Shown in pieces: positions 1-64,000 of a DNA stretch of 64,000 nucleotides (positions are counted from its first letter, which is position 1; every line of letters begins with the position of its first letter). The DNA is taken from positions 806,001 through 870,000 of the forward strand of contig NZ_QGEG01000001.1 of assembly GCF_003149745.1 (NCBI RefSeq), read 5' to 3'. Under the pieces are notes generated by a model, which did no database searches, was not told the DNA's origin, and saw only the letters and a list, made by a program, of their open reading frames with translations. The position numbers and the translations under genes were made by a program. This stretch comes from Flagellimonas aquimarina (lineage in GTDB: Bacteria > Bacteroidota > Bacteroidia > Flavobacteriales > Flavobacteriaceae).

Positions 1-1
1 G

Positions 2-601
2 AGGTTTTATCCACTGATACCGAAATTTGTCAAAAATAACCTTGAGTTTTTTTTGGTAATAATTGGTTTTGTAGGTGTTCTGGCTGCTATCTCTCAAATA
101 TCTGCTGATACCCGAAAAACGAAGTCCCTTGAATTGGTCAATGAAGCTAAGGAGATGTTTGGATATATGATGCAACAAATTGAGTATCGTATGGATGAGT
201 GCCAAGTTTGGTGGGATGTGGCGTTAGACCAGACAAATAAGGACCCTGAGGTCTGCAGAAAGGATAAGGAGTGTTCCAATACTTGTAGAATAGCCCATTT
301 TGTTAGTCAATATAGATGGAGACCCATAGATACAGAGGTAGACGACTGGGAAAACTTTAGAATGTTAATATGTGATAACCCAGAGGGTAATGAGGAAGAA
401 AATAAGGTTGATCCATTATGCCCTTCGGCAATTAAATTCTTTGAGGCCTTAGATAAAGCAAATGAATCAAAGCTTGAAGCCGATAAACAGCCTTTTTCCA
501 ACAAATTTGTATTAATGGTGATTCAATTTCTAATCGCGATAGGACTTGGGTTAGAGGTGGGAAAACTAAAATCTCGGAAACAGAAATCGTTAAATAACTA
601 A
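2..601 (+). CDS. Hypothetical protein with two membrane segments, 5' end outside window
   Basis: The reading frame is open back to the first bases of the window, upstream of the TTG at 53, so the gene very probably starts before the window and only its 3' part is seen. The visible protein has a hydrophobic segment near its start (FFLVIIGFVGVLAAI), a hydrophilic middle of about 120 residues with several cysteines (DECQVWW, CRKDKECSNTC), and a second hydrophobic segment near the C-terminus (FVLMVIQFLIAIGLGLEVG) followed by a basic tail. This suggests a small membrane protein with a soluble domain between two helices. I recognise no family. The next gene downstream is convergent. Confidence 0.6.
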   Translation, partial: RFYPLIPKFVKNNLEFFLVIIGFVGVLAAISQISADTRKTKSLELVNEAKEMFGYMMQQIEYRMDECQVWWDVALDQTNKDPEVCRKDKECSNTCRIAHFVSQYRWRPIDTEVDDWENFRMLICDNPEGNEEENKVDPLCPSAIKFFEALDKANESKLEADKQPFSNKFVLMVIQFLIAIGLGLEVGKLKSRKQKSLNN

Positions 602-700
602 ATCGTTATCTTCAAGTTAAAGTTCAAAAAAGGATTATAGAATAAGAAGTAAAAAACCCAGCATAGAGATTGAAGTTAGAAAGCCAAAGCTAGAGTATAA

Positions 701-1819
701 TTATTGAGAGGTTGATTTTTCATTGTCGCCCACAACGTTGTCCTCATTAATAGCTGTTTTATCTCTCCACCAAGTAGCTAAAGAGGATCCGGATATATTC
801 ATCCAAGGCCCAAAAACCGCCGGTGCCAAGCCCATGGTAGCTATTCTTCCCATTTCTAGGGCAATGCCAGATGCCAATCCTGCATTTTGCATTCCAACTT
901 CGAAAGCTACCGTACGCGCAGATTTTTTGTCTAAACCTGTTAATCGGCTACCCCAATACCCTAAAAAGTATCCCGTTGTATTATGTAAGATTACCACTAA
1001 TACAAGTGTGAGCCCAATGGTCAATAGTGAATCACGACCTGCGGCGGTAATGATTGTAATGATAATGGCAATACCGGCCATTGATATTTTTGGCATTGCT
1101 TTATCTATCCACTTGAAACGACCATGTGCAAATCTGTTAAAAATCAAGCCCGCTATGATAGGAAGGATGACTATTTTAAGAATGCTTAACAGCATTCCCC
1201 AAAAATCTATAGGCACTAGCTGATCCGCCAACAATTTCATTAAAAAAGGGGTCATAATTGGGGCGAGCAACGTAGCTACGGCGGTCAATGTTAACGATAA
1301 AGCCAGATTAGCACCGGATATGTAAGCCATTACGTTTGAGGCCAATCCACTTGGGGAACAGCCTACTAAAATAACTCCAGCGGCAACTTCTGGAGGCAGG
1401 TCAAAAGCATAGGTAAGTCCAAACCCTATAAATGGCATAATTGTGAATTGACAAAGAATACCCACCAACACCCCTTTGGGCATTTTTATTATGCCGTCAA
1501 AATCTTTTAAACTCATCGCGGTTCCCATACCAAACATGATGATGATTAGTAGGGGGATGATCAGGTTTTTAAGATTAAACCCGCCTATTTGTGTGAACAG
1601 CTGAGGATAGAACAATGATGCTGCCACAGCGGCAAATATTAAAATGGTAAACGAAAACCCTTTAAGTCCTGAAAAACTCTGAAAACCAAGGGCAAGGCTT
1701 GCAAAAAACAACACTACCAAGGCTCCCGTTTCATTTTTAAACCCAGTTGATAACATGATAACAATAATAAAAGCTAAAATGGCACTGAGGATCAAAATGT
1801 ATTTGCCGTATGTTTTCAT
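701..1819 (-). CDS. Bile acid:sodium symporter (BASS) family transporter
   Basis: A 372-residue, very hydrophobic protein with about nine or ten membrane helices. The two signatures of the BASS family are visible: GCSPSGLASNV near residue 153 and EVGMQNAGLASGIA near residue 310, which correspond to the crossed helices that form the sodium and substrate sites. Family members take up organic anions such as bile acids, pantothenate or pyruvate with sodium, but the substrate here cannot be told from sequence. The length is slightly above the usual 310-330 residues because of an extra hydrophobic N-terminal region. It is a single gene on the minus strand, separated by 176 bases from the ABC genes. 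Confidence 0.85.
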   Translation of the reverse strand: MKTYGKYILILSAILAFIIVIMLSTGFKNETGALVVLFFASLALGFQSFSGLKGFSFTILIFAAVAASLFYPQLFTQIGGFNLKNLIIPLLIIIMFGMGTAMSLKDFDGIIKMPKGVLVGILCQFTIMPFIGFGLTYAFDLPPEVAAGVILVGCSPSGLASNVMAYISGANLALSLTLTAVATLLAPIMTPFLMKLLADQLVPIDFWGMLLSILKIVILPIIAGLIFNRFAHGRFKWIDKAMPKISMAGIAIIITIITAAGRDSLLTIGLTLVLVVILHNTTGYFLGYWGSRLTGLDKKSARTVAFEVGMQNAGLASGIALEMGRIATMGLAPAVFGPWMNISGSSLATWWRDKTAINEDNVVGDNEKSTSQ

Positions 1820-1995
1820 GTTTTGAATTTTGTCAGTGTAGGGCCAGAGGTAAATTTACATATAACTTTCCGTAAGCCCCCAAGGCACATTTCACGACCA
1901 ATTTTTCCTCAAATTTTAAATCAAACCCAAACTCGATAGTATACTTTGTAGTTTATGTACTGGACTACTTTGGGACTGTAATTATTCCAACGCAA

Positions 1996-2751
1996 TCATG
2001 CCATCTTTAAAATATTTCTCTTGAACATTCGGAGAGCTACCAGATTTAAGAAAGTTCCAATACCAATTAAGGCAAAAACTTTGGACAAGAATGTGATATC
2101 TGTAATAGGTAGTAGGTTAAGGAAGATATCATAAAACCCCTGTATGCCCCAATAATTAACAGATACAACAGCCAATTTTTGCATAATCTCTGGCATCATG
2201 AAAAGGGGCACCATACTACCGCCGACACTACTCATAACAAGCACGACTATGGTTGAATACCCCTGCACCTGCTTACGTGATTTGGCAAATGAGGCAAGGA
2301 CCACACCAAAACCTGAACAGGCATAAGCTATTACCAAAATCATAAGCATAACAGAAGGAAGGTGTTCTATAAAATCAAGACCAAAAAACAGCCAGGCATA
2401 TACAAACATGATGATTAGCTGAACGATGGAAATGATATTCGCATATACCAATTTCCCATAAAGGATATGCCTTGGGTTTATGGGTGAGCACAGCAATTTC
2501 TTTAGCATACCATCTTGTTTCTCATCCAAGAGACTTCCTCCTATCCCTGCAACTGAGAACAAAAGCATCATTACAGATGTCCCTGCCACTACATGAACAA
2601 GCCCCCCTAGGTTGTCTTCATCGGTACCGCCCATTTTTCCAAAAACGAAAGAAAACAAAGTAATAAAGATGATGGGCAATATGAAGGTCAGGATCCAGTC
2701 CTGCTTGTTGCCGAAAAATAATTTCAAATCTTTTTTTATCAACTGTATCAT
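1996..2751 (-). CDS. ABC-2 type transporter permease
   Basis: A 251-residue inner-membrane protein with a short cytoplasmic N-terminus (MIQLIKKDLKLFFGNKQDWI) and about six helices. This is the arrangement of the ABC-2 permease family, which includes drug, polysaccharide and NodJ/DrrB-type exporters. Its start codon overlaps the stop codon of the upstream ATPase gene by four bases (ATGA), so the two are translationally coupled and must form one exporter. The substrate is unknown. Confidence in the permease assignment is high because of the coupling. Confidence 0.88.
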   Translation of the reverse strand: MIQLIKKDLKLFFGNKQDWILTFILPIIFITLFSFVFGKMGGTDEDNLGGLVHVVAGTSVMMLLFSVAGIGGSLLDEKQDGMLKKLLCSPINPRHILYGKLVYANIISIVQLIIMFVYAWLFFGLDFIEHLPSVMLMILVIAYACSGFGVVLASFAKSRKQVQGYSTIVVLVMSSVGGSMVPLFMMPEIMQKLAVVSVNYWGIQGFYDIFLNLLPITDITFLSKVFALIGIGTFLNLVALRMFKRNILKMA

Positions 2752-3674
2752 GTGTCCCTAAGCTTTTTGCCCGTTAGACTTAAAAATATAGTTTCAAGGT
2801 TTATTTTTTTGATGTCAATTTTTGAAATGTCTAAACCTATATTACTGCACTTCATTATTATTTTTGATAAATCACCCTGAATATCCATGGTGTAAAAATG
2901 CAAAGTGTCATCAAAACGTAGGAGGTCCTTCCAGTCATTTGCAATTGAACTATGGTGGGCATCAGTTAGATTGGTAAAGGAAATAACTACTGACTCCTTC
3001 ATTGATCCTGATGTCTTTAATTCATTTAAAGTCCCCTGAGCAATAATTTTCCCATTATCAATTATTCCAATACGATCGCATAAACGCTCCGCCTCTTCCA
3101 TATAATGTGTGGTATAAACAATTGTCATTCCCTCTTTGCGTAACTTTTCAACCACTTCAAAAATTAAATTTCGGCTTTGGGGATCAATACCAACGGTGGG
3201 TTCATCCATAAACAGGATTTTAGGTTTGTTAAGTAATGCAGAAGCAATGTTGATTCTGCGTTTCATTCCACCAGAATAGGTTTTCACCTTATCATTCTTC
3301 CTGTCGAAAAGCCCGAAGAGTTTCATTGTTTGATCGATACGGGCAATTAATTCCGGTTTTGGAACATCATATAAGCCTCCCCAAAAGAGTAGGTTGTCAT
3401 ATGCAGAGAGCTCATTATAGAGTGCTAATTCCTGTGTAACAACCCCAATGTTCTTTTTACATTCCTGCGGATTAGTCCTTAAGTCAATGCCGGCAATGTT
3501 TATTTCTCCTTCATTTGGTTCTACAAGTGTGCTCATGATGGAAATCGTTGTTGTTTTTCCAGCACCGTTTGGACCCAACAAACCATAACATTCGCCTTGT
3601 GCAATGTTGAATGAAATACCTTTCAAAGCTTCAATTGTATCAAATGTTTTTTTCAAGTTTAAAACATCGATCAT
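2748..3674 (-). CDS. ABC transporter ATP-binding protein (DrrA type)
   Basis: A 308-residue ATPase. The Walker A motif GPNGAGKTT lies near residue 34, the signature YSGGMKRRINIASALL in the middle, Walker B is FMDEPTVGIDP, and the H-loop is TTHYMEEAERLCDRIG. The extra C-terminal 90 residues and the YSGGM signature are typical of the DrrA/CcmA group that pairs with ABC-2 permeases. It energises the permease encoded by the next gene, probably exporting a small molecule or helping resistance. More than 500 bases without a gene lie upstream, so the promoter is presumably there, although I could not identify it. Confidence 0.93.
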   Translation of the reverse strand: MIDVLNLKKTFDTIEALKGISFNIAQGECYGLLGPNGAGKTTTISIMSTLVEPNEGEINIAGIDLRTNPQECKKNIGVVTQELALYNELSAYDNLLFWGGLYDVPKPELIARIDQTMKLFGLFDRKNDKVKTYSGGMKRRINIASALLNKPKILFMDEPTVGIDPQSRNLIFEVVEKLRKEGMTIVYTTHYMEEAERLCDRIGIIDNGKIIAQGTLNELKTSGSMKESVVISFTNLTDAHHSSIANDWKDLLRFDDTLHFYTMDIQGDLSKIIMKCSNIGLDISKIDIKKINLETIFLSLTGKKLRDT

Positions 3675-4218
3675 ATTGGTTTTTTTATGTTCATTGGTTT
3701 AATTTGATTTTTGTATTTCATACTATATTTTAAGTTTCAAATACTTCTATCCATGTGTTTTCCATCTATATTGAAAGTATTCCAAGTGCAATTGCCAACA
3801 AACTGAAAAGAGATGCATAGTGAGTGATTTCTCATACCAATTAAGTACAGGTTTGTTCCTTTTCTTGAATTTACAATTCAAAATTCCGAGTATTCTTTCG
3901 GTTCACGGTTTTTTTAATTCCGAAATGTAGAATATTAAGGATGGCCTGTTGTTTTCGAAAAACTACTTTGAGGACGAGTATATTAGTATTTCTGCTTTTA
4001 GATCAATCAATACGATCATGTATCTTTTTAAAATACAAGTGGTGCTTACATGATCAATAAGCATATACACTCGTTGATTTAGTTACTTTTCTTCAATCGG
4101 AATATAAAGTAACAATGCCGTCAACAGATTACTATCCTTATTATTAACTGGTTTAGGAGCAAAGCTGATTGGGGATCTTTAGTTTTGTGCTGATAATGTA
4201 ATTAGGACAAAAATCAAC
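3675..4218. other. Long intergenic region, no clear gene
   Basis: About 540 AT-rich bases without a convincing gene. On the minus strand, roughly 4090-4185, there is a short open stretch ending in a stop codon that reads as a plausible protein tail (LLTALLLYIPIEEK). It is preceded by an in-frame stop, so it could be the remnant of a decayed gene or chance. A small dyad, TGAG-N6-CTCA, lies at 3821-3834. I see no terminator, riboswitch or mobile-element end. The region should contain the promoter of the ABC exporter pair. Confidence 0.4.
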
Positions 4219-4641
4219 TTACTTTCCTAAAAAGCTTTCTAATTCCAGATATTTAGAATCCATTGTGCTCAGGGCAAATGCAGCAGCTGAAGCGACAAAT
4301 ACAGAATAGTCCAAGGGCCCTTTTATTCCTGTTGTGAAAGTCATTGATAAACCAAAAAGTAGCAGTAGGACACCACTTAGTTTTGCAAAGAGCTTAGTTT
4401 TAAAACCTAATAACAAAGCAAATCCAAAGAGGATTTCAAAAAATGTGGCGGCAACGGCAACCGCAGATATAAGTTGATTAGGGACCAAAGGGTTCAAGAG
4501 TTGAGTATATTCAACGAAACTGTTCCAGTTGCCCCATGCGGAAACTTCTGGGCTCCACATTCCAAATCTATCTGCACAGGCTGAAAGAAAGCCAACGGCC
4601 AATGCAACTCTCAAGAAAACCTTGGTATATTTTGTATTCAT
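4219..4641 (-). CDS. DoxX family membrane protein
   Basis: A 140-residue protein with four predicted helices, a cysteine-containing first helix (LSACADRFGMW) and the pattern AATFFEILFGFALLLGFKTKLFAKLSG. This is characteristic of the DoxX/MauE-like superfamily of small inner-membrane proteins. Members are linked to thiol, quinone or redox stress functions, but most are uncharacterised. The gene is monocistronic on the minus strand. Family assignment is good, function is open. Confidence 0.85.
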   Translation of the reverse strand: MNTKYTKVFLRVALAVGFLSACADRFGMWSPEVSAWGNWNSFVEYTQLLNPLVPNQLISAVAVAATFFEILFGFALLLGFKTKLFAKLSGVLLLLFGLSMTFTTGIKGPLDYSVFVASAAAFALSTMDSKYLELESFLGK

Positions 4642-4775
4642 TTTTTTGTTGATTTATTGCGATGTTTATTCTAGCCTAAAGTTATGATAACCATACAAAC
4701 TATTGTTACAATGGAATCTTAAAATAGCTAATGTTGATATTAAACAAAGGATTCTGCGGAATGCTTTTTTAGGAA

Positions 4776-4809
4776 CAAAAAAGGCATAAAACAAACACGT
4801 TTTACGCCT
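4776..4809 (-). terminator. Intrinsic terminator downstream of the plug-domain lipoprotein gene
   Basis: On the minus strand the arms AGGCGTAAAAC and GTTTTATGCCT form an 11-bp stem with a 6-base loop, with one G-U pair. A run of six U follows, at 4776-4781 on the complementary strand. It lies 27 bases past the stop codon of the gene at 4836-5222. Confidence 0.82.
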
Positions 4810-4835
4810 AGGGTTGTGAGTTATAATTGATTAAA

Positions 4836-5222
4836 TCAATATGTTTCCACCACAATAACACCATTGGCCGCTCTAGAGCCATAAATGGCAGCATTTGATA
4901 AATCAAGAACAGATATTTTTTTAACTATGGAGACGTCTACCAGTTGGTCTAAAGATGAAAAAGATTGTCCAACAATATAATCGTTCAATATGTACAAAGG
5001 CTCCGAAATTGGACGAGAGATAGAGTTAGCGGTTCCTCTTAAAACAGGAGTATTTCCCCTTATGGTAATACCCGGGACTTTACGCATCATATTTATCAAT
5101 GTAATCTGTGAATTTCCCACGCCTTCTCGTTCAGCTTTGTAAACATTCACTGTATCAGAGGTGGATTTACAAGAAGTAAAGACAAAACAGAACAAAGCAA
5201 GTAATACAATAATATTTTTCAT
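4836..5222 (-). CDS. Lipoprotein consisting of an isolated TonB-receptor plug-like domain
   Basis: A 128-residue protein. The N-terminus MKNIIVLLALFCFVFTSCKS is a lipoprotein signal peptide with the lipobox ending at Cys18. The remaining sequence resembles the plug domain of SusC/TonB-dependent receptors: a segment around LINMMRKVPGITIRG, a core with VLRGTANS, PLYILNDY, and the end AAIYGSRAANGVIVVETY, matching the family pattern A-x-I-Y-G-x-R-x-A-N-G-V-I-V-V. There is no beta-barrel, so it cannot be a receptor by itself. Such proteins are found in Bacteroidetes without known role. It has its own candidate promoter and terminator and so appears to be an intact single gene. Confidence 0.7.
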   Translation of the reverse strand: MKNIIVLLALFCFVFTSCKSTSDTVNVYKAEREGVGNSQITLINMMRKVPGITIRGNTPVLRGTANSISRPISEPLYILNDYIVGQSFSSLDQLVDVSIVKKISVLDLSNAAIYGSRAANGVIVVETY

Positions 5223-5256
5223 GATGTTATTTCTAGTTTAGAGAGGATTAAATATA

Positions 5257-5288
5257 CAAAAATAAAAATATAAGTATCTGGAATGCAA
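5257..5288 (-). promoter_or_regulatory. Candidate Bacteroidetes promoter for the plug-domain lipoprotein
   Basis: On the minus strand the -7 box TATTTTTG (5257-5264) fits TAnnTTTG, and TTG (5286-5288) lies 21 bases upstream, slightly beyond the ideal spacing. The start codon is about 35 bases downstream. Confidence 0.4.
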
Positions 5289-5359
5289 CAATTTAATTAT
5301 TTCAGGAAGCAAAACAAAGGTTGATGAATAACAGTCTTTTTTTGTAACGCAAGAGCAGA

Positions 5360-5378
5360 AGCATTAAAGCTTAATGCT
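5360..5378 (-). terminator. Weak hairpin after the TauE/SafE gene
   Basis: AGCATTAA (5360-5367) and TTAATGCT (5371-5378) form an 8-bp AT-rich stem with a 3-base loop that touches the stop codon of the minus-strand TauE gene. There is no clean U-run, so it may only weakly terminate. Confidence 0.35.
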
Positions 5379-6132
5379 ATTTAAATAATATTGCAATTGC
5401 TCCAATCGCGGTTACGATCAAAATGAATCTTTTGTAGTTGCGATCATTGATTTTTTTTACCAATACAACCCCTAGAAAAAGCCCGGCAAGAATTGCTGGA
5501 AGCAACTTCATATTGATCAACAATGTTTCTTGGGAAATGGTTTCCCACACAAACAAATGAAAGGGAAGTTTAAAGAGGTTTGTAATTAAAAAGAGCCATG
5601 CAGCCGTGCCAACGAACTCATTTTTTGGCAAACGCATTGCCAAAAAGAAAATATTGGTAAATGCACCTGCCAAATTCCCTATCATGGTGCAAATGCCTGC
5701 CATAACACCTATTGAGCCTGAGAAAAACCAGTGAGTGGGAATAGAATTGGATTTTCTTTTATCCCACCAAATCAACATTCCTAAACTTATAAGGATGACT
5801 ATGACCATACTTATTTTGAATTCTTTTTCTGGTAGATCCTTTCCTACCATGACACCAATAAGAATACCCGCAAGCATCCATGGCAAAAACTTTAGGATAT
5901 GTTTCCATTGAGTGTGCCTATTGTAATACACTACCGCAAATACATCACCCACCAAAAGCAAGGGAATTATTAAACCGGTAGATTCTTTGGCTCCAAAGGC
6001 CAAAGCCATTAGTGTTACATTGAAAATTGAAAGTCCCTTTAACCCTGCCTTTGAAATTCCCATTAAAAAGGAGGCAGTGGCCGCCATCACCCATGCTATT
6101 AAAGAAGGTTCGAATGTTGTAGATAGCGTCAA
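5377..6132 (-). CDS. Sulfite exporter TauE/SafE family protein
   Basis: A 251-residue membrane protein with about eight helices in two repeats. The N-terminal segment AATASFLMGISKAGLKG and the second-half segment GSIGVMAGICTMIGNLAGAFTNIFFLAMRLPKNEFVGT match the TauE/SafE (DUF81) pattern. Family members export sulfite, sulfoacetate or other organosulfur anions, but many are of unknown substrate. It is divergent from the sodium:solute symporter gene, with 75 bases between the starts. Confidence 0.86.
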   Translation of the reverse strand: MTLSTTFEPSLIAWVMAATASFLMGISKAGLKGLSIFNVTLMALAFGAKESTGLIIPLLLVGDVFAVVYYNRHTQWKHILKFLPWMLAGILIGVMVGKDLPEKEFKISMVIVILISLGMLIWWDKRKSNSIPTHWFFSGSIGVMAGICTMIGNLAGAFTNIFFLAMRLPKNEFVGTAAWLFLITNLFKLPFHLFVWETISQETLLINMKLLPAILAGLFLGVVLVKKINDRNYKRFILIVTAIGAIAILFK

Positions 6133-6156
6133 ATTTGGCGTTTAGCGAACAAAGGC

Positions 6157-6192
6157 CAAAGGTATTCTAAAAAATTATACATTAGTGGCAAA
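6157..6192 (-). promoter_or_regulatory. Possible promoter of the TauE/SafE gene
   Basis: Minus-strand TACCTTTG (6157-6164) fits the -7 consensus TAnnTTTG and lies 25 bases before the start codon. The nearest TTTG (6189-6192) is 24 bases upstream, longer than usual, so support is moderate at best. Confidence 0.35.
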
Positions 6193-6207
6193 CCAAACCA
6201 ATAAAAT

Positions 6208-8019
6208 ATGGAACTCAGTACGTTGGACTACAGCCTTATAATTGTCTTTTTTGCAATTGTTTTGGGAATAGGAATCTATGTTTCCAAAAAGTCCGGGAAG
6301 AGTTCTTCGGAATACTTTTTATCTGGCAGAACAATGCCCTGGTGGTTATTAGGGCTGTCCATGGTTGCCACGACTTTTTCTACAGACACTCCAAATCTTG
6401 TAACCGATTTAGTAAGGACAAATGGAGTATCTGGTAATTGGGGCTGGTGGTGTTTTCTATTAACGGGCATGCTTACCGTTTTTGTTTATGCCAAGCTGTG
6501 GAGAAAATCTAATGTAAAAACGGATCTTGAGTTTTACGAGCTTCGTTATGGAGGTAAGGCTGCAAGTTTTCTAAGGAAATTTAGGGCCATCTATCTTGGA
6601 GTGTTTTTTAATGTTATCACCATGGCTTCAGTTACTTTGGCCGCAATAAAAATTGGCGGTGTTATGCTGGGCCTTGAGCCATGGGAAACTGTTGTGGCTG
6701 GAGGACTTATTACGGTAATATTTAGTGCACTTGGTGGATTTAAAGGAGTGGTATACAGTGACTTTTTGCTCTTTTTTGTAGCTATGGCCGGGGCAATTGG
6801 AGCGGCATATTATTTGGTAAATATTCCAGAGGTTGGAGGCATTCAGGCCATTATGGAAAATGAAAATGTCAAAGACAAATTAAGCATTCTACCGGATTTT
6901 AGTAACAAGAAGGCTTTGATTACCATGTTGGTTATTCCGTTGGCAGTTCAATGGTGGAGTTCTTGGTACCCTGGTGGAGAGCCTGGTGGTGGTGGATATA
7001 TTGCACAAAGAATGTTGGCGGCCAAGAATGAAAACCATGCTATAGGTGCCACCTTCTTTTTCAATATCATGCATTATGCATTGCGTCCTTGGCCTTGGAT
7101 TTTGGTGGCCTTGGCTTCCTTGGTTGTATACCCTGATATTGCAAGTATTCAACAAGCGTTCCCTAATGTTGTAGAAAGCAAATTGGGGCAAGACCTTGCT
7201 TATTCAGCAATGTTGACAAAGCTGCCAAGTGGTTTGCTGGGCTTAGTATTGGCTTCCTTGGTTGCCGCATACATGAGCACCATTTCCACCCAGTTAAACT
7301 GGGGTTCCTCTTATATAGTGTACGATTTCTACAAACAGCAAATAAACCCCAATGCAACCGAAAAACAAATGGTTAATGTAGGAAGGTTATCCACTGTAGT
7401 TCTAATGGTTTTAAGCGCATTTTTGGCATTGGCATTGCAAAATGCCATGGGAGTTTTCAATTTACTACTATCATTTGGAGCAGGTACTGGACTCATTTTT
7501 ATTTTGCGTTGGTTCTGGTGGCGTATTAATGCTTGGAGTGAAATCACGGCAATGTTTTCTTCAGGTATCTTAGCTATTCTTTTAGAGACAACCTCATTGA
7601 AAGAAATCCTTTTTAATCCAGAAAACGGTGTTTTTCCAGAGTGGGGAGAACTACCTTTTATTATGGTCATTACAACCATAATATGGCTTACGGCTACTTT
7701 TGTAACGCAGCCAGAAACTAAGGATGTGTTGCGAAGTTTTTATCAAAAAATTCAGCCAGGTGGACCAGGATGGGCCAAGATTATTGAAGAAGCAAAGCAG
7801 GACAATGTTGAGATTGTGGCAAACGACCAAAAATGGAGTGTACCGTCAGGGATAAAGGCAATGCTATTGGGCGTGGTATTAATTTATACGATAATGTTCG
7901 CCACGGGATATTGGATTTATGGTGAAACAAATTTGGCTTTGACATTGACTGGAGTAGCTGCCATTTCAGCATTTTTGCTGATAAGAGCTTGGAACAAAAT
8001 GAAGGATCATATTTTATGA
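6208..8019 (+). CDS. Sodium:solute symporter (SSS family)
   Basis: A 603-residue inner-membrane protein with about 14-15 helices. The start MELSTLDYSLIIVFFAIVLGIGIYV, followed by SSEYFLSGRTMPWWLLGLSMVATTFS, is the typical first-helix region of SGLT-like symporters. The sodium-site region GLLGLVLASLVAAYMSTISTQLNWGSSYIVYDFY is also visible. It uses the sodium gradient to import a solute, most often a sugar, amino sugar or organic acid. The next gene, 7 bases downstream, is a NagX-like acyltransferase. Together the pair hints at uptake of an amino sugar or other glycan piece, but this is inference. Confidence 0.92.
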   Translation: MELSTLDYSLIIVFFAIVLGIGIYVSKKSGKSSSEYFLSGRTMPWWLLGLSMVATTFSTDTPNLVTDLVRTNGVSGNWGWWCFLLTGMLTVFVYAKLWRKSNVKTDLEFYELRYGGKAASFLRKFRAIYLGVFFNVITMASVTLAAIKIGGVMLGLEPWETVVAGGLITVIFSALGGFKGVVYSDFLLFFVAMAGAIGAAYYLVNIPEVGGIQAIMENENVKDKLSILPDFSNKKALITMLVIPLAVQWWSSWYPGGEPGGGGYIAQRMLAAKNENHAIGATFFFNIMHYALRPWPWILVALASLVVYPDIASIQQAFPNVVESKLGQDLAYSAMLTKLPSGLLGLVLASLVAAYMSTISTQLNWGSSYIVYDFYKQQINPNATEKQMVNVGRLSTVVLMVLSAFLALALQNAMGVFNLLLSFGAGTGLIFILRWFWWRINAWSEITAMFSSGILAILLETTSLKEILFNPENGVFPEWGELPFIMVITTIIWLTATFVTQPETKDVLRSFYQKIQPGGPGWAKIIEEAKQDNVEIVANDQKWSVPSGIKAMLLGVVLIYTIMFATGYWIYGETNLALTLTGVAAISAFLLIRAWNKMKDHIL

Positions 8020-8026
8020 GAACATC

Positions 8027-9115
8027 ATGAAAAGTAGGATACTTTCTGTTGACATTTTTCGAGGGGCGACTATCATTTTAATGATATTGGTCAATACCCC
8101 TGGAACATGGTCCAATGTATATGCTCCTTTTTTACATGCAAAATGGCATGGTTATACCCCAACTGATTTAGTGTTCCCATTTTTTTTGTTCATCGTTGGA
8201 ACTTCAATTGTGTTTGCATACCAAAACAAGAAGGCCAATGCTTCGGTCTATAAAAAAATCACGGTTAGGAGTCTAAAACTAATTGGGTTAGGTCTCTTTT
8301 TAGGGGCATTCACCATTAACTTTCCATTTATCAAGGATTTCGCTTCAATAAGATTCCCAGGTGTATTACAACGTATAGGAGTTGTTTTCTTTTTTGCGGC
8401 AATACTTTTTTTAAACCTTAACTGGAAAAAATTGATTTGGGTTGCGGTGGTTTTATTGATAGGATATTGGCTTCTCTTGGTTTTTGTTCCTATTGAAGGC
8501 ATGGCTTCTACATTGGAGAGGGCACCTAATAATTTGGCTAACTACGTAGATGTCCAAGTTTTTGGCACCCACAACTATAAACCGGATTACGACCCCGAGG
8601 GCCTATTAAGCACAATTCCGGCCATAGTAAGCTCGCTTTTAGGAATTTTTACAGGATTGATATTGACCTCAAAGCAGGAGAAAAAAACAACTATTTTATT
8701 TGGGCTAGGAGGCTCTCTGTTATTATTGGGACACCTCTTGGATTTTGTTTTCCCGATTAACAAGGCATTATGGACAAGTAGTTTTGTTTTGGTTACAGCG
8801 GGTTGGGCAAATATAGTTTTGGCCTTGATTTACTATCTAACGGATGTTAGGAACATACGGTTTGGGAGTATATTTAGATACGCTGGGGCAAATGCCATAG
8901 TAGTTTACTTTGCGTCGAGCTTTATCACTAAATTGTTTTACTTGATAAAGGTGGATGGGGAAACCTCAATACATGGGTGGCTTTTTAATAAAATCTATGT
9001 ACATAGATTTATCTCCATGGAACTGTCCTCGTTACTTTATGGTCTAAGCGTAGTATCTTTTTACTGCCTTTTGGCCTATGTGCTTTATAAAAGAAAAATT
9101 TTTATAAAGGTGTAA
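8027..9115 (+). CDS. NagX/HGSNAT-like membrane acyltransferase (DUF5009 family)
   Basis: A 362-residue protein with about ten membrane helices. The N-terminus RILSVDIFRGATIILMILVN and the segment WHGYTPTDLVFPFFLFIVGTSIVFA are the signature of the family that includes human heparan-alpha-glucosaminide N-acetyltransferase and bacterial NagX. These enzymes transfer acetyl groups across a membrane, with a conserved His (here in KWHGYTPTDL, near residue 41) as acceptor. In proteobacteria NagX sits with N-acetylglucosamine uptake genes. Here it follows a sodium symporter by only 7 bases, which supports an operon dedicated to a (possibly acetylated) sugar. Confidence 0.85.
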   Translation: MKSRILSVDIFRGATIILMILVNTPGTWSNVYAPFLHAKWHGYTPTDLVFPFFLFIVGTSIVFAYQNKKANASVYKKITVRSLKLIGLGLFLGAFTINFPFIKDFASIRFPGVLQRIGVVFFFAAILFLNLNWKKLIWVAVVLLIGYWLLLVFVPIEGMASTLERAPNNLANYVDVQVFGTHNYKPDYDPEGLLSTIPAIVSSLLGIFTGLILTSKQEKKTTILFGLGGSLLLLGHLLDFVFPINKALWTSSFVLVTAGWANIVLALIYYLTDVRNIRFGSIFRYAGANAIVVYFASSFITKLFYLIKVDGETSIHGWLFNKIYVHRFISMELSSLLYGLSVVSFYCLLAYVLYKRKIFIKV

Positions 9116-9150
9116 AGCCATGTTATGTGCGCAAAAAGAGAAACAGGGAG

Positions 9151-9741
9151 TTAAGAATGAAGTTGTAGTAGCCTAGCAACGTATTTTCCAATTACATCAA
9201 ACTCTAAATTTACCATAGTGCCAGGCGTGTAGGTGTTAAATCTGGTGTGTTCGTAGGTGTACGGAATTATGGCAACACTAAAGGCGTCTTTTTCAGAATC
9301 CACAACGGTTAAACTAACACCGTCAACAGTAATGGACCCCTTTTCAATGGTAACATTGTTTAAGCTAGAATCATATTCAAAGCCAAAAACCCAGCTTCCA
9401 TCTTTTTGCTCAACAGAGATACAGTTTGCCGTTTGATCAACATGTCCTTGAACAATATGTCCGTCCAGCCTAGCACCCAATACCATTGCCCTTTCAAGAT
9501 TTACGACATCTCCAACCTTTAACTCGCCTAAACTGGTTTTGTCCAATGTCTCTTCAATAGCGGTCACAGTGTACCGGTCTTCCTCTAAAGCCACAACGGT
9601 TAAACATACTCCATTATGGGCAACACTTTGATCAATTTTTAGTTCCGAAGTGATTTTGGAGGAAACCGTAATATGCAAATTATCGCCCTCTTTGTCAAGC
9701 TTTTCAATTTTGCCTAAAGTCTCAATAATACCTGTAAACAT
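9151..9741 (-). CDS. ribE: Riboflavin synthase alpha chain
   Basis: A 196-residue cytoplasmic enzyme that dismutates two 6,7-dimethyl-8-ribityllumazine molecules to riboflavin. It has two lumazine-binding repeats (about residues 3-85 and 98-184). The start MFTGIIETLG, the first-repeat motif NGVCLTV, the linker DGHIVQGHVD and the second-repeat motif ITVDGVSLTVV are all present, and the length is normal. It stands alone and divergent from pdxA, with no FMN riboswitch visible in the 58-base gap. Confidence 0.97.
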   Translation of the reverse strand: MFTGIIETLGKIEKLDKEGDNLHITVSSKITSELKIDQSVAHNGVCLTVVALEEDRYTVTAIEETLDKTSLGELKVGDVVNLERAMVLGARLDGHIVQGHVDQTANCISVEQKDGSWVFGFEYDSSLNNVTIEKGSITVDGVSLTVVDSEKDAFSVAIIPYTYEHTRFNTYTPGTMVNLEFDVIGKYVARLLQLHS

Positions 9742-9799
9742 GAATCTTTTTAATTGAGTAGTTTTGTAATGTAAATGTAGCTATATCGCCCATTATTTT

Positions 9800-10852
9800 A
9801 TGAAGGAAAAAGGAAAAATAAAACTAGGGATTTCAATTGGGGATTTCAATGGCATTGGATGCGAAGTTGCGTTAAAGACTTTTGAAGACTCAAGAATGTT
9901 AGATTTCTGTACTCCAGTTATTTTTGCATCCAACAAAATGATATCCCAACAAAAATCAGATTTGGGACTCAACATAAGCTTTAATGGAGTAAGAGATGCT
10001 GCACAAGTAGTTGATGGAAAAATCAATATTGTGAATACATGGAAAGAAACACCTAAAGTTGATTATGGAAAAGCTACAGAAGAAGGAGGCAAATACGCCA
10101 TAAAGTCATTGAGGGCTGCTGTTTCCGCTTTAAAAAACAACAAGATTGATGTCCTTGTTACCGCCCCAATAAACAAGAACAACATTCAATCCGATGATTT
10201 TAATTTTCCAGGCCATACAGATTTTCTTGCTCAAGAATTAAAAGGCGAAAGCCTTATGTTCATGGTAACGGACTCTTTAAGGGTTGGTCTATTAACGGAC
10301 CATATAGCAGTTAAAGATGTTGCCCAGGCCATTACACCTACATTGATTAGGAATAAGGTGGAAACAATGGAAAAATCGCTAAAAATGGATTTTGGCATTA
10401 GGAGGCCTAAAATTGCCTTGCTCGGAATTAATCCCCATAGCGGAGATAACGGAACCATAGGGGAAGAGGATGATAAAATTTTAAAACCGGCAATACAAGA
10501 GCTGTTTGATCAAGGCACATTGGTCTATGGGCCATACTCGGCAGATAGTTTCTTTGGATCTAATTCCCATAATAATTTTGACGCCATTCTTGCCGCCTAT
10601 CATGATCAAGGACTCATTCCTTTTAAAACGCTCTCTTTTGGCAAAGGAGTAAATTATACCGCAGGGTTAGATAAAATACGCACATCTCCGGACCATGGAA
10701 CTGCCTATGAAATTGCAGGAAAAGGAATGGCAGATGAGAACTCGTTTAAAGAAGCTGTTTTTACGGCAATACAGGTATTTAAAAACCGCAGAGAGTACAT
10801 GGAACTGAATAAAAATCCTTTGCAAAAACAGAAGGTAAAGCGAGCAAGTTAA
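9800..10852 (+). CDS. pdxA: 4-hydroxythreonine-4-phosphate dehydrogenase
   Basis: A 350-residue NAD-dependent enzyme of the DXP-dependent pyridoxal phosphate pathway. It oxidises 4-phosphohydroxy-threonine, which then decarboxylates. Recognisable motifs are GISIGDFNGIG at the N-terminus, the metal-ligand region NFPGHTDFLAQEL, GINPHSGDNG, and AAYHDQGLIPFK near the C-terminus, which supply the His and Asp metal ligands. Length is normal. A promoter-like TAGTTTTG lies at 9759-9766, but I do not see a matching upstream TTG. Confidence 0.96.
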   Translation: MKEKGKIKLGISIGDFNGIGCEVALKTFEDSRMLDFCTPVIFASNKMISQQKSDLGLNISFNGVRDAAQVVDGKINIVNTWKETPKVDYGKATEEGGKYAIKSLRAAVSALKNNKIDVLVTAPINKNNIQSDDFNFPGHTDFLAQELKGESLMFMVTDSLRVGLLTDHIAVKDVAQAITPTLIRNKVETMEKSLKMDFGIRRPKIALLGINPHSGDNGTIGEEDDKILKPAIQELFDQGTLVYGPYSADSFFGSNSHNNFDAILAAYHDQGLIPFKTLSFGKGVNYTAGLDKIRTSPDHGTAYEIAGKGMADENSFKEAVFTAIQVFKNRREYMELNKNPLQKQKVKRAS

Positions 10853-10890
10853 AGCATAATGTTTTGCGCATTATATTTATTGCAATACAA

Positions 10891-10920
10891 TTGCAGTTTT
10901 CTAAATAAGTAGTATCTTTG
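10891..10920 (+). promoter_or_regulatory. Promoter of the YceD-rpmF-fabH-accBC operon
   Basis: TTG at 10891-10893, a 19-base spacer, and TATCTTTG at 10913-10920. This is a perfect fit to the Bacteroidetes sigma-A consensus TTG-N19-TAnnTTTG. The first gene starts about 43 bases downstream. Confidence 0.8.
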
Positions 10921-10962
10921 CACCCGCCTTTATGGGCTGGTACACAAACCTTAAGTGTAAAA

Positions 10963-11496
10963 ATGATGAAGCTGAAGGAGTTTTTTATTCCTTTTTCGGG
11001 ATTAAAGTTGGGGAAGCACGAGTTTGAGTATGATATTGATAATACGTTCTTTGAATCTTTTGAATACCAAGAGTTTAATGATGCTTCTGTGCATATTACC
11101 GCTATATTGGACAAGATGAACAATATGATGGAATTGGACATTGAGGCAAAGGGGACCGTAAATGTAGATGGTGATTTAACCGGCGAACCATTTGACCAGC
11201 CGATTTTATCAAATTTACATCTAGTGATTAAGTTTGGGGAAGAGTATGACGATGAGAATGACGAAATATTAGTTATTCCCCATGGCGAACATAAAGTCAA
11301 TATTTCTCAGTACATCTATGAAATGTTGGTGCTTGCAGTTCCACAAAAAAGAATCCACCCGGGAGTACTGGATGGAACCTTACAATCAGAAATCTTGGAT
11401 AAGCTAGAAGAATTGCAGCCAAAAGAAGTCAAAGAAGAATCAGAAAATACAGATCCCAGATGGGATGATTTAAAGAAGTTATTAACGGATAAATAG
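10963..11496 (+). CDS. YceD family protein (DUF177), large-rRNA accumulation factor
   Basis: About 177 residues. The likely start is one of the two consecutive ATGs at 10963/10966 ([17 protein letters not shown]). An open frame to 10918 extends through the promoter and is not used. The body has the pattern [23 protein letters not shown]...[10 protein letters not shown], the DUF177 core, although without the four zinc-binding cysteines seen in some relatives. The acidic tail ends [13 protein letters not shown], conserved in the family. YceD is needed for normal 23S rRNA levels, and the gene is nearly always next to rpmF, as here (7 bases). Confidence 0.88.
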
Positions 11497-11503
11497 GTAT
11501 ATA

Positions 11504-11704
11504 ATGGCACATCCTAAAAGAAAAATCTCGAAAACCAGAAGAGATAAAAGAAGAACTCATTACAAGGCAACTGCTCCAACAATTGCTAAAGATTCTGCAA
11601 CAGGAGAAATGCACTTGTATCATAGAGCACATTGGCACGAAGGTAAATTGTACTATCGCGGTCAAGTGTTAATAGACAAAACAGAAGAAGAAACTGCTGC
11701 TTAG
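11504..11704 (+). CDS. rpmF: 50S ribosomal protein L32
   Basis: A 66-residue basic protein beginning [17 protein letters not shown], the unmistakable L32 N-terminus. A His/Tyr-rich second half ([19 protein letters not shown]) replaces the Cys zinc site, a form common in Bacteroidetes. It follows the YceD gene and is followed by a terminator-like hairpin, so transcription of the downstream fabH-acc genes is probably by read-through or a second promoter. Confidence 0.97.
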
Positions 11705-11728
11705 TGGTTAACTTTTTAAAAATTATTG

Positions 11729-11760
11729 ACTCTCGTTTTTTTATAACGGGAGTTTTTTTA
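11729..11760 (+). terminator. Hairpin with U-run after rpmF
   Basis: ACTCTCG (11729-11735) pairs with CGGGAGT (11747-11753) across an 11-base loop, with one G-U pair, followed by TTTTTTT. It is a plausible intrinsic terminator or attenuator between rpmF and fabH. Confidence 0.72.
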
Positions 11761-11875
11761 TGGAATAAAGTTAATTTTAAAAACCAGCTCTTTTTGACTA
11801 AAAAGTCGTGGAAAATGACTATTTTTCACCGTTTTTGGGTCAATTCTTAATGTTTTTGACAAAAAGGACACTAAT

Positions 11876-12871
11876 ATGAAAAAACAAACAGCAGCTATTA
11901 CAGCTGTAGGAGGATATGTTCCCGATTTCGTTTTATCCAACAAAGTGTTGGAGACCATGGTAGATACCAATGACGAATGGATTACTTCTAGAACAGGAAT
12001 AAAGGAAAGAAGAATCTTAAAAAAGGAAAACGAAGGAACTTCATATTTGGCGATCAAAGCAGCCGAAGATTTAATAAAGAAAAGCGGCGTAGACCCATTG
12101 GAGATAGATTTTGTTTTGGTGGCCACAGCTACACCAGATATTCCAGTAGCTTCCACAGCGGCATATGTAGCTTCTCAGATAGGGGCCATTAATGCGTTTT
12201 CATATGATCTTCAGGCGGCATGTTCCAGCTTCTTGTTCGGTATGTCCACGGCCGCGAGTTATATAGAATCAGGAAGGTATAAAAAAGTACTCTTGATCGG
12301 AGCGGATAAGATGTCGTCGATTATTGATTATACTGATCGAACAACATGTATCATATTTGGCGATGGAGCTGGTGCGGCACTTTTTGAGCCCAATGAAGAG
12401 GGTTTGGGATTACAAGACGAATATTTAAGATCAGATGGCATAGGACGTCAGTTCTTAAAAATTGATGCAGGAGGTTCTATTTTGCCAGCATCAGAAGAAA
12501 CAATCAAGAACAAAAGACATTATGTTTACCAAGATGGGAAGTCGGTATTTAAATTTGCCGTATCCAATATGGCCGATGTTTCTGCCTTGATTATGGAGCG
12601 TAACAACCTTGGGCATGAAGATGTGCAATGGTTGGTGCCACACCAAGCAAACAAGCGTATTATTGACGCTACAGCAAATAGAATGGGAGTAGATAGTGAT
12701 AAGGTGATGATAAATATTCACAAGTACGGAAACACCACTTCTGCAACCCTGCCATTATTATTATTCGATTATGAAAAACAACTCAAAAAAGGAGACAATC
12801 TTATTTTTGCTGCTTTTGGAGGAGGTTTTACATGGGGGTCCATTTATCTAAAATGGGCATATAATTCTTAA
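11876..12871 (+). CDS. fabH: 3-oxoacyl-ACP synthase III (KAS III)
   Basis: A 331-residue thiolase-fold enzyme that condenses acetyl-CoA (or branched acyl-CoA) with malonyl-ACP to start fatty-acid synthesis. The catalytic triad is visible: Cys116 in LQAACSSFLFG, His256 in WLVPHQANKRI, and Asn286 in HKYGNTTSATLPLLL. The opening ITAVGGYVPDFVLSN and TNDEWITSRTGIKERRI are family hallmarks. It stands between rpmF and accB, the usual flavobacterial order (plsX is missing here). The start at 11876 is the first ATG after the upstream hairpin. Confidence 0.97.
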   Translation: MKKQTAAITAVGGYVPDFVLSNKVLETMVDTNDEWITSRTGIKERRILKKENEGTSYLAIKAAEDLIKKSGVDPLEIDFVLVATATPDIPVASTAAYVASQIGAINAFSYDLQAACSSFLFGMSTAASYIESGRYKKVLLIGADKMSSIIDYTDRTTCIIFGDGAGAALFEPNEEGLGLQDEYLRSDGIGRQFLKIDAGGSILPASEETIKNKRHYVYQDGKSVFKFAVSNMADVSALIMERNNLGHEDVQWLVPHQANKRIIDATANRMGVDSDKVMINIHKYGNTTSATLPLLLFDYEKQLKKGDNLIFAAFGGGFTWGSIYLKWAYNS

Positions 12872-12898
12872 AAAGCACAATTAACTAAATCATATTCC

Positions 12899-13390
12899 AT
12901 GGATATTAAGGAAATTCAAAGTCTAATCAAGTTTGTAGCCAAATCAGGTGCTAGCGAGGTGAAGTTGGAGATGGAAGACATCAAGATTACCATTCGTACA
13001 GGAAGCGAATCCGTTACACCAGAAACTACAATCGTACAGCAAATTCCTATGGCTCAAGCTCCGGTGGCTCCAGTGGCGGCTGCACCAGTAGCTGTAGAGG
13101 CGACTTCTTCAGAAACGGAACAAGCGGCGCCAGCGGCCGATGACTCAAAGTATATCACTATTAAATCTCCAATAATTGGCACGTTTTATAGAAAACCATC
13201 TCCAGACAAACCTGTTTTTGTTGAGGTGGGGAGCACCATTAACCAAGGAGATGTGCTTTGTGTAATTGAAGCAATGAAATTATTCAATGATATTGAGTCA
13301 GAAGTTTCTGGTAAAATTGTTAAGGTATTGGTTGATGATTCTTCACCTGTAGAGTTTGACCAGCCCTTATTTTTGGTTGACCCTTCCTAA
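12899..13390 (+). CDS. accB: Biotin carboxyl carrier protein of acetyl-CoA carboxylase
   Basis: A 163-residue protein with three parts. The N-terminal DIKEIQSLIKFVAKSGASEVKLE segment is typical of AccB, an Ala/Pro-rich linker spans about residues 50-82, and the C-terminal biotinyl domain carries EAMKLFND, with Lys127 as the biotinylation site. It carries the carboxyl group from biotin carboxylase (next gene) to the carboxyltransferase, whose genes are not in the window. It is 27 bases downstream of fabH. Confidence 0.97.
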   Translation: MDIKEIQSLIKFVAKSGASEVKLEMEDIKITIRTGSESVTPETTIVQQIPMAQAPVAPVAAAPVAVEATSSETEQAAPAADDSKYITIKSPIIGTFYRKPSPDKPVFVEVGSTINQGDVLCVIEAMKLFNDIESEVSGKIVKVLVDDSSPVEFDQPLFLVDPS

Positions 13391-13470
13391 TCAGATTCCA
13401 ATAGTTCAAATTTCAAAACCCGTGTAGAGGGATTTCGAGATGAAAACTTTAGGGCCTAACATGAAAAACT

Positions 13471-14823
13471 ATGTTTAAAAAAATATTGATTGCAAATAGA
13501 GGAGAGATTGCATTACGTATTATACGGACATGCAAGGAAATGGGGATCAAGACAGTGGCAGTATATTCCAAGGCAGATGAAGAGAGCCTTCATGTGCGTT
13601 TTGCGGACGAAGCTGTCTGCATTGGCCCTGCACCAAGCCATGAATCCTATTTGAAAATACCAAACATTATAGCAGCTGCAGAAATCACTAATGCAGATGC
13701 AATTCACCCAGGATATGGATTTCTTTCTGAGAACTCCAAATTCTCCAAGATATGCGCTGAACACGAGATCAAGTTTATTGGCGCCTCTGGAGATCAGATT
13801 GATAAAATGGGAGACAAGGCCACGGCCAAGGAGACCATGAAAAAAGCAGGTGTTCCAACAATTCCTGGTTCTGAGGGATTATTGAAGGATGTTGCTGATG
13901 CCAAGAAAATAGCCAAGAAAATGGGCTATCCCGTAATGATCAAAGCCACTGCGGGTGGTGGTGGAAAAGGAATGCGTGCCGTTTGGGCAGAAGATGAAAT
14001 GGAAAGCAGTTTTGAAAGTGCGGTACAAGAAGCCACGGCCGCATTTGGCAATGGTGGAATGTACATGGAAAAGTTGATAGAGGAACCTCGCCATATAGAA
14101 ATCCAAATTGTTGGTGATCAGTATGGTAAGGCCTGTCATTTATCTGAAAGAGATTGTTCGGTCCAGCGTAGGCACCAAAAACTGACTGAGGAGACCCCAT
14201 CCCCATTTATGACCGATAAGCTTAGGGACGACATGGGGAAAGCTGCTGTTAAAGCTGCTGAATTTATTAAATATGAAGGAGCTGGAACAGTAGAATTTTT
14301 GGTCGATAAACACCGTAATTTCTATTTTATGGAGATGAACACCCGTATTCAGGTTGAACATCCCATTACAGAACAAGTAGTTGATTACGATTTAATCCGT
14401 GAGCAGATTTTAGTAGCGGGAGGCGTGCCTATTTCCGGAAAAAATTATCTGCCAAAACTGCACTCAATAGAATGTAGAATCAATGCAGAGGATCCCTATA
14501 ATGATTTTAGACCTTCACCTGGTAAAATAACAACACTACATACACCAGGGGGGCATGGAATACGATTGGATACCCACGTATATAGTGGATATATGATTCC
14601 GCCAAACTACGATTCTATGATTGCCAAGCTAATAACTACGGCCCAAACTAGGGAAGAGGCAATCAATAAGATGCGCAGGGCACTTGATGAATTTGTAATT
14701 GAAGGTGTGAAAACGACAATCCCGTTCCATAGACAATTGATGGATCATCCAGATTATTTGGCGGGGAATTATACTACCAAATTTATGGAAGATTTTGAAA
14801 TAGACACAAAATATCAAGATTAA
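13471..14823 (+). CDS. accC: Acetyl-CoA carboxylase, biotin carboxylase subunit
   Basis: A 450-residue ATP-grasp enzyme that carboxylates the biotin on AccB using ATP and bicarbonate. Seen in order are [23 protein letters not shown] at the N-terminus (pre-ATP-grasp domain), [13 protein letters not shown], the ATP-binding Gly-rich loop [14 protein letters not shown] near residue 155, the [17 protein letters not shown] region, and the active-site segment [16 protein letters not shown]. Length is full. It is the last gene of the operon and is closed by a strong terminator. Confidence 0.98.
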
Positions 14824-14826
14824 AGC

Positions 14827-14852
14827 AACCCCGATGAAAGTCGGGGTTTTTA
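14827..14852 (+). terminator. Intrinsic terminator after accC
   Basis: AACCCCGA (14827-14834) and TCGGGGTT (14841-14848) form a perfect 8-bp stem with a 6-base loop, followed by a U-rich stretch. It ends five bases before the next start codon. Confidence 0.93.
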
Positions 14853-14856
14853 TTTG

Positions 14857-15975
14857 ATGGAATTAAGCTATTGGGAATATAAAACATGGTTGTCCAATGT
14901 AGATTTTGCAGTTATTGGAAGCGGTATCGTTGGTCTTAACTGCGCATTACATTTAAAAGAAAAGTATCCTAAAAGTAAAGTTTTAGTATTGGAAAAAGGC
15001 CCTTTACCTCAAGGGGCCAGCACCAAAAATGCTGGATTTGCCTGTTTTGGAAGTATTTCAGAACTGTTGTCCGATCTAAACACACATTCAGAGGAAAATG
15101 TTGTCGACTTGGTCAAGAAACGATGGGAAGGGATACAGGTTTTACGAACCCTTCTAGGAGACAAGGCAATTGGATTAGAACAGCATGGAGGACATGAACT
15201 TTTCCTAAAAAAAGATACTGTATTGTTTGAAAGGTGCTTAGAAGGTATGGATGCTTTAAATAAGCTGTTGAAACCCATTTTTGGGGCTGCCCCTTTTCTG
15301 AAAACCAAGAATGTTTTTGGATTTGAAAACATTCAAGACACTTATATTACCCAAGGATTTGAAGGACAATTGGACACGGGGAAACTGATGTCCACTTTGG
15401 TTGAAAAATGCTTAAAGACAGGAATACAAATTTTGAATGGTGTTGTTGTCAAGAAGCTTCAAGATTCTGGAAACACTGTTGAAGTGCAGACAAAAGAATT
15501 TTCTTTCAATGCTAAGAAAACATATATTGCCACCAACGGCTTTGCTTCGGAATTGTTAAAAAGCGAGACAGTACACCCCGCCAGAGCTCAAGTTTTAATT
15601 ACAAAACCGATCAGTAAACTTAAGATCAAAGGAACCTTTCATTTTGATGAAGGGTATTATTATTTCAGAAATGTGGATGACCGTATTCTTTTTGGCGGAG
15701 GTCGCAACATGGATTTTGAAGCAGAAAAAACATCTTCTTTTGGAAAAACGGCACTTGTTCAAGATGAACTTGAAAGACTCCTCAATACGGTTATATTTCC
15801 AAACCAAAAAATTGAAATTGATTATAGCTGGAGCGGAATAATGGGAGTGGGGCCACAAAAAACGCCTATTGTTAAACAGGTATCCAACAATGTTTATTGT
15901 GGAGTTCGCTTGGGGGGAATGGGAATTGCCCTAGGTAGTTTGGTCGGAAAAGAACTGGCCAATCTTTCTAATTAG
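14857..15975 (+). CDS. FAD-dependent oxidoreductase (DAO family)
   Basis: About 372 residues. The N-terminus VDFAVIGSGIVGLNCALHLKEKYP has the GxGxxG dinucleotide-binding motif, ending in LVLEKG for the ribose-binding acid. It is followed by GASTKNAGFACFGS, typical of DadA/ThiO-like amine and amino-acid oxidases, and the C-terminal half includes YSWSGIMGVGPQKTPIV. The substrate is unknown; small amines or amino acids such as glycine or sarcosine are usual. I place the start at ATG 14857, since 14854 is only a TTG inside the terminator tail. Its stop codon overlaps that of the convergent ABC ATPase gene by four bases. Confidence 0.85.
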   Translation: MELSYWEYKTWLSNVDFAVIGSGIVGLNCALHLKEKYPKSKVLVLEKGPLPQGASTKNAGFACFGSISELLSDLNTHSEENVVDLVKKRWEGIQVLRTLLGDKAIGLEQHGGHELFLKKDTVLFERCLEGMDALNKLLKPIFGAAPFLKTKNVFGFENIQDTYITQGFEGQLDTGKLMSTLVEKCLKTGIQILNGVVVKKLQDSGNTVEVQTKEFSFNAKKTYIATNGFASELLKSETVHPARAQVLITKPISKLKIKGTFHFDEGYYYFRNVDDRILFGGGRNMDFEAEKTSSFGKTALVQDELERLLNTVIFPNQKIEIDYSWSGIMGVGPQKTPIVKQVSNNVYCGVRLGGMGIALGSLVGKELANLSN

Positions 15976-16634
15976 ATCATTCTTCCATCTAAAAGGTTGA
16001 TAACACGAGACCCGTATTCGGCATTTTTCTCAGAGTGGGTCACTTGGATAATGGTCACCCCTTCATTGTTTAATTGCTTAAACAATTCCATGATTTCCTC
16101 TCCTTGCTTGGAGTTCAAATTCCCAGTGGGTTCATCGGCCAGAATCAGTTTTGGACTGGAAATCAATGCTCTTGCAATACCCACCAATTGCTGTTGTCCA
16201 CCACTCAACTGAGCTGGAAATAAGTCTTTCTTTCCCACAATATTAAAGCGATCCAACATATCGGCAACCATAGCTTTACGCTCAGAGCCTTTAAATTTTT
16301 TATAAAGCAACGGCATCTCTAAATTCTCTTTTACGGTTAATTCATCCAATAGATGATAAGATTGAAAGACAAAACCAATATATTCTTTGTACAAATTAGC
16401 CCTGTGCTTTTCTTTAAGTGTGTGAACAGACTCATCTAAAAAATTATATTCTCCTTCATCAAAGGCGTCTAACATGCCAATAACGTTCAATAAGGTAGAC
16501 TTACCAGAGCCAGATGGCCCCATAATAGAAATAAACTCACCTTCTTCCACATTTAGGTTGATGTCCTTTAATAAAAAGATACGTTGGCCACCAGAGTTGA
16601 CCCATTTAAAAATATTGTTAAGTTGTAAAAGCAT
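15972..16634 (-). CDS. LolD/MacB-type ABC ATPase, last gene of the large efflux operon
   Basis: A 220-residue ATPase of the LolD/MacB/FtsE group. Walker A is GPSGSGKST (about residue 39), the Q-loop region is YIGFVFQSYHLLDELTVKENLEMPL, Walker B is LILADEPTGNLN, and the H-loop is VTHSEKNAEYGSRVINL. The ABC signature reads LSGGQQQLVGIARAL, where the family normally has LSGGQQQRVAIARAL, so the Arg and Ala after the triple Gln are replaced. It lies 22 bases after the seventh permease gene and is the second ATPase of the operon. It most likely pairs with one or more of the neighbouring permeases. Confidence 0.92.
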   Translation of the reverse strand: MLLQLNNIFKWVNSGGQRIFLLKDINLNVEEGEFISIMGPSGSGKSTLLNVIGMLDAFDEGEYNFLDESVHTLKEKHRANLYKEYIGFVFQSYHLLDELTVKENLEMPLLYKKFKGSERKAMVADMLDRFNIVGKKDLFPAQLSGGQQQLVGIARALISSPKLILADEPTGNLNSKQGEEIMELFKQLNNEGVTIIQVTHSEKNAEYGSRVINLLDGRMI

Positions 16635-16656
16635 AATTATGTTTTATAAATTGAAC

Positions 16657-19068
16657 TTATTCTGTTCTTAAACTATCTACAGGATTCACCGAGGCAGCTT
16701 TTAAGGTTTTTCCTCCTACTGTAATAAAGGCAATTACTGTGGCCAATAGCCCGGCGCCTATAAAAAACCAAACACTGAGCGAAATATGAAAAGCATATCC
16801 CTGTAACCACTGGTTCAATGCATACCATGCTATGGGAGTGGCTATGACAAAAGCTACTCCTACCAGTTTTAAAAAATCTTTCGTCAGTAATAATGTAATG
16901 GAGGAAACACTTGCCCCAATAACTTTGCGAACTCCTATTTCCTTTGTTCGTTGCGCAACTACCAGTAGCGAAATAGCAAAGAGACCAATACAACTTAAAA
17001 CAATACCCAGTATTGAACCACTGGTTATTATTGTGGTCATCATTTTTTCACGCCTGTATGTGCGATCAATATTTTCATCTAGAAAGGAACCTTGAAACTC
17101 GGCATTGGGCTCAATTTTCTCCCAAGCAGTTTTTAGAAACTCAAAAGACTTGGATAATGTACCCGGAGCAACTTTTACATAAGCATAATATAGGTCCCAA
17201 TCGCGGTTCATAAATAGGGTAAGTGGCTCAATTTCTTTGGTGATTTTTTGAAAGTTGAAATCCTTTATAACTCCTATAACAGTATATGCGATTGAATCAT
17301 CCATCATAATTTTGACAGAAATTGGATCGGTTTCATTCAGTTCCTTTACCATGGCTTGGTTAATTACGAGGCTAAGACTGTCCGCTTTAAATTCAGGACT
17401 AAAGGTTCTTCCAGAGAGCAGTTCAATATCCAGCGTTTTAAGGTAATCGTGGTCCACGGTAAGTATATTTGTGGTTACCCCTCGTTGTTTATGGTCAAAA
17501 CCCCATTTACTGGTAGATAGACTGCCATCTCTTCCTCTTCCCAGATTGTTATCTGCTCCCGTAACTTCCAAAATATTGGGATTGTTTTGGAGTTCTTCAC
17601 GTAGCAGATTTATTACTCTATAACTGTCTTTTTTTCCGTTTAGGGGGATTGAAATTACCTGTTCTTTGTTATATCCAAGGTCTTTGTCGCGCATAAACTG
17701 AAGCTGCCCTTGTAGCACCAAAGTGCCACTTATCAAAATAATGGCAATGACAAATTGAACAACGATGAGGACATTCCTAATACCGTTCTTTCCCATTTCC
17801 CATTTCCCTTTCAATGCACGAAGGGTGTTCATTTTACTCAACAACAAAGCGGGATAACCTCCTGCAATAAAGATAATTAGGAACATGGCCACAAAAAAAC
17901 CAAGAAGAATGGAAGGTTTGGTTAGGTTGGCCAAGGTAGCCTCAGTGTTAAAAAGTATCTTGAAGGGGTCGATAAGTAAATTTCCCAGTACTAAACCTAG
18001 GAACAAGGCAGTCACAAATATCAAAAGGCTTTCTGTCCAAAATTGAAAGAATAACTGTCCTTTTATGGCTCCCAATGTTTTTCGCATCCCAATTTCCTTA
18101 AGTCGTTTTTCACTAAGGGCAATGTTCATGTTAATAAAATTGGCACATGCAATAAAGATGATCAAAAAGGAGATGCCCAATATTAGATAGGGAAAAGTGC
18201 GTTGCACCTGTATACTACCGCTGGCATATGAAACAAAATGCACATCTGTATAAGGAAGAAGATGAAACTGTTTGTATTGGTTATTGGCATCTGGCTGCGC
18301 CCCATCCCTAACTAGATTTTCAATGTTTTCGCTGTAATGCATGTTGGTGAACTCCCAGGTGTTTTTTTCAAACTGATCAGCGGATACACCCTTGTCCAAT
18401 TCAACATAGACTTCATGAAAGTTGGAATCCCATACATCTAAATTCTCGGCATAATCGGAATGGTTTTCAAAAGGAATGGCAATCTGAAAATCTACACTAC
18501 TATTTGTTGGAAGGTCTTTAAGAATTGAAGAAATGGTAAAGGGGCGATCCTCTTTCCCTAGCAGTAAGTAGATTGTTTTTCCAATAGCATTAGTATCTCC
18601 AAATAACAGTTGTGATGTTCGTTCAGTGATGGCAACGGACCTCTTGTCCGAAAATGGATGGTTTCCATTCCCCAATACAATGGGATAGCTGAACATTGCA
18701 AAAAAGTCGGGGTCTACATAATGTGCATCCAAAACCAATTCTTTCTCTTGGTAGGTTACCAGAGCATCTTCACTAACAGCTCTTGTAATCTGTTTTATCC
18801 CTGGAACTTCATTTTTTAAGGAAGGAGCCAAGGGAACGGGACTTGCGGTACTCGTTCTGGTACCCTTGGGTGTTTGATTGGAAAGTGCCAGTTGGTAAAT
18901 AGAATCTTTGTTGGTGTGAAACTGATCATAGGACAACTCAAACAAGGCGGTCATTGACAAAAGAATGGCCACGGCAAATGCAAGGGTCAAGCCAATTACG
19001 TTTGCAAGCGTAAACACCTTGTTTTTAAGAAGGTTCCTCCAAGCTATTTTCAAGAAGAGTTTATACAT
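16657..19068 (-). CDS. FtsX/MacB-type ABC permease, copy 7 of 7
   Basis: An 803-residue permease with duplicated architecture. Helix 1 lies at about 22-44, then a large periplasmic MacB_PCD-like domain, three helices near 292-314, 343-366 and 386-410, helix 5 near 431-453, a second periplasmic domain, and three C-terminal helices. The cytoplasmic FtsX motifs occur twice: KEIGMRKTLGA (around 325) and KEIGVRKVIGAS (near the C-terminus). The N-terminus MYKLFLKIAWRNLLKNKVFT and the end NPVDSLRTE are shared with the other six copies. It lacks its own ATPase domain, so it must use a LolD-type ATPase; one follows directly. Such permeases move substrates from the periplasm to TolC rather than across the inner membrane. 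Confidence 0.92.
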   Translation of the reverse strand: MYKLFLKIAWRNLLKNKVFTLANVIGLTLAFAVAILLSMTALFELSYDQFHTNKDSIYQLALSNQTPKGTRTSTASPVPLAPSLKNEVPGIKQITRAVSEDALVTYQEKELVLDAHYVDPDFFAMFSYPIVLGNGNHPFSDKRSVAITERTSQLLFGDTNAIGKTIYLLLGKEDRPFTISSILKDLPTNSSVDFQIAIPFENHSDYAENLDVWDSNFHEVYVELDKGVSADQFEKNTWEFTNMHYSENIENLVRDGAQPDANNQYKQFHLLPYTDVHFVSYASGSIQVQRTFPYLILGISFLIIFIACANFINMNIALSEKRLKEIGMRKTLGAIKGQLFFQFWTESLLIFVTALFLGLVLGNLLIDPFKILFNTEATLANLTKPSILLGFFVAMFLIIFIAGGYPALLLSKMNTLRALKGKWEMGKNGIRNVLIVVQFVIAIILISGTLVLQGQLQFMRDKDLGYNKEQVISIPLNGKKDSYRVINLLREELQNNPNILEVTGADNNLGRGRDGSLSTSKWGFDHKQRGVTTNILTVDHDYLKTLDIELLSGRTFSPEFKADSLSLVINQAMVKELNETDPISVKIMMDDSIAYTVIGVIKDFNFQKITKEIEPLTLFMNRDWDLYYAYVKVAPGTLSKSFEFLKTAWEKIEPNAEFQGSFLDENIDRTYRREKMMTTIITSGSILGIVLSCIGLFAISLLVVAQRTKEIGVRKVIGASVSSITLLLTKDFLKLVGVAFVIATPIAWYALNQWLQGYAFHISLSVWFFIGAGLLATVIAFITVGGKTLKAASVNPVDSLRTE

Positions 19069-19080
19069 AGATTCTATTTT

Positions 19081-21447
19081 TTATTCTGTTCGGAGGCTTT
19101 TAATTGGATTGGCCAAAGAAGCTTTCAAGCTTTGATAACTTACCGTTGATAATGCGACAATCAACACAGTAAATCCTGCAAGCACAAATACCCACCATTG
19201 AAGCTCAATGTGAAACGCATATTCTTCCAACCACTTGCTCATTACATACCAGGCTATGGGAATGGCCAGAACAAAAGCCACAAAAACAAGTTTTAAAAAA
19301 TCCTTTGAAAGCATATTTACCAACCTTAGAGCACTTGCACCCAAAACCTTTCTTACCCCAATTTCTTTGAAACGTTGTTCCGTCATAAAGGCAGAAAGCC
19401 CATAAAGCCCTAAACAAGAAATAAAAATGGCGAGTATAGCAAATACCTTAAAGATTGACCCCATTTGCTGTTCTCCTTTATATTGGGAATCCAAATTAGC
19501 ATCCACAAAATTGTAAACCATAGGGTAGGCAGGGTTTAATGTATGGTAGATATTTTCAAGAGCTGCAATGGTGCTCTCCGTGCTCTTAGGGCTTGTTCTT
19601 ACAACAGCAAGGTTGCCGAAACCACCATGTCGAATTACCAAGGGTTCTATGGCATATTGCAGTTGTTTATAATTAAAATCCTTAACGACTCCAATTATGG
19701 TTCCCTTTCTTTCTTTAAAAGTGAGAGTTTTGCCTAAGATGTTTTCCAGATTGCCCCCCATTACTTTGACTGCAGTTTCGTTGATTATGTAGTCATTGTT
19801 TTCAGATGAGGTTTTTGAAAATCCTCTGCCATTTAGAAGGGTCATTTGAAAAACATCCAAGAAGTTTTCATCCGCTCTAATACTTGGAAAAAGTATTTGT
19901 TCATTGGGATCTTTGCCCTCCCAATGAATATCAAAATCGCCAGTAACAAGATTGGCAGGTAGATCGGATATAATGGAAAAATTGTTTGTCAAGGGATTTT
20001 CGGCCAATGCGGCTTTTAATGCATCTTGTTTTCCCCACATTTCACCTTCCATTGGAACGTATACTAAATTGGATTTGTCGTACCCTAAATTTTTGTTTTT
20101 AATGAATGTCAATTGTTTGTAAATAACCGTTGTGCCAATCAACAACAATACTGAAACCACGAACTGGGAAACCACTAGACCATTTCGGAACAGAAGATTG
20201 TATTTTGAGAGCTTCAATCTTCCCTTTAAAACTTTGATTGGCTTAAATCCAGAAAGAAACAAAGCGGGATAACTTCCAGAAATGAGACCTGTTATAAGAG
20301 CAATGAAGAGTAGAGTCGACCAAAGCAACGGATCTGTAAGGCTAAATACAAGTTCTTTTTGAGAAAGGTGGTTAAATGCTGGTAAAAACAAGTACACAAG
20401 ACCTATGGCAAGGACCAAGGATAAGAAAGAAATTATTAGAGATTCACCCAAAAACTGAAGAATAAGTTGCCTACGTCCAGCTCCAATTACTTTGCGCAAA
20501 CCTACTTCTTTTGCCCTTCTAGAGGATCGCGCTGTTGCCAGGTTCATATAATTGATACATGCAACTATCAAAATAATAAAAGCAACAAGGAAGAAGATGT
20601 TTACATATTGAATATTCCCATGGCCGGGTAAATCTATCTGCAAATCTGAATGTAGATGAATATCTTTTAAAGGCTGTAAATTAAAAATAATCTCATACTC
20701 GGGTGCCCGTTCTGCGTAGATTTGATTGATTTTGGCCACCATTTTGGAAAACTTTTCTGGGGTGGATATGGCGCTTTCCTCAAACTGGAAATAACCATAA
20801 AAATTAAAGCTGTTCCAAACCTTATTTACCAAATCACTGTCATTTTTGGCATGATAGGTCATTGGTATTATAATATTGAACTGTAAATGGGAATTGGACG
20901 GGACATCCGCTAATACGCCCTTTACCGTAAAGGTGTCCCCATTATCAATCTTAATGGTTTTGCCCAAAGCACTTTCCGCACCAAAATATTTCTTTGCCGT
21001 AACTTCTGTTATTAAAATACCATCAGGGCTGTCAAGAGCGGTTTTGGATTCTCCTTCAATCAAGGGAAAGGTAAACACATCCAAAAAATTGGGGTCCGCG
21101 TAAAAAACAGGCCCTTCTTTAAATTTTTGATCATCTATTTCTACTAAGGCCTCAAAGGGTGCGCTTAAACGAAGACTAGATTTTATTTCTGGTATTTGAT
21201 TGGGCAACTCCTCGACCATACCTGCGGGACTTACCGCAGCTTTGAAATTTTCATTTGCTTCAGCTGTAAGCCTATATATGTTGTCCACATTGGAATGAAA
21301 GGTATCATAACTGGACTCATTCTGCACCCATAATAAAATGAGAATACTACAAGCCATGCCAATGGTAAGCCCCCCTATGTTTAAAAGGGAATACCATTTG
21401 TTTTTTACAAAGTTTCTCCATGCAGTCCTGATATGATTTCTTAACAT
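19081..21447 (-). CDS. FtsX/MacB-type ABC permease, copy 6 of 7
   Basis: About 788 residues from the start MLRNHIRTAWRNFVKNKWYS. The frame is open 27 codons further upstream, but that part overlaps the end of copy 5 and lacks the family N-terminus. It has two FtsX units with the motifs KEVGLRKVIGAGRRQLI and KEIGVRKVLGASALRLV, two periplasmic domains, and the terminal NPIKSLRTE. The first periplasmic domain carries the MacB_PCD pattern, for example ITEVTAKKYFGAESALGKTI. It is 12 bases upstream of copy 7 and 19 bases downstream of copy 5. Confidence 0.92.
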   Translation of the reverse strand: MLRNHIRTAWRNFVKNKWYSLLNIGGLTIGMACSILILLWVQNESSYDTFHSNVDNIYRLTAEANENFKAAVSPAGMVEELPNQIPEIKSSLRLSAPFEALVEIDDQKFKEGPVFYADPNFLDVFTFPLIEGESKTALDSPDGILITEVTAKKYFGAESALGKTIKIDNGDTFTVKGVLADVPSNSHLQFNIIIPMTYHAKNDSDLVNKVWNSFNFYGYFQFEESAISTPEKFSKMVAKINQIYAERAPEYEIIFNLQPLKDIHLHSDLQIDLPGHGNIQYVNIFFLVAFIILIVACINYMNLATARSSRRAKEVGLRKVIGAGRRQLILQFLGESLIISFLSLVLAIGLVYLFLPAFNHLSQKELVFSLTDPLLWSTLLFIALITGLISGSYPALFLSGFKPIKVLKGRLKLSKYNLLFRNGLVVSQFVVSVLLLIGTTVIYKQLTFIKNKNLGYDKSNLVYVPMEGEMWGKQDALKAALAENPLTNNFSIISDLPANLVTGDFDIHWEGKDPNEQILFPSIRADENFLDVFQMTLLNGRGFSKTSSENNDYIINETAVKVMGGNLENILGKTLTFKERKGTIIGVVKDFNYKQLQYAIEPLVIRHGGFGNLAVVRTSPKSTESTIAALENIYHTLNPAYPMVYNFVDANLDSQYKGEQQMGSIFKVFAILAIFISCLGLYGLSAFMTEQRFKEIGVRKVLGASALRLVNMLSKDFLKLVFVAFVLAIPIAWYVMSKWLEEYAFHIELQWWVFVLAGFTVLIVALSTVSYQSLKASLANPIKSLRTE

Positions 21448-21466
21448 GATTTTATTTTTTAATGAT

Positions 21467-23836
21467 TCATTCCGTTCGTAAACTTTTTGCAGGATCCGCC
21501 AGGGCAGCTTTAATGGCTTGAAATCCAATTGTTGATAATGCTATTGCCACAGTTAAAATGCCTGCAAAGGCAAAAACCCACCATGTAATGGTAATCTTAT
21601 ATGCAAAGTCCTCTAACCAACTATCCATAAAATAATATGCAAGAGGTGAGGCAATTAATATGGCAAGTGAAACTAGTTTTAGAAAATCCTTTGAAATAAG
21701 AGCGGTGATACTTTTTACGCTGGCTCCCAACACTTTTCTAATTCCAATCTCTTTTGTTCGTTGTTTGGCCATAAATGTTGCCAGACCAAATAGGCCTAGA
21801 CACGATATAAGGATTGAGATAAAGGCAAAGTAATAGGTTAGGTCACCTGTTAAAACTTCGCTCTTATATTTTGCCGCATATGATTGGTCCAAAAAATCAT
21901 AATGCAGGGGAACATCTGGCAATACGGTATTAAAGGCTTTTTGTAAAGATGCTAAGGCCTCCTTGGTTTTTTTTGCCTCTAACTTTACAAACATCATTCC
22001 CGCATCATTGGGATCCAAAAGGAAAACAGAGGGCTGTATGGCCTCATAAAGAGATCTGTTGTGAAAATCTTTGAGTACGCCAATAATGTTTCTTTGTTTT
22101 CCCCAGAGTTGGATGGTCTTTCCAATGGGGTTCTGAATCCCCATAAGGTCAATGGCTTTTTGATTGACAACAATGTTCATGGTGTCTTTACTTCCTTCGC
22201 GGTAATAAGACCCTTCGGCCATAGAAACATCAAATACTTCTGGAAAATTATGAGCTGTCCATAACAATGAAAACTCTATGTTTTCTTGCTCTACGGCCTT
22301 TCCTGGCCACACAACACCACTTGTTGATGAACGAACATCCAAGGGGGAAGGGCCCACAAGGGTAACATCTTCAATACCGTTGGATGCAATGAGTTCGTTT
22401 CGCAAAGCATTGTATTTTTCTGTAAGATTTTCATCTTGATGAATTGAAACAATGTGATCTTTGGCTATCCCTAAGTCTTTGCCATTAATGTAGTTCACTT
22501 GCAACTTGACAATTATGGCAGCCACGATCAGTAGTATGGTCAATCCAAATTGAAGAACCACCAAACCTTTCCTAAAAGAAGTTGCACTCTTTTTTTCTCG
22601 GCTCTTTCCTTTAAGGGCCTCAACCGGCTTAAAAGAGGAAATTACCATTGCCGGATAAGCTCCTGAAAAAAGAGTAGTACAAATAAAAACACTCAAAATG
22701 CTAACCCAAAAGATAGGTTTGGTAAAATCCACCTGGAGCGTTTTATCTACAAAACTGCTAACACTTGGCAGTAAAAGCATCGCTAAAACAAATGCAATAA
22801 CAAATGCAATTGATGTGATTATGGAGGTTTCAGAAAGAAATTGTAAAATGAGGGCATTTTTCCTTGCGCCAACCACTTTTCTTACCCCTATTTCTCCAGA
22901 ACGTTTGGTAGCATAAACCGTGGATAGGTTCACAAAATTGATACAAGAAACTATCAAAAGAAAAAAGGCTGCTATTGTAAATATGCGAACATATTCAATA
23001 CGTCCTCCACTAACTTGTGCTTGTTCGTTGAACTTGCCATAGAGGTAACTGTCTGAGAACTTTTGGAGAAAACACCCTTCTTTGTTTTCCCCTTTAATGT
23101 TGTTTTGAAAGAGTGTGTTCAATTTTGAGGAAACCAATTGCGAATCTGCCCCCTCTTTCAATAAAAACACCCCTTGCATACCGTTACTTCCCCATTCATT
23201 GACCCACTCTCGGTCATTTAGAAATTTTTGAAAACTGTAATAAAAATCATTTTGGATGGAAGAACTACTGGGGAAGTCTTTGTAAACAGCTTCCACTGTA
23301 AAATCTCCATTATCCATAATTTCAATACTTTTCCCCATGGCAATACTTTTCCAATTTTGCCCCCAAATACGGTTGGCCAGACTTTCTGAAATTGCAATGG
23401 CTTCAGGTTTTTTATCCAGTTGTGTAATATCACCTTGAATTACAGGAAAGGAAAATCCGTAAAACAAATCTGCATTGGCAAAAGTTCCGGCAGCCCTAAA
23501 ATCATTATTGTCCACTTTCAGATTGTCTTCAAAAGTGTGGCCTATGGTAAGGTATTTTTCTATCTCTGGTAATTGTTCAGTAGCAGTTCTAAGCAATGGA
23601 TAGGAAGAATTATCATACACGTCTAAAACACCATGTTCCAAGGGCACGGTCCTTTTAACCAAGTAAAGCCTATCATCATTCTCATGAAACCTATCCATGC
23701 TTTGTTCATCATGCACCCAAAGCAGCATGAGAAAAGATACGGTCAATGCCAATGATAGACCAAAAATGTTTATGAAGAAGTAGGACTTGTTTTTTATGAG
23801 GTTTCTCCACGCAATTTTAATATGATTTTTAATCAT
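21467..23836 (-). CDS. FtsX/MacB-type ABC permease, copy 5 of 7
   Basis: 789 residues beginning MIKNHIKIAWRNLIKNKSYF. The layout is the same double FtsX one with motifs GEIGVRKVVGARKNALI and KEIGIRKVLGASVKSIT, and it ends DPAKSLRTE. The periplasmic regions diverge strongly from the other copies while the membrane-proximal parts are conserved. That is the pattern expected if substrate or partner contacts differ between copies. It is 10 bases from copy 4. No ATPase domain is present. Confidence 0.92.
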   Translation of the reverse strand: MIKNHIKIAWRNLIKNKSYFFINIFGLSLALTVSFLMLLWVHDEQSMDRFHENDDRLYLVKRTVPLEHGVLDVYDNSSYPLLRTATEQLPEIEKYLTIGHTFEDNLKVDNNDFRAAGTFANADLFYGFSFPVIQGDITQLDKKPEAIAISESLANRIWGQNWKSIAMGKSIEIMDNGDFTVEAVYKDFPSSSSIQNDFYYSFQKFLNDREWVNEWGSNGMQGVFLLKEGADSQLVSSKLNTLFQNNIKGENKEGCFLQKFSDSYLYGKFNEQAQVSGGRIEYVRIFTIAAFFLLIVSCINFVNLSTVYATKRSGEIGVRKVVGARKNALILQFLSETSIITSIAFVIAFVLAMLLLPSVSSFVDKTLQVDFTKPIFWVSILSVFICTTLFSGAYPAMVISSFKPVEALKGKSREKKSATSFRKGLVVLQFGLTILLIVAAIIVKLQVNYINGKDLGIAKDHIVSIHQDENLTEKYNALRNELIASNGIEDVTLVGPSPLDVRSSTSGVVWPGKAVEQENIEFSLLWTAHNFPEVFDVSMAEGSYYREGSKDTMNIVVNQKAIDLMGIQNPIGKTIQLWGKQRNIIGVLKDFHNRSLYEAIQPSVFLLDPNDAGMMFVKLEAKKTKEALASLQKAFNTVLPDVPLHYDFLDQSYAAKYKSEVLTGDLTYYFAFISILISCLGLFGLATFMAKQRTKEIGIRKVLGASVKSITALISKDFLKLVSLAILIASPLAYYFMDSWLEDFAYKITITWWVFAFAGILTVAIALSTIGFQAIKAALADPAKSLRTE

Positions 23837-23846
23837 GGCTGTTTTT

Positions 23847-26246
23847 TTATTCTGTTCTTAAGCTTTTTATTGGATTGGACCGGGCAGCTTTGATGGCCTG
23901 AAAACTCACGGTCAAAATCGTAACTCCCATTGCCCCCAACATGGCCAAGGCAAAAATCCACCACTTTAGGATCACGCGATATGGGTATTCTTGTAACCAG
24001 CCATTCATAATGTAATAGGCTATGGGAACGGCAATAAAACAGGAAACAGTCACCAACTTTAAAAAGTCCTTTGAAAGCATGTTCCATACATTGAAAACGG
24101 ATGCACCCAATACTTTTCTAACCCCTATTTCTTTGGTGCGCTGTTCTGCAACAAAAGAGGTTAAACCAAATAAACCAAGACAGCTGATCAGGATGGCCAG
24201 CGCAGTAAATATGCCCGATAATGTTCCGATACGTTGCTCTGCAGCGAATTTTTCAGCATACTCTTCATCCACAAAATCATACTCAAATGGTATTGCCGGA
24301 AAGTTTTCTTTAAAAACTCGTTCAATAACGGCAAGGTTCTGATTTGCACTTTGGTTTGGGTTCAACCTTAAGTTGTAATAACTAAAATTAAAATGCCTGT
24401 CATAAACATACAATCCTTGCTTTACAGGTTCATAAGGAGATTGAGCGATCATATCTTCAACCACGCCAATAATTTTTAATGGCGGATTAGGGTCTTCTTC
24501 ATCACTATCTCTTAATAATTGTCCAATAGGGTTTTCAAGACCCAAATATTTAACGGCGGTTTCATTAATGAGAACCCCAAGGGAATCAGTTGCCATATCG
24601 CGAGAGAAATCTCTTCCCTGAACAATTTTTAAGTTGAGGGTTTTTGCATATTCTGGGGAGACCTCTGTCCATGCCAAATCCTCCTGAAAACCTTCGGGCT
24701 TTCCCTCCCATGTAAAGCCACTTCTATTTGACCAAATTCGAGTTGTTGGACTGCTAGAGGTTGCCATTTCAACCGCTGCTCCAGAGTTGATAAACTGCTC
24801 GCGCATCAAATCGGTTTTCCCCTCAAAATCCTGGCTGAACGTAGGTACTTGAATCAAGCCTTCTTTATCATAACCAATGGGCCTATTTTTAGCATGGTTG
24901 ATTTGTTGCATAACAATTACGGTTCCTATAATAAATGCAACGGAAACCGTAAATTGTAGTACTACCAAAATCTTTCTTGGAAGTCCTGCATATTTACCTG
25001 CTTTGAAAGTGCCTTTTAAAACATCTACCGGCTTGAAGGAAGACAGGTAGAGCGCAGGATAACTACCCGCCAATAAAGCAGTAAATGCAATGAAAAGCAA
25101 TGAAACCAACCAGAAACCGGGATTGCTCCAAGGAAATTCAATTTCTTTTCTTGCTAGTTCATTAAATCCGTTTAAACATAGTAATACAATTGATATTGCC
25201 ATTAGATAGGCGAACAGCACCACTAAAAATGACTCACTTAAAAATTGATTTATCAACTGTCTTCTTTGAGAGCCTATGGATTTTCTAATACCGACCTCTT
25301 TAGCTCTTTTCTCTGATCGCGCAGTACTTAGGTTCATAAAGTTTATGCATGCCAACAATAGTACAAAAGCGCCAATAATACCAAAGAGCCAGACGTATTT
25401 TATGCGACCGCCGACTTGTTTTCCATTTTCAAAATTATTGCGCAAGTACCAGTCATCCATGGGCAACAGAAAGATTCTTGGATTAAATTCGGCAGTATCT
25501 TCATTGGCATCTTTTTTAATGTTCAATATAGCGTTGGTCACACTTTCCATTGTGGTGTTTTCAGCAATTTGCACAAAGAGTTGGAAAGAATTATTGCCCC
25601 AATTGTCCAATGAGTTTTCAATCCATTCATTGGTGTTCACATAATGTGTCCAAGGCATTATATATTTTAAATCCCGAAACGAGCTGTTGTAGGGCATATC
25701 TTTATAAACGGCACTAACCATCATGTCATGCTCATTACTGATTCGCACTGTTTTTCCAATAGGATTTATATCGCCAAATAGAGCATCAGCCGTAGATTCT
25801 GACAGCATTATGGAATTCACTTCACGAAGCCCGTCTTTTTCTCCTTTCAAAACCTCAAGGCCCAATAACTCGGGTGCTTCACGTTGCATGTAATTGCCAG
25901 GTCTGGAAAGGTAGGTTTCTTCATATTTTAGGTAGGAGTCATTGGTCCAAGAGGACATGATTAGATACTTAAAATTATCATTAAACCCATTTCTTAATGC
26001 AGGCGCTAACGGTAAAGGAATAGCAGGCCCAGTTCCAGTGTTGTTATTAAATGTTTGTGATTGGAAAACTTGGGCAAATTTAGCCTTATTGGCAAAGTTT
26101 TTATCATGGGTCAGCTCATCCTGTATCCAAAGACCAATGATTAGCGTAACGGCCATCCCCAAGGCTAGACCACCAACGTTAATAAGCGTGTAGGCCTTGT
26201 TCTTTGTTAAGTTCCTCCAGGCTATTTTTAAATAATTCTTTAACAT
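23847..26246 (-). CDS. FtsX/MacB-type ABC permease, copy 4 of 7
   Basis: 799 residues beginning MLKNYLKIAWRNLTKNKAYT. The FtsX motifs are KEVGIRKSIGSQRRQLI in the first unit and KEIGVRKVLGASVFNVW in the second, and it ends NPIKSLRTE. About eight helices and two periplasmic domains are predicted, as in its neighbours. In the first unit the usual KV(L)GA is changed to KSIGS. It sits in the middle of the permease array and has no ATPase gene of its own. Confidence 0.92.
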   Translation of the reverse strand: MLKNYLKIAWRNLTKNKAYTLINVGGLALGMAVTLIIGLWIQDELTHDKNFANKAKFAQVFQSQTFNNNTGTGPAIPLPLAPALRNGFNDNFKYLIMSSWTNDSYLKYEETYLSRPGNYMQREAPELLGLEVLKGEKDGLREVNSIMLSESTADALFGDINPIGKTVRISNEHDMMVSAVYKDMPYNSSFRDLKYIMPWTHYVNTNEWIENSLDNWGNNSFQLFVQIAENTTMESVTNAILNIKKDANEDTAEFNPRIFLLPMDDWYLRNNFENGKQVGGRIKYVWLFGIIGAFVLLLACINFMNLSTARSEKRAKEVGIRKSIGSQRRQLINQFLSESFLVVLFAYLMAISIVLLCLNGFNELARKEIEFPWSNPGFWLVSLLFIAFTALLAGSYPALYLSSFKPVDVLKGTFKAGKYAGLPRKILVVLQFTVSVAFIIGTVIVMQQINHAKNRPIGYDKEGLIQVPTFSQDFEGKTDLMREQFINSGAAVEMATSSSPTTRIWSNRSGFTWEGKPEGFQEDLAWTEVSPEYAKTLNLKIVQGRDFSRDMATDSLGVLINETAVKYLGLENPIGQLLRDSDEEDPNPPLKIIGVVEDMIAQSPYEPVKQGLYVYDRHFNFSYYNLRLNPNQSANQNLAVIERVFKENFPAIPFEYDFVDEEYAEKFAAEQRIGTLSGIFTALAILISCLGLFGLTSFVAEQRTKEIGVRKVLGASVFNVWNMLSKDFLKLVTVSCFIAVPIAYYIMNGWLQEYPYRVILKWWIFALAMLGAMGVTILTVSFQAIKAARSNPIKSLRTE

Positions 26247-26268
26247 TACAGTTTGTTTTTTGATGTGA

Positions 26269-28704
26269 TTATTCTGTTTTGAGGCTTTTAACAGGATTTA
26301 CTACGGCTGCTTTTATGCTTTGATAGCTTACGGTTAAAATGGAAATCAAGGCTGCTAAAAATGCTGCAAGTATAAATACCCACCAGCCCATTTGAATCCT
26401 ATAGGAAAAGTCCTCCAACCACTTATCCATGGCAAACCACCCAAGGGGGAGAGAAATAAGAATGGAAACCCCTACCAATTTTAGAAAATCTATGGTTAGC
26501 TTATAGGTAATTTGGCCAACGCTGGCCCCCAATACTTTCCTAACCCCAATTTCTTTGGTTCTTTTTTCAGCATTAAAAGCGGCTAAACCAAATAATCCAA
26601 GGCATGCGATTAATATGGAAAGGGTGGTGAAAATGAAAAAAATATGGCTTAGACGCTGTTCTGATCTATAGGTCTTATCGAAGGAGTCTTCCATAAAATA
26701 ATAATCGAAAGGTTGCCCAGGGGCCGCCTTGTTCCAAATGCTCTCAATGCTTTTAATGGCATTGGAAAAATTACCTGCCTCCAGTTTTACAGCGAGTGAA
26801 TATGCCCAATCACCCAAGTGGAGACTCAAAGATTCTATTTCCTCCCTAAAAGGAGAAAAATGAAAATCCTTAACCACTCCAATGATGGTATAGTATTTTG
26901 GGTTTTCAGAACCCATATCAGGAGTATAGCGCTTGCCAATAGCTTCGTTAGGTGGAACTCCAATAACAGTCAATGCGGATTCATTGATAATGATACTGGT
27001 GGAATCATTTTTATATTGTCTGTCAAAATTTCTCCCAGCAATTATTTTAAAACCCATCGTTTGAACATAATCGTAGTCAACACCCCAGCGTTGCATGCTC
27101 AGAGCATTCTCCTGGTCTGAAGCACCCTCTTCAGGAGTAAAAGTGCTGTCTGACCTACTCGAAGGAGTTGGAAAAAAGCTGCTTAAGGTGGCGTTCTTAA
27201 CAATGCCCAAGCTCTGTACCTCTTCTTTAAATGAGGTCACTTGATTGCCTATGGCAAACACATCATTGATGATGAGCACTTGATCTTTTGAAAAACCTAA
27301 ATCTTTATTCTGAATATATTTTAATTGCTGATAAACAACCAAAGTGCTAACAATTAGAAAAACGGAAATTGCAAATTGAAATATGACCAGCCCATTTCGA
27401 ATTTTCCCACCACCAAGATTATTGCCACTTGATCCTTTGAGCACTTTTACCGGCATAAACTTTGACATAAAGAACGCAGGGTAGCTACCTGAGAAAAACC
27501 CCAAAACAACACCTGATGCTAATAGAATTAGCCAAAAAATTGGATTTGCATACGGTATGGAAATAGCCTTATCTGCCAAATTATTGAAAAAGGGCAGTGC
27601 AATTATAGCTATTAGAATGGCCAACAGAAGTGCACCAAAAGAAACCAATCCCGATTCTATCAAAAACTGACGGATAAGCTCCCCTTTCCTGGAGCCCAAT
27701 GTTTTACGAACGCCTACTTCCTTAGCCCTTTTTAGAGAATGTGCAGTAGAAAGGTTCATAAAATTGACACAGGCCAGAACAATTAGAAATATAGCTATGA
27801 AAGAGAGAATGTATATGCTTTTAATATCATTGTTTGCACTTATTTCTGCTACGCGATCAGATTTTAGATGGATATCAGTTAATGGTATTGTGCTATAGAT
27901 TAAGTGATTTCCTGCTGCTTTGAACTGCTCCTCTGTAATACCCGGCATAAATTGTTGTACTCCAGGAACCACATATTTACCCAAAAAACCACGCAAAGGT
28001 TCTTGTATATTATCAACATTGGCATAAGGGATAAGTTTCGCAAAGGTTTGGTAATTATTACTGCCCCAATTCACTATGCGGGAATCATCGTAACCAGCCA
28101 TTGCCATAAAAACGGTATGATCTCTTAGAAATGAATTGTTTGGGAAATCATCAATTACTCCTGTTACCGTGTACGTTTCCTGATTGTTCAATAAAAGTAC
28201 TTGGCCTAAAGCTTCATTAACTCCAAAATGTTTTTCTGCGGCGGTTTTGGTCAGGACCAAAGTTTGAGGCAATTTGAGAGCTGTATTTACATCTCCGGTT
28301 AAAAGTGATACCCCAAACATTTTGAAAAACGTAGAGTCTACATAGGTGGTTTGCAGCTCTTTTACATTCACTTCGGTGTCTGTTTTTCTGATTAAAGCAC
28401 TACCCCTTGTCCTAAATCGTGTGGTCAATTCAACTTCTGTAAAGTCATTGTCAACTGCTTCTGCCAGTGGTGCTGGAGTTACAGCAAATTCACGTGCTTC
28501 ACCACCAAACTTTATATCTACATTGATTCTATGTATGCGATCTGCATCTGCGAACATTTTGTCAAAACTCAATTCATCGTAGATATATAATGAGATTAGA
28601 AGTCCGCCAGCCATACCTATAGCAAGGCCAAAGATGTTCAGAAATGTAAAAAACGGCTGTTTTTTAAGATTTCTCCAAGCAATTTTGATATGATTTTTAA
28701 ACAT
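26269..28704 (-). CDS. FtsX/MacB-type ABC permease, copy 3 of 7
   Basis: 811 residues beginning MFKNHIKIAWRNLKKQPFFT. The motifs are KEVGVRKTLGSRKGELI and KEIGVRKVLGASVGQIT, and it ends NPVKSLKTE (Lys for the usual Arg). Helix 1 is FLNIFGLAIGMAGGLLISLY. The second periplasmic domain carries the pattern GVVKDFHFSPFREEIESL, seen in variant form in all seven copies. It lies 22 bases before copy 4 and 22 bases after copy 2. Confidence 0.92.
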   Translation of the reverse strand: MFKNHIKIAWRNLKKQPFFTFLNIFGLAIGMAGGLLISLYIYDELSFDKMFADADRIHRINVDIKFGGEAREFAVTPAPLAEAVDNDFTEVELTTRFRTRGSALIRKTDTEVNVKELQTTYVDSTFFKMFGVSLLTGDVNTALKLPQTLVLTKTAAEKHFGVNEALGQVLLLNNQETYTVTGVIDDFPNNSFLRDHTVFMAMAGYDDSRIVNWGSNNYQTFAKLIPYANVDNIQEPLRGFLGKYVVPGVQQFMPGITEEQFKAAGNHLIYSTIPLTDIHLKSDRVAEISANNDIKSIYILSFIAIFLIVLACVNFMNLSTAHSLKRAKEVGVRKTLGSRKGELIRQFLIESGLVSFGALLLAILIAIIALPFFNNLADKAISIPYANPIFWLILLASGVVLGFFSGSYPAFFMSKFMPVKVLKGSSGNNLGGGKIRNGLVIFQFAISVFLIVSTLVVYQQLKYIQNKDLGFSKDQVLIINDVFAIGNQVTSFKEEVQSLGIVKNATLSSFFPTPSSRSDSTFTPEEGASDQENALSMQRWGVDYDYVQTMGFKIIAGRNFDRQYKNDSTSIIINESALTVIGVPPNEAIGKRYTPDMGSENPKYYTIIGVVKDFHFSPFREEIESLSLHLGDWAYSLAVKLEAGNFSNAIKSIESIWNKAAPGQPFDYYFMEDSFDKTYRSEQRLSHIFFIFTTLSILIACLGLFGLAAFNAEKRTKEIGVRKVLGASVGQITYKLTIDFLKLVGVSILISLPLGWFAMDKWLEDFSYRIQMGWWVFILAAFLAALISILTVSYQSIKAAVVNPVKSLKTE

Positions 28705-28726
28705 GATCTTTCGTTTTTAGTGTATT

Positions 28727-31162
28727 TTATTCTGTCCTTAGACTTTTTAATGGTTGAATTAACGCTGCACTTATGGACTGATAGCTTATAGTGAGCATAG
28801 CTATACTCAATGCAATTAGCCCTGCCATAATAAAAGTGGTCCAATCCAATCCTGTTTTGTATGCGAAATCCTCCAACCATCGGCTCATCACATACCATCC
28901 AACAGGTATGGCCATAATAATTGAAACACCAACAAGTCTCAAAAAGTTAATGCTCAACAGACTATATATATTTTTGAAAGAAGCTCCTAAAACCATACGA
29001 ATGCTGATTTCCTTTTTGCGCTGCTCTACCATAAATGCTGATAGTGCAAATAACCCTAAGCATGCAACAAGAATTGCTAAAATTGAGAAAGAAAGAAAAA
29101 TGGTTCTTATCCGGGTTACATTGGCATACATTTTAGTAAAAGAGTCGTTCATAAAAGCGTACCGAAATGCCATATTGGGGGAAAATTCATTCCATTTTCT
29201 TTCCACCTCTTTCAAGAGGGAAGCGATGTCTCCTGTACCTACTTTTAAAGAAATTATGGAAGGGCTAATGCCTCTAAAAAAACATAGCGGTTGCACTTCT
29301 TGCTTTAAAGAATTAAAATTGAAATCTTCAACAACACCAATTACTTCGTAAAGCCTACCATACCTGGATATTTTTTTACCAATGGGATTATCAAGGTTAA
29401 GTTTTTTGGCCATGGTCTGATTGATTACAATAGATTCATCATCACTAATCTTATCTATGGAGAAATTTCTTCCTTCCACCAATTTAATCCCCAAGGTTTC
29501 CAGATAATCTTCATCCACTACCCAAGCCTGTCCGGGAACGGTTTCGTCCACATTATCTCTACCTTCATTTACAAAGCTATTGCCATTTCTTTTTGTTCCT
29601 TCAAGAGGCAAATAGTCACTTATACTTGCATTGGTGACCCCGTTTATTTTTTTAAGCTCATCCTTAAAAGTATCTACCTTATCACCCATAATATTGGTTC
29701 CGTAGAGCTGAATTACTTCTTCTTTTTCAAAACCTAGTTTAGAGTTGAGAATAAAATCCATCTGCTGATTTACAATAAGGGTTCCAATGATTAAAATAAT
29801 TGAAATGGTAAATTGAAATACAACAAGGCCACTTCGTAATGCATTGGATTTACTGCCAGTGCTAAGCTTGCCCTTAAGTACAGCTACTGGACGAAATCTT
29901 GATAAATAAAAAGAGGGGTACAAACCTGCAAGCAAACCTACCGTCAATGCGGAAGTAAAAAGAAGAGGAACAAACAGGGGGCTAGCAAACGGCAAACTCA
30001 ATGCTTTTCCAGAGATGCGGCCAAAAAGCGGCATCATTAACCAAGCTATTGCCAAGCCTATAACAAAGGAAATGAAAGAAAGTAAAACAGACTCAGTCAA
30101 AAATTGACCAACGAGATAACGTTTGGGCGCCCCTACTACTTTTCTAACCCCTACCTCTTTGGCTCTATTCGCGGATTTAGCAGTTGAAAGATTTACAAAA
30201 TTGATGCTGGCAATGACCAAAATAAACAAGGCCACTATACCAAAAATCCATATAATCTTAATGTCGTTTCTTGAGCTGGCCTCAAAATCAATGTCATTTG
30301 AATATAGATTTATATCGGTCAAAGACTGTAATCCAATGGAAAGTCGATCTTCGAGATTTCCTGCCATGGCAAACCCACCTGCTTCAAACGCGGGCATTAG
30401 GTAATCTTTGATGATATGATTTGAGATTTTCTTTTGAACCTGCGGGATATTCGTTCCACTCTTCAGGGTGATGTAGGTAAAATAGTTGTTTTGTGTCCAT
30501 CTTGTTTGTTCCCCTTCCCCAAATTCAACACCGGACAGGGTTAGCATAAAATCGTAATCTAAGTGGGAGTTGCTGGCGAAGTCTTCCATAACCCCATTGA
30601 TTCGAAATGGTTGGTCATTGTTTCCATTTAGATATATTGATTTTCCCACCGGATTACTTTCTCCAAAGTACTTTTCAGAAATGCTATTGGAAATCACAAT
30701 AGTACCTGGTTCGCTAAGGGAAGTTGGCGCATTTCCATAGACCATTTGGATATCCATAATGTCCATAATGGACTGATCCGCATAAGCAAAGCCATCCTCA
30801 TGATATTGCGTGGGGCTCCCTTCCAATCGAATTTCATTACTGCCCGCTCCATAAAACAATCCGTTATCCATTATTCTTCCCGCATTTTCAACTTCAGCAA
30901 AATCATTTAGCACAGTACTTGCCATAATGGCTGAAAAATGAATGCCACCCCTTACATTACCATCCTGGATAATGGCATTGGTCATTCGATAAATGTTGTT
31001 GGAATTTGCTACATGTTTGTCATAACTACTCTCATGGATGATGTAAATTGAAATTAGGATACAGGCGGCTACACCAAAACTAAGACCAATGATGTTGATT
31101 AAAGTGAACCCCTTGTTTTTTAAGAGACTTCTCCACGCGACTTTTATATAGTTCTTTAGCAT
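28727..31162 (-). CDS. FtsX/MacB-type ABC permease, copy 2 of 7
   Basis: 811 residues beginning MLKNYIKVAWRSLLKNKGFT. The first FtsX motif is KEVGVRKVVGAPKRYLV. The second is KEISIRMVLGASFKNIY, in which two usually invariant positions (Gly to Ser, Lys to Met) are changed, the only copy with this deviation in the second unit. It ends QPLKSLRTE. This copy might couple differently to the ATPase, since that loop is where FtsX permeases meet the nucleotide-binding subunit. Confidence 0.92.
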   Translation of the reverse strand: MLKNYIKVAWRSLLKNKGFTLINIIGLSFGVAACILISIYIIHESSYDKHVANSNNIYRMTNAIIQDGNVRGGIHFSAIMASTVLNDFAEVENAGRIMDNGLFYGAGSNEIRLEGSPTQYHEDGFAYADQSIMDIMDIQMVYGNAPTSLSEPGTIVISNSISEKYFGESNPVGKSIYLNGNNDQPFRINGVMEDFASNSHLDYDFMLTLSGVEFGEGEQTRWTQNNYFTYITLKSGTNIPQVQKKISNHIIKDYLMPAFEAGGFAMAGNLEDRLSIGLQSLTDINLYSNDIDFEASSRNDIKIIWIFGIVALFILVIASINFVNLSTAKSANRAKEVGVRKVVGAPKRYLVGQFLTESVLLSFISFVIGLAIAWLMMPLFGRISGKALSLPFASPLFVPLLFTSALTVGLLAGLYPSFYLSRFRPVAVLKGKLSTGSKSNALRSGLVVFQFTISIILIIGTLIVNQQMDFILNSKLGFEKEEVIQLYGTNIMGDKVDTFKDELKKINGVTNASISDYLPLEGTKRNGNSFVNEGRDNVDETVPGQAWVVDEDYLETLGIKLVEGRNFSIDKISDDESIVINQTMAKKLNLDNPIGKKISRYGRLYEVIGVVEDFNFNSLKQEVQPLCFFRGISPSIISLKVGTGDIASLLKEVERKWNEFSPNMAFRYAFMNDSFTKMYANVTRIRTIFLSFSILAILVACLGLFALSAFMVEQRKKEISIRMVLGASFKNIYSLLSINFLRLVGVSIIMAIPVGWYVMSRWLEDFAYKTGLDWTTFIMAGLIALSIAMLTISYQSISAALIQPLKSLRTE

Positions 31163-31183
31163 GATGTTTCGTTTTTTGATTTA

Positions 31184-33571
31184 TTATTCTGTTCTCAAGC
31201 TTTTTACAGGACTTGCAACTGCCACTTTTAGTGTTTGGTAACTAATGGTAATCAGCGTAATTGCCATTATGGAAATTATGGCGAAGACAAAAACCCACCA
31301 ATGTATTTCAGTTCTGTAAGCGTAACCTTGAAGCCATTGCTCCATTAAGTACCATGCAATTGGTGTTGCAAGTACACCAGCGATAAGAATAAGTTTGAAA
31401 AAATCTACCGTGAACAGGGTCAAAATATTGACAACGTTGCTCCCCAACACTTTTCTTATTCCGATTTCCTTAGTGCGTTGTCCCACAAAAAATAGGATGA
31501 GGCCATATAGTCCCAAACAACCAATTAATATTGCTAGGCCAGAAAACACTTTGGAAAGTGATAAATACCGTTGTTCTGTTTCATATTGTTTAGCAACCCT
31601 TTCATCCAAAAAGCGATATTCAAAAATATATCCAGCAAAAGCGTCTGACCATGTTTCTCCAATTTGATCTAAAGTGGAGGCTGTATTTTGGTGATTTATT
31701 TTAAGGGCAATCTCTCCATACCAATTGTTGTTTGCGGTAATAAAAACAGGATTAATCTGCTCCGTAAAATTGGAATCGTGAAAATTTTGTACCACACCGA
31801 CTATGGTTCCGGTCATTCTTCCACCGTTAACCTCTATTTTTTTTCCAATTAGTTCTTCCGAGGTAGCTAGGCCTAATTTTTCGCCAAGCCTTTCATTTAC
31901 AAGCAGCTCTGTAATGAGGGAATCACTTTCAAAGAAGTTTCTGCCCGCCACAAGAGGGATGTTAAAAGTTTTTAAATAGTTTACATCTCCTATTTTTGCC
32001 TCTATACTAAACTCTTCAACTTCAGGTCTGTTATGATACTTTACTCCTGTTCCCCAATTATTTTCAGCTGCGCCAGGGCTACTTAAACATGCGGAAACAT
32101 TTTGTACTCCAGTAATTTGGCTTAATCTCTCTTTTAAACTATTAAGCTTAATGCGTTCTATATCTGTAGGTATTTCTACCATGACAATGGATTCCTTATC
32201 AAACCCTAAATCGGTATTTACAGCGTAATCAATCTGTCTTGAGATAATCAAGGTGGCAGCAATAAGGGTGATGGATATTGCAAACTGTGCAATTACCAAC
32301 ACCTTTCTGGTAGTAGTGCCTCCTGTGTCGCTATGGCTTAGTTTCCCTTTAAGTGCGAGTACGGGAACAATGCGAGCCATTAATATTCCTGGGTAACTTC
32401 CAGATAAGAATGCAACCAAGGTTAGGATCAAGGTTAAAAATCCGAAGAATCTATAATTTAAAAGATCCCTCCAGGATAATTGTAGTTCAAAAAGATTATT
32501 GAACGAGGGAAGAAAAGCCAAAGCAAGAGCAACACCCAATATGATTGCAAACAGGCTGATCACAAAAGTTTCGGATAAGAACTGCCAAAATAAATGTTGT
32601 TTAAAACTCCCCAGGACCTTACGAACCCCAATTTCCTTGGACCGATAAAAAGCCTGCGCGGTTGAAATATTGATGAAGTTGATACAAGCTATTGTAATTA
32701 AAAACAAGCCAATGATTGCAAACACCCATAAAAGAACAGGATCCAAACCGCCATAAAGGGGATTGAAATGAATATCCGATAGCGGTTGTAGTTTATAAAT
32801 GTGTTTGTTCTTTTGCTTTGGTCTATGTTTTTCAGGGAGTTCGAGCAAAACGTTTTCAATAGATGAAATATTTTGGCCTGGATTTAAAAGAGCGTAAGTC
32901 TGCAGATTACTGGTTATCCCTCCCCAACTTTCCGAAGCTGCAAACTCAAAAAAATCATTTAGGTTTTCAAAAGAGACAAAAACCTCCCGATCTAAAAAGG
33001 TGGTTTTGGGAATGTTTTTTAGAACACCGGTAATTTCTATTGTCTTTTCATTTTGTAAAACAAAAGTTTCTCCTACAACATCTGTTTTTCCGAACATTTT
33101 TAGCGAGACCGCTTCCGTAAGTACAGCCGTATTTGGTGCTGAAAGAGAGATGTTATTGCTGCCATTGACCAGAGGGTAGTTGAAAATCTTGAAGAAATCT
33201 TCCTCCACAAAAGCTACATCTTGTTTAAACTTATCGGTTACTCCATTCTTCTCAACATCTATTATAAGGCCATCTTGGCTTGAGATTTTAGCTACCTTAT
33301 CTGCATACTCATAGTCCTCCCTAAAGGTCTTGGCAAAAGCAGGTGGAACACTGGGTTCAAACTCTATTAAATCTCTATGCTCCTCCGTGGCCATTCTATA
33401 AATACGATCAGAGTTGGCATGGAAAGTATCAAAAGAAAGATGATAGCTTAAGAACAAATAAATTAAGATGCCGCTACCAAAACCAATGGCAAGGCCCAAA
33501 ATATTAATGGCCGTAAAGACTTTTCTTTTTTGAAGGTTCCTCCAGGCAATTCTTATATAGTTCTTAAGCAT
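31184..33571 (-). CDS. FtsX/MacB-type ABC permease, copy 1 of 7
   Basis: 795 residues from MLKNYIRIAWRNLQKRKVFT. The frame is open another 53 codons upstream, but that stretch overlaps the end of the ATPase gene and does not resemble the family, so I reject it. The motifs are KEIGVRKVLGSFKQHLF and KEIGIRKVLGSNVVNIL, and it ends SPVKSLRTE. It is the first permease of the array and lies 43 bases downstream of the first LolD-type ATPase gene, with which it probably forms the basic transporter unit. Confidence 0.92.
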   Translation of the reverse strand: MLKNYIRIAWRNLQKRKVFTAINILGLAIGFGSGILIYLFLSYHLSFDTFHANSDRIYRMATEEHRDLIEFEPSVPPAFAKTFREDYEYADKVAKISSQDGLIIDVEKNGVTDKFKQDVAFVEEDFFKIFNYPLVNGSNNISLSAPNTAVLTEAVSLKMFGKTDVVGETFVLQNEKTIEITGVLKNIPKTTFLDREVFVSFENLNDFFEFAASESWGGITSNLQTYALLNPGQNISSIENVLLELPEKHRPKQKNKHIYKLQPLSDIHFNPLYGGLDPVLLWVFAIIGLFLITIACINFINISTAQAFYRSKEIGVRKVLGSFKQHLFWQFLSETFVISLFAIILGVALALAFLPSFNNLFELQLSWRDLLNYRFFGFLTLILTLVAFLSGSYPGILMARIVPVLALKGKLSHSDTGGTTTRKVLVIAQFAISITLIAATLIISRQIDYAVNTDLGFDKESIVMVEIPTDIERIKLNSLKERLSQITGVQNVSACLSSPGAAENNWGTGVKYHNRPEVEEFSIEAKIGDVNYLKTFNIPLVAGRNFFESDSLITELLVNERLGEKLGLATSEELIGKKIEVNGGRMTGTIVGVVQNFHDSNFTEQINPVFITANNNWYGEIALKINHQNTASTLDQIGETWSDAFAGYIFEYRFLDERVAKQYETEQRYLSLSKVFSGLAILIGCLGLYGLILFFVGQRTKEIGIRKVLGSNVVNILTLFTVDFFKLILIAGVLATPIAWYLMEQWLQGYAYRTEIHWWVFVFAIISIMAITLITISYQTLKVAVASPVKSLRTE

Positions 33572-33614
33572 GATGATTGTTTTTTGATTGTTGAATAAAC
33601 TCCTCGAGTTGTTC

Positions 33615-34310
33615 TTATACCATGGCTCCCATAGGTTTGTTTTGACTTTCTGTAACAATTTGTCCATCGAACAAGTTGATGACCCTATGAGCGTAATGGG
33701 AGTCTCTATCGGAATGGGTAACCATAACAATTGTTGTTCCCTCTTGATTTAATTCTGTAAGGAGGTTCATCACTTCAATTCCGTTCTTAGAATCCAAGTT
33801 TCCCGTAGGTTCATCTGCAAGAATCAATTTAGGATTTGTTACTACGGCTCTTGATATTGCTACCCGCTGTTGTTGACCACCAGAAAGTTGTTGTGGAAAA
33901 TGTTTTTCGCGATGCGCAATTTTCATGCGTTCCAAGACTCTTTTTACATTCTCTTTGCGTTCAGATTTGTTCATTTTTAAATAAATCAATGGGAGTTCCA
34001 CGTTTTCATAAACAGTCAACTCATCAATTAGGTTAAAGCTTTGGAAGACAAAGCCCAAATTTCCTTTTCGTAATTGAGTTCGCTGGCTTTCCCGTAATCC
34101 CCCAACTTCATGTCCAGCAAATTGATAACTTCCTTCAGTAGGATTGTCCAACATACCAATGATGTTTAACAAGGTTGATTTTCCACAACCTGAAGGCCCC
34201 ATGATTGCAACGAACTCCCCTTCTGCCACTTTAAGGTTTACGCCATTCAATGCTAATGTTTCTACTTCTTCTGTTTTGAAACTTTTTTTTAGATTCTGTA
34301 TTTGTATCAT
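33615..34310 (-). CDS. LolD/MacB-type ABC ATPase, first ATPase of the efflux operon
   Basis: 231 residues from MIQIQNLKKSFKTEEVETLAL; a 12-codon upstream extension is not needed. Walker A is GPSGCGKST, the signature LSGGQQQRVAISRAV, Walker B LILADEPTGNLD, and the H-loop VTHSDRDSHYAHRVINL. The sequence EGEFVAIMGPSGCGKSTLL is typical of the MacB/LolD group that powers FtsX permeases. With seven permeases and only two ATPases in the operon, this subunit is presumably shared by several permeases. Confidence 0.94.
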   Translation of the reverse strand: MIQIQNLKKSFKTEEVETLALNGVNLKVAEGEFVAIMGPSGCGKSTLLNIIGMLDNPTEGSYQFAGHEVGGLRESQRTQLRKGNLGFVFQSFNLIDELTVYENVELPLIYLKMNKSERKENVKRVLERMKIAHREKHFPQQLSGGQQQRVAISRAVVTNPKLILADEPTGNLDSKNGIEVMNLLTELNQEGTTIVMVTHSDRDSHYAHRVINLFDGQIVTESQNKPMGAMV

Positions 34311-34420
34311 TTTTAATAGGTATTGTTTTTTAAACTTTTTGGCCAAGGTTCTTTAAAGACCAGTTTTGTATTGCTTTGTTTCAGTGTATCTGTAACTACG
34401 CCTTATTTTTTTTCATCAAT

Positions 34421-35041
34421 TTAATCTGCATTGATTCCCTTTTTATAAAGGGTTAGACAAATGGCCCTAAAACCAAGGTCCATTTCCTCTTGCTCATCTT
34501 CTATGTATTCAATAGAATCTAGATCGAAATAAACTTCATAAGGAGAGAAGCCTTTAGGCAGATAGTTTGCGGTGTTAAAACCCAATTCCACAACATCATC
34601 TTCTATGTAGTTAATAGAGTCAACCCCAACAATGTCAGTATAAGAATCAAACCCTTCAGGTAAATTGGATGATGTATTAAACCCTATTTGCAAATTGTCT
34701 TCATCCTCAAAATAAATGATGGAATCAAAATCGAAATAGATTTCATAAGGATTGAAACCTTCAGGAAGATAAGCGGAGGTGTCAAAACCCAAATCAATTT
34801 CTGAATCTTCTTCTACAAATTCAATTTCATCTAAATTCAGTGTAGCGGTGTTTACGATTGGCTGATGAGAAACTTTTGAAATTTCTCTGATTATATCAGC
34901 ACTGATGTTTAACACTGCGGGACTGTTCTCAAACGTGCCGACAATTTTAGCCTCAGTGACCATTGTCGTACTTTGTTGTTCTTCTGCTACGGCGGTACTA
35001 CCTATGAGTAAGCATCCGTAAATCATTAATAACTTGTTCAT
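34421..35041 (-). CDS. Secreted acidic repeat protein of the efflux operon
   Basis: 206 residues with an N-terminal signal peptide (MNKLLMIYGCLLIGSTAVAEE) and a strongly acidic body. From about residue 84 there are three full imperfect repeats of about 35 residues of the form LGFNTxxYLPxGFxPYExYFDxDSIxYIEDE. They are preceded by the tail of a repeat (DEIEFVEEDSEID) and followed by the first residues of a fourth, degenerate one (LGFRA...LYKKGINAD). I do not recognise a characterised family. The gene is 13 bases downstream of the HlyD gene and upstream of the first ATPase, so it is co-transcribed and probably periplasmic or exported. It could be a substrate, an accessory factor or a ligand-binding protein. 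Confidence 0.7.
   Translation of the reverse strand: MNKLLMIYGCLLIGSTAVAEEQQSTTMVTEAKIVGTFENSPAVLNISADIIREISKVSHQPIVNTATLNLDEIEFVEEDSEIDLGFDTSAYLPEGFNPYEIYFDFDSIIYFEDEDNLQIGFNTSSNLPEGFDSYTDIVGVDSINYIEDDVVELGFNTANYLPKGFSPYEVYFDLDSIEYIEDEQEEMDLGFRAICLTLYKKGINAD
34478..34792 (-). repeat. Three tandem ~35-codon repeats inside the secreted acidic protein
   Basis: The units begin at residues 84, 119 and 153, each starting (L/I)GF(D/N)T and containing LP(E/K)GF and DSIxYxED, with spacings of 35 and 34 residues. The copies are diverged, so this is a protein-level repeat rather than a recent DNA duplication. Confidence 0.75.
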
Positions 35042-35053
35042 TTTTTGATGTAT

Positions 35054-36304
35054 TTATTTTAAAACTATTCTTTCAGCAGTTCCAAAGCTGTCGTAGTTGC
35101 TGGTAATTACTTGTTCGCCAGCTTCTAACCCTTCTAGCACTTCGTAATATCTTGAGTTTTGTTTTCCAATTCGAATATTTCGTTTTACCGCTTCGTTTTC
35201 ATTTGCGCCCACTACAAAAACCCACTGCCCTCCTGTACTTTGAAAAAACCCTCCTTTTGGGAGCAGTAATGCATCATTAGAAGCACCAAGCTGTAACTTT
35301 ATATTATAGCTCTGACCTGCTCTTATGGTTTCTGGTTTATCATCTGTAAAAACCAAATCCACTTTAAACCTTCCATTCCTAACTTCTGGATATACCTTGC
35401 GTAACCGCAGACCGTATTCTTTTCCATTTCTTTCTAAGGTGGCTGAAAGATCTCTCTTTATACGATCTATGTAGTGTTCGTCTATTTCGGCTTCAATTTT
35501 AAAATCCGTGAGCACATTAATTTGGCCAATACGTTCACCTTGGGCTATGCTTTGTCCTATTTCAGCATCTAAAAACCCTAATTGACCATCTGCCGGGGCC
35601 CTAACGTTTAAATGGTCCAAACGCTCATATACCATGGACAAGGTCTTTTGCATGCGCTGTAGATCTGTGTCCAAACCAGTAAGTGAGGTTCTTCTTAATT
35701 GATCATCTTGTTCAGTTTGAATTTTGATGATATCATATTGTTTTTTAGACAGTTCATAGTTTTCCTTTGCTGTTAAATACACTTCCTTAGAAACCAGTTC
35801 GTCTTTGTAAAGTGCCTCATTTTGCTCATAATTTCTTTTAAGGCGTTGCAAATCATATTCAGCGGTGGCCAAAGATCTTTTTCCTTCTACTTGTCTAGAA
35901 TCAAAGGTCAATTTAGTGGACCGTAAATCATTTTGCTTAAGCGCCAGGTTGCTTTCGCTCGCCAAGATTTGCTCATATAGCATCATGTTCTCCAGTTTTA
36001 AAATGATATCCCCTTTTTTCACCATTGTACCTTCTTCTATAAGCTTTTCAGATACCCGGCCTCCTTCATATGCATCCATATAAATAGTTGCGATTGGGGC
36101 TACAGAACCGTTTATGGTAATGTAATCATCAAACTTACCTTGGGTTACTTGTGCTATTGAAAGGCGTTCTTTATCTGTCCGAAAAGTGGATACAGAATTT
36201 GCAAAAAGCAATTTCCACCCTGTAAATAGGACCAAGACACCTAAGGCAATGTATCCATAATGTTTTGGTCTTAATCCTTTTCTTTTTTCGAGTTGTATAT
36301 CCAT
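35054..36304 (-). CDS. HlyD/MacA-type periplasmic adaptor (membrane fusion protein)
   Basis: 416 residues. A single N-terminal membrane helix (HYGYIALGVLVLFTGWKLLFA) anchors the protein in the inner membrane. The barrel-sandwich (lipoyl) halves are at about residues 60-110 (NGSVAPIATIYMDAYEGGRVSEKL...VKKGDIILKLEN) and 235-260 (VRAPADGQLGFLDAEIGQSIAQGERI). Between them is a long coiled coil (about 110-225). A beta-barrel and membrane-proximal domain follow. It would bridge the FtsX permeases to the TolC protein encoded just upstream. It is the only adaptor in the operon, so it is presumably shared by all the permeases. Confidence 0.93.
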   Translation of the reverse strand: MDIQLEKRKGLRPKHYGYIALGVLVLFTGWKLLFANSVSTFRTDKERLSIAQVTQGKFDDYITINGSVAPIATIYMDAYEGGRVSEKLIEEGTMVKKGDIILKLENMMLYEQILASESNLALKQNDLRSTKLTFDSRQVEGKRSLATAEYDLQRLKRNYEQNEALYKDELVSKEVYLTAKENYELSKKQYDIIKIQTEQDDQLRRTSLTGLDTDLQRMQKTLSMVYERLDHLNVRAPADGQLGFLDAEIGQSIAQGERIGQINVLTDFKIEAEIDEHYIDRIKRDLSATLERNGKEYGLRLRKVYPEVRNGRFKVDLVFTDDKPETIRAGQSYNIKLQLGASNDALLLPKGGFFQSTGGQWVFVVGANENEAVKRNIRIGKQNSRYYEVLEGLEAGEQVITSNYDSFGTAERIVLK

Positions 36305-36312
36305 TCGTTTGG

Positions 36313-37653
36313 TTAATTAAGATTAAAAATAGGTAGGCCATTATAGAAATCTATGGTGCTTTTGTTCACTTTTAATCGCAGTCCTACCTGTAAATTTTCA
36401 TTTTGAGTTACGCCATATAAATTTTTTGCCTGAAAAAGATCTATGGCGTTGATAAGACCCTTTTCATATCTTTTTTGTGCTATACTGAATGCTAATTCTT
36501 GAGCTTGAACTCTTTTGTTGCTTTGCTCATATTCTACCATTAAAGCTTGATTGGTCTGCACCAATTGTTGTAAAAGTTGAAATAGTTCTTGTTCTTGAAT
36601 ATCAAGATTGGTTTTAGCTTGCTGATAGGCTATTTTTTGTTGTTTCACCCTTGAGTGATTGGACCAGCCCATGCTAATGGGAATATTGATTTGTGCTCCG
36701 GCAAAACGAGCAAAGTTATCACTGATTTGATCCGAAAATGGAATGATATCATCATTGTCATCAAGATTTGTTTCAGAAAACCTTGTTGATAGACCGGCAA
36801 CCAAAGAAATTGAAGGATACAGACTTCCTCGCGTAGCTTGCAGTTGTTTTTTCGCAGCATAGACCCTAAACTCTTGTGATTTTACCAGGGGAACAAAACT
36901 TCTGGCGACTTCATAAATCGAATCTATAGAGACCTCATCATTCAAGGCAGTGGATACTGGGTCAAGTGTGGTCTGTAGTTGTATATTATTTTCTTCATTT
37001 AGATTCATTTCCTGAAGTAGGGTAAGCTTTGCCAGGGCCAACAAATTTTCATTCTGTGTAACTAAAAGCTTATCGCCCAAAAGATTAGATTCGGCTTCGT
37101 ACAAATCAGCTTTGGCCATAACCCCTAATTCCACTTGTTTTTTAACTAGGTCATAATTAGATTGTGAAATCTCCAGTTGTTCTAAGGAATTGGTCACTAA
37201 GCCTTCGTTGAATTTTATATCATAAAAAGCGCTCATCACCCTAAAAGCCAAAAGGAACTTTTCTTGCAACACGTCTTCTTGGGTGGCTTTGTATATAAAT
37301 TTGGTGGCCTTTATAGTATTCAACTTCTGAAATCCTTGAAAGAGATCAACATTCGCATTTAGGCTATAGCGGTTACTATAAAACTCATTGTTTACCAGAA
37401 CTCCTGTCTGTGGATCTTCTATTAGACCAGAGTTATATATATAGTTGGAAAAACCGGTTACATTTGGTAATAGGTCTCTTACAGATTGTCTATAGGTTTC
37501 TTTTCCGGCATCTTTATTATGGGTTGTGTTTTTTACTTGAAGGTTATGCTCTATTGCATAAGAAACACATTCATCCAAAGTCCAAATCTTTTGACCAAAC
37601 CCTGTTAAGGATGCTAAGAAAACTAAAATTGTGATGTATGTTTTAATTGTCAT
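36313..37653 (-). CDS. TolC family outer membrane efflux protein
   Basis: 446 residues with a cleavable signal peptide (MTIKTYITILVFLASLTGFGQ) and two OEP repeats rich in long helices. The first begins WTLDECVSYAIEHNLQVKN, and the internal repeat contains YEAESNLLGDKLLVTQNENLLALAKL. The C-terminal part has AFSIAQKRYEKGLINAIDLFQAKNLY, another typical OEP segment. It forms the outer-membrane channel of the tripartite pump and is the promoter-proximal gene of the operon. The start codon lies only about 14 bases from the predicted sigma-54 transcription start. Confidence 0.94.
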   Translation of the reverse strand: MTIKTYITILVFLASLTGFGQKIWTLDECVSYAIEHNLQVKNTTHNKDAGKETYRQSVRDLLPNVTGFSNYIYNSGLIEDPQTGVLVNNEFYSNRYSLNANVDLFQGFQKLNTIKATKFIYKATQEDVLQEKFLLAFRVMSAFYDIKFNEGLVTNSLEQLEISQSNYDLVKKQVELGVMAKADLYEAESNLLGDKLLVTQNENLLALAKLTLLQEMNLNEENNIQLQTTLDPVSTALNDEVSIDSIYEVARSFVPLVKSQEFRVYAAKKQLQATRGSLYPSISLVAGLSTRFSETNLDDNDDIIPFSDQISDNFARFAGAQINIPISMGWSNHSRVKQQKIAYQQAKTNLDIQEQELFQLLQQLVQTNQALMVEYEQSNKRVQAQELAFSIAQKRYEKGLINAIDLFQAKNLYGVTQNENLQVGLRLKVNKSTIDFYNGLPIFNLN

Positions 37654-37677
37654 AATTCATTACTGTGCCAAACTATT

Positions 37678-37693
37678 TGCTATTCTCGTGCCA
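37678..37693 (-). promoter_or_regulatory. Sigma-54 (-24/-12) promoter of the efflux operon
   Basis: Read on the minus strand the sequence is TGGCACGAGAATAGCA. The consensus is TGGCACG-N4-TTGCA, so only one position differs, and the essential GG and GC are at the correct spacing. The predicted start is near 37667, with a leader of about 14 bases to the tolC ATG. A perfect 9-bp inverted repeat, AACTATTTG (37671-37679) and CAAATAGTT (37692-37700), brackets the promoter. The neighbouring divergent gene encodes the type of activator sigma-54 requires. Confidence 0.85.
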
Positions 37694-37755
37694 AATAGTT
37701 AATAAATTGATTATCAAATAATTGCATTTGTTTATTGAAGTAGAAGGATTTTATA

Positions 37756-37796
37756 GTGTAAAATTTTTATACAAAAAATGTCCAATTATTTTACAC
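37756..37796. promoter_or_regulatory. Candidate upstream activator site of the NtrC-type regulator
   Basis: A perfect 9-bp inverted repeat, GTGTAAAAT (37756-37764) and ATTTTACAC (37788-37796), separated by 23 bases and centred about 90 bases upstream of the sigma-54 promoter. This is the usual distance for enhancer sites. A direct repeat GTCCAA (37780-37785 and 37798-37803) overlaps it. Confidence 0.5.
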
Positions 37797-37855
37797 GGTC
37801 CAAAAATTTACAATCTCAATTCGTAGTTTTAAATCGAATATGAAGAACAGCCCAA

Positions 37856-39220
37856 ATGATTGATGCTAAGATTTTAGTGATTGATGATAATAAAAGCGTG
37901 CTAAGTGCTTTGGAGATTTTATTGCAATTTGAGTATAAAAGTGTTCAAACGCTTTTTAATCCAAATCAGATTTCTTCTTTTCCTAATATGGAGCAGATTG
38001 ATATTGTTCTTCTGGACATGAATTTTTCTGCAGGGGTGAATACGGGTAATGAGGGATTGTACTGGCTAAATGAAATCAAGAAGAAATCACCTAACACATC
38101 AGTAATTATGATGACTGCGTATGGCGCAGTAGATTTAGCAGTAAAGGCGTTAAAGCAAGGAGCCTCTGATTTTGTCTTGAAGCCATGGAACAATGAGCGG
38201 TTATTGACAACAGTGAAATCTGCACACGAACTCAGAAAGTCCAAGGAAGAGATACACAAGCTAAAAAAGAAGGAAAGCAACTTAAAGCAAGTGATCAATG
38301 CAGATAAAAATTTCATCATTGGAAATTCTAAAGCGTTGACCTCGGTTCTCAACTTGGTTAGAAAAGTGGCCAAAACAGATGTAAATGTTTTGATAACTGG
38401 GGAGAATGGAACTGGAAAGGAATTGATTGCGCGTGAACTGCATCGGCTATCTTCCAGAAAGGATGAGGTTTTTATCGGTGTAGATATGGGGTCTATTGCT
38501 GAAAACCTATTTGAAAGCGAACTTTTTGGGCACACCAAAGGTTCTTTTACAGATGCCAAGGAAGATCGATCTGGAAAATTTGAAGCAGCTCACCAAGGTA
38601 CATTGTTCTTAGATGAAATGGGTAATCTATCCCTTCAAATGCAAGCTAAATTATTATCGTCCATTCAAAACAAATCGGTGGTAAGGGTAGGTTCCAACAA
38701 ATCGATTAATGTGGATATACGATTGGTTTGCGCCACCAATTGCAACTTAGAACAGATGGTCGCCGATGGTCTTTTTAGAGAAGATCTATTGTACAGAATA
38801 AACACCATTCAAATTGAAGTTCCCCCTCTACGGGAAAGAGGAGATGATATCATGATTTTAGCAGACTTTTTTCTGAAAAGATTTGCAAATAAATATGACA
38901 AGCCCGGGTTACGAACAAATAGCATGGCCCAAGAGAAATTGATGGAATATTCATGGCCAGGAAACGTAAGAGAGCTGCAACACACTATGGAGCGGGCGGT
39001 AATTCTTTCTGAAGGAAATGTTTTAAAACCAACGGACTTCTTGCTACATTCAAAGCCAGCACAATCTATGGAAAATGGGCCCGCAACCTTGGATGAAATG
39101 GAGTTGCAAATGATTTCTAGGGCGCTGGACCAAAATGACGGAAATTATAGTGCAGCTGCAGATCAATTGGGCATTTCTAGACAGACCCTTTACAACAAGT
39201 TGAAAAAAAAGAATAAATAA
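37856..39220 (+). CDS. Sigma-54-dependent response regulator (NtrC type)
   Basis: 454 residues in three domains. The receiver (1-120) has the acidic pocket IDDN and phospho-acceptor Asp54 in IVLLDMNF. The AAA+ domain (about 155-385) has Walker A GENGTGKE and Walker B GTLFLDEMG. The C-terminal Fis-type helix-turn-helix is NYSAAADQLGISRQTLYNKL. The sigma-54-contact loop reads GSFTDA instead of the classical GAFTGA; GAFTDA-like variants are common in Bacteroidetes, the Ser less so. It is divergent from the efflux operon, whose promoter has the sigma-54 consensus, so it is almost certainly its activator. It overlaps the kinase gene by one base (TAATG). Confidence 0.96.
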   Translation: MIDAKILVIDDNKSVLSALEILLQFEYKSVQTLFNPNQISSFPNMEQIDIVLLDMNFSAGVNTGNEGLYWLNEIKKKSPNTSVIMMTAYGAVDLAVKALKQGASDFVLKPWNNERLLTTVKSAHELRKSKEEIHKLKKKESNLKQVINADKNFIIGNSKALTSVLNLVRKVAKTDVNVLITGENGTGKELIARELHRLSSRKDEVFIGVDMGSIAENLFESELFGHTKGSFTDAKEDRSGKFEAAHQGTLFLDEMGNLSLQMQAKLLSSIQNKSVVRVGSNKSINVDIRLVCATNCNLEQMVADGLFREDLLYRINTIQIEVPPLRERGDDIMILADFFLKRFANKYDKPGLRTNSMAQEKLMEYSWPGNVRELQHTMERAVILSEGNVLKPTDFLLHSKPAQSMENGPATLDEMELQMISRALDQNDGNYSAAADQLGISRQTLYNKLKKKNK

Positions 39221-40572
39221 TGGCGAGCAGAAACTTTTATGTACAGCTCATTTTTAGAGTGCTCCTAATTACGTTAACTGCCTTGGCTTTGGCCTTTGCG
39301 ATTTTTAAGCCGTGGTACTTTACCTTAGCTTTCTCTGCTATTTTTCTTGTTGCTCAGGTATATTCACTAATAACTTTTATCAATAGCACCAACCGTAAGA
39401 TTGCTTACTTTTTTGATGCGATCCGCAATGAAGATTTTACGCTGAGATTCCCAGAAAAAGTTTCAATAAAATCCTTTAAGGAGCTCAACCAGAGCCTGAA
39501 CAGGGTAAATGGTCTTATTCAAGAAGTACATTTACAATTGCAGATAAGGGAACAATATTATCAAGAGATTCTAAAGCAGGCAAGTATAGGGATCATGACT
39601 TTCAATGAAAAGGGTCACATACTTTTTTCTAACCCTACCGTAGAAAAATTGCTGAACTATACCCCTTTGAATCATATTAAGCAACTTGCACAAGTTGATG
39701 AAGGTCTGTATCAAGTTTTTAAATCATTTAAACCATTTGACAGAAAACTGTTCCAACTTACCAATGAGCGAGAACAAATACAATTAGCACTTAAATCCAC
39801 ACCCATTACGTTAGATGAAAAATCACTCATATTGGTTGTGGTTCAAGATATTCATGAAGAGCTTGATGAAAAAGAGACTGAATCGTGGGTGCGGCTTATT
39901 AGGGTGCTTACCCATGAAATTATGAATACGATCACCCCAATAGCCTCAATTTCGGACTCAATAATAAAGTATTTCAAGAAAGAGGGTAAGGTAGTACCAT
40001 CTAACAGCTTAGATGAAACTCAAATTAAGAATACATTAAAAGGATTGGAAGTAATAAAAGAGCAAGGAGGAAACCTAATGGATTTTGTACAATCTTACCG
40101 TAGCTTATTGAATGTTCCTGAACCCAACAGAGCGATAGTGAGCGGAAAAAAGCTATTGGGAAAAATTGAAGTTTTAATGTCGACCAGACAGGAAGAAGGA
40201 TATACTAATTTCAAAACAGAATGCAATCCTGAGAACTTGGAATTCTTTATTGATGAAAAACAGATTACCCAAGTATTGATTAATCTTGGGAAAAATGCCC
40301 TTCAGTCCATAAAGGAAACCAAAAAAGGACAAGTACACATAGTTGCAGGTATCGAGAATGATGGAGTAAAATATATTGAGGTAAGAGATAACGGTCCAGG
40401 AATACCGTCAGATTTAATAGATGAAATTTTTGTTCCTTTTTTCACCACTAAGAATGAGGGCACAGGTATTGGATTGAGCTTATCTAAGCAAGTAATGCAA
40501 TTGCATGGAGGGAGTTTAAAAGTTAGGTCGGTTCCAAATCAAGAAACCGTTTTCAGATTGGCCTTTACGTAA
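39220..40572 (+). CDS. Sensor histidine kinase with very short external loop
   Basis: 450 residues. Two membrane helices (about 10-29 and 32-53) are joined by only a few residues, so there is essentially no periplasmic sensor domain. Next come a HAMP-like/linker region (about 55-110), a PAS-like domain (about 113-210), and a dimerisation region with the phospho-accepting His232 in RVLTHEIMNTITPI. The ATPase domain shows the N-box NLGKNALQS, DNGPGIP and GTGIGLSLSKQ. It forms a two-component system with the preceding regulator. The signal must be read in the membrane, in the cytoplasm, or through another protein such as a permease. Confidence 0.95.
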   Translation: MASRNFYVQLIFRVLLITLTALALAFAIFKPWYFTLAFSAIFLVAQVYSLITFINSTNRKIAYFFDAIRNEDFTLRFPEKVSIKSFKELNQSLNRVNGLIQEVHLQLQIREQYYQEILKQASIGIMTFNEKGHILFSNPTVEKLLNYTPLNHIKQLAQVDEGLYQVFKSFKPFDRKLFQLTNEREQIQLALKSTPITLDEKSLILVVVQDIHEELDEKETESWVRLIRVLTHEIMNTITPIASISDSIIKYFKKEGKVVPSNSLDETQIKNTLKGLEVIKEQGGNLMDFVQSYRSLLNVPEPNRAIVSGKKLLGKIEVLMSTRQEEGYTNFKTECNPENLEFFIDEKQITQVLINLGKNALQSIKETKKGQVHIVAGIENDGVKYIEVRDNGPGIPSDLIDEIFVPFFTTKNEGTGIGLSLSKQVMQLHGGSLKVRSVPNQETVFRLAFT

Positions 40573-40592
40573 TTATTGCCGTTATTATTAAG

Positions 40593-41036
40593 ATGAAAGA
40601 ACAACTTTTAATGTTTTGTTGGCAACACATTAATGATAGAACAGAAAGGCTTCATCAAAGAAGGGTCTCATTGCAAGAATCGTTAAACTCCGAAACAAAA
40701 AGCAGCGCAGGGGACAAACATGAAACGGGCCGGGCAATGGTACAACTAGAACAAGAGAAACTGGGAAAACAACTATTTGAGCTTGAAGAAATAAAAAGAA
40801 TACTGCAAAAGGTGGACATTGATAAAAAGTCTAAAAAAATCAGTTTGGGAAGTTTTGTAAAGACTACCGCCGCGAATTATTTTATTGCAATTTCTGCAGG
40901 AGCGGTGACCATTAAAGACACCCCTGTTTTTTGTATTTCTGCCAGTTCTCCAATAGCCAAACTGCTATTAGGTAAAGAGGAAGGGGATACGTTTGTTTTT
41001 AATGGAAAAGAGAACACAATTTTAGAAAAGAGGTAG
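40593..41036 (+). CDS. GreA/GreB-like C-terminal domain protein
   Basis: 147 residues. The N-terminal half is a predicted helical coiled coil (about 15-75, rich in Q, E, K, L). The C-terminal half, FIAISAGAVTIKDTPVFCISASSPIAKLLLGKEEGDTFVFNGKE, matches the FKBP-like GreA/GreB C-terminal domain (SSPIGKALLGKKVGD pattern). The length is close to GreA, but the coiled coil lacks a recognisable GreA tip. It may bind the RNA polymerase secondary channel or have another role. It lies 20 bases after the kinase gene, but such genes also occur alone, so a link to the efflux system is unproven. Confidence 0.7.
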   Translation: MKEQLLMFCWQHINDRTERLHQRRVSLQESLNSETKSSAGDKHETGRAMVQLEQEKLGKQLFELEEIKRILQKVDIDKKSKKISLGSFVKTTAANYFIAISAGAVTIKDTPVFCISASSPIAKLLLGKEEGDTFVFNGKENTILEKR

Positions 41037-41066
41037 TTGTTTTAATTCATTTTTACAGAAAATGAA

Positions 41067-41486
41067 CTAATCCAAATCAGGTTTTTTTCGATAGGCTTTT
41101 TTATTGGAATCTTTTTTTTTGGATTTCAATCGTTTTTCAACGGAGGCTTTAGATGGTTTTGTAGGTCTTCTTTTCTTGGGAACTTCCAAGGCCTTTTTGA
41201 GTAGATCAAAAAAGCGGGTTACTACCAGCGCCTTGTTTTTGTGTTGACTTCGAGCTTCATCGCACTGTAAAAGAAGTACTCCATCTTTGGTTAATCTGGC
41301 ATCTAATTTTAACAGTAATCTGTCCTTCTCTGAATTAGACAAACCCCCTGATGATTTTAGGTCAAATGTCAATTCTACTTTAGAGGATACTTTGTTCACA
41401 TGCTGTCCACCAGCCCCACTGCTTCGGATGGCTTTGAATTGTAGTTCTCTAATTATCTGTTCCCTGTTCAATTTGAAGGCGTTCAT
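41067..41486 (-). CDS. arfB: Alternative ribosome-rescue factor / peptidyl-tRNA hydrolase ArfB
   Basis: 139 residues. The GGQ motif lies at residues 26-28 within RSSGAGGQHVNKVSSKVEL, the hallmark of ArfB (YaeJ), which releases peptides from stalled ribosomes. The C-terminal tail from about residue 100 is very basic (KKRRPTKPSKASVEKRLKSK), as needed to enter the empty mRNA channel. The start overlaps the end of the upstream ABC ATPase gene by 38 bases. A shorter start would cut into the domain, so the overlap appears real. Confidence 0.93.
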   Translation of the reverse strand: MNAFKLNREQIIRELQFKAIRSSGAGGQHVNKVSSKVELTFDLKSSGGLSNSEKDRLLLKLDARLTKDGVLLLQCDEARSQHKNKALVVTRFFDLLKKALEVPKKRRPTKPSKASVEKRLKSKKKDSNKKAYRKKPDLD

Positions 41487-42444
41487 TAATTGTTTCCAAA
41501 GATACGTTTAGGAAAACAGTATCACCTTTCTTTAATTTTTTTGAAGAATTGAAATACAAAACTGTTTGCTCATTGACTTCGGCTTCATTTAGAAAATGAC
41601 TTCCTTTAAAAAAAGAGTTTTTTACCCAAACCTTTAAACCAGAAGTGCCTGAAACCTGAAATTCATGAGGATAAACAAGGACAGATTTATCAATTTCAGC
41701 ATAGGATTTCAACAATTTAATAGGGAGACTGTTTACTTCTCCAAAAAGCGAAGCGGTGTAATAATTTGGAGGGTTTTTATAGAGCTTTTTGGTTTTCTTA
41801 TTTGCAACTATCCTCCCTTTTTCCAGAACGATTGTGTTTTCCGCAAAAGGCAGAACATCATTTGGGTCGTGACTGGCCGTTAGAACGGTTATCTCTTTTT
41901 CCTTTAGATATGGAAATAAATTTCTTCTTAACGAGTTCCTTTTAAAATTATCAATGTGGCCAAATGGTTCGTCCAACAAAAGCACCTCGGGTTCCTGAGC
42001 TAAAACGCGAGCTAGGGCCACACGCTGCTGTTGACCTCCACTTAAGTTCTTTACCTTGGTTTTCGCATAAGCCTCCAATTCTATGAGCTCTAAAAGCTCT
42101 TGAATACGTTTTTGGTGTGTCTCACGCTCAAATACAGATAGATGTTGCCCAATGTTTTCTTCAACGGTTATAAAGGGCATCAAATCAAAATCTTGTGAGA
42201 GGTACTTCATGTAAGATTCACCGGGAACCAAATTGAAATTAGGGCCAAGAGCTTCTTTGTCACCCCAAAAGACAGCTCCGTTTTCAACATGCAGAAGCCC
42301 ATAAATGATTTTGAGCAAGGTGCTTTTGCCGGATCCACTTTCTCCCATCAGTGCCAAGTGTTCGCCTTTTGCTACTTGAAAGGAAATACCCTCCAAAATA
42401 GGCTGATCTTGATAACTGAAAGAAGGTATATGAACGTCTAACAT
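41449..42444 (-). CDS. PotA-like ABC ATPase with C-terminal TOBE-like region
   Basis: 331 residues. Walker A is GESGSGKST (about 34-42), the signature LSGGQQQRVALARVLA, Walker B VLLLDEPFGHID, and the H-loop TASHDPNDVLPFA. The C-terminal third (about 230-325; SVLVYPHEFQVSGTSGLKVWVKN...DTVFLNVSLE) looks like the TOBE region of importer ATPases such as PotA and ModC. No permease or binding-protein gene is adjacent, so its partner must be elsewhere or it may work without one. Confidence 0.88.
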   Translation of the reverse strand: MLDVHIPSFSYQDQPILEGISFQVAKGEHLALMGESGSGKSTLLKIIYGLLHVENGAVFWGDKEALGPNFNLVPGESYMKYLSQDFDLMPFITVEENIGQHLSVFERETHQKRIQELLELIELEAYAKTKVKNLSGGQQQRVALARVLAQEPEVLLLDEPFGHIDNFKRNSLRRNLFPYLKEKEITVLTASHDPNDVLPFAENTIVLEKGRIVANKKTKKLYKNPPNYYTASLFGEVNSLPIKLLKSYAEIDKSVLVYPHEFQVSGTSGLKVWVKNSFFKGSHFLNEAEVNEQTVLYFNSSKKLKKGDTVFLNVSLETINERLQIEQGTDN

Positions 42445-42508
42445 ATTAAATGAAACTCGATAAAAAACCTGTTCTTAGATAAAACGGATTTCTGGGCAAA
42501 AAGTATTT

Positions 42509-44662
42509 CTAGTCTTTAAACTCTTTTAAAACGGCTTGGTTGGGAAGCTTGTCATATCCCATATTGAACAATGTAAAACCAAAGATGTCTGCATATTGCT
42601 CAATAGTTTTGCTTACGGGGGTTCCGGCGCCATGACCCGCATTGGTTTCAATTCTGATTAAAGTGGGATTTTCTCCAGCTTGTTTTGCTTGAAGCTCCGC
42701 TGCAAATTTGAAACTATGTGCCGGGACCACACGATCATCATGATCTCCGGTAGTAACCAAAGTGGCAGGGTATGCAGTTCCTTCTTTTACATTATGAACA
42801 GGGGAATAACCTTTAATATAATTGAACATCTCTTCACTTTCTTCTGAAGTACCATAGTCATATGCCCAACCTGCACCTGCAGTAAAAGTATGGTACCTAA
42901 GCATATCAAGAACGCCCACCGCTGGCAAGGCCACTTGCATTAAATCTGGCCTTTGCGTCATGGTGGCGCCTACCAATAAGCCTCCGTTAGAACCACCTCT
43001 AATGGCCAAATATTCTTTGGCGGTATATTTTTTTTCAATTAGGAATTCGGCAGCTGCAATGAAATCATCAAAAACATTTTGTTTTTGCAGTTTTGTTCCC
43101 GCAATATGCCATTTCTTCCCATACTCTCCACCACCTCTAAGGTTGGGAACAGCATAAATACCTCCTTGTTCCATCCAGACAGCATTTACAATACTGAAAG
43201 ATGGTGTTAGGCTAATATTGAATCCGCCGTAACCATACAAAATGGTAGGATTCTTTCCATTGAGCTGCACTCCCTTTTTGTGTGTTATGATCATAGGAAC
43301 CTTGGTGCCGTCCTTGGAAGTATAAAACACCTGCTTAGATTCGTAATCTTCGGGATTAAAATCAATTTCGGGTTTCCAATATTGTTCATATTGGCCATTT
43401 TCCACGTTGTATTTGTATGAAGAGCTTGGGGTGTTGTAATTGGTAAATGAAAAATAAAATTCTTTTTCCTCTTTCTTGCCACCAAAACCACTAGCGCTTC
43501 CTACACCTGGTAACCTAACTTCACGAATTAGTTTACCATCATAATCGTATTGTAATACTTGAGAGATGGCATCAACCATATATTCTGTAAAGAAATAACC
43601 GCCTCCTGCTCCAACAGTCAAAACATTTTCAGTTTCTGGAATAAAATCTTGCCAGTTATCTGGAGTAGGGTTGGATGCATCTGCAATCACAATTTTTTTG
43701 TTTGGAGCGCCCATATTGGTGACCAGATATAGCTTGGACCCAACAGTTTCTATGACGTAAGTGTCTGAATCAGTATTGTCCAAAATGGTAATTAACCCAC
43801 TATTGGGTTGCGTTAAATCTTTTAGAAACAATTTATTGCCAGAGGTTGAGATAGATGCGGAGATGAACAGATATTTTTCATCCTCTGAAACCGAAGCACC
43901 TACATACCGATGCTTTTCTTCAGGTGTTCCACCAAATATGATTTTGTCCTCTGATTGTGGAGTACCCAACTCATGATAATATAGTTTGTGTTGGTCTGTT
44001 TTTGCGGACAGCTCACTTCCCTTAGGTTTGTCATAGCTGGAGTAAAAGAATCCTTTATCTCCTTTCCAAGAAATTCCACTAAACTTTATATCGACCAGGG
44101 TATCTTCAACAATTTCTCTGGTTTCAGAGTTTATTACGATGCCCTTACGCCAATCGCTTCCTCCTTCAGAAATTAAATATGCTGCCTTGGAACCGTCTTT
44201 GGTAAATTGAAGTCCCATTAAAGAGGTGGTGCCATCCTCAGAAAAAGTATTGGGGTCTAAGAAAATTTCTTCTTCCCCACCTTCTTTTTTTCTATAGACC
44301 ACATACTGGTTCTGTAACCCATCATTTTTATAGAAATAGGTGTATTCGCCCTCTTTAAAAGGAGAGCCCAGTTTTTCATAGTTCCACAGCTTCTCTAACC
44401 TGTTCTTTAAATCTTCCCGAAACGGGATTTTATCAAAATAACTGAATGTAGAGGCATTTTGTTCTTTTACCCAAGCTTCTGTTTCTTCGCTTCGATCATC
44501 TTCCAACCAACGATATGGGTCTTTAACCTCGGTTCCAAAATAAATATCAACAGTATCGACTTTTTTAGTTGTAGGATAGTTCACGACTATAGGTTCTCTT
44601 TTGGTAGTTTCTTTGCACGCAGCCATAAGAATTAGGGCTGCAAAAGGGATTAATTTTCGCAT
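42509..44662 (-). CDS. Prolyl oligopeptidase family serine peptidase, lipoprotein
   Basis: 717 residues. The N-terminus [20 protein letters not shown] is a lipoprotein signal with Cys16, so the enzyme is anchored in the periplasm or on the cell surface. A seven-bladed propeller (about 85-430) precedes the alpha/beta-hydrolase domain. The catalytic residues are Ser in [11 protein letters not shown], Asp in [13 protein letters not shown] and His in NAGHGAG. S9A enzymes cut short peptides after proline. Length and motifs are those of a complete enzyme. It is a single gene between the ABC ATPase and asd. Confidence 0.95.
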
Positions 44663-44737
44663 GTCTTTCAGATTGATTCCGCTAAAAATACCATAAAAAC
44701 ATACAACCTCTATAGAAGGGGAAAGCTTTAACGTATT

Positions 44738-45751
44738 TTAAGAAACTACTTCAGAAGTGTTGGAAACCAGCTTGTTTTCTACCAAATATTCGGCAATTTG
44801 TACCGCATTGGTGGCTGCACCTTTTCTAAGATTATCTGAAACCACCCACATATTTAAGGTGTTGCGTTGTGTTTCATCTCGCCGAATACGACCCACAAAA
44901 ACATCATCTTTACCATGGGCATAGATTGGCATGGGGTACGTATTGGTATCTGGGTTGTCCTGCACGGTTACTCCAGGAGTTTCACTGAGCAGGTTTCTTA
45001 CTTCGGCAAGGTCAAAATCCTTGTAGAATTCCACATTAACCGATTCTGAATGGCCCCCAGCAGTTGGGATGCGAACAGCAGTAGCCGAAACTGAGAAGGT
45101 ACGGTCATCCAATATCTTTTGAGGCTCACGGGCAAGCTTCATTTCTTCTTTGGTATAACCGTTTTCCAAGAACACATCACAATGTGGTAATGCATTTCTG
45201 CCAATGGGATATGGGTAGGCCATTTCTCCCTGTACCCCTGCAATTTCGTTTTCCAATTGACGAACGGCTTTCACCCCGGTTCCTGAAACAGATTGATAGG
45301 TAGAAACCACCACACGTTTCATTTGGTATTTTTTATGAAGGGGATTTAGGGCCATTACCATTTGAATGGTTGAGCAATTGGGGTTGGCTATGATCTTATC
45401 TTCAGCAGTTAATTCGTCTGCGTTAATCTCGGGGACCACTAATTTTTTAGTGGGGTCCATTCGCCAAGCTGATGAATTGTCAATAACGGTAGTTCCTGCT
45501 TCGGCAAATTTTGGCGCCCATTCCAAAGAAGTATCTCCGCCGGCTGAAAAAATGGCTATATCTGGCTGAGCTGTAATAGCATCATTAAGGCCAATAATAG
45601 TGTATTCTTCATTTTTGTAAGTCAGCTTTTTGCCTACAGATCTTTCAGAGGCAACCAGCAATAATTCTGAGATAGGAAAATTACGTTCGGCCAATACTTT
45701 CAACATTACCTCGCCAACCATTCCTGTGGCTCCAACAACTGCTACTTTCAT
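44738..45751 (-). CDS. asd: Aspartate-semialdehyde dehydrogenase
   Basis: 337 residues. The N-terminal NADP-binding motif is VAVVGATGMVGEVMLKVL. The catalytic Cys126 is in ANPNCSTIQMVMAL, and the substrate-binding His is in RIPTAGGHSESVNVEF. It converts aspartyl phosphate to aspartate semialdehyde for lysine, methionine, threonine and diaminopimelate synthesis. It is a complete, single gene with its own promoter; terminated mscL lies upstream. Confidence 0.98.
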   Translation of the reverse strand: MKVAVVGATGMVGEVMLKVLAERNFPISELLLVASERSVGKKLTYKNEEYTIIGLNDAITAQPDIAIFSAGGDTSLEWAPKFAEAGTTVIDNSSAWRMDPTKKLVVPEINADELTAEDKIIANPNCSTIQMVMALNPLHKKYQMKRVVVSTYQSVSGTGVKAVRQLENEIAGVQGEMAYPYPIGRNALPHCDVFLENGYTKEEMKLAREPQKILDDRTFSVSATAVRIPTAGGHSESVNVEFYKDFDLAEVRNLLSETPGVTVQDNPDTNTYPMPIYAHGKDDVFVGRIRRDETQRNTLNMWVVSDNLRKGAATNAVQIAEYLVENKLVSNTSEVVS

Positions 45752-45771
45752 TTTAATATATTTTGAAGAGA

Positions 45772-45801
45772 CAAATGTACTGCAGATAAAAATTTAAACA
45801 A
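45772..45801 (-). promoter_or_regulatory. Promoter of asd
   Basis: On the minus strand, TTG (45799-45801), a 19-base spacer and TACATTTG (45772-45779). This is a perfect TAnnTTTG box, 20 bases before the start codon. Confidence 0.72.
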
Positions 45802-45841
45802 GTATTTTGAAACTACATAATCAAAAAATAACAAAATGTTG

Positions 45842-45886
45842 TAAATAAAACAACCGCCAAGATGTTAGCGAAACAAACTGGCGGTT
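45842..45886 (-). terminator. Intrinsic terminator after mscL
   Basis: AACCGCCA (45852-45859) and TGGCGGTT (45879-45886) form a perfect 8-bp stem with a 19-base loop. On the minus strand the stem is followed by GTTTTATTT. It lies about 50 bases after the mscL stop. Confidence 0.75.
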
Positions 45887-45935
45887 TAAGGTTATTGTGT
45901 AATGTAGCGGCCCCCTTATTTTGGGGAAACGATTT

Positions 45936-46337
45936 CTATTTCTTCAACAAATCCCTGATTTCTGCAAGTAAATCTTCCTGAGATGGGCCTGCTGGTGCTT
46001 CTGTAGCTGGTTCTTCTTTTTTCTTCATCTTGTTCACTCCTTTTACGATCATGAACATTACGAAAGCAACGATAATAAAATCTATAACGTTGGTTAAAAA
46101 ATCACCATACATTACAGCTACTTCACCAACTTTTTCACCTGCATCGTTCATGGTTCCTTCTTTTACAATATATTTTAAATCTTTAAAATCTGCATTAAAG
46201 ATTAGACCAATCAAAGGAGATACAATTCCCCCAGTAAAGGAAGCAACAACCTTGTTAAACGCTGCACCCATAACGAAACCTACGGCAATGTCCACCAGGT
46301 TTCCTTTCATAGCAAAATCTTTGAATTCTTTCAACAT
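45936..46337 (-). CDS. mscL: Large-conductance mechanosensitive channel
   Basis: 133 residues. The N-terminal amphipathic helix and first transmembrane helix read EFKDFAMKGNLVDIAVGFVMGAAFNKVVASF, the classical MscL start with the GAAF pore segment. The second helix is about 84-104 (DFIIVAFVMFMIVKGVN), and a charged cytoplasmic helix ends the protein. It opens when turgor is too high and releases solutes. It lies 76 bases after alr and may share its transcript. Confidence 0.97.
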   Translation of the reverse strand: MLKEFKDFAMKGNLVDIAVGFVMGAAFNKVVASFTGGIVSPLIGLIFNADFKDLKYIVKEGTMNDAGEKVGEVAVMYGDFLTNVIDFIIVAFVMFMIVKGVNKMKKKEEPATEAPAGPSQEDLLAEIRDLLKK

Positions 46338-46413
46338 AATTTTATAGTTTAAATGGTTAATAGGTTTACAATGTAATTAAAAAAGAGGTTTACGCCAATT
46401 TGAAGGCATAAAA

Positions 46414-47523
46414 TCATGGGTTGATGATTACTCTTTTTACTCGTGGAGATATAGCGGTCAATATTTCATAGGAGATGGTGTTGGCCGAAGCCGCAAAATC
46501 CTCTGCTGATGGGTTTTGCCCAAAAACTACGACCTCGTCTCCTTCTTTACAGTCGATATCTGTAACATCTACCATGATCATATCCATACAGACATTACCA
46601 ATAACTGAGGCGTATTTACCATTAATACGCACATGACCTTTTTGGTTTCCATAGTGTCTGCCTATTCCATCAGCATGACCTAATGGCAAGGTGGCGGTTG
46701 TTCTGTAATGGTCAGATTTGAAAGCACGATTGTAGCCCACACTTTCATTTGGTTCTATTTTGTGAATCTGCGAGATGATGGTTTTTAATGTAGCAACTGG
46801 TTTTAGCTGGCCATCAATTGCTTTGTCATTGCCATAGCCATACAATCCTATTCCACTGCGGACCATTTCAAATTGAGCTTCTGGATAATTTATAATTCCA
46901 GAAGTGTTTAGCATATGGCGGAAAGGAGCATAACCCAATTTTTGATTAAGCTCTTTGCTTATTTTTTTAAAAGTTTCAATCTGTGTTAAGCTAAAGGATT
47001 TTTCATTGGTGTCTTCTGATGCGGCCAAATGTGAAAAAACAGAAATGATCTTTAACTCTTTTCTATCTCTTAAATGTTCAGCAATATAATCAACATCATT
47101 TTCCCAAAAACCTAGGCGGTTTAATCCTGTATTGAATTTTACATGAACCGGATACGCCGTTTGCCCTTTGTCTTTAGCTACTTCTAAAAAGAGCTTTAGA
47201 ATTTTTGGCGAATATAGACTTGGTTCTAAGGAATATTCTATGAGCTCATGAAAATTAATGTGCTGTGGGTGTAGCACCAAAATGGGCAATTTAATACCTG
47301 CATTCCTAAGCAAAATACCTTCCTTTACATAGGCAACTGCAAAATAGTCGACTCCCAGGGTCTCCATTTTTTTTGCAACGGTTACCATATCGCTTCCGTA
47401 AGCAAAAGCCTTTACTACAGCTAAAAACTTAGTTTCTTGGGCTAATTTGGATTTTAAAAACCTGTAATTATGTTCCAGCGCATTCAGGTCTATTAAGAGT
47501 GTAGTTTCACCAATACTATTCAT
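46414..47523 (-). CDS. alr: Alanine racemase
   Basis: 369 residues from [20 protein letters not shown]; a 12-codon upstream extension is out of character and lies inside tdk. The PLP-binding lysine is in [13 protein letters not shown]. The second-domain catalytic Tyr lies in VGYNRAFKS, and the segment [19 protein letters not shown] is the conserved metal/PLP region. It makes D-alanine for peptidoglycan. The start overlaps the tdk stop by 8 bases, so the two are coupled. Confidence 0.95.
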
Positions 47524-48160
47524 TGGCGGCTTTCTTTTTGGCTTCCACTTCCTCAGCATCTACATCCATTTGACTTACTTTTTCTTTTAACATGGCCTTA
47601 TAGAAAGCTGCCCTGCTCAAAGGCTCGTATTCTCCGGTTTCTCCAAGAAGCACAAGTTTGTCGTTGTTGGATTTTCTAAAACTGTAATTGGCCAAGTTTC
47701 CTGTGCGGGTACAAACTGCATGAACTTTGGTTACATACTCGGCGGTAGCCATTAATGCTGGCATAGGTCCAAAAGGGTTTCCTTTAAAATCCATATCCAA
47801 TCCAGCCACCAATACACGAACGCCCCTATTGGCCAAATCATTACAAACCGTTACTATCTCCTCGTCAAAAAACTGAGCTTCATCAATTCCAACAACGTCA
47901 CAGTCATCTGCTAGCAAACGAATATTTGCCGCTGCAGGAACAGGGGTAGATCGAATTTCATTGGCATCATGTGAAACAACCATATCCTCATGATAACGGG
48001 TATCTACAATGGGCTTAAAAATCTCAACTTTTTGTTTGGCAAACTGGGCGCGCTTTAATCTTCTAATTAGTTCTTCGGTCTTTCCAGAAAACATGGAACC
48101 GCAGATGACTTCTATCCATCCAAATTGTTCTTTAGGGTTTACCGTGTTTTCGAGAAACAT
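47516..48160 (-). CDS. tdk: Thymidine kinase
   Basis: 214 residues. The P-loop [17 protein letters not shown] (about 21-37), the Walker B-like [19 protein letters not shown], and the lasso region with YSFRKSN identify type II thymidine kinase. Of the usual zinc-site cysteines only one (AVCTRTGN) is evident, a variant seen in some Bacteroidetes. It phosphorylates thymidine and deoxyuridine in the salvage pathway. The gene is divergent from the hypothetical gene at 48319. Confidence 0.96.
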
Positions 48161-48318
48161 ACCGTACTTTTAAACGAAATTGTGTAGTTTTTTCGTTTTA
48201 TTAAAGGAAAGCACAAAACTACTAAAAAAATATGCCTTGACTTAAGATTAAAATTTAACCTTTTGTTCTTAGGAGTATAATTAAAATGATTTTATTTTTA
48301 TAGTAAAGATTAATAGCT

Positions 48319-49005
48319 ATGATACGGAAATTAAGGGAGGAGCTGATAAAATTGTCCACGGACATTATTACAACAAGAGAAGATAAAGAGTTGACAGAGC
48401 TTTATGATAACGCGAAAGCTATCTACGAAAAACTAGCAGTACTTAAATTTATAGATGAGAAGTTGAGCGATGTAGAAGTTGACGTCTCCAAAAATGTAAT
48501 CGCTTCGCGATTTGAAAAAATGGCAAATGCCGTTTTAAGCGGCAATATTGCAGTGCCGGAAAGTAACCCGCACGAAGAGGATATCATTGTTCCGGGAATG
48601 GACACCATTAAAGATATGGTCTCAGAAATGCCAACGGAAGCAGCTGTAGAACACGTTTTTACAGAATTTGTGGCCAAGCCTGATTTTATGAAAAATGAAA
48701 AAGAAATCATTTCTCCGCCAGAGGCAAATGGGAACACGGAGAATGGCAGGTCAAAATCCTTGAACGATACATTTGTTAAGGATTTTCAAGTAGGACTTAA
48801 TGACAAACTGGCCTTTGTGAAACATTTGTTCAATGATAACATGAATGACTACAACAGAGTGTTATCCCAGCTCAATACAATAGATACGGAAGAACGCTCA
48901 ATCGCTTTTATTGCCAATATGGTAAAACCGGAATACAATAACTGGGAAGGCAAAGAAGAATATGAGGCACGTTTTATGTCTGTTGTAGAACGTAGGTTTG
49001 CATAG
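48319..49005 (+). CDS. Conserved-type hypothetical protein, mostly helical
   Basis: 228 residues, no signal peptide or membrane segment. The N-terminal 80 residues are predicted helices (MIRKLREELIKLSTDIITT, KAIYEKLAVLKFIDEK), followed by an acidic, probably flexible middle (about 90-145). A second helical region near the end contains LNDKLAFVKHLFNDNMNDYNRVLSQLN and ends KPEYNNWEGKEEYEARFMSVVERRF. The pattern suggests a conserved cytoplasmic protein of unknown role. I cannot assign a function. It is divergent from tdk and followed by rsmI-linked genes. Confidence 0.8.
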   Translation: MIRKLREELIKLSTDIITTREDKELTELYDNAKAIYEKLAVLKFIDEKLSDVEVDVSKNVIASRFEKMANAVLSGNIAVPESNPHEEDIIVPGMDTIKDMVSEMPTEAAVEHVFTEFVAKPDFMKNEKEIISPPEANGNTENGRSKSLNDTFVKDFQVGLNDKLAFVKHLFNDNMNDYNRVLSQLNTIDTEERSIAFIANMVKPEYNNWEGKEEYEARFMSVVERRFA

Positions 49006-49066
49006 ACACTTCTTTTTGGTTTTCTTTTTATATTTTTAAGGTTATTACAACCTAAACGTCTCAAGT

Positions 49067-49423
49067 ATGAATTTTAAAAAGATTGCCTATTGGCTCTCAA
49101 CGGCCCTGTTGACGGCGATAATGTTTTTTTCGGTATACAACTACTTCTTCAACAACGAAATGATTCGTGGTTTTTTTGAAAATATGGGCTACCCCACATA
49201 TATTATTTATCCTTTGGCCGTTGCCAAAATACTAGGTTTAATTGCGATTTGGGGCAACTTTTCCAAGTGGTTAAAAGAATGGGCGTATGCAGGGTTTTTC
49301 TTTAATTCTATTTTAGCTTTTTTTGCGCACTACATGGTAAGCGACGGGCAACATACGGGAGCGGTTATTGCTTTTGTTGTTGTTTTGATATCTTATTTTA
49401 CCGGGAAACAAGTAAGGCCTTAA
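49067..49423 (+). CDS. DoxX-like family membrane protein
   Basis: 118 residues with four predicted helices. The segment GYPTYIIYPLAVAKILGLIAIWGNFSKWLKEWAYAGFFF is typical of the DoxX-like family (DUF4870/DoxX_2). The role is unknown; family members are small inner-membrane proteins linked to redox stress. It ends 9 bases before rsmI. Confidence 0.83.
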   Translation: MNFKKIAYWLSTALLTAIMFFSVYNYFFNNEMIRGFFENMGYPTYIIYPLAVAKILGLIAIWGNFSKWLKEWAYAGFFFNSILAFFAHYMVSDGQHTGAVIAFVVVLISYFTGKQVRP

Positions 49424-49432
49424 CTTTGGCCC

Positions 49433-50104
49433 ATGGGAAAATTATTTCTTGTTCCGACTCCAATAGGAAATCTTGAAGATATTACACTAAGAGCTATAAA
49501 GGTCCTTAAAGAAGTTGATTTAATTCTTGCGGAAGATACAAGGACCAGTGGAAAGTTGCTCAAACATTTTGAGATTGTAACACCTCTACAAAGTCACCAT
49601 ATGCACAACGAACATCAGCAGGTGAATCTGTTGATACAAAAACTAAAGGGTGGAGCGGTTTTGGCATTGATTTCAGATGCTGGGACCCCAGCTATTTCTG
49701 ATCCAGGGTTTTTGTTGACCAGAGCATGCGTGGAAAACGACATTGAAGTGGAATGTCTTCCTGGGGCAACCGCTTTTGTTCCTGCTTTGGTAAATAGTGG
49801 GCTGCCCAATGACCGTTTTGTTTTTGAAGGGTTTCTACCGGTAAAGAAAGGGCGTCAAACAAGGTTGAAGTTTTTAGCAGAGGAAACCCGTACCATGGTA
49901 TTTTATGAATCTCCCCATAAGATACTCAAGACATTAGCACATTTTGTTGAGTATTTTGGCAAAGACAGACCAGTCTGTTTATCAAGAGAGCTTACTAAAA
50001 TATATGAGGAAACGGTTCGTGGCACCGCAGAGGAGCTCCTGGCACACTTTACAAAAAATGCTCCCAAAGGGGAATTTGTAATAGTGGTTGGCGGAAAGAA
50101 ATAA
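49433..50104 (+). CDS. rsmI: 16S rRNA (cytidine(1402)-2'-O)-methyltransferase
   Basis: 223 residues of the tetrapyrrole-methylase fold. The N-terminus GKLFLVPTPIGNLEDITLRA, the segment AEDTRTSGKLLKHF, and SDAGTPAISDPGF are diagnostic of RsmI, which methylates the ribose of C1402 in the 16S rRNA decoding centre with S-adenosylmethionine. The length is slightly shorter than E. coli RsmI but usual for Bacteroidetes. Confidence 0.96.
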   Translation: MGKLFLVPTPIGNLEDITLRAIKVLKEVDLILAEDTRTSGKLLKHFEIVTPLQSHHMHNEHQQVNLLIQKLKGGAVLALISDAGTPAISDPGFLLTRACVENDIEVECLPGATAFVPALVNSGLPNDRFVFEGFLPVKKGRQTRLKFLAEETRTMVFYESPHKILKTLAHFVEYFGKDRPVCLSRELTKIYEETVRGTAEELLAHFTKNAPKGEFVIVVGGKK

Positions 50105-50163
50105 GAGCTATATTTAATTAGCCAATCAATAAAGATGAATTGTAACACAAGTTTTATTAGAGC

Positions 50164-51291
50164 ATGGATTTAGCTCCTTGGGCCATTGCTCTTTTCACTG
50201 TAATTGTGGTTTATTTTCTAGACCGCTGGGAGAATAAATACATCAAATCCATTTTTGACTGGGTACCAGCAATACTTTTGGCATATCTAATTCCTGCTGG
50301 TATTTCATTTGCTTTGGGACTGGATTTATCCCAAGCAAAAATTCACGACTACAGTAAAGATTTCTTTATTCCTTTGACCATTGTTTCTGTCATGGCAAGT
50401 CTTTCATTAGGGCAGCTAAAAGCTATAGGCTATAAACCAATTGTACTTTTTGTTGCAGGCTCATTTTTTGTTGCTCTGTTCCCTGTGGTTTTTGTAATGG
50501 GATTCTCTGAGACTAACTTGGTTTCCGAAACACTTGCTGTAGATGGTTTTTGGAAAGGTATTCCTCCCGTAGTGGGTAGTTGGATTGGAGGAAGTACGAG
50601 TCAATTGGTCTTAAAAGAATTGGTAGAATGTCCAGAAGCAATCTTCCTTTCAGTTTTAGTTATGGACAATATTTTGGTCAACATTTGGACAATTCTAATG
50701 TTCCAAGGAATCAAGAAAAGCAATAAACTAAACACATGGTTTAAAATAACAGATAAGGGAATACCTGAGGAAATCCGAGAGGAAAAGCAAAAACCCTTAC
50801 AGGTGTGGATGACAATTGTGATTCTGTTGGCCATCGTTTTTGTAACCAATTACTTCGTTGAAAGCTTTGTGGGTAAAGTAGTCCTTCTTTCGATTATTGG
50901 GTTGGCTCTTGGAAATTTTATTCCCAAATGGAATTTTAAATTCTCATTGAGGGCGGGCGCCATATTAATTTTAGTGGTGATGGCAATTTTAGGACTAAAA
51001 TTACAATTTGACACCTTGGGCTTTGATGTATCCTTCTTTGGATTCTTGGTAATTTGGTTATTAGGTCATTTCTTTTTTATGGTACTGATTGCCAAATTAA
51101 TGAACGTAAACATGGCTTGGGTACCTATTGCAAGTATGGCAAATGTAGGCGGTATAGCAACAGCGCCCGCTGTTACTGCGGCTTATGAAAAAAAATGGAT
51201 GCCCCATGCCATAGTTCTAGCTATACTGAGCATGGCTACAGGCACTTTTTGGGGAATGCTAACCATTTATTTGTTAAAAATTGTAATTTGA
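50164..51291 (+). CDS. DUF819 family membrane protein
   Basis: 375 residues with ten or eleven helices. The family pattern appears in GFWKGIPPVVGSWIGGSTSQLVLKE and, in the second half, VPIASMANVGGIATAPAVTAAY, the two internal halves of DUF819 proteins. These are probably transporters of unknown substrate with a fold resembling bile-acid/sodium symporters. It is followed after 3 bases by a Crp/Fnr regulator gene, so the two are probably co-transcribed. Confidence 0.86.
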   Translation: MDLAPWAIALFTVIVVYFLDRWENKYIKSIFDWVPAILLAYLIPAGISFALGLDLSQAKIHDYSKDFFIPLTIVSVMASLSLGQLKAIGYKPIVLFVAGSFFVALFPVVFVMGFSETNLVSETLAVDGFWKGIPPVVGSWIGGSTSQLVLKELVECPEAIFLSVLVMDNILVNIWTILMFQGIKKSNKLNTWFKITDKGIPEEIREEKQKPLQVWMTIVILLAIVFVTNYFVESFVGKVVLLSIIGLALGNFIPKWNFKFSLRAGAILILVVMAILGLKLQFDTLGFDVSFFGFLVIWLLGHFFFMVLIAKLMNVNMAWVPIASMANVGGIATAPAVTAAYEKKWMPHAIVLAILSMATGTFWGMLTIYLLKIVI

Positions 51292-51294
51292 GAC

Positions 51295-51855
51295 ATGCAC
51301 CCGCTACAGAAACATATTGAAGAAGTAATTGTATTGACCGATGATGAATTTAGTCATGTACTAAGCCACTTTACTCCACAAAAGAAAAGAAAACACCAAT
51401 ACCTAATTCAAGAAGATGAGTTGGTAAATAAAGAGTATTGGGTCATCAATGGTTGCTTGCGATCCTACTTTTTAGATGAATCTGGGAAAGAACATACGGT
51501 CCAATTTGCTGTTGAAAATTGGTGGGTCACAGACTATCAGGCTTTTGAAAAGCAGGTAAAATCACAGGTTTATATAGATTGTTTGGAGGATTGTGAGCTC
51601 TTGTACATAACCCATGAAGACCGTGAAAAGCTTAGCCAGGAATTTCATAAAATGGAGCGGTTTTGGGCTAAAAAAACCAAACTTGGTTACATAGCATCTC
51701 AAAATAGGGTGCTGTCACTTCTTAAAAACACCGCAAGGGAAAGGTATGAGCTCATGTCTGCCCAGTACCCCAACATTATTCAAAGAGTATCCAAAAAAAT
51801 GATTGCCTCTTATCTAGGAGTTTCTAGAGAAACCTTAAGTAGACTTTATTCGTAG
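51295..51855 (+). CDS. Crp/Fnr family transcriptional regulator
   Basis: 186 residues. An N-terminal cyclic-nucleotide-binding-like beta-barrel (about 20-115, KRKHQYLIQEDELVNKEYWVINGCLRSYF) is followed by a long helix and a C-terminal winged helix ending KMIASYLGVSRETLSRLYS, a typical recognition helix. No cysteine cluster for iron-sulfur is visible, so it is not FNR-like in sensing. Directly downstream lies a pair of CRP-type dyads, which makes autoregulation or control of the following operon likely. Confidence 0.92.
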   Translation: MHPLQKHIEEVIVLTDDEFSHVLSHFTPQKKRKHQYLIQEDELVNKEYWVINGCLRSYFLDESGKEHTVQFAVENWWVTDYQAFEKQVKSQVYIDCLEDCELLYITHEDREKLSQEFHKMERFWAKKTKLGYIASQNRVLSLLKNTARERYELMSAQYPNIIQRVSKKMIASYLGVSRETLSRLYS

Positions 51856-51884
51856 ACAATACTCTTTTGTTCAACTTAATTAAA

Positions 51885-51923
51885 AGTGAGTTATGTCACT
51901 TTAAAATAGTGAGACAACTCATT
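51885..51923. promoter_or_regulatory. Two tandem CRP-type operator sites
   Basis: AGTGAGTTATGTCACT (51885-51900) is a perfect AGTGA-N6-TCACT dyad with the classical CRP/FNR half-site spacing. AGTGAGACAACTCATT (51908-51923) repeats the left half and a weaker right half, 23 bases on. The pair lies between the Crp/Fnr gene and the tautomerase operon. Read as RNA, the whole segment can also fold into a hairpin (TGAGTTATGTCAC with GTGAGACAACTCA, then TTTTT), so it may double as a terminator. Confidence 0.62.
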
Positions 51924-51974
51924 TTTCTTTTTACTGACTAAGACCAATTTTGTCTTGTATTTAAATCAGTTAAA

Positions 51975-52181
51975 ATGCCTTACATAAATATTAAGGTGAC
52001 CGATGAAGGTGTCACCAAAGCACAGAAAAAAGACCTCATTTTAGGAGCGACCGATCTTTTGGTCAAGATCCTAAACAAAGACCCTAAAACGACCCATGTG
52101 GTAATAGAAGAAATTCCCATTGATAATTGGGGAGTTGAAGGAAAACAGTATGAAATAGAAAAAAATAAAAAGAAACGATGA
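51975..52181 (+). CDS. 4-oxalocrotonate tautomerase family protein
   Basis: 68 residues. The start MPYINIKV exposes Pro after removal of Met, the catalytic base of the tautomerase superfamily, and the body TKAQKKDLILGATDLLVKILNKDPKTTHVVIEEI matches it. Small tautomerases isomerise keto/enol acids from aromatic or other breakdown pathways. The last 4 bases overlap the SDR gene start (ATGA), so it is the first gene of a coupled four-gene unit. Confidence 0.9.
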   Translation: MPYINIKVTDEGVTKAQKKDLILGATDLLVKILNKDPKTTHVVIEEIPIDNWGVEGKQYEIEKNKKKR

Positions 52182-52921
52182 AAGAAAAAACAATTATAGT
52201 AACAGGTGCGTCAACCGGAATCGGAAATGCAATTGTAAAGTTATTCATTGAAAAAGGCAGCAATGTTATAATGAATTCCAGCAATAAAGAACGGTTAGAA
52301 AAAGCGTATAAGGAGTTGGGAGAACCTAGCAATGTAATTCCTGTAGTTGGCGACATTGCCAATAGAGAAACAGGCAGGGAATTGGTGAGGGTCGCTTTGG
52401 AGAATTTTGGAAGGATTGATGTGTTGATCAATAATGCTGGCATCTTTGCTCCCAAACCATTTAGTGAGGTGGAAGAAGAGGACCTGGATCGTTTTTTTAA
52501 TATAAATTTTAAAGGAACCTACTTCACATCACAAGCAGTAATTCCTCAAATGCAAAAACAGCAAAAAGGAACCATTTTGAATATGGGGACAGTGTTGGTA
52601 GATCACGCCATAGCTGGTTTTCCTGCCAGTGCAGCGGTATCCAGCAAAGGGGCTATACATACATTTACAAGACAACTTGCTGCAGAATATGGTAAGGACA
52701 ATATAAAAGTGAACACCATTTCTCCCGGAATAATTAGAAGCCCATTGCAAGGCAAAATAGGAGTGGAAGATGCAGATAGCCTTGCAGGGCTTCATTTATT
52801 AAATAGAATTGGTGAGACCCAAGAAATTGCCGAAACGGCATACTACTTGGCTCATGCAGATTTTGTGACTGGAGAAACTATAAATGTAGCTGGAGGCCAT
52901 ACCATTGGGCACGCTATTTAA
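52178..52921 (+). CDS. SDR-fold protein lacking the catalytic tyrosine
   Basis: 247 residues. The Rossmann motif TGASTGIGNAIV is at the N-terminus, with INNAGIFAPKPF in the middle and the C-terminal GETINVAGGHTIGHAI typical of classical short-chain dehydrogenases. In the active-site segment the usual YxxxK reads AVSSK (FPASAAVSSKGAIHTF), so the Tyr is missing, and the Ser is replaced by Thr in NMGTVLVDH. It could bind NAD(P) but is not a standard dehydrogenase. Similar Tyr-less SDR-like proteins may form a subfamily. It is coupled to the tautomerase gene. Confidence 0.83.
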   Translation: MKEKTIIVTGASTGIGNAIVKLFIEKGSNVIMNSSNKERLEKAYKELGEPSNVIPVVGDIANRETGRELVRVALENFGRIDVLINNAGIFAPKPFSEVEEEDLDRFFNINFKGTYFTSQAVIPQMQKQQKGTILNMGTVLVDHAIAGFPASAAVSSKGAIHTFTRQLAAEYGKDNIKVNTISPGIIRSPLQGKIGVEDADSLAGLHLLNRIGETQEIAETAYYLAHADFVTGETINVAGGHTIGHAI

Positions 52922-52932
52922 TTCAGAAAGAA

Positions 52933-53301
52933 ATGTATTCAGAAAAGATAATAGAGATAGAGAAGGTGGTCAAGGACTACTTTAATGGGCTGTTCTACGG
53001 AGATATTAACTTGTTGACAGGGGCTTTCAGCAGCAATGCTGTTATCTATGGGGACATTCATGGTGAAACTTATATAAAACCTATAGTACCATTTTTGGAT
53101 TGGGTTAGTGAAAGGGAAAGCCCAAATGACAAAAAAGAAAGTTTTCTAATGAAGATTTTGAGCATTGACCTTTTGGGTGATTCAGCGGTGGTAAAAACCC
53201 ATGTGCCCATGTTAGGAAAAAACTATTATGATTTTTTAGCACTACATTGTGTGGAAGGAGAATGGAGTATTGTAAATAAATTGTTTTCCCATGTGGAATA
53301 A
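52933..53301 (+). CDS. NTF2-like/lumazine-binding-like protein
   Basis: 122 residues with the NTF2-like cone pattern: an N-terminal helix (IIEIEKVVKDYFNGLFYGD), NLLTGAFSSNAVIYG, and strands ending DFLALHCVEGEWSIVNKLFSH. It resembles the putative lumazine-binding (DUF4440-like/PF12893) group. The catalytic role is unknown; such proteins are often accessory to oxidoreductases. The last 11 bases overlap the next gene, so translation is coupled. Confidence 0.72.
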   Translation: MYSEKIIEIEKVVKDYFNGLFYGDINLLTGAFSSNAVIYGDIHGETYIKPIVPFLDWVSERESPNDKKESFLMKILSIDLLGDSAVVKTHVPMLGKNYYDFLALHCVEGEWSIVNKLFSHVE

Positions 53302-54358
53302 AACCAAAGTCTCATCACTTTTAAATATAGATTATCCAATAATTCAGGGACCATTTGGCGGTAGATTTTCTACCGTCAAACTGGCTTCTGCTGCTTCCAA
53401 TTTGGGCGGAATGGGGTCATTTGGTTTAAATGCATATAGTGCCAAGGAAATTAAAGAAGTGGATACAGCTTTGCGAAAATCAACAGCAAAACCGTATGCG
53501 TTAAACCTTTGGGTTCCTCTAAAAAAAGATCCAGCACTTAATTACACGGTTGAGGAGTTTGAACGGCTTAGGCAGAAATTTGGAACATTGTTCGAAAAGG
53601 TGAACATGGAACCCCCTATTGACTACCAAAGTAAAGCACCCAAATTTGAGAATCAAATAGAGGCGATGATTGAGGCGGCACCACCTGTGGCAAGCTTCAT
53701 TTTTGGATTTCCGGAGGAACATATAATAAAAGCATTGAGAAAGAGAGGCTCCAAGGTCATTGGCACAGCAACATCGGTGGAAGAGGCCGTTTATATCCAA
53801 GAAGCCGGTGCAGACATTGTTGTGGCCACAGGAAGTGCCGCAGGAGGCCATAGAGCAGCTTTCCTAAATACTGATGAGACCAAATTTATGGAGACACCAG
53901 AGTTGTTGGAAAAAGTTTTGAAAACAATAAGCATACCCATTATTGCTGCTGGTGGCATAAGCACTTCCAAAGATATAGCTCAAATGTTTCAATTAGGAGC
54001 TGGGGCGGTTCAATTGGGAACGGTTTTTTTGGCTACAAATGAATCAGGAGCCTCTCAATACCACAGAGCTAGAATGTTTACAGAGGGATATCAAACTAAG
54101 CTTACCAAAGTTTTTACTGGCAGGTACGGGCGAGTAATTAGCACTCCTTTTGTTGAAAGCTTTAAAAAAGAAGATGAGGTTGCCCCTTATCCATTGCAAA
54201 GTTCATTTTTGGCTCCATTGCGAAAAAAACTGGAGGAAAATGGAAACAAAGAATTGATGGCACTTTGGGCAGGGCAACCCTCAGCACCCATAAAATGCAA
54301 AAGTGCGGCACAACTTTTCAAGACACTTGTAAAAGAACTGGATTTAATGCAAGGTTGA
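53291..54358 (+). CDS. Nitronate monooxygenase family protein (2-nitropropane dioxygenase-like)
   Basis: 355 residues with the FMN-dependent TIM-barrel pattern. The N-terminus reads DYPIIQGPFGGRFSTVKLASAASNLGGMG, the middle ATGSAAGGHRAAF carries the conserved active-site His, and IIAAGGISTSKDIAQMFQLGAGAVQLGT is the FMN phosphate-binding region. It oxidises nitronates to carbonyls, possibly defending against toxic nitronates, or is a related enoyl-ACP reductase (FabK-like). It is the last gene of the four-gene unit. Confidence 0.9.
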   Translation: MWNKTKVSSLLNIDYPIIQGPFGGRFSTVKLASAASNLGGMGSFGLNAYSAKEIKEVDTALRKSTAKPYALNLWVPLKKDPALNYTVEEFERLRQKFGTLFEKVNMEPPIDYQSKAPKFENQIEAMIEAAPPVASFIFGFPEEHIIKALRKRGSKVIGTATSVEEAVYIQEAGADIVVATGSAAGGHRAAFLNTDETKFMETPELLEKVLKTISIPIIAAGGISTSKDIAQMFQLGAGAVQLGTVFLATNESGASQYHRARMFTEGYQTKLTKVFTGRYGRVISTPFVESFKKEDEVAPYPLQSSFLAPLRKKLEENGNKELMALWAGQPSAPIKCKSAAQLFKTLVKELDLMQG

Positions 54359-54435
54359 TGCAATGGGAACACCATAAAACTGTTAGTTCAAGAATACTTT
54401 TACGACAATACCCATAGTATTTAGTATTTGACCCC

Positions 54436-55488
54436 ATGGTTCAAAAATTTAACCCTGAGATTGATAAGGTGTATTTCATCAACAAATACACATTACTTCA
54501 TATTGTATCAGGTTCGGGGACTATCCAAGTGGATTTTAAGAATTACACAGACTGGCAAGACAAGGCCATATATCTAGAAAAAGGACAATACATCAAATTT
54601 TTTTCGGACGATTTTTCGGTAAGGAAAATAGAATTTCCTAGTAAATCTATCTTTGAAAAGAAGGAGGTTCGTGTTCTTTTTAAACACTTGATTTCATTGG
54701 GTTATATTAACTTTAATGAATGCGAGGAGTGTAAAAAGTACCTTTCAAATACGGTATTTTCAGAAAACACGGCCGAAATCATAGATATTTCTTCAAAACA
54801 ATGGTATTGGCAAAACCCTTTTCAGGCAAGCAAACAAGAATATCAGATTATTTTTGATGTTAAAGACATTATTGATCAAGAATATTATGGGAACTTCACC
54901 AATAATGACCTTTCTGCATTAATGCTTGAAAATGGGTATGACGCCCAAGCATTGATTAAAGATAAAGTTGGTCTATCCATTAGAACATTGCTTTCCAACA
55001 AGAGGTTAATGGAGAGCAAGAAAAAAATAGCCTTTACAGATAAGAGCATTCAAGAAGTTTCTTATGAAACTGGTTATAAAGACCCCGCGTATTTTAATCG
55101 AGTGTTCAAAAACACAACCGGCCAGACCCCCTCTCAATTTAGGGATGGTTTCGACTATGAGAACCGTGATTCCTTCACACAGAATCTTTTAGAATTGCTG
55201 AAAGCACATCATGCTGAACAACGCTCCTTGGATTTCTATGCGGATAGGATGCATCTTTCCGTTAAGGCACTTTCAAAAAAAACCAGGGCCAAGATGAATG
55301 CTTCTCTAGGGCAATTAATTAGAAACGAGGTAATCTCTACTTCAAAAAAGTTATTGAGCCAAGATGCGTCCATAAAAGATGTTGCTTATGCATTGGGGTT
55401 TGAAGAAGCCAATCATTTCTCACACTTCTTCAAAAATTATACGGGCAATACCCCCACCGATTTCAAAGTTAAAAAGTACAATTCATAG
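54436..55488 (+). CDS. AraC-type regulator with two tandem DNA-binding domains
   Basis: 350 residues. An N-terminal cupin-like region (about 1-70) is followed by two AraC-type DNA-binding domains. The first (about 141-237) contains SIQEVSYETGYKDPAYFNRVFKNTTGQTPSQFR. The second (about 246-347) contains SIKDVAYALGFEEANHFSHFFKNYTGNTPTDFK. Both have the standard second HTH and the GxxxPxxFR end. AraC proteins normally have one such domain, so this is a duplication within one continuous frame. It is followed by the SnoaL-SPW-YHS genes, which are probable targets. Confidence 0.88.
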   Translation: MVQKFNPEIDKVYFINKYTLLHIVSGSGTIQVDFKNYTDWQDKAIYLEKGQYIKFFSDDFSVRKIEFPSKSIFEKKEVRVLFKHLISLGYINFNECEECKKYLSNTVFSENTAEIIDISSKQWYWQNPFQASKQEYQIIFDVKDIIDQEYYGNFTNNDLSALMLENGYDAQALIKDKVGLSIRTLLSNKRLMESKKKIAFTDKSIQEVSYETGYKDPAYFNRVFKNTTGQTPSQFRDGFDYENRDSFTQNLLELLKAHHAEQRSLDFYADRMHLSVKALSKKTRAKMNASLGQLIRNEVISTSKKLLSQDASIKDVAYALGFEEANHFSHFFKNYTGNTPTDFKVKKYNS

Positions 55489-55580
55489 CGTCTTTTTTGT
55501 AGGCATTCTGCTGCATTCCATGCTGAAATTTGCAATGTAATTACAAAATAAAATTTGTTTAACCATTAAAAATATCAGAA

Positions 55581-55934
55581 ATGGACATTAAATCATTAGC
55601 CGCCGAAATGGACGGCATAGTAACACAAGGAGCTATAGTTGATGCCGTAAAGCAATTCTTTGCAGAAGACGCGACCACATCAGACTATAGCGGGGTAGCA
55701 ACCACCAACAAACAACAAATGGTGGAAAAAATGGAAGGTTTTGCTGGTGCCATTGCCAAAGTAAATGGGATCACGCACCACCATACCATTGTAGATGGAA
55801 ACGTATCTGCCTCAGAATTCACGTTTGATTTCAACATGAAAGATGACAGCAAAATCTACTGGCATGAAATTATTCGTCGTATCTGGAACACTGATGGCAA
55901 AGTAGTGCAGGAAGAATATTTCAACGCACAATAA
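55581..55934 (+). CDS. SnoaL-like (NTF2-fold) protein
   Basis: 117 residues, cytoplasmic, with the SnoaL-like pattern AVKQFFAEDATTSDYSG...ANKxQM-like and the C-terminal strands IYWHEIIRRIWNTDGKVVQEEYF. No signal peptide is seen. SnoaL-like proteins are mostly uncharacterised small enzymes or binding proteins. It ends one base before the GTG start of the membrane protein gene. Confidence 0.78.
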   Translation: MDIKSLAAEMDGIVTQGAIVDAVKQFFAEDATTSDYSGVATTNKQQMVEKMEGFAGAIAKVNGITHHHTIVDGNVSASEFTFDFNMKDDSKIYWHEIIRRIWNTDGKVVQEEYFNAQ

Positions 55935-55935
55935 A

Positions 55936-56301
55936 GTGAAGTTCAGATGTATTTCTCCAACACTACACGGAGTAGCCGATTACTCGGCAGGAATAGGTTT
56001 GATTTTGGCTCCCTTTTTATTAGGGCTAGGTGGCGTCAACAATCTAGCAGTTTGGATATCAGTGATAACGGGAACAACAGTTTTGGTAGTAAGCGCTTTA
56101 ACGGATTATAAATTGGGTGCGCTACGAACGATTCCGTTTCAGGGACATCTTGCAATTGATTTAACTGTGGCTATAGCCTTTATGGCAATCCCTTTCCTCC
56201 TTGGTTTTAAAGGATTGGACGCTCACTACTATTGGATAAATGCCGCTGTAGTATTTACAGTTGTTTCTCTTAGCGCAACAAAAGAAGAATTAAAACAATA
56301 A
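55936..56301 (+). CDS. SPW-repeat-like membrane protein
   Basis: 121 residues with four predicted helices; the start is a GTG. The first half resembles the SPW repeat (SPTLHGVADYSAGIGLILAPFLLG), and the second half repeats the pattern (TIPFQGHLAIDLTVAIAFMAIPFLLG), so the protein is an internal duplication of a two-helix unit. Function unknown. It is translationally packed against the SnoaL-like gene and followed 25 bases later by the YHS gene. Confidence 0.75.
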   Translation: MKFRCISPTLHGVADYSAGIGLILAPFLLGLGGVNNLAVWISVITGTTVLVVSALTDYKLGALRTIPFQGHLAIDLTVAIAFMAIPFLLGFKGLDAHYYWINAAVVFTVVSLSATKEELKQ

Positions 56302-56326
56302 AAACATAATATTTAAATACAAAACA

Positions 56327-56800
56327 ATGAAGATTTTAAAAAACATATCAATTTTAATTATTGCAGTAGTTACTGCAAACATGACCTTTGCTCAAGACAA
56401 AAAGGCAAACAATATAGATAATAGTAACATCGCCCTTCAGGGCTACAGTGCGGTTTCTTATTTGGATTTGGGAATTGCCCAAAAGGGAATCAAAGAATTT
56501 AAATCTGAACACAATAAGGTAGTCTACTATTTTACAGATGCCGATCAAAAGAAGAAGTTTGATAAAAATCCAGGCAAATATATGCCTCAGTACGGCGGGT
56601 ATTGTGCTTTTGGTGTCTATGCAGGTGCTAAATTTAGACCAGACCCCAATAAGTTTATAGTTAAGGATGGAAAATACTTTTTGTATTTATATAACCTTGA
56701 GTTGGATGCGCAACAATTGTGGTTAGCCGAAGGCAATCATAATAAATTGATGAACAAGGCCAATGCCAATTGGAGCAAACTGAAAAACACCTATAACTAG
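56327..56800 (+). CDS. Secreted YHS domain protein
   Basis: 157 residues. A signal peptide (MKILKNISILIIAVVTANMTFAQ) is followed by a YHS domain (about 34-90) with the core LQGYSAVSYLDLGIAQKGIKEFK and QYGGYCAFGVYAG. The Cys in GGYCAFG is a likely metal ligand. YHS domains bind metal ions, often copper, and occur in periplasmic and heavy-metal proteins. It is probably the last gene of the AraC-linked group and is followed by a strong terminator. Confidence 0.85.
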   Translation: MKILKNISILIIAVVTANMTFAQDKKANNIDNSNIALQGYSAVSYLDLGIAQKGIKEFKSEHNKVVYYFTDADQKKKFDKNPGKYMPQYGGYCAFGVYAGAKFRPDPNKFIVKDGKYFLYLYNLELDAQQLWLAEGNHNKLMNKANANWSKLKNTYN

Positions 56801-56824
56801 TAGTTTCATGATTGGTTGTGTGTT

Positions 56825-56866
56825 GAAATACCTTGGCAATTTTTTGTCAGGGTATTTCTCTGTTTT
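56825..56866 (+). terminator. Intrinsic terminator after the YHS gene
   Basis: GAAATACCTTGGCA (56825-56838) and TGTCAGGGTATTTC (56845-56858) pair at 12 of 14 positions around a 6-base loop, followed by TCTGTTTT. The stem is long and stable although the U-run is short. Confidence 0.78.
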
Positions 56867-56904
56867 AGACAAATTCTATGTAACTAGCAAAAGAAAGTAT
56901 AGCC

Positions 56905-57480
56905 ATGAAAGAACTGCTTAGTACTATTAGAGCTTGCCAAGTGTGCAAAGAACACCTTCCCCTTGGTCCAAGACCCATTGTTGCCGCAGATTCCAAAGCG
57001 CAAATTTTGATTATAGGCCATGCTCCGGGAACCAAGGTTCATAAAACAGGAATACCTTGGGACGACCCCAGTGGGAAACAACTTCGTAAATGGATGGGGA
57101 TAACAGATCAAGAGTTTTATGATGTCACCAAAGTTGCCCAAATGCCCATGGGATTTTGTTATCCGGGAAAAGGAAAAACGGGAGATTTACCGCCAAGAAC
57201 CGAGTGTGCTCCCTTATGGCATGAAGTGCTTTTAAAGAAAATGCCCAATCTTAAACTAACTATTTTGATAGGCCAATATGCCCAACGCCATTATTTGGGA
57301 GACAAAATGGAAAAGAATTTGACTGAAACGGTAAAGAACTATATGAACTATGCCCCAGACTATTTTGTAATACCTCATCCATCACCAAGAAATCGTTTTT
57401 GGTTAAGTAAGAACCCTTGGTTTGAAGATGAGGTTGTACCCAAACTGCAAGAACGAGTTTCAAAACAACTAAATTCCTAA
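56905..57480 (+). CDS. Uracil-DNA glycosylase family protein
   Basis: 191 residues. Motif 1 is GHAPGTKVHKTGIPWDDPSG (general-base region of UDG-superfamily enzymes), and motif 2 is HPSPRNRFW. Two cysteines near the start (CQVCKEHLP) resemble part of the iron-sulfur ligand set of family 4/5 enzymes, but the later ligands are not obvious. It probably removes a damaged base, or is a non-canonical member. The start at 56905 fits best; its stop overlaps that of the convergent regulator gene by four bases. Confidence 0.83.
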   Translation: MKELLSTIRACQVCKEHLPLGPRPIVAADSKAQILIIGHAPGTKVHKTGIPWDDPSGKQLRKWMGITDQEFYDVTKVAQMPMGFCYPGKGKTGDLPPRTECAPLWHEVLLKKMPNLKLTILIGQYAQRHYLGDKMEKNLTETVKNYMNYAPDYFVIPHPSPRNRFWLSKNPWFEDEVVPKLQERVSKQLNS

Positions 57481-58061
57481 TAGGAAACAGAAGAGCGCAG
57501 CCTGCTAAAAGTTTCGGGCTTCATATTGAGGTAAGAGGCCAAATACTTTTGCGGAATTACTTTTAGTTCTTCAGGACAACGTTGCATAAAAGTTACATAT
57601 CGCTGTTCGGCTGAAAGTGTCAACAGCTCAACCTCTCTACTCAATCTACCAAACAATATTTGCTGAAAAAACTCATGCCCCCAAACATGGAAATCAGTAT
57701 ACTTTTTAAACAAGCTCAAATAATCGTTTAATGAAATAGCCAATAATTTTGAAGGCTTTAGTGCTTCCAAAAAGGTACTGGAAGGTTCCTTGGAAATAAA
57801 CGAATCAAAAACCCCAGAAGGGCTTCCTGCGTACGAAAACCCCAACACTACTTTTTCCCCCTTTTCATTCAAAATATAAATGGCCTGCACTCCTTCCAAA
57901 ACAAAGTAAAAGTATCGCTCAATATTTCCAGCCTCGGTGATTAGGTCATACTGATTAAAGGATTTGAGTGACCAAAGCGATTTAAAATGATATTCTTCTT
58001 GTTCCTTCAAGGTAATCTGAGGGAAAAACGCCTTTAAGCGAAGGAAAGTTTCGTCATCCAT
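57477..58061 (-). CDS. Crp/Fnr family transcriptional regulator
   Basis: 194 residues. The N-terminal cyclic-nucleotide-binding-like barrel spans about 10-115, and the C-terminal winged helix contains IPQKYLASYLNMKPETFSRLRSS, the recognition helix. It has no cysteine cluster, so no Fe-S sensing is expected. It is different from the Crp/Fnr protein at 51295-51855. The upstream 225 bases carry no recognisable CRP-type dyad, so its target is unknown. Confidence 0.9.
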   Translation of the reverse strand: MDDETFLRLKAFFPQITLKEQEEYHFKSLWSLKSFNQYDLITEAGNIERYFYFVLEGVQAIYILNEKGEKVVLGFSYAGSPSGVFDSFISKEPSSTFLEALKPSKLLAISLNDYLSLFKKYTDFHVWGHEFFQQILFGRLSREVELLTLSAEQRYVTFMQRCPEELKVIPQKYLASYLNMKPETFSRLRSSVSY

Positions 58062-58286
58062 ACAAGTGGTAAAATTTCTTTAAAAATAGCCATTATGATT
58101 TAGGATGTAAAGCCATGTTTTAACACTTTGGTCAGGTCGTTCACTGTCGAGACCTAAAGGTTCATTATTGCCCATCTTAATTATCTTTCACCTCATAGTT
58201 TTATGGGTTAATAAAAGCCTAATTGTATTTAATTTAAGAATGATTGAAATGGATTGGACATAGTTTGGTGGTCTAAACTACCATCT

Positions 58287-59000
58287 ATGAGAATAAAACT
58301 ACTTCTTCTAATTTCAATTTTCATCCTTTTATCCACCAATGGGTTTTCTCAAACAAGTACAAATCCTAAAAACAACAACTTAGAATTCTCAACAGGCTTC
58401 AATTCGGGCTCTTTAAAGAATTTAGAATTTGCACCAGTCTCCCGTTACGATTATGATGGCTTGTTTTACAGATTGAACTATGAACGTAAAAGCAGAAATG
58501 AAAATTTATTTGAAATACAGGTTGACTATTTAACCACAGAATTAAAATCTGACGCAATTCCACAACTAAATACAGACTATTCTAAAATAGGGTTGGGTTT
58601 TTCGTATTTAAAACAAATTTTTGATAAAGACGCTTTTTCCATTCACTTAGGATTACAATCTCAAACCACGGCCTCTTTATACAGGGATAATTATTATTTA
58701 GTGGACCAAGAATTTGGTATAGCAAGCCGATTTACTTATTGGTTAAACGAAAAACAACATTTAACTTCTAAACTCACTATTCCTTTGGTATTAATACGGC
58801 TTAGGGGAGATAATGGCTTAGATGCGTATTTAGTAAATCGTTATCAAAGCGCCCTATGGAACTTGGAATATGGGTATTCAATCTCTAACAATTTTGGCAT
58901 ACATCTCAGCTATGATTTTAAATACAATAGACTTCAAATACCAAATGCATTTAGAGAACTACAACATCAGGTCAACCTAGGGATTAATTATAAATTTTAA
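58287..59000 (+). CDS. Outer-membrane beta-barrel protein (probable)
   Basis: 237 residues from ATG 58287; the frame is open 11 codons upstream, but the signal peptide MRIKLLLLISIFILLSTNGFSQ starts here. The mature protein consists of alternating polar and aromatic stretches of about 10-14 residues, such as YRLNYERKSR, KIGLGFSYLKQIF and LNLEYGYSI-like, ending in a terminal Phe (QVNLGINYKF). This is typical of outer-membrane barrels. Function unknown. It is followed after 2 bases by the M23 lipoprotein gene, so the two work together. Confidence 0.72.
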   Translation: MRIKLLLLISIFILLSTNGFSQTSTNPKNNNLEFSTGFNSGSLKNLEFAPVSRYDYDGLFYRLNYERKSRNENLFEIQVDYLTTELKSDAIPQLNTDYSKIGLGFSYLKQIFDKDAFSIHLGLQSQTTASLYRDNYYLVDQEFGIASRFTYWLNEKQHLTSKLTIPLVLIRLRGDNGLDAYLVNRYQSALWNLEYGYSISNNFGIHLSYDFKYNRLQIPNAFRELQHQVNLGINYKF

Positions 59001-59002
59001 TT

Positions 59003-59725
59003 ATGAAATGTAACTCAACTATAATTTATGCTTTTTATTTTCTATTAATTTCAATATCAACATCTTGCTCAGATTCTTTGATTGGTGATGAAGGAAAATC
59101 GGATGAAGACATTTATTTAAACTATCAGACAAAAACGGATTTAGAATTGCCTTTTGAGGAAGAATGGTATGTGTTTGTTGGAGGCAGAACGCACTTAAAT
59201 GGACGACATCATTTTATTACCCGCGGTACAGGTCAAAGGTATGCCTATGATGTGGCAATTGTAATTGATGGAAGTAGTTTTTCAGGGGATAGCAGCAAAA
59301 ATGAAAATCACTATTGTTTTGGTAAGCGCTTAAATGCTCCCGCCGATGGTAAAATAATAGCCATGGAAAATAACATTGATGATAATTATGTATCAGGTGC
59401 TGTAAATAGTGATATTAATGATAGTAATCTTGCGGGCAATTATATTATAATAGACCATTTAAATGATGAATACTCTATGTTGGCACATTTTAAGAAAGGC
59501 ACTATAACAGTTGCTGTTGGAGATACGGTTGTTAAAGGACAAGAAGTGGGTAAAGCAGGAAATAGTGGAAACTCTACAGGACCACATTTACATTATCATT
59601 TACAAAATACACCTGGTTATCTTAATGGAATTGGACTGCCTGCCCAATTTACCAATTACTATGAGGATGATGTACTAACACAGAGAGGTGAGCCCGTGCG
59701 AGGTCAAACTGTGGTAAAAAATTAA
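59003..59725 (+). CDS. M23 family metallopeptidase-like lipoprotein, variant zinc site
   Basis: 240 residues. The signal peptide ends with the lipobox ISTSC (Cys22). The M23 (LytM) fold is marked by the Asp in YAYDVAIVID, APADGKIIAMEN, the central YIIIDHLNDEYSMLAHFKKGTI and the HLHYHLQ end. The first zinc ligand, His four residues before the Asp in M23 (HxxxD), is Arg here (QRYAYDV). It may therefore be inactive, or use a His just upstream (GRHHF). It could act on peptidoglycan or regulate an amidase. It is the second gene of the barrel pair. Confidence 0.82.
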   Translation: MKCNSTIIYAFYFLLISISTSCSDSLIGDEGKSDEDIYLNYQTKTDLELPFEEEWYVFVGGRTHLNGRHHFITRGTGQRYAYDVAIVIDGSSFSGDSSKNENHYCFGKRLNAPADGKIIAMENNIDDNYVSGAVNSDINDSNLAGNYIIIDHLNDEYSMLAHFKKGTITVAVGDTVVKGQEVGKAGNSGNSTGPHLHYHLQNTPGYLNGIGLPAQFTNYYEDDVLTQRGEPVRGQTVVKN

Positions 59726-59783
59726 ACAACATCTGTAAAACATATTAAACAAAAGGTGGACGGAGGGGCAAAACATCTTTTCG

Positions 59784-59819
59784 GTCTTCCCCATCGTCCT
59801 GAGCCTGTCAAAGGGAGAC
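59784..59819. repeat. REP-like palindromic element
   Basis: The arms GTCTTCCC (59784-59791) and GGGAGAC (59813-59819) pair with one bulge around a core CCATCGTCCTGAGCCTGTCA. The core resembles the widespread intergenic repeat CCTGAGC-TGTCGAAGG. Only one copy is visible in the window, so its repetitive nature cannot be shown here. Confidence 0.45.
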
Positions 59820-59823
59820 AAAA

Positions 59824-59940
59824 ATGATATTTAAAGATTTTAACCTCTATCTTTCAATCCAAAAACCCATCTATCAATTTAGTCTGGATTTTAAAGATAA
59901 AAATCCCGAACTTCACTTATCGTTGGATATAAATCATTAA
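59824..59940 (+). CDS. Possible small protein or gene remnant, 38 residues
   Basis: An ATG-started frame of 38 codons (MIFKDFNLYLSIQKPIYQF ... ending LSLDINH) with reasonable composition, lying between the REP-like element and the inverted-repeat boundary. There is no recognisable family, ribosome-binding site or promoter. It may be a remnant of a longer gene or chance. Confidence 0.25.
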   Translation: MIFKDFNLYLSIQKPIYQFSLDFKDKNPELHLSLDINH

Positions 59941-59960
59941 AACCGATTCATATCCTTTTA

Positions 59961-59970
59961 GTTGCCAGTA
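59961..59970. repeat. Left boundary inverted repeat of a single-gene unit
   Basis: GTTGCCAGTA, followed by ATAT, is matched exactly as the reverse complement by TACTGGCAAC at 60922-60931. Including flanks, 13 of 14 bases match. It ends three bases before the start codon of the enclosed gene. Confidence 0.7.
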
Positions 59971-59972
59971 AT

Positions 59973-60917
59973 ATGAAAAATACAATCGTCATAGGAATTT
60001 TGCTACTGAACTTAAGCTTATTGTTTGGACAAAATATTGACGAGCTTAATACAAACAAGAAAGTTGCTAAGTTTTTAGAAAAGGAAATCAATAAAAAATA
60101 CACTTTTAAAAAAGTATTTGACAAAGAAGTTGAAGCGGATGAAGAAGATTTTAAATACTTCGTTAAAAGAATTGACTTAGACAATAATGGATTTACAGAT
60201 TTGGTTGTAAATGCATATATGCCCCTAATTATAGTTCTTAACAATGGAGATAAGGATTACAAAGAATTAAATTTCAGAAACACAAGGTTCTTTTCTGACA
60301 ATGAACCAGAATTAGACTCAATCGCAGAAATTGGAAATGGAAAAGTGCTGATTTTCGAAACGGAAATCCAAGAATATGACGATACGAACTATCCGAACAT
60401 AAAAATCAGAGAAAGTCAAAAAAAATTGTCATACAATAACAAAACGAAAGAGTCGGAATGGGTAATCAGAGATGTGAAATTTAAAGTGGACAGTCTAACG
60501 GTAAAATATGGAGAGCTTGTAAATTACAGGCAAAAGACACCTAAAGAGAATAAAATTAAAGAATTATATTTCTCAACTACCGGATGTTACGGAAGTTGCC
60601 CTGTATTTGAGATACAATTAAAATCCAATAGAGATTTGGAATATAATGGCAAAAGATTTACCAATCATCCTGGATTGGAAAGCTTTAAACTGAACCAAAC
60701 CGATTATGATAATCTTATTGGGTTAATTGAATATTCCGAACTAGAAAAACTCAATGACTTCTATTCTGTGAATTGGACTGACGACCAAACTGGAAAATTA
60801 AAGGTTATATATGAAAATGGAGATATAAAGGAAATTCAGGATTATGGTTTGCAAGGAACAACTAATTTACAAGCGATTTATAAAAAATTGTTTGAAATAA
60901 ATAATAACGTGAAATAA
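59973..60917 (+). CDS. Secreted protein with DUF6438-like C-terminal domain
   Basis: 314 residues. A signal peptide MKNTIVIGILLLNLSLLFGQ starts three bases after the left boundary repeat. The N-terminal part contains a calcium-loop-like DLDNNGFTDLVVNAY (about 70-85). The C-terminal part has KELYFSTTGCYGSCPVFEIQL (about 202-222) and a W-T-D-D ending, typical of the DUF6438 family of Bacteroidetes. The two Cys in GCYGSC may form a disulfide in the periplasm. It is the only gene inside the inverted-repeat unit, and codon use is AT-rich. Function unknown. Confidence 0.75.
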   Translation: MKNTIVIGILLLNLSLLFGQNIDELNTNKKVAKFLEKEINKKYTFKKVFDKEVEADEEDFKYFVKRIDLDNNGFTDLVVNAYMPLIIVLNNGDKDYKELNFRNTRFFSDNEPELDSIAEIGNGKVLIFETEIQEYDDTNYPNIKIRESQKKLSYNNKTKESEWVIRDVKFKVDSLTVKYGELVNYRQKTPKENKIKELYFSTTGCYGSCPVFEIQLKSNRDLEYNGKRFTNHPGLESFKLNQTDYDNLIGLIEYSELEKLNDFYSVNWTDDQTGKLKVIYENGDIKEIQDYGLQGTTNLQAIYKKLFEINNNVK

Positions 60918-60921
60918 ATAC

Positions 60922-60931
60922 TACTGGCAAC
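60922..60931. repeat. Right boundary inverted repeat of the single-gene unit
   Basis: TACTGGCAAC, the exact reverse complement of 59961-59970, lying five bases after the stop codon of the enclosed gene. Confidence 0.7.
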
Positions 60932-60942
60932 AATATATAAGA

Positions 60943-61053
60943 AAACATAGGGCTTCTATGCTTAATCGAAAGTTCTGTGTTTATTTGGTATAGTACTAAT
61001 CCGAAACGTATCGCTTATCAACTGTCCTACGTTTCTTATACGAGACCGATAAG
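60943..61053 (+). other. Structured sequence tail downstream of the single-gene unit
   Basis: Several pairings fit here. AAACATAG (60943-60950) pairs with CTGTGTTT (60975-60982) with one G-U, or CATAG with CTATG (60956-60960). GAAACGTA (61003-61010) pairs perfectly with TACGTTTC (61028-61035). CTTATC (61014-61019), inside that loop, pairs with GATAAG (61048-61053), which makes an H-type pseudoknot possible. No coding potential is seen. Confidence 0.45.
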
Positions 61054-61100
61054 TGCAATCTAAAATATTTGAAAAGATTGTACTTTTGAAACCTATAGCT

Positions 61101-61670
61101 TTATCCTAAAATTTCATCTATCTGAACCATATGTCGTTCCATATGGGAGAGTAAAAATTCAAAAGCTTCAGGTAAATAAAAGCGCACCAACGGACCAATT
61201 GCTGAGGTAATTTTAGCCTTGGATACCTCCTTACTTCTACTTTTTATAATAGACTGTTTTAAATGGTCATGAAGTATAAAAAACTCAGTGAAAATGGCAT
61301 CAATTTTTTCCCTGTTCAAATCTTCATGGCTCAACAGTGGCTCAAAGCGTTTAAGGGTTTTCATTTTCCATTTTCTTATGCCCTCTTTAGGCCGTTGCCC
61401 TTCAATCACAAACTTTTGCCACGGCCTTGCCTTAAACTCTTTTGAATCTGAATTGGTATTAGGAAGCTTGTCCAAAGCTGCATCAATTTTTTCTGCGTAT
61501 AAGTTGTACGAAATATTCAAATGGGCAATCACCTCAACCACATTCCATGATTTTGAATTTGGTGTGGCTAACAATTGGGAAATGTCTAATGCCTGAATTG
61601 TTTTCACATGATTCAGGATTCCATTTAGGCGTTGAATTTGGTTTTCAGATGTGATTTGTAAACTTGCCAT
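61101..61670 (-). CDS. DinB family protein
   Basis: 189 residues, four-helix-bundle pattern. SWNVVEVIAHLNISYNLYAEKID (about 42-64) and EAFEFLLSHMERHMVQIDEIL (C-terminus) supply the His residues that bind metal in DinB/YfiT-like proteins. These are thiol-dependent or metal-dependent enzymes of unknown substrate in most cases. It is divergent from the preceding plus-strand genes and next to the AhpD-like gene. Confidence 0.84.
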   Translation of the reverse strand: MASLQITSENQIQRLNGILNHVKTIQALDISQLLATPNSKSWNVVEVIAHLNISYNLYAEKIDAALDKLPNTNSDSKEFKARPWQKFVIEGQRPKEGIRKWKMKTLKRFEPLLSHEDLNREKIDAIFTEFFILHDHLKQSIIKSRSKEVSKAKITSAIGPLVRFYLPEAFEFLLSHMERHMVQIDEILG

Positions 61671-61768
61671 AACCGTTCATTTTTTGATCAAGACAAAATT
61701 CTACTATAGCAACGAGACAAAAGTTGATTCAAATCAAGAAATCTACCTTGAAGGCATTACAAGATGAT

Positions 61769-62371
61769 CTAGTATCTAGAACCATCATGTTTTCCTTCTT
61801 CCCAGCCATGTTTGCCCAGGTATTGCTCTCCACTTTCTACAGCACCTTCTTCAATGGATGTACCCATAGAATCGTTCCAACGGTTGAGGTAACCAAACAA
61901 AGAAATCACCCCTAGCATTTCTACAATTTCCCCTTCGTTCCAATGCTCATGCAAACGAGCCTTTATTTCGGCATCAACCGCATTGGGCACTTGGGATGCA
62001 ACCAAGGAAAAATCCAATGCTGCACGTTCGGCTTCAGAAAAAGCAGGATGAGTTCTATATTCCCAAATATTGTCCAATTGCTCTTGCTCCGCACCGTAAC
62101 GTTCAGCGGCCCTTATGGCGTGCGCTTGGCAATAACGGCATCCGGTGGCATTACTGCTGACCCAGGCAATCATACGTTTAAGGGCTGAAGTTACCCTGCC
62201 TTCATTGGCCATCACTGCTTTGTTGAGATTGATAAATGCCTTGGAAATTGCTGGCCTATGCTGCATGGTCAGTACTGAATTTGGACAAAACCCAAGCGTC
62301 TCGTTGAAGAATTCAGCAAGTTTTCTTGTCTCTGGATCGTGATTGGGGTCAAGCGGATTTACTAATGCCAT
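61769..62371 (-). CDS. Carboxymuconolactone decarboxylase/AhpD-like protein (peroxidase-related)
   Basis: 200 residues. The active-site region SSNATGCRYCQAHAIRAAERYG has the CxxC pair and His of the AhpD-like family, preceded by a helical segment. These proteins reduce peroxides or adducts with thiols, and are often called uncharacterised peroxidase-related enzymes. The gene sits beside OsmC, another thiol peroxidase family, suggesting an oxidative-stress pairing. The intergenic region to OsmC is 54 bases and divergent. Confidence 0.88.
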   Translation of the reverse strand: MALVNPLDPNHDPETRKLAEFFNETLGFCPNSVLTMQHRPAISKAFINLNKAVMANEGRVTSALKRMIAWVSSNATGCRYCQAHAIRAAERYGAEQEQLDNIWEYRTHPAFSEAERAALDFSLVASQVPNAVDAEIKARLHEHWNEGEIVEMLGVISLFGYLNRWNDSMGTSIEEGAVESGEQYLGKHGWEEGKHDGSRY

Positions 62372-62425
62372 AGTGCAGTTTTAAATTGTATTTTTGAAGG
62401 CTACAAGAAACAAAAATTTGACATC

Positions 62426-62848
62426 ATGACAAATCATATTACCACCAAATGGCTTGGAGGGATGGCCTTTGAAAGCAATAACCCTTCTGGATTAAATTTG
62501 AAGATTGATGCAGGCCCTGAAGACGGGGGTAAAGGTGAAGGACTTCGCCCTAAGGCATTGATGCTTTCTTCTGTTGCAGGTTGCTCTGGATTGGATGTTG
62601 CATCACTCATTAAAAAAATGAAATTGGAAGTAGATGATTTTCAAATTGATACCATCGCCAATTTAACGGATGAACATCCCAAATATTACGACACCGTTGC
62701 CATAGAATATCATTTTCATGGTTCTAACCTAAACGAAACAAAACTGCAGAAAGCCGTAGATCTGTCTGTGGAAAAGTATTGTGGTGTAATGGAAATGTTT
62801 AGAAGATTTGCAGAATTGGAAATAAAGACGGTTTTTCATCATAAGTGA
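62426..62848 (+). CDS. OsmC family protein (organic hydroperoxide resistance-like)
   Basis: 140 residues. The two catalytic cysteines of the family are present in SVAGCSGLDVASL (near residue 54) and VEKYCGVMEMF (near residue 120). OsmC/Ohr proteins reduce organic hydroperoxides with a Cys pair. Length is normal. A TATTTTTG (62389-62396) upstream is a possible -7 box without clear -33. The next gene begins one base after the stop. Confidence 0.9.
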   Translation: MTNHITTKWLGGMAFESNNPSGLNLKIDAGPEDGGKGEGLRPKALMLSSVAGCSGLDVASLIKKMKLEVDDFQIDTIANLTDEHPKYYDTVAIEYHFHGSNLNETKLQKAVDLSVEKYCGVMEMFRRFAELEIKTVFHHK

Positions 62849-62849
62849 T

Positions 62850-63737
62850 ATGCTAGAGTATGTAAGAACACCACCAGAACGATTTGAAAATCTGCCAGAT
62901 TTCAATTTTAAAGAGAACTATGTTGATTTTCAAAATATGCAAATGCACTACCTTGACGAAGGACAGGGGGAAGTTATTTTGGCGTTACATGGAGAACCAA
63001 GCTGGTGTTTTTTATACCGAAAATTTATCCCTGTATTAAAAGGATATAGATTTATTGCTCCCGATTTCTTAGGCTTTGGAAAATCGGATAAACCCATTAA
63101 TTGGAAAGAATATAACTATCAATTGCACTTAGATTCATTGATTAGTTTTTGTGATAAGCTGGAGCTAAACAACATTACTCTCGTTGTTCAAGATTGGGGA
63201 GGACTATTGGGGCTGGGTCTACTTGGACAACACCCAGAAAGGTTTAAAAGGGTGGTCATAATGAATACCTTTTTGCCCATTGGAAAAAAACTGAAACTCC
63301 CTTTTAAAATTTGGGTATGGTTTGCAAGATACCACCCATCACTTCCCGTTGGCAGATTAATTCAATATGCAAGTTATGCCACTTTATCAAAAAAGGTATT
63401 AAAGGCCTATGACGCACCCTACCCCAATAGAAAATTTAAAGCAGGGGCGAGGGCATTTCCCTCTTTGGTTCCATCAAATAAAAAAGATCCAGCGGTAGTG
63501 TATTTAAAACACGCTAGGGAAGTATTGTCCAATTGGGATAAACCTGCATTGGTCTTATTTTCAGATAAGGACAAGATATTGGGCGGATTGGAAAAATTCT
63601 TTTATAAATTAATGCCAGCTACCAACAAACAACAGAAAATTATAATTGAAAATGCAGGTCATTTTCTACAAGAAGAAAAAGGAAAAGAAATTGCCCAATA
63701 TGTAGATGCCTTTATTAAAGGTGAATTAGAGCTTTAA
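62850..63737 (+). CDS. Haloalkane dehalogenase-like alpha/beta hydrolase
   Basis: 295 residues. The oxyanion-hole segment LHGEPSWCFLYRKF resembles the HGEPxW of subfamily I haloalkane dehalogenases (DhlA type). The nucleophile Asp115 is in VVQDWGGLLGLG, with the halide-binding Trp next to it, and His271 in NAGHFLQEE completes the triad. The enzyme replaces a halogen on an alkane by hydroxyl, although natural substrates are often unknown. It immediately follows the OsmC gene. Confidence 0.9.
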   Translation: MLEYVRTPPERFENLPDFNFKENYVDFQNMQMHYLDEGQGEVILALHGEPSWCFLYRKFIPVLKGYRFIAPDFLGFGKSDKPINWKEYNYQLHLDSLISFCDKLELNNITLVVQDWGGLLGLGLLGQHPERFKRVVIMNTFLPIGKKLKLPFKIWVWFARYHPSLPVGRLIQYASYATLSKKVLKAYDAPYPNRKFKAGARAFPSLVPSNKKDPAVVYLKHAREVLSNWDKPALVLFSDKDKILGGLEKFFYKLMPATNKQQKIIIENAGHFLQEEKGKEIAQYVDAFIKGELEL

Positions 63738-63792
63738 GCCTGTATTTGAAACACTCCCTTGTTTTTGATGCTCAAAACTTTAAATCTTAACC

Positions 63793-64000
63793 ATGCGATG
63801 GACCATAAAACCTAAACCTACCCCCAAAGACATTGAAAGACTTTCAAAGGAGTTGCAAGTGGATGAGTTAGTGGCACAATTGCTTTTGCAAAGAGGAATA
63901 ACAACGTACCAACAAGCAAAAGCCTTCTTTCGCCCCCAACTATCTCAGCTGCACGACCCCTTCTTGATGAAGGACATGGACACTGCCGTAGCGCGAATTG
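63793..64000 (+). CDS. recJ: Single-stranded-DNA exonuclease RecJ, 3' end outside window
   Basis: Only the first 69 codons are visible, from ATG 63793 (MRWTIKPKPTPKDIERLSKEL). The pattern LLLQRGITTYQQAKAFFRPQLSQLHDPFLMKDMDTAVARI is the characteristic N-terminus of RecJ, just before the DHH catalytic domain. RecJ degrades single strands 5' to 3' in recombination and repair. The gene is cut by the window edge. Confidence 0.92.
   Translation, partial: MRWTIKPKPTPKDIERLSKELQVDELVAQLLLQRGITTYQQAKAFFRPQLSQLHDPFLMKDMDTAVARI

Follow-up and report, generated by a model that had tools for sequence, protein, structure and literature searches.

The window examined here, the whole 64,000-nucleotide stretch of Flagellimonas aquimarina DNA, carries a set of ABC export genes on the minus strand and, divergent from them, a two-component pair on the plus strand. 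The genes are listed below, all positions being those of the window.

15972..16634, minus strand: ABC ATPase 2, last gene of the presumed operon
16657..33730, minus strand: seven MacB_PCD/FtsX permeases of about 800 aa each, end to end
33615..34346, minus strand: ABC ATPase 1 (domain search)
34421..35041, minus strand: 206-aa protein with internal LGF-N/D-T...LPEGF repeats
35054..36304, minus strand: HlyD/RND-type periplasmic adaptor (domain search)
36313..37653, minus strand: TolC-family outer membrane efflux protein, first gene of the operon (domain search)
37856..39220, plus strand: NtrC-type response regulator, the presumed activator
39220..40572, plus strand: histidine kinase, its presumed partner

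From tolC down to 15972 all genes lie on the minus strand, with overlaps or gaps of at most 74 bp, and from this gene order we infer that the 21.7 kb are read as one transcript. Across the operon, sequences resembling terminators or sigma-70 promoters were no commoner than in shuffled sequence and so speak neither for nor against this. The parts of a MacAB-TolC-type exporter are all present (TolC, adaptor, ATPase and MacB_PCD/FtsX permease). The likeness to the darobactin exporter DarBCD and to MacAB-TolC, as represented in NCBIfam, lies in the MacB_PCD/FtsX permease, the adaptor and the LolD/MacB-like ATPase; however, the scores fall below the equivalog cut-offs, and the exporter here has seven tandem permeases and two ATPases. 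Two of the seven permeases gave an NCBIfam match to ADOP below its cut-off, and a literature search for ‘duplicated orphan permease’ listed one paper, taxonomic judging by its title. The best match of the first permease sits at varying places in relatives, and the array may therefore vary in its make-up among them. The 206-aa repeat protein, encoded between adaptor and ATPase, had no match in Pfam or NCBIfam; of 80 named loci, chosen as the best among 154 relatives, 10 gave a tblastn match to it.

The regulator has a PF00072 receiver, a PF00158 sigma-54 AAA+ domain and a PF02954 Fis-type HTH, and its best solved relatives are NtrC-family regulators. One RpoN (PF04552, E 6e-52) is encoded in the genome, which also has five strong sigma-54 activator domains, that of this regulator, whose gene adjoins the site described below, among them. 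In the kinase, hydropathy indicates two hydrophobic stretches joined by few residues, with a very short outer loop, alongside a sub-cut-off PAS match; sensing within the membrane or via the transporter is suggested for this protein.

The probable promoter core and its upstream elements

Between the divergent genes lies the 16-mer TGGCACGAGAATAGCA (37693-37678, minus strand), which the original prediction described as a near-perfect sigma-54 promoter. Letters, coordinates and strand agree with its claim of a consensus match at all but one position with the right GG-GC spacing: the site has GG-N10-GC, shows one mismatch to TGGCACG-N4-TTGCW, and departs from TGGCACGNNNNTTGCW only in TTGC, where A replaces T. 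It does lie just above tolC, adjoining the NtrC-type activator gene; the tolC start codon (37653) is 40 bp downstream of the first base of the 16-mer and the activator gene begins at 37856. In sigma-54 promoters transcription starts about 12 bases past the -12 C. The following elements were recognised around this site.

37666..37670, minus strand: second TGGCA, 23 bp exactly below that of the -24 element and spanning the predicted start (C at 37667)
37678..37682, minus strand: -12 element, TAGCA
37688..37693, minus strand: -24 element, TGGCAC
37712..37724, minus strand: IHF-like box YAANNNNYTGATW (CAATTATTTGATA), between dyads and core
37757..37773, minus strand: predicted activator dyad 2, TGTATAAAAATTTTACA
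37779..37795, minus strand: predicted activator dyad 1, TGTAAAATAATTGGACA, its centre 22 bp from that of dyad 2
37824..37831, plus strand: TAGTTTTA, candidate -7 box of a housekeeping promoter of the regulator

By itself the core motif is at chance level and proves nothing. At up to two mismatches the window holds six matches against 6.8 expected, and six or more were obtained in 62 of 100 shuffles. The motif scan alone was rejected as evidence, its matches being no commoner than expected, and the two-mismatch sites within the operon (18979 and 30909, minus strand) were taken as chance. Over the 3.6 Mb genome TGGCACGNNNNTWGCW, a pattern loosened to fit the site, has its single exact match here; with one mismatch allowed it gave 24 sites, compared with 16 for the reversed pattern. 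What raises the motif above chance is that it is conserved and that its distance from the activator sites hardly changes.

This conservation was followed through related genomes. Activator orthologues (at least 76% identity) were present in 59 of 60 same-genus genomes, the own genome counted, the 60th genome being 83% complete. tolC is divergent from the activator gene in 58 of 58 same-genus loci, with a gap of 198-205 bp in 53; from this set G014 (contig start) and paralogues of about 40% identity were left out, and L105 is without an activator start. The best 80 of 154 relatives were taken, the nearest named ones being Allomuricauda/Flagellimonas. The family-level search gave 35 matches, of which 8 were already in the sample, 20 were added and 7 were left out. 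Dropping identical 200-bp upstream regions and L198 (contig end) reduced 158 loci to 119 distinct ones, and with 11 distant loci (L126-L136) counted apart, 108 loci with a family-level activator and tolC remained.

The promoter stood up to this comparison. The TGGCAYRNNNNTNG core (TGGCAY-R-N4-T-N-G), which comprises the -24 box together with T and G of the -12 element, was found in all 108 distinct loci at no more than one mismatch and exactly in 106; the two remaining cores start with C (CGGCAY) and were placed by means of their dyads. Within the -12 element T and G are invariant (108/108), these letters having also served to choose the sites, whereas the C of the GC is not conserved (37/106) and carries 0.15 bits over all loci. 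The description ‘near-perfect’ therefore suits the F. aquimarina site but not its orthologues. With this C excepted, the element columns average 1.3-2.0 bits against 0.54-0.55 elsewhere, both in the 108 loci and in 20 hand-picked divergent loci.

Upstream of the core are twin dyads, two tandem 17-bp TGT-N11-ACA sequences, exact in 90 of the 108 loci and within one mismatch in 102; twin dyads are poor in 6. In 2160 trials with letter-shuffled upstream regions, a twin dyad with no more than one mismatch arose twice. The distance from dyad 1 to the -24 box is nearly fixed: among 88 loci with exact dyads and an exact core it is 102 in 80, 101 in 6 and 103 in 2. The spacing is kept in L117, L118, L199 and L216, where extra DNA parts the dyad-core unit from the activator gene. 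With up to three mismatches allowed, the genome holds a single copy of the 39-bp dyad pair, which suggests that the regulator may have a single target. The intervening YAANNNNYTGATW is the reverse complement of the IHF consensus, WATCARNNNNTTR. This box is exact at offset -31 in 60/108 loci and within one mismatch in 89/108, and an exact copy anywhere in the spacer was found in 62/108 loci, compared with a mean of 1.0 and a maximum of 4 in shuffles (n=100).

A more distant set of 18 loci had activators of 47-58% identity; not all of these loci are independent, since L131 nearly duplicates L132 and certain genomes contributed a pair of loci. The dyad letters differ in L098-L103 and L127-L136, often reading TGTTCG...CGAACA, with the same twin layout. 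A looser dyad pattern detected twin dyads in 14 of the 18, and not in L101, L104, L126 and L133. The cores, taken as the best matches in the region, had 0 to 4 mismatches; those of L099, L100 and L102 are fully canonical, with TTGC and 0 mismatches, and L104 has no credible core. The dyad-to-core distance is 90-92 in 10 of these loci, 102-103 in 2 and 105 in 2. Going from 102 to about 91 removes one helical turn, which fits a need for activator and polymerase to lie face to face, and the spacing of 105 is off by about 3 bp. At some distant exporter loci the first gene in line encodes a product of some 119 aa whose start is signal-like.

The loop through which such activators contact sigma-54, GAFTGA in the textbook form, reads GSFTDA at 82 of 110 loci and GAFTDA at 28 (not deduplicated). 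F. aquimarina has GSFTDA in this regulator and GAFTGA in two other activators, and the non-GAFTGA loop leaves a small doubt. On the regulator's own side, TAGTTTTA falls in well conserved alignment columns (53 loci) and is possibly the -7 box of its housekeeping promoter (compare TAnnTTTG; consensus from PMC9723704). Self-control of the regulator is also possible, because its upstream region overlaps the dyads.

A second TGGCA at the predicted start site

The TGGCA lying over the predicted start is exact at +23 in 84 of the 108 loci and at +24 in 8, and no exact second TGGCA was found in these loci at any other offset in the range 16 to 45. Where tolC begins at its usual distance (79 loci) the element is exact at +23 in 70; where the distance is unusual (29 loci) it is exact at +23 in 14 and at +24 in 4. 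Its position appears tied to the promoter and not to the tolC start codon, if less tightly in the second group. A role as a ribosome-binding feature of tolC is weakened by the 14 of 29 loci that keep +23 with another start distance but, the element being less regular there, keeps some likelihood; a second sigma-54 core was rejected, there being no conserved T-N-G at the required distance. Among the distant exporter loci TGGCA is exact at +23 in 5 of 18.

A second clear sigma-54-type site is present in the own genome (L001:2560-2575; G000:C2:531211-531226), 60 bp above OsmC. It follows directly after the gene for a cNMP-binding sigma-54 activator, and the promoter is unrelated to that of the exporter. 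Sigma-54-type sites were found in 21 of 24 OsmC-type loci, being absent in L263, L265 and L266. In these 21 promoters (L243-L262 among the loci) TGGCA is exact at +23 in 9 and within one mismatch in 17, and the IHF-like box is exact in 16, at -32 or -31.

Searches for the combination elsewhere gave a narrower picture. Sites matching TTTTGGCACRNNNNNTGCW, which are candidate promoters, numbered 20, in 15 of 100 family genomes, with 7 control matches. Nine are without a covering open frame, and one of the nine is the own OsmC promoter. The other eight non-coding sites showed no TGGCA at +23 (up to one mismatch) and no exact IHF-like box, and the 11 sites inside open frames had neither feature. 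The pairing of IHF-like box and TGGCA at +23 as a general property of the family's sigma-54 promoters is thus not supported, given its absence at these eight sites. With one mismatch allowed, the double-TGGCA pattern matched the own genome 26 times and the reversed pattern once; 24 of the 26 are in open frames, and outside them only the exporter site and OsmC were found. The combined pattern at up to three mismatches returned the exporter site and one other match (three mismatches), OsmC being missed because its IHF-like box is one base further off.

The second TGGCA is hence a feature of some flavobacterial sigma-54 promoters, not of all. Initiator, polymerase trap and overlapping housekeeping promoter are possibilities for its role. 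Tentatively, and as an idea we consider less than probable, a subset of promoters may have an extended architecture, with an IHF-like box 31-32 bp above the -24 element and a start-forming TGGCA at +23 that acts as an initiator or as a trap or pause for sigma-54 polymerase, which would make control stricter than a relaxed -12 box could by itself. Among the literature matches listed, a start-site TGGCA has apparently not been described.

Proposed control of the exporter and its wider context

Core, twin dyads and IHF-like box are conserved in place across loci, which argues for a classical sigma-54 enhancer promoter. Our main reading, to which we give a probability of about 0.92, is that a sigma-54 promoter serves the divergent tolC-adaptor-ABC export operon and that the site forms the -24/-12 core of this promoter. 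On the basis of the observed elements with their near-fixed spacing and of the gene domains, we infer the following course from signal to transcript. An envelope or transport signal would lead the kinase (39220-40572) to phosphorylate the regulator (37856-39220). Some 100 bp above the core, the regulator would bind the tandem pair of 17-bp dyads on the same DNA face, and a bend at the IHF-like box between dyads and core would allow its AAA+ ring to meet the waiting sigma-54 polymerase. The polymerase would then open the DNA at about 37667 and transcribe tolC, and probably all genes down to 15972.

Chance resemblance of the core to a sigma-54 site, with tolC read from an ordinary promoter, agrees with the unremarkable number of matches in the window; it is very hard to reconcile with a core that 108/108 loci share and whose distance from conserved dyads barely varies, and we regard it as highly improbable. 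A different sigma factor might instead act with the dyad-bound regulator, since some NtrC-like proteins with altered GAFTGA loops work with other sigma factors. The GSFTDA loop at 82/110 loci and the relaxed -12 C are consistent with such an arrangement, yet every locus retains the -24 box together with T and G of the -12 element, the loop is GAFTDA in 28/110, and the distant L099, L100 and L102 have a fully canonical TTGC core, making this very unlikely.

An overlapping housekeeping-type promoter is a somewhat more serious alternative, though still an unlikely one. Here TAGTTTGG near the start would be the -7 box (like TAnnTTTG or TAnnTTGY) and the TTTTGG of the -24 box would supply a -33 TTTG, giving either basal expression beside sigma-54 induction or a promoter on which sigma-54 does not act. 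The TA at offsets 18-19 (37674-37675) is moderately conserved, but the spacing is short for the class. The transcript-start work describes -7 boxes of flavobacteria and includes an operon that combines a sigma-54 promoter with one of the SM5 type (PMC9723704). However, the conserved letters run on into GGCA, which that class leaves unexplained, and the OsmC promoters have TGGCA at the same place without the TTTG. The sigma-54 enhancer promoter remains our preferred reading of the site.

NtrC/NifA-type sigma-54 enhancer promoters with an IHF site are well known, for example at nifH. The exporter promoter resembles them in its -24/-12 core, its upstream dyads, the IHF-like box between and the activator-kinase gene pair nearby. 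Its own features are the TGT-N11-ACA dyads at 22-bp centres, the near-fixed IHF-like offset, the relaxed -12 C, the second TGGCA and an ABC export target. The type of promoter is therefore already known, and it is the start-site TGGCA element that is unexplained.

A link of this kind has been predicted. According to the parts considered here of a 2025 computational survey, promoter matrices predict sigma-54 control of COG0577/FtsX-like antimicrobial-peptide permeases; the link is enriched in gamma-Proteobacteria, Opitutia and Bacteroidia, and first evidence is claimed (PMC12316311). Permease class and sigma factor are the same as at the present locus, whereas those parts of the survey contain no activator, upstream sites, spacing or gene-level anatomy and do not name Flavobacteriia (PMC12316311). 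In Flavobacterium psychrophilum, a member of the same bacterial family, a transcript-start map (2021) assigns chaperones, gliding motility and envelope genes to the sigma-54 (SM4) regulon (PMC9723704). Its promoters are of the same -24/-12 class, with starts mapped and one promoter mutagenised, while the tabled selection has no efflux operon (PMC9723704). A 2011 comparative analysis, as far as its considered part goes, links sigma-54 to the cell exterior (PMC3162934). Literature searches pairing sigma-54 with Bacteroidetes, flavobacteria, Bacteroides or efflux gave no other title on such a promoter among the matches listed. The earlier statement that sigma-54-controlled efflux in this phylum is little described was accordingly fair, at least with respect to the survey's prediction (PMC12316311) and the tabled selection without an efflux operon (PMC9723704).

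The locus thus offers a complete, testable control model for a large ABC export operon in marine flavobacteria, in which regulator, kinase, sites, core and predicted start are placed to the base. For the predicted tie of sigma-54 to antimicrobial-peptide-type permeases in Bacteroidota, it adds the anatomy at the level of genes. Because the spacing is nearly fixed, and about one helical turn shorter in some relatives, the locus provides a natural series for enhancer phasing. The start-site TGGCA, if functional, would be an unfamiliar sigma-54 promoter element and is the part that could prove new.
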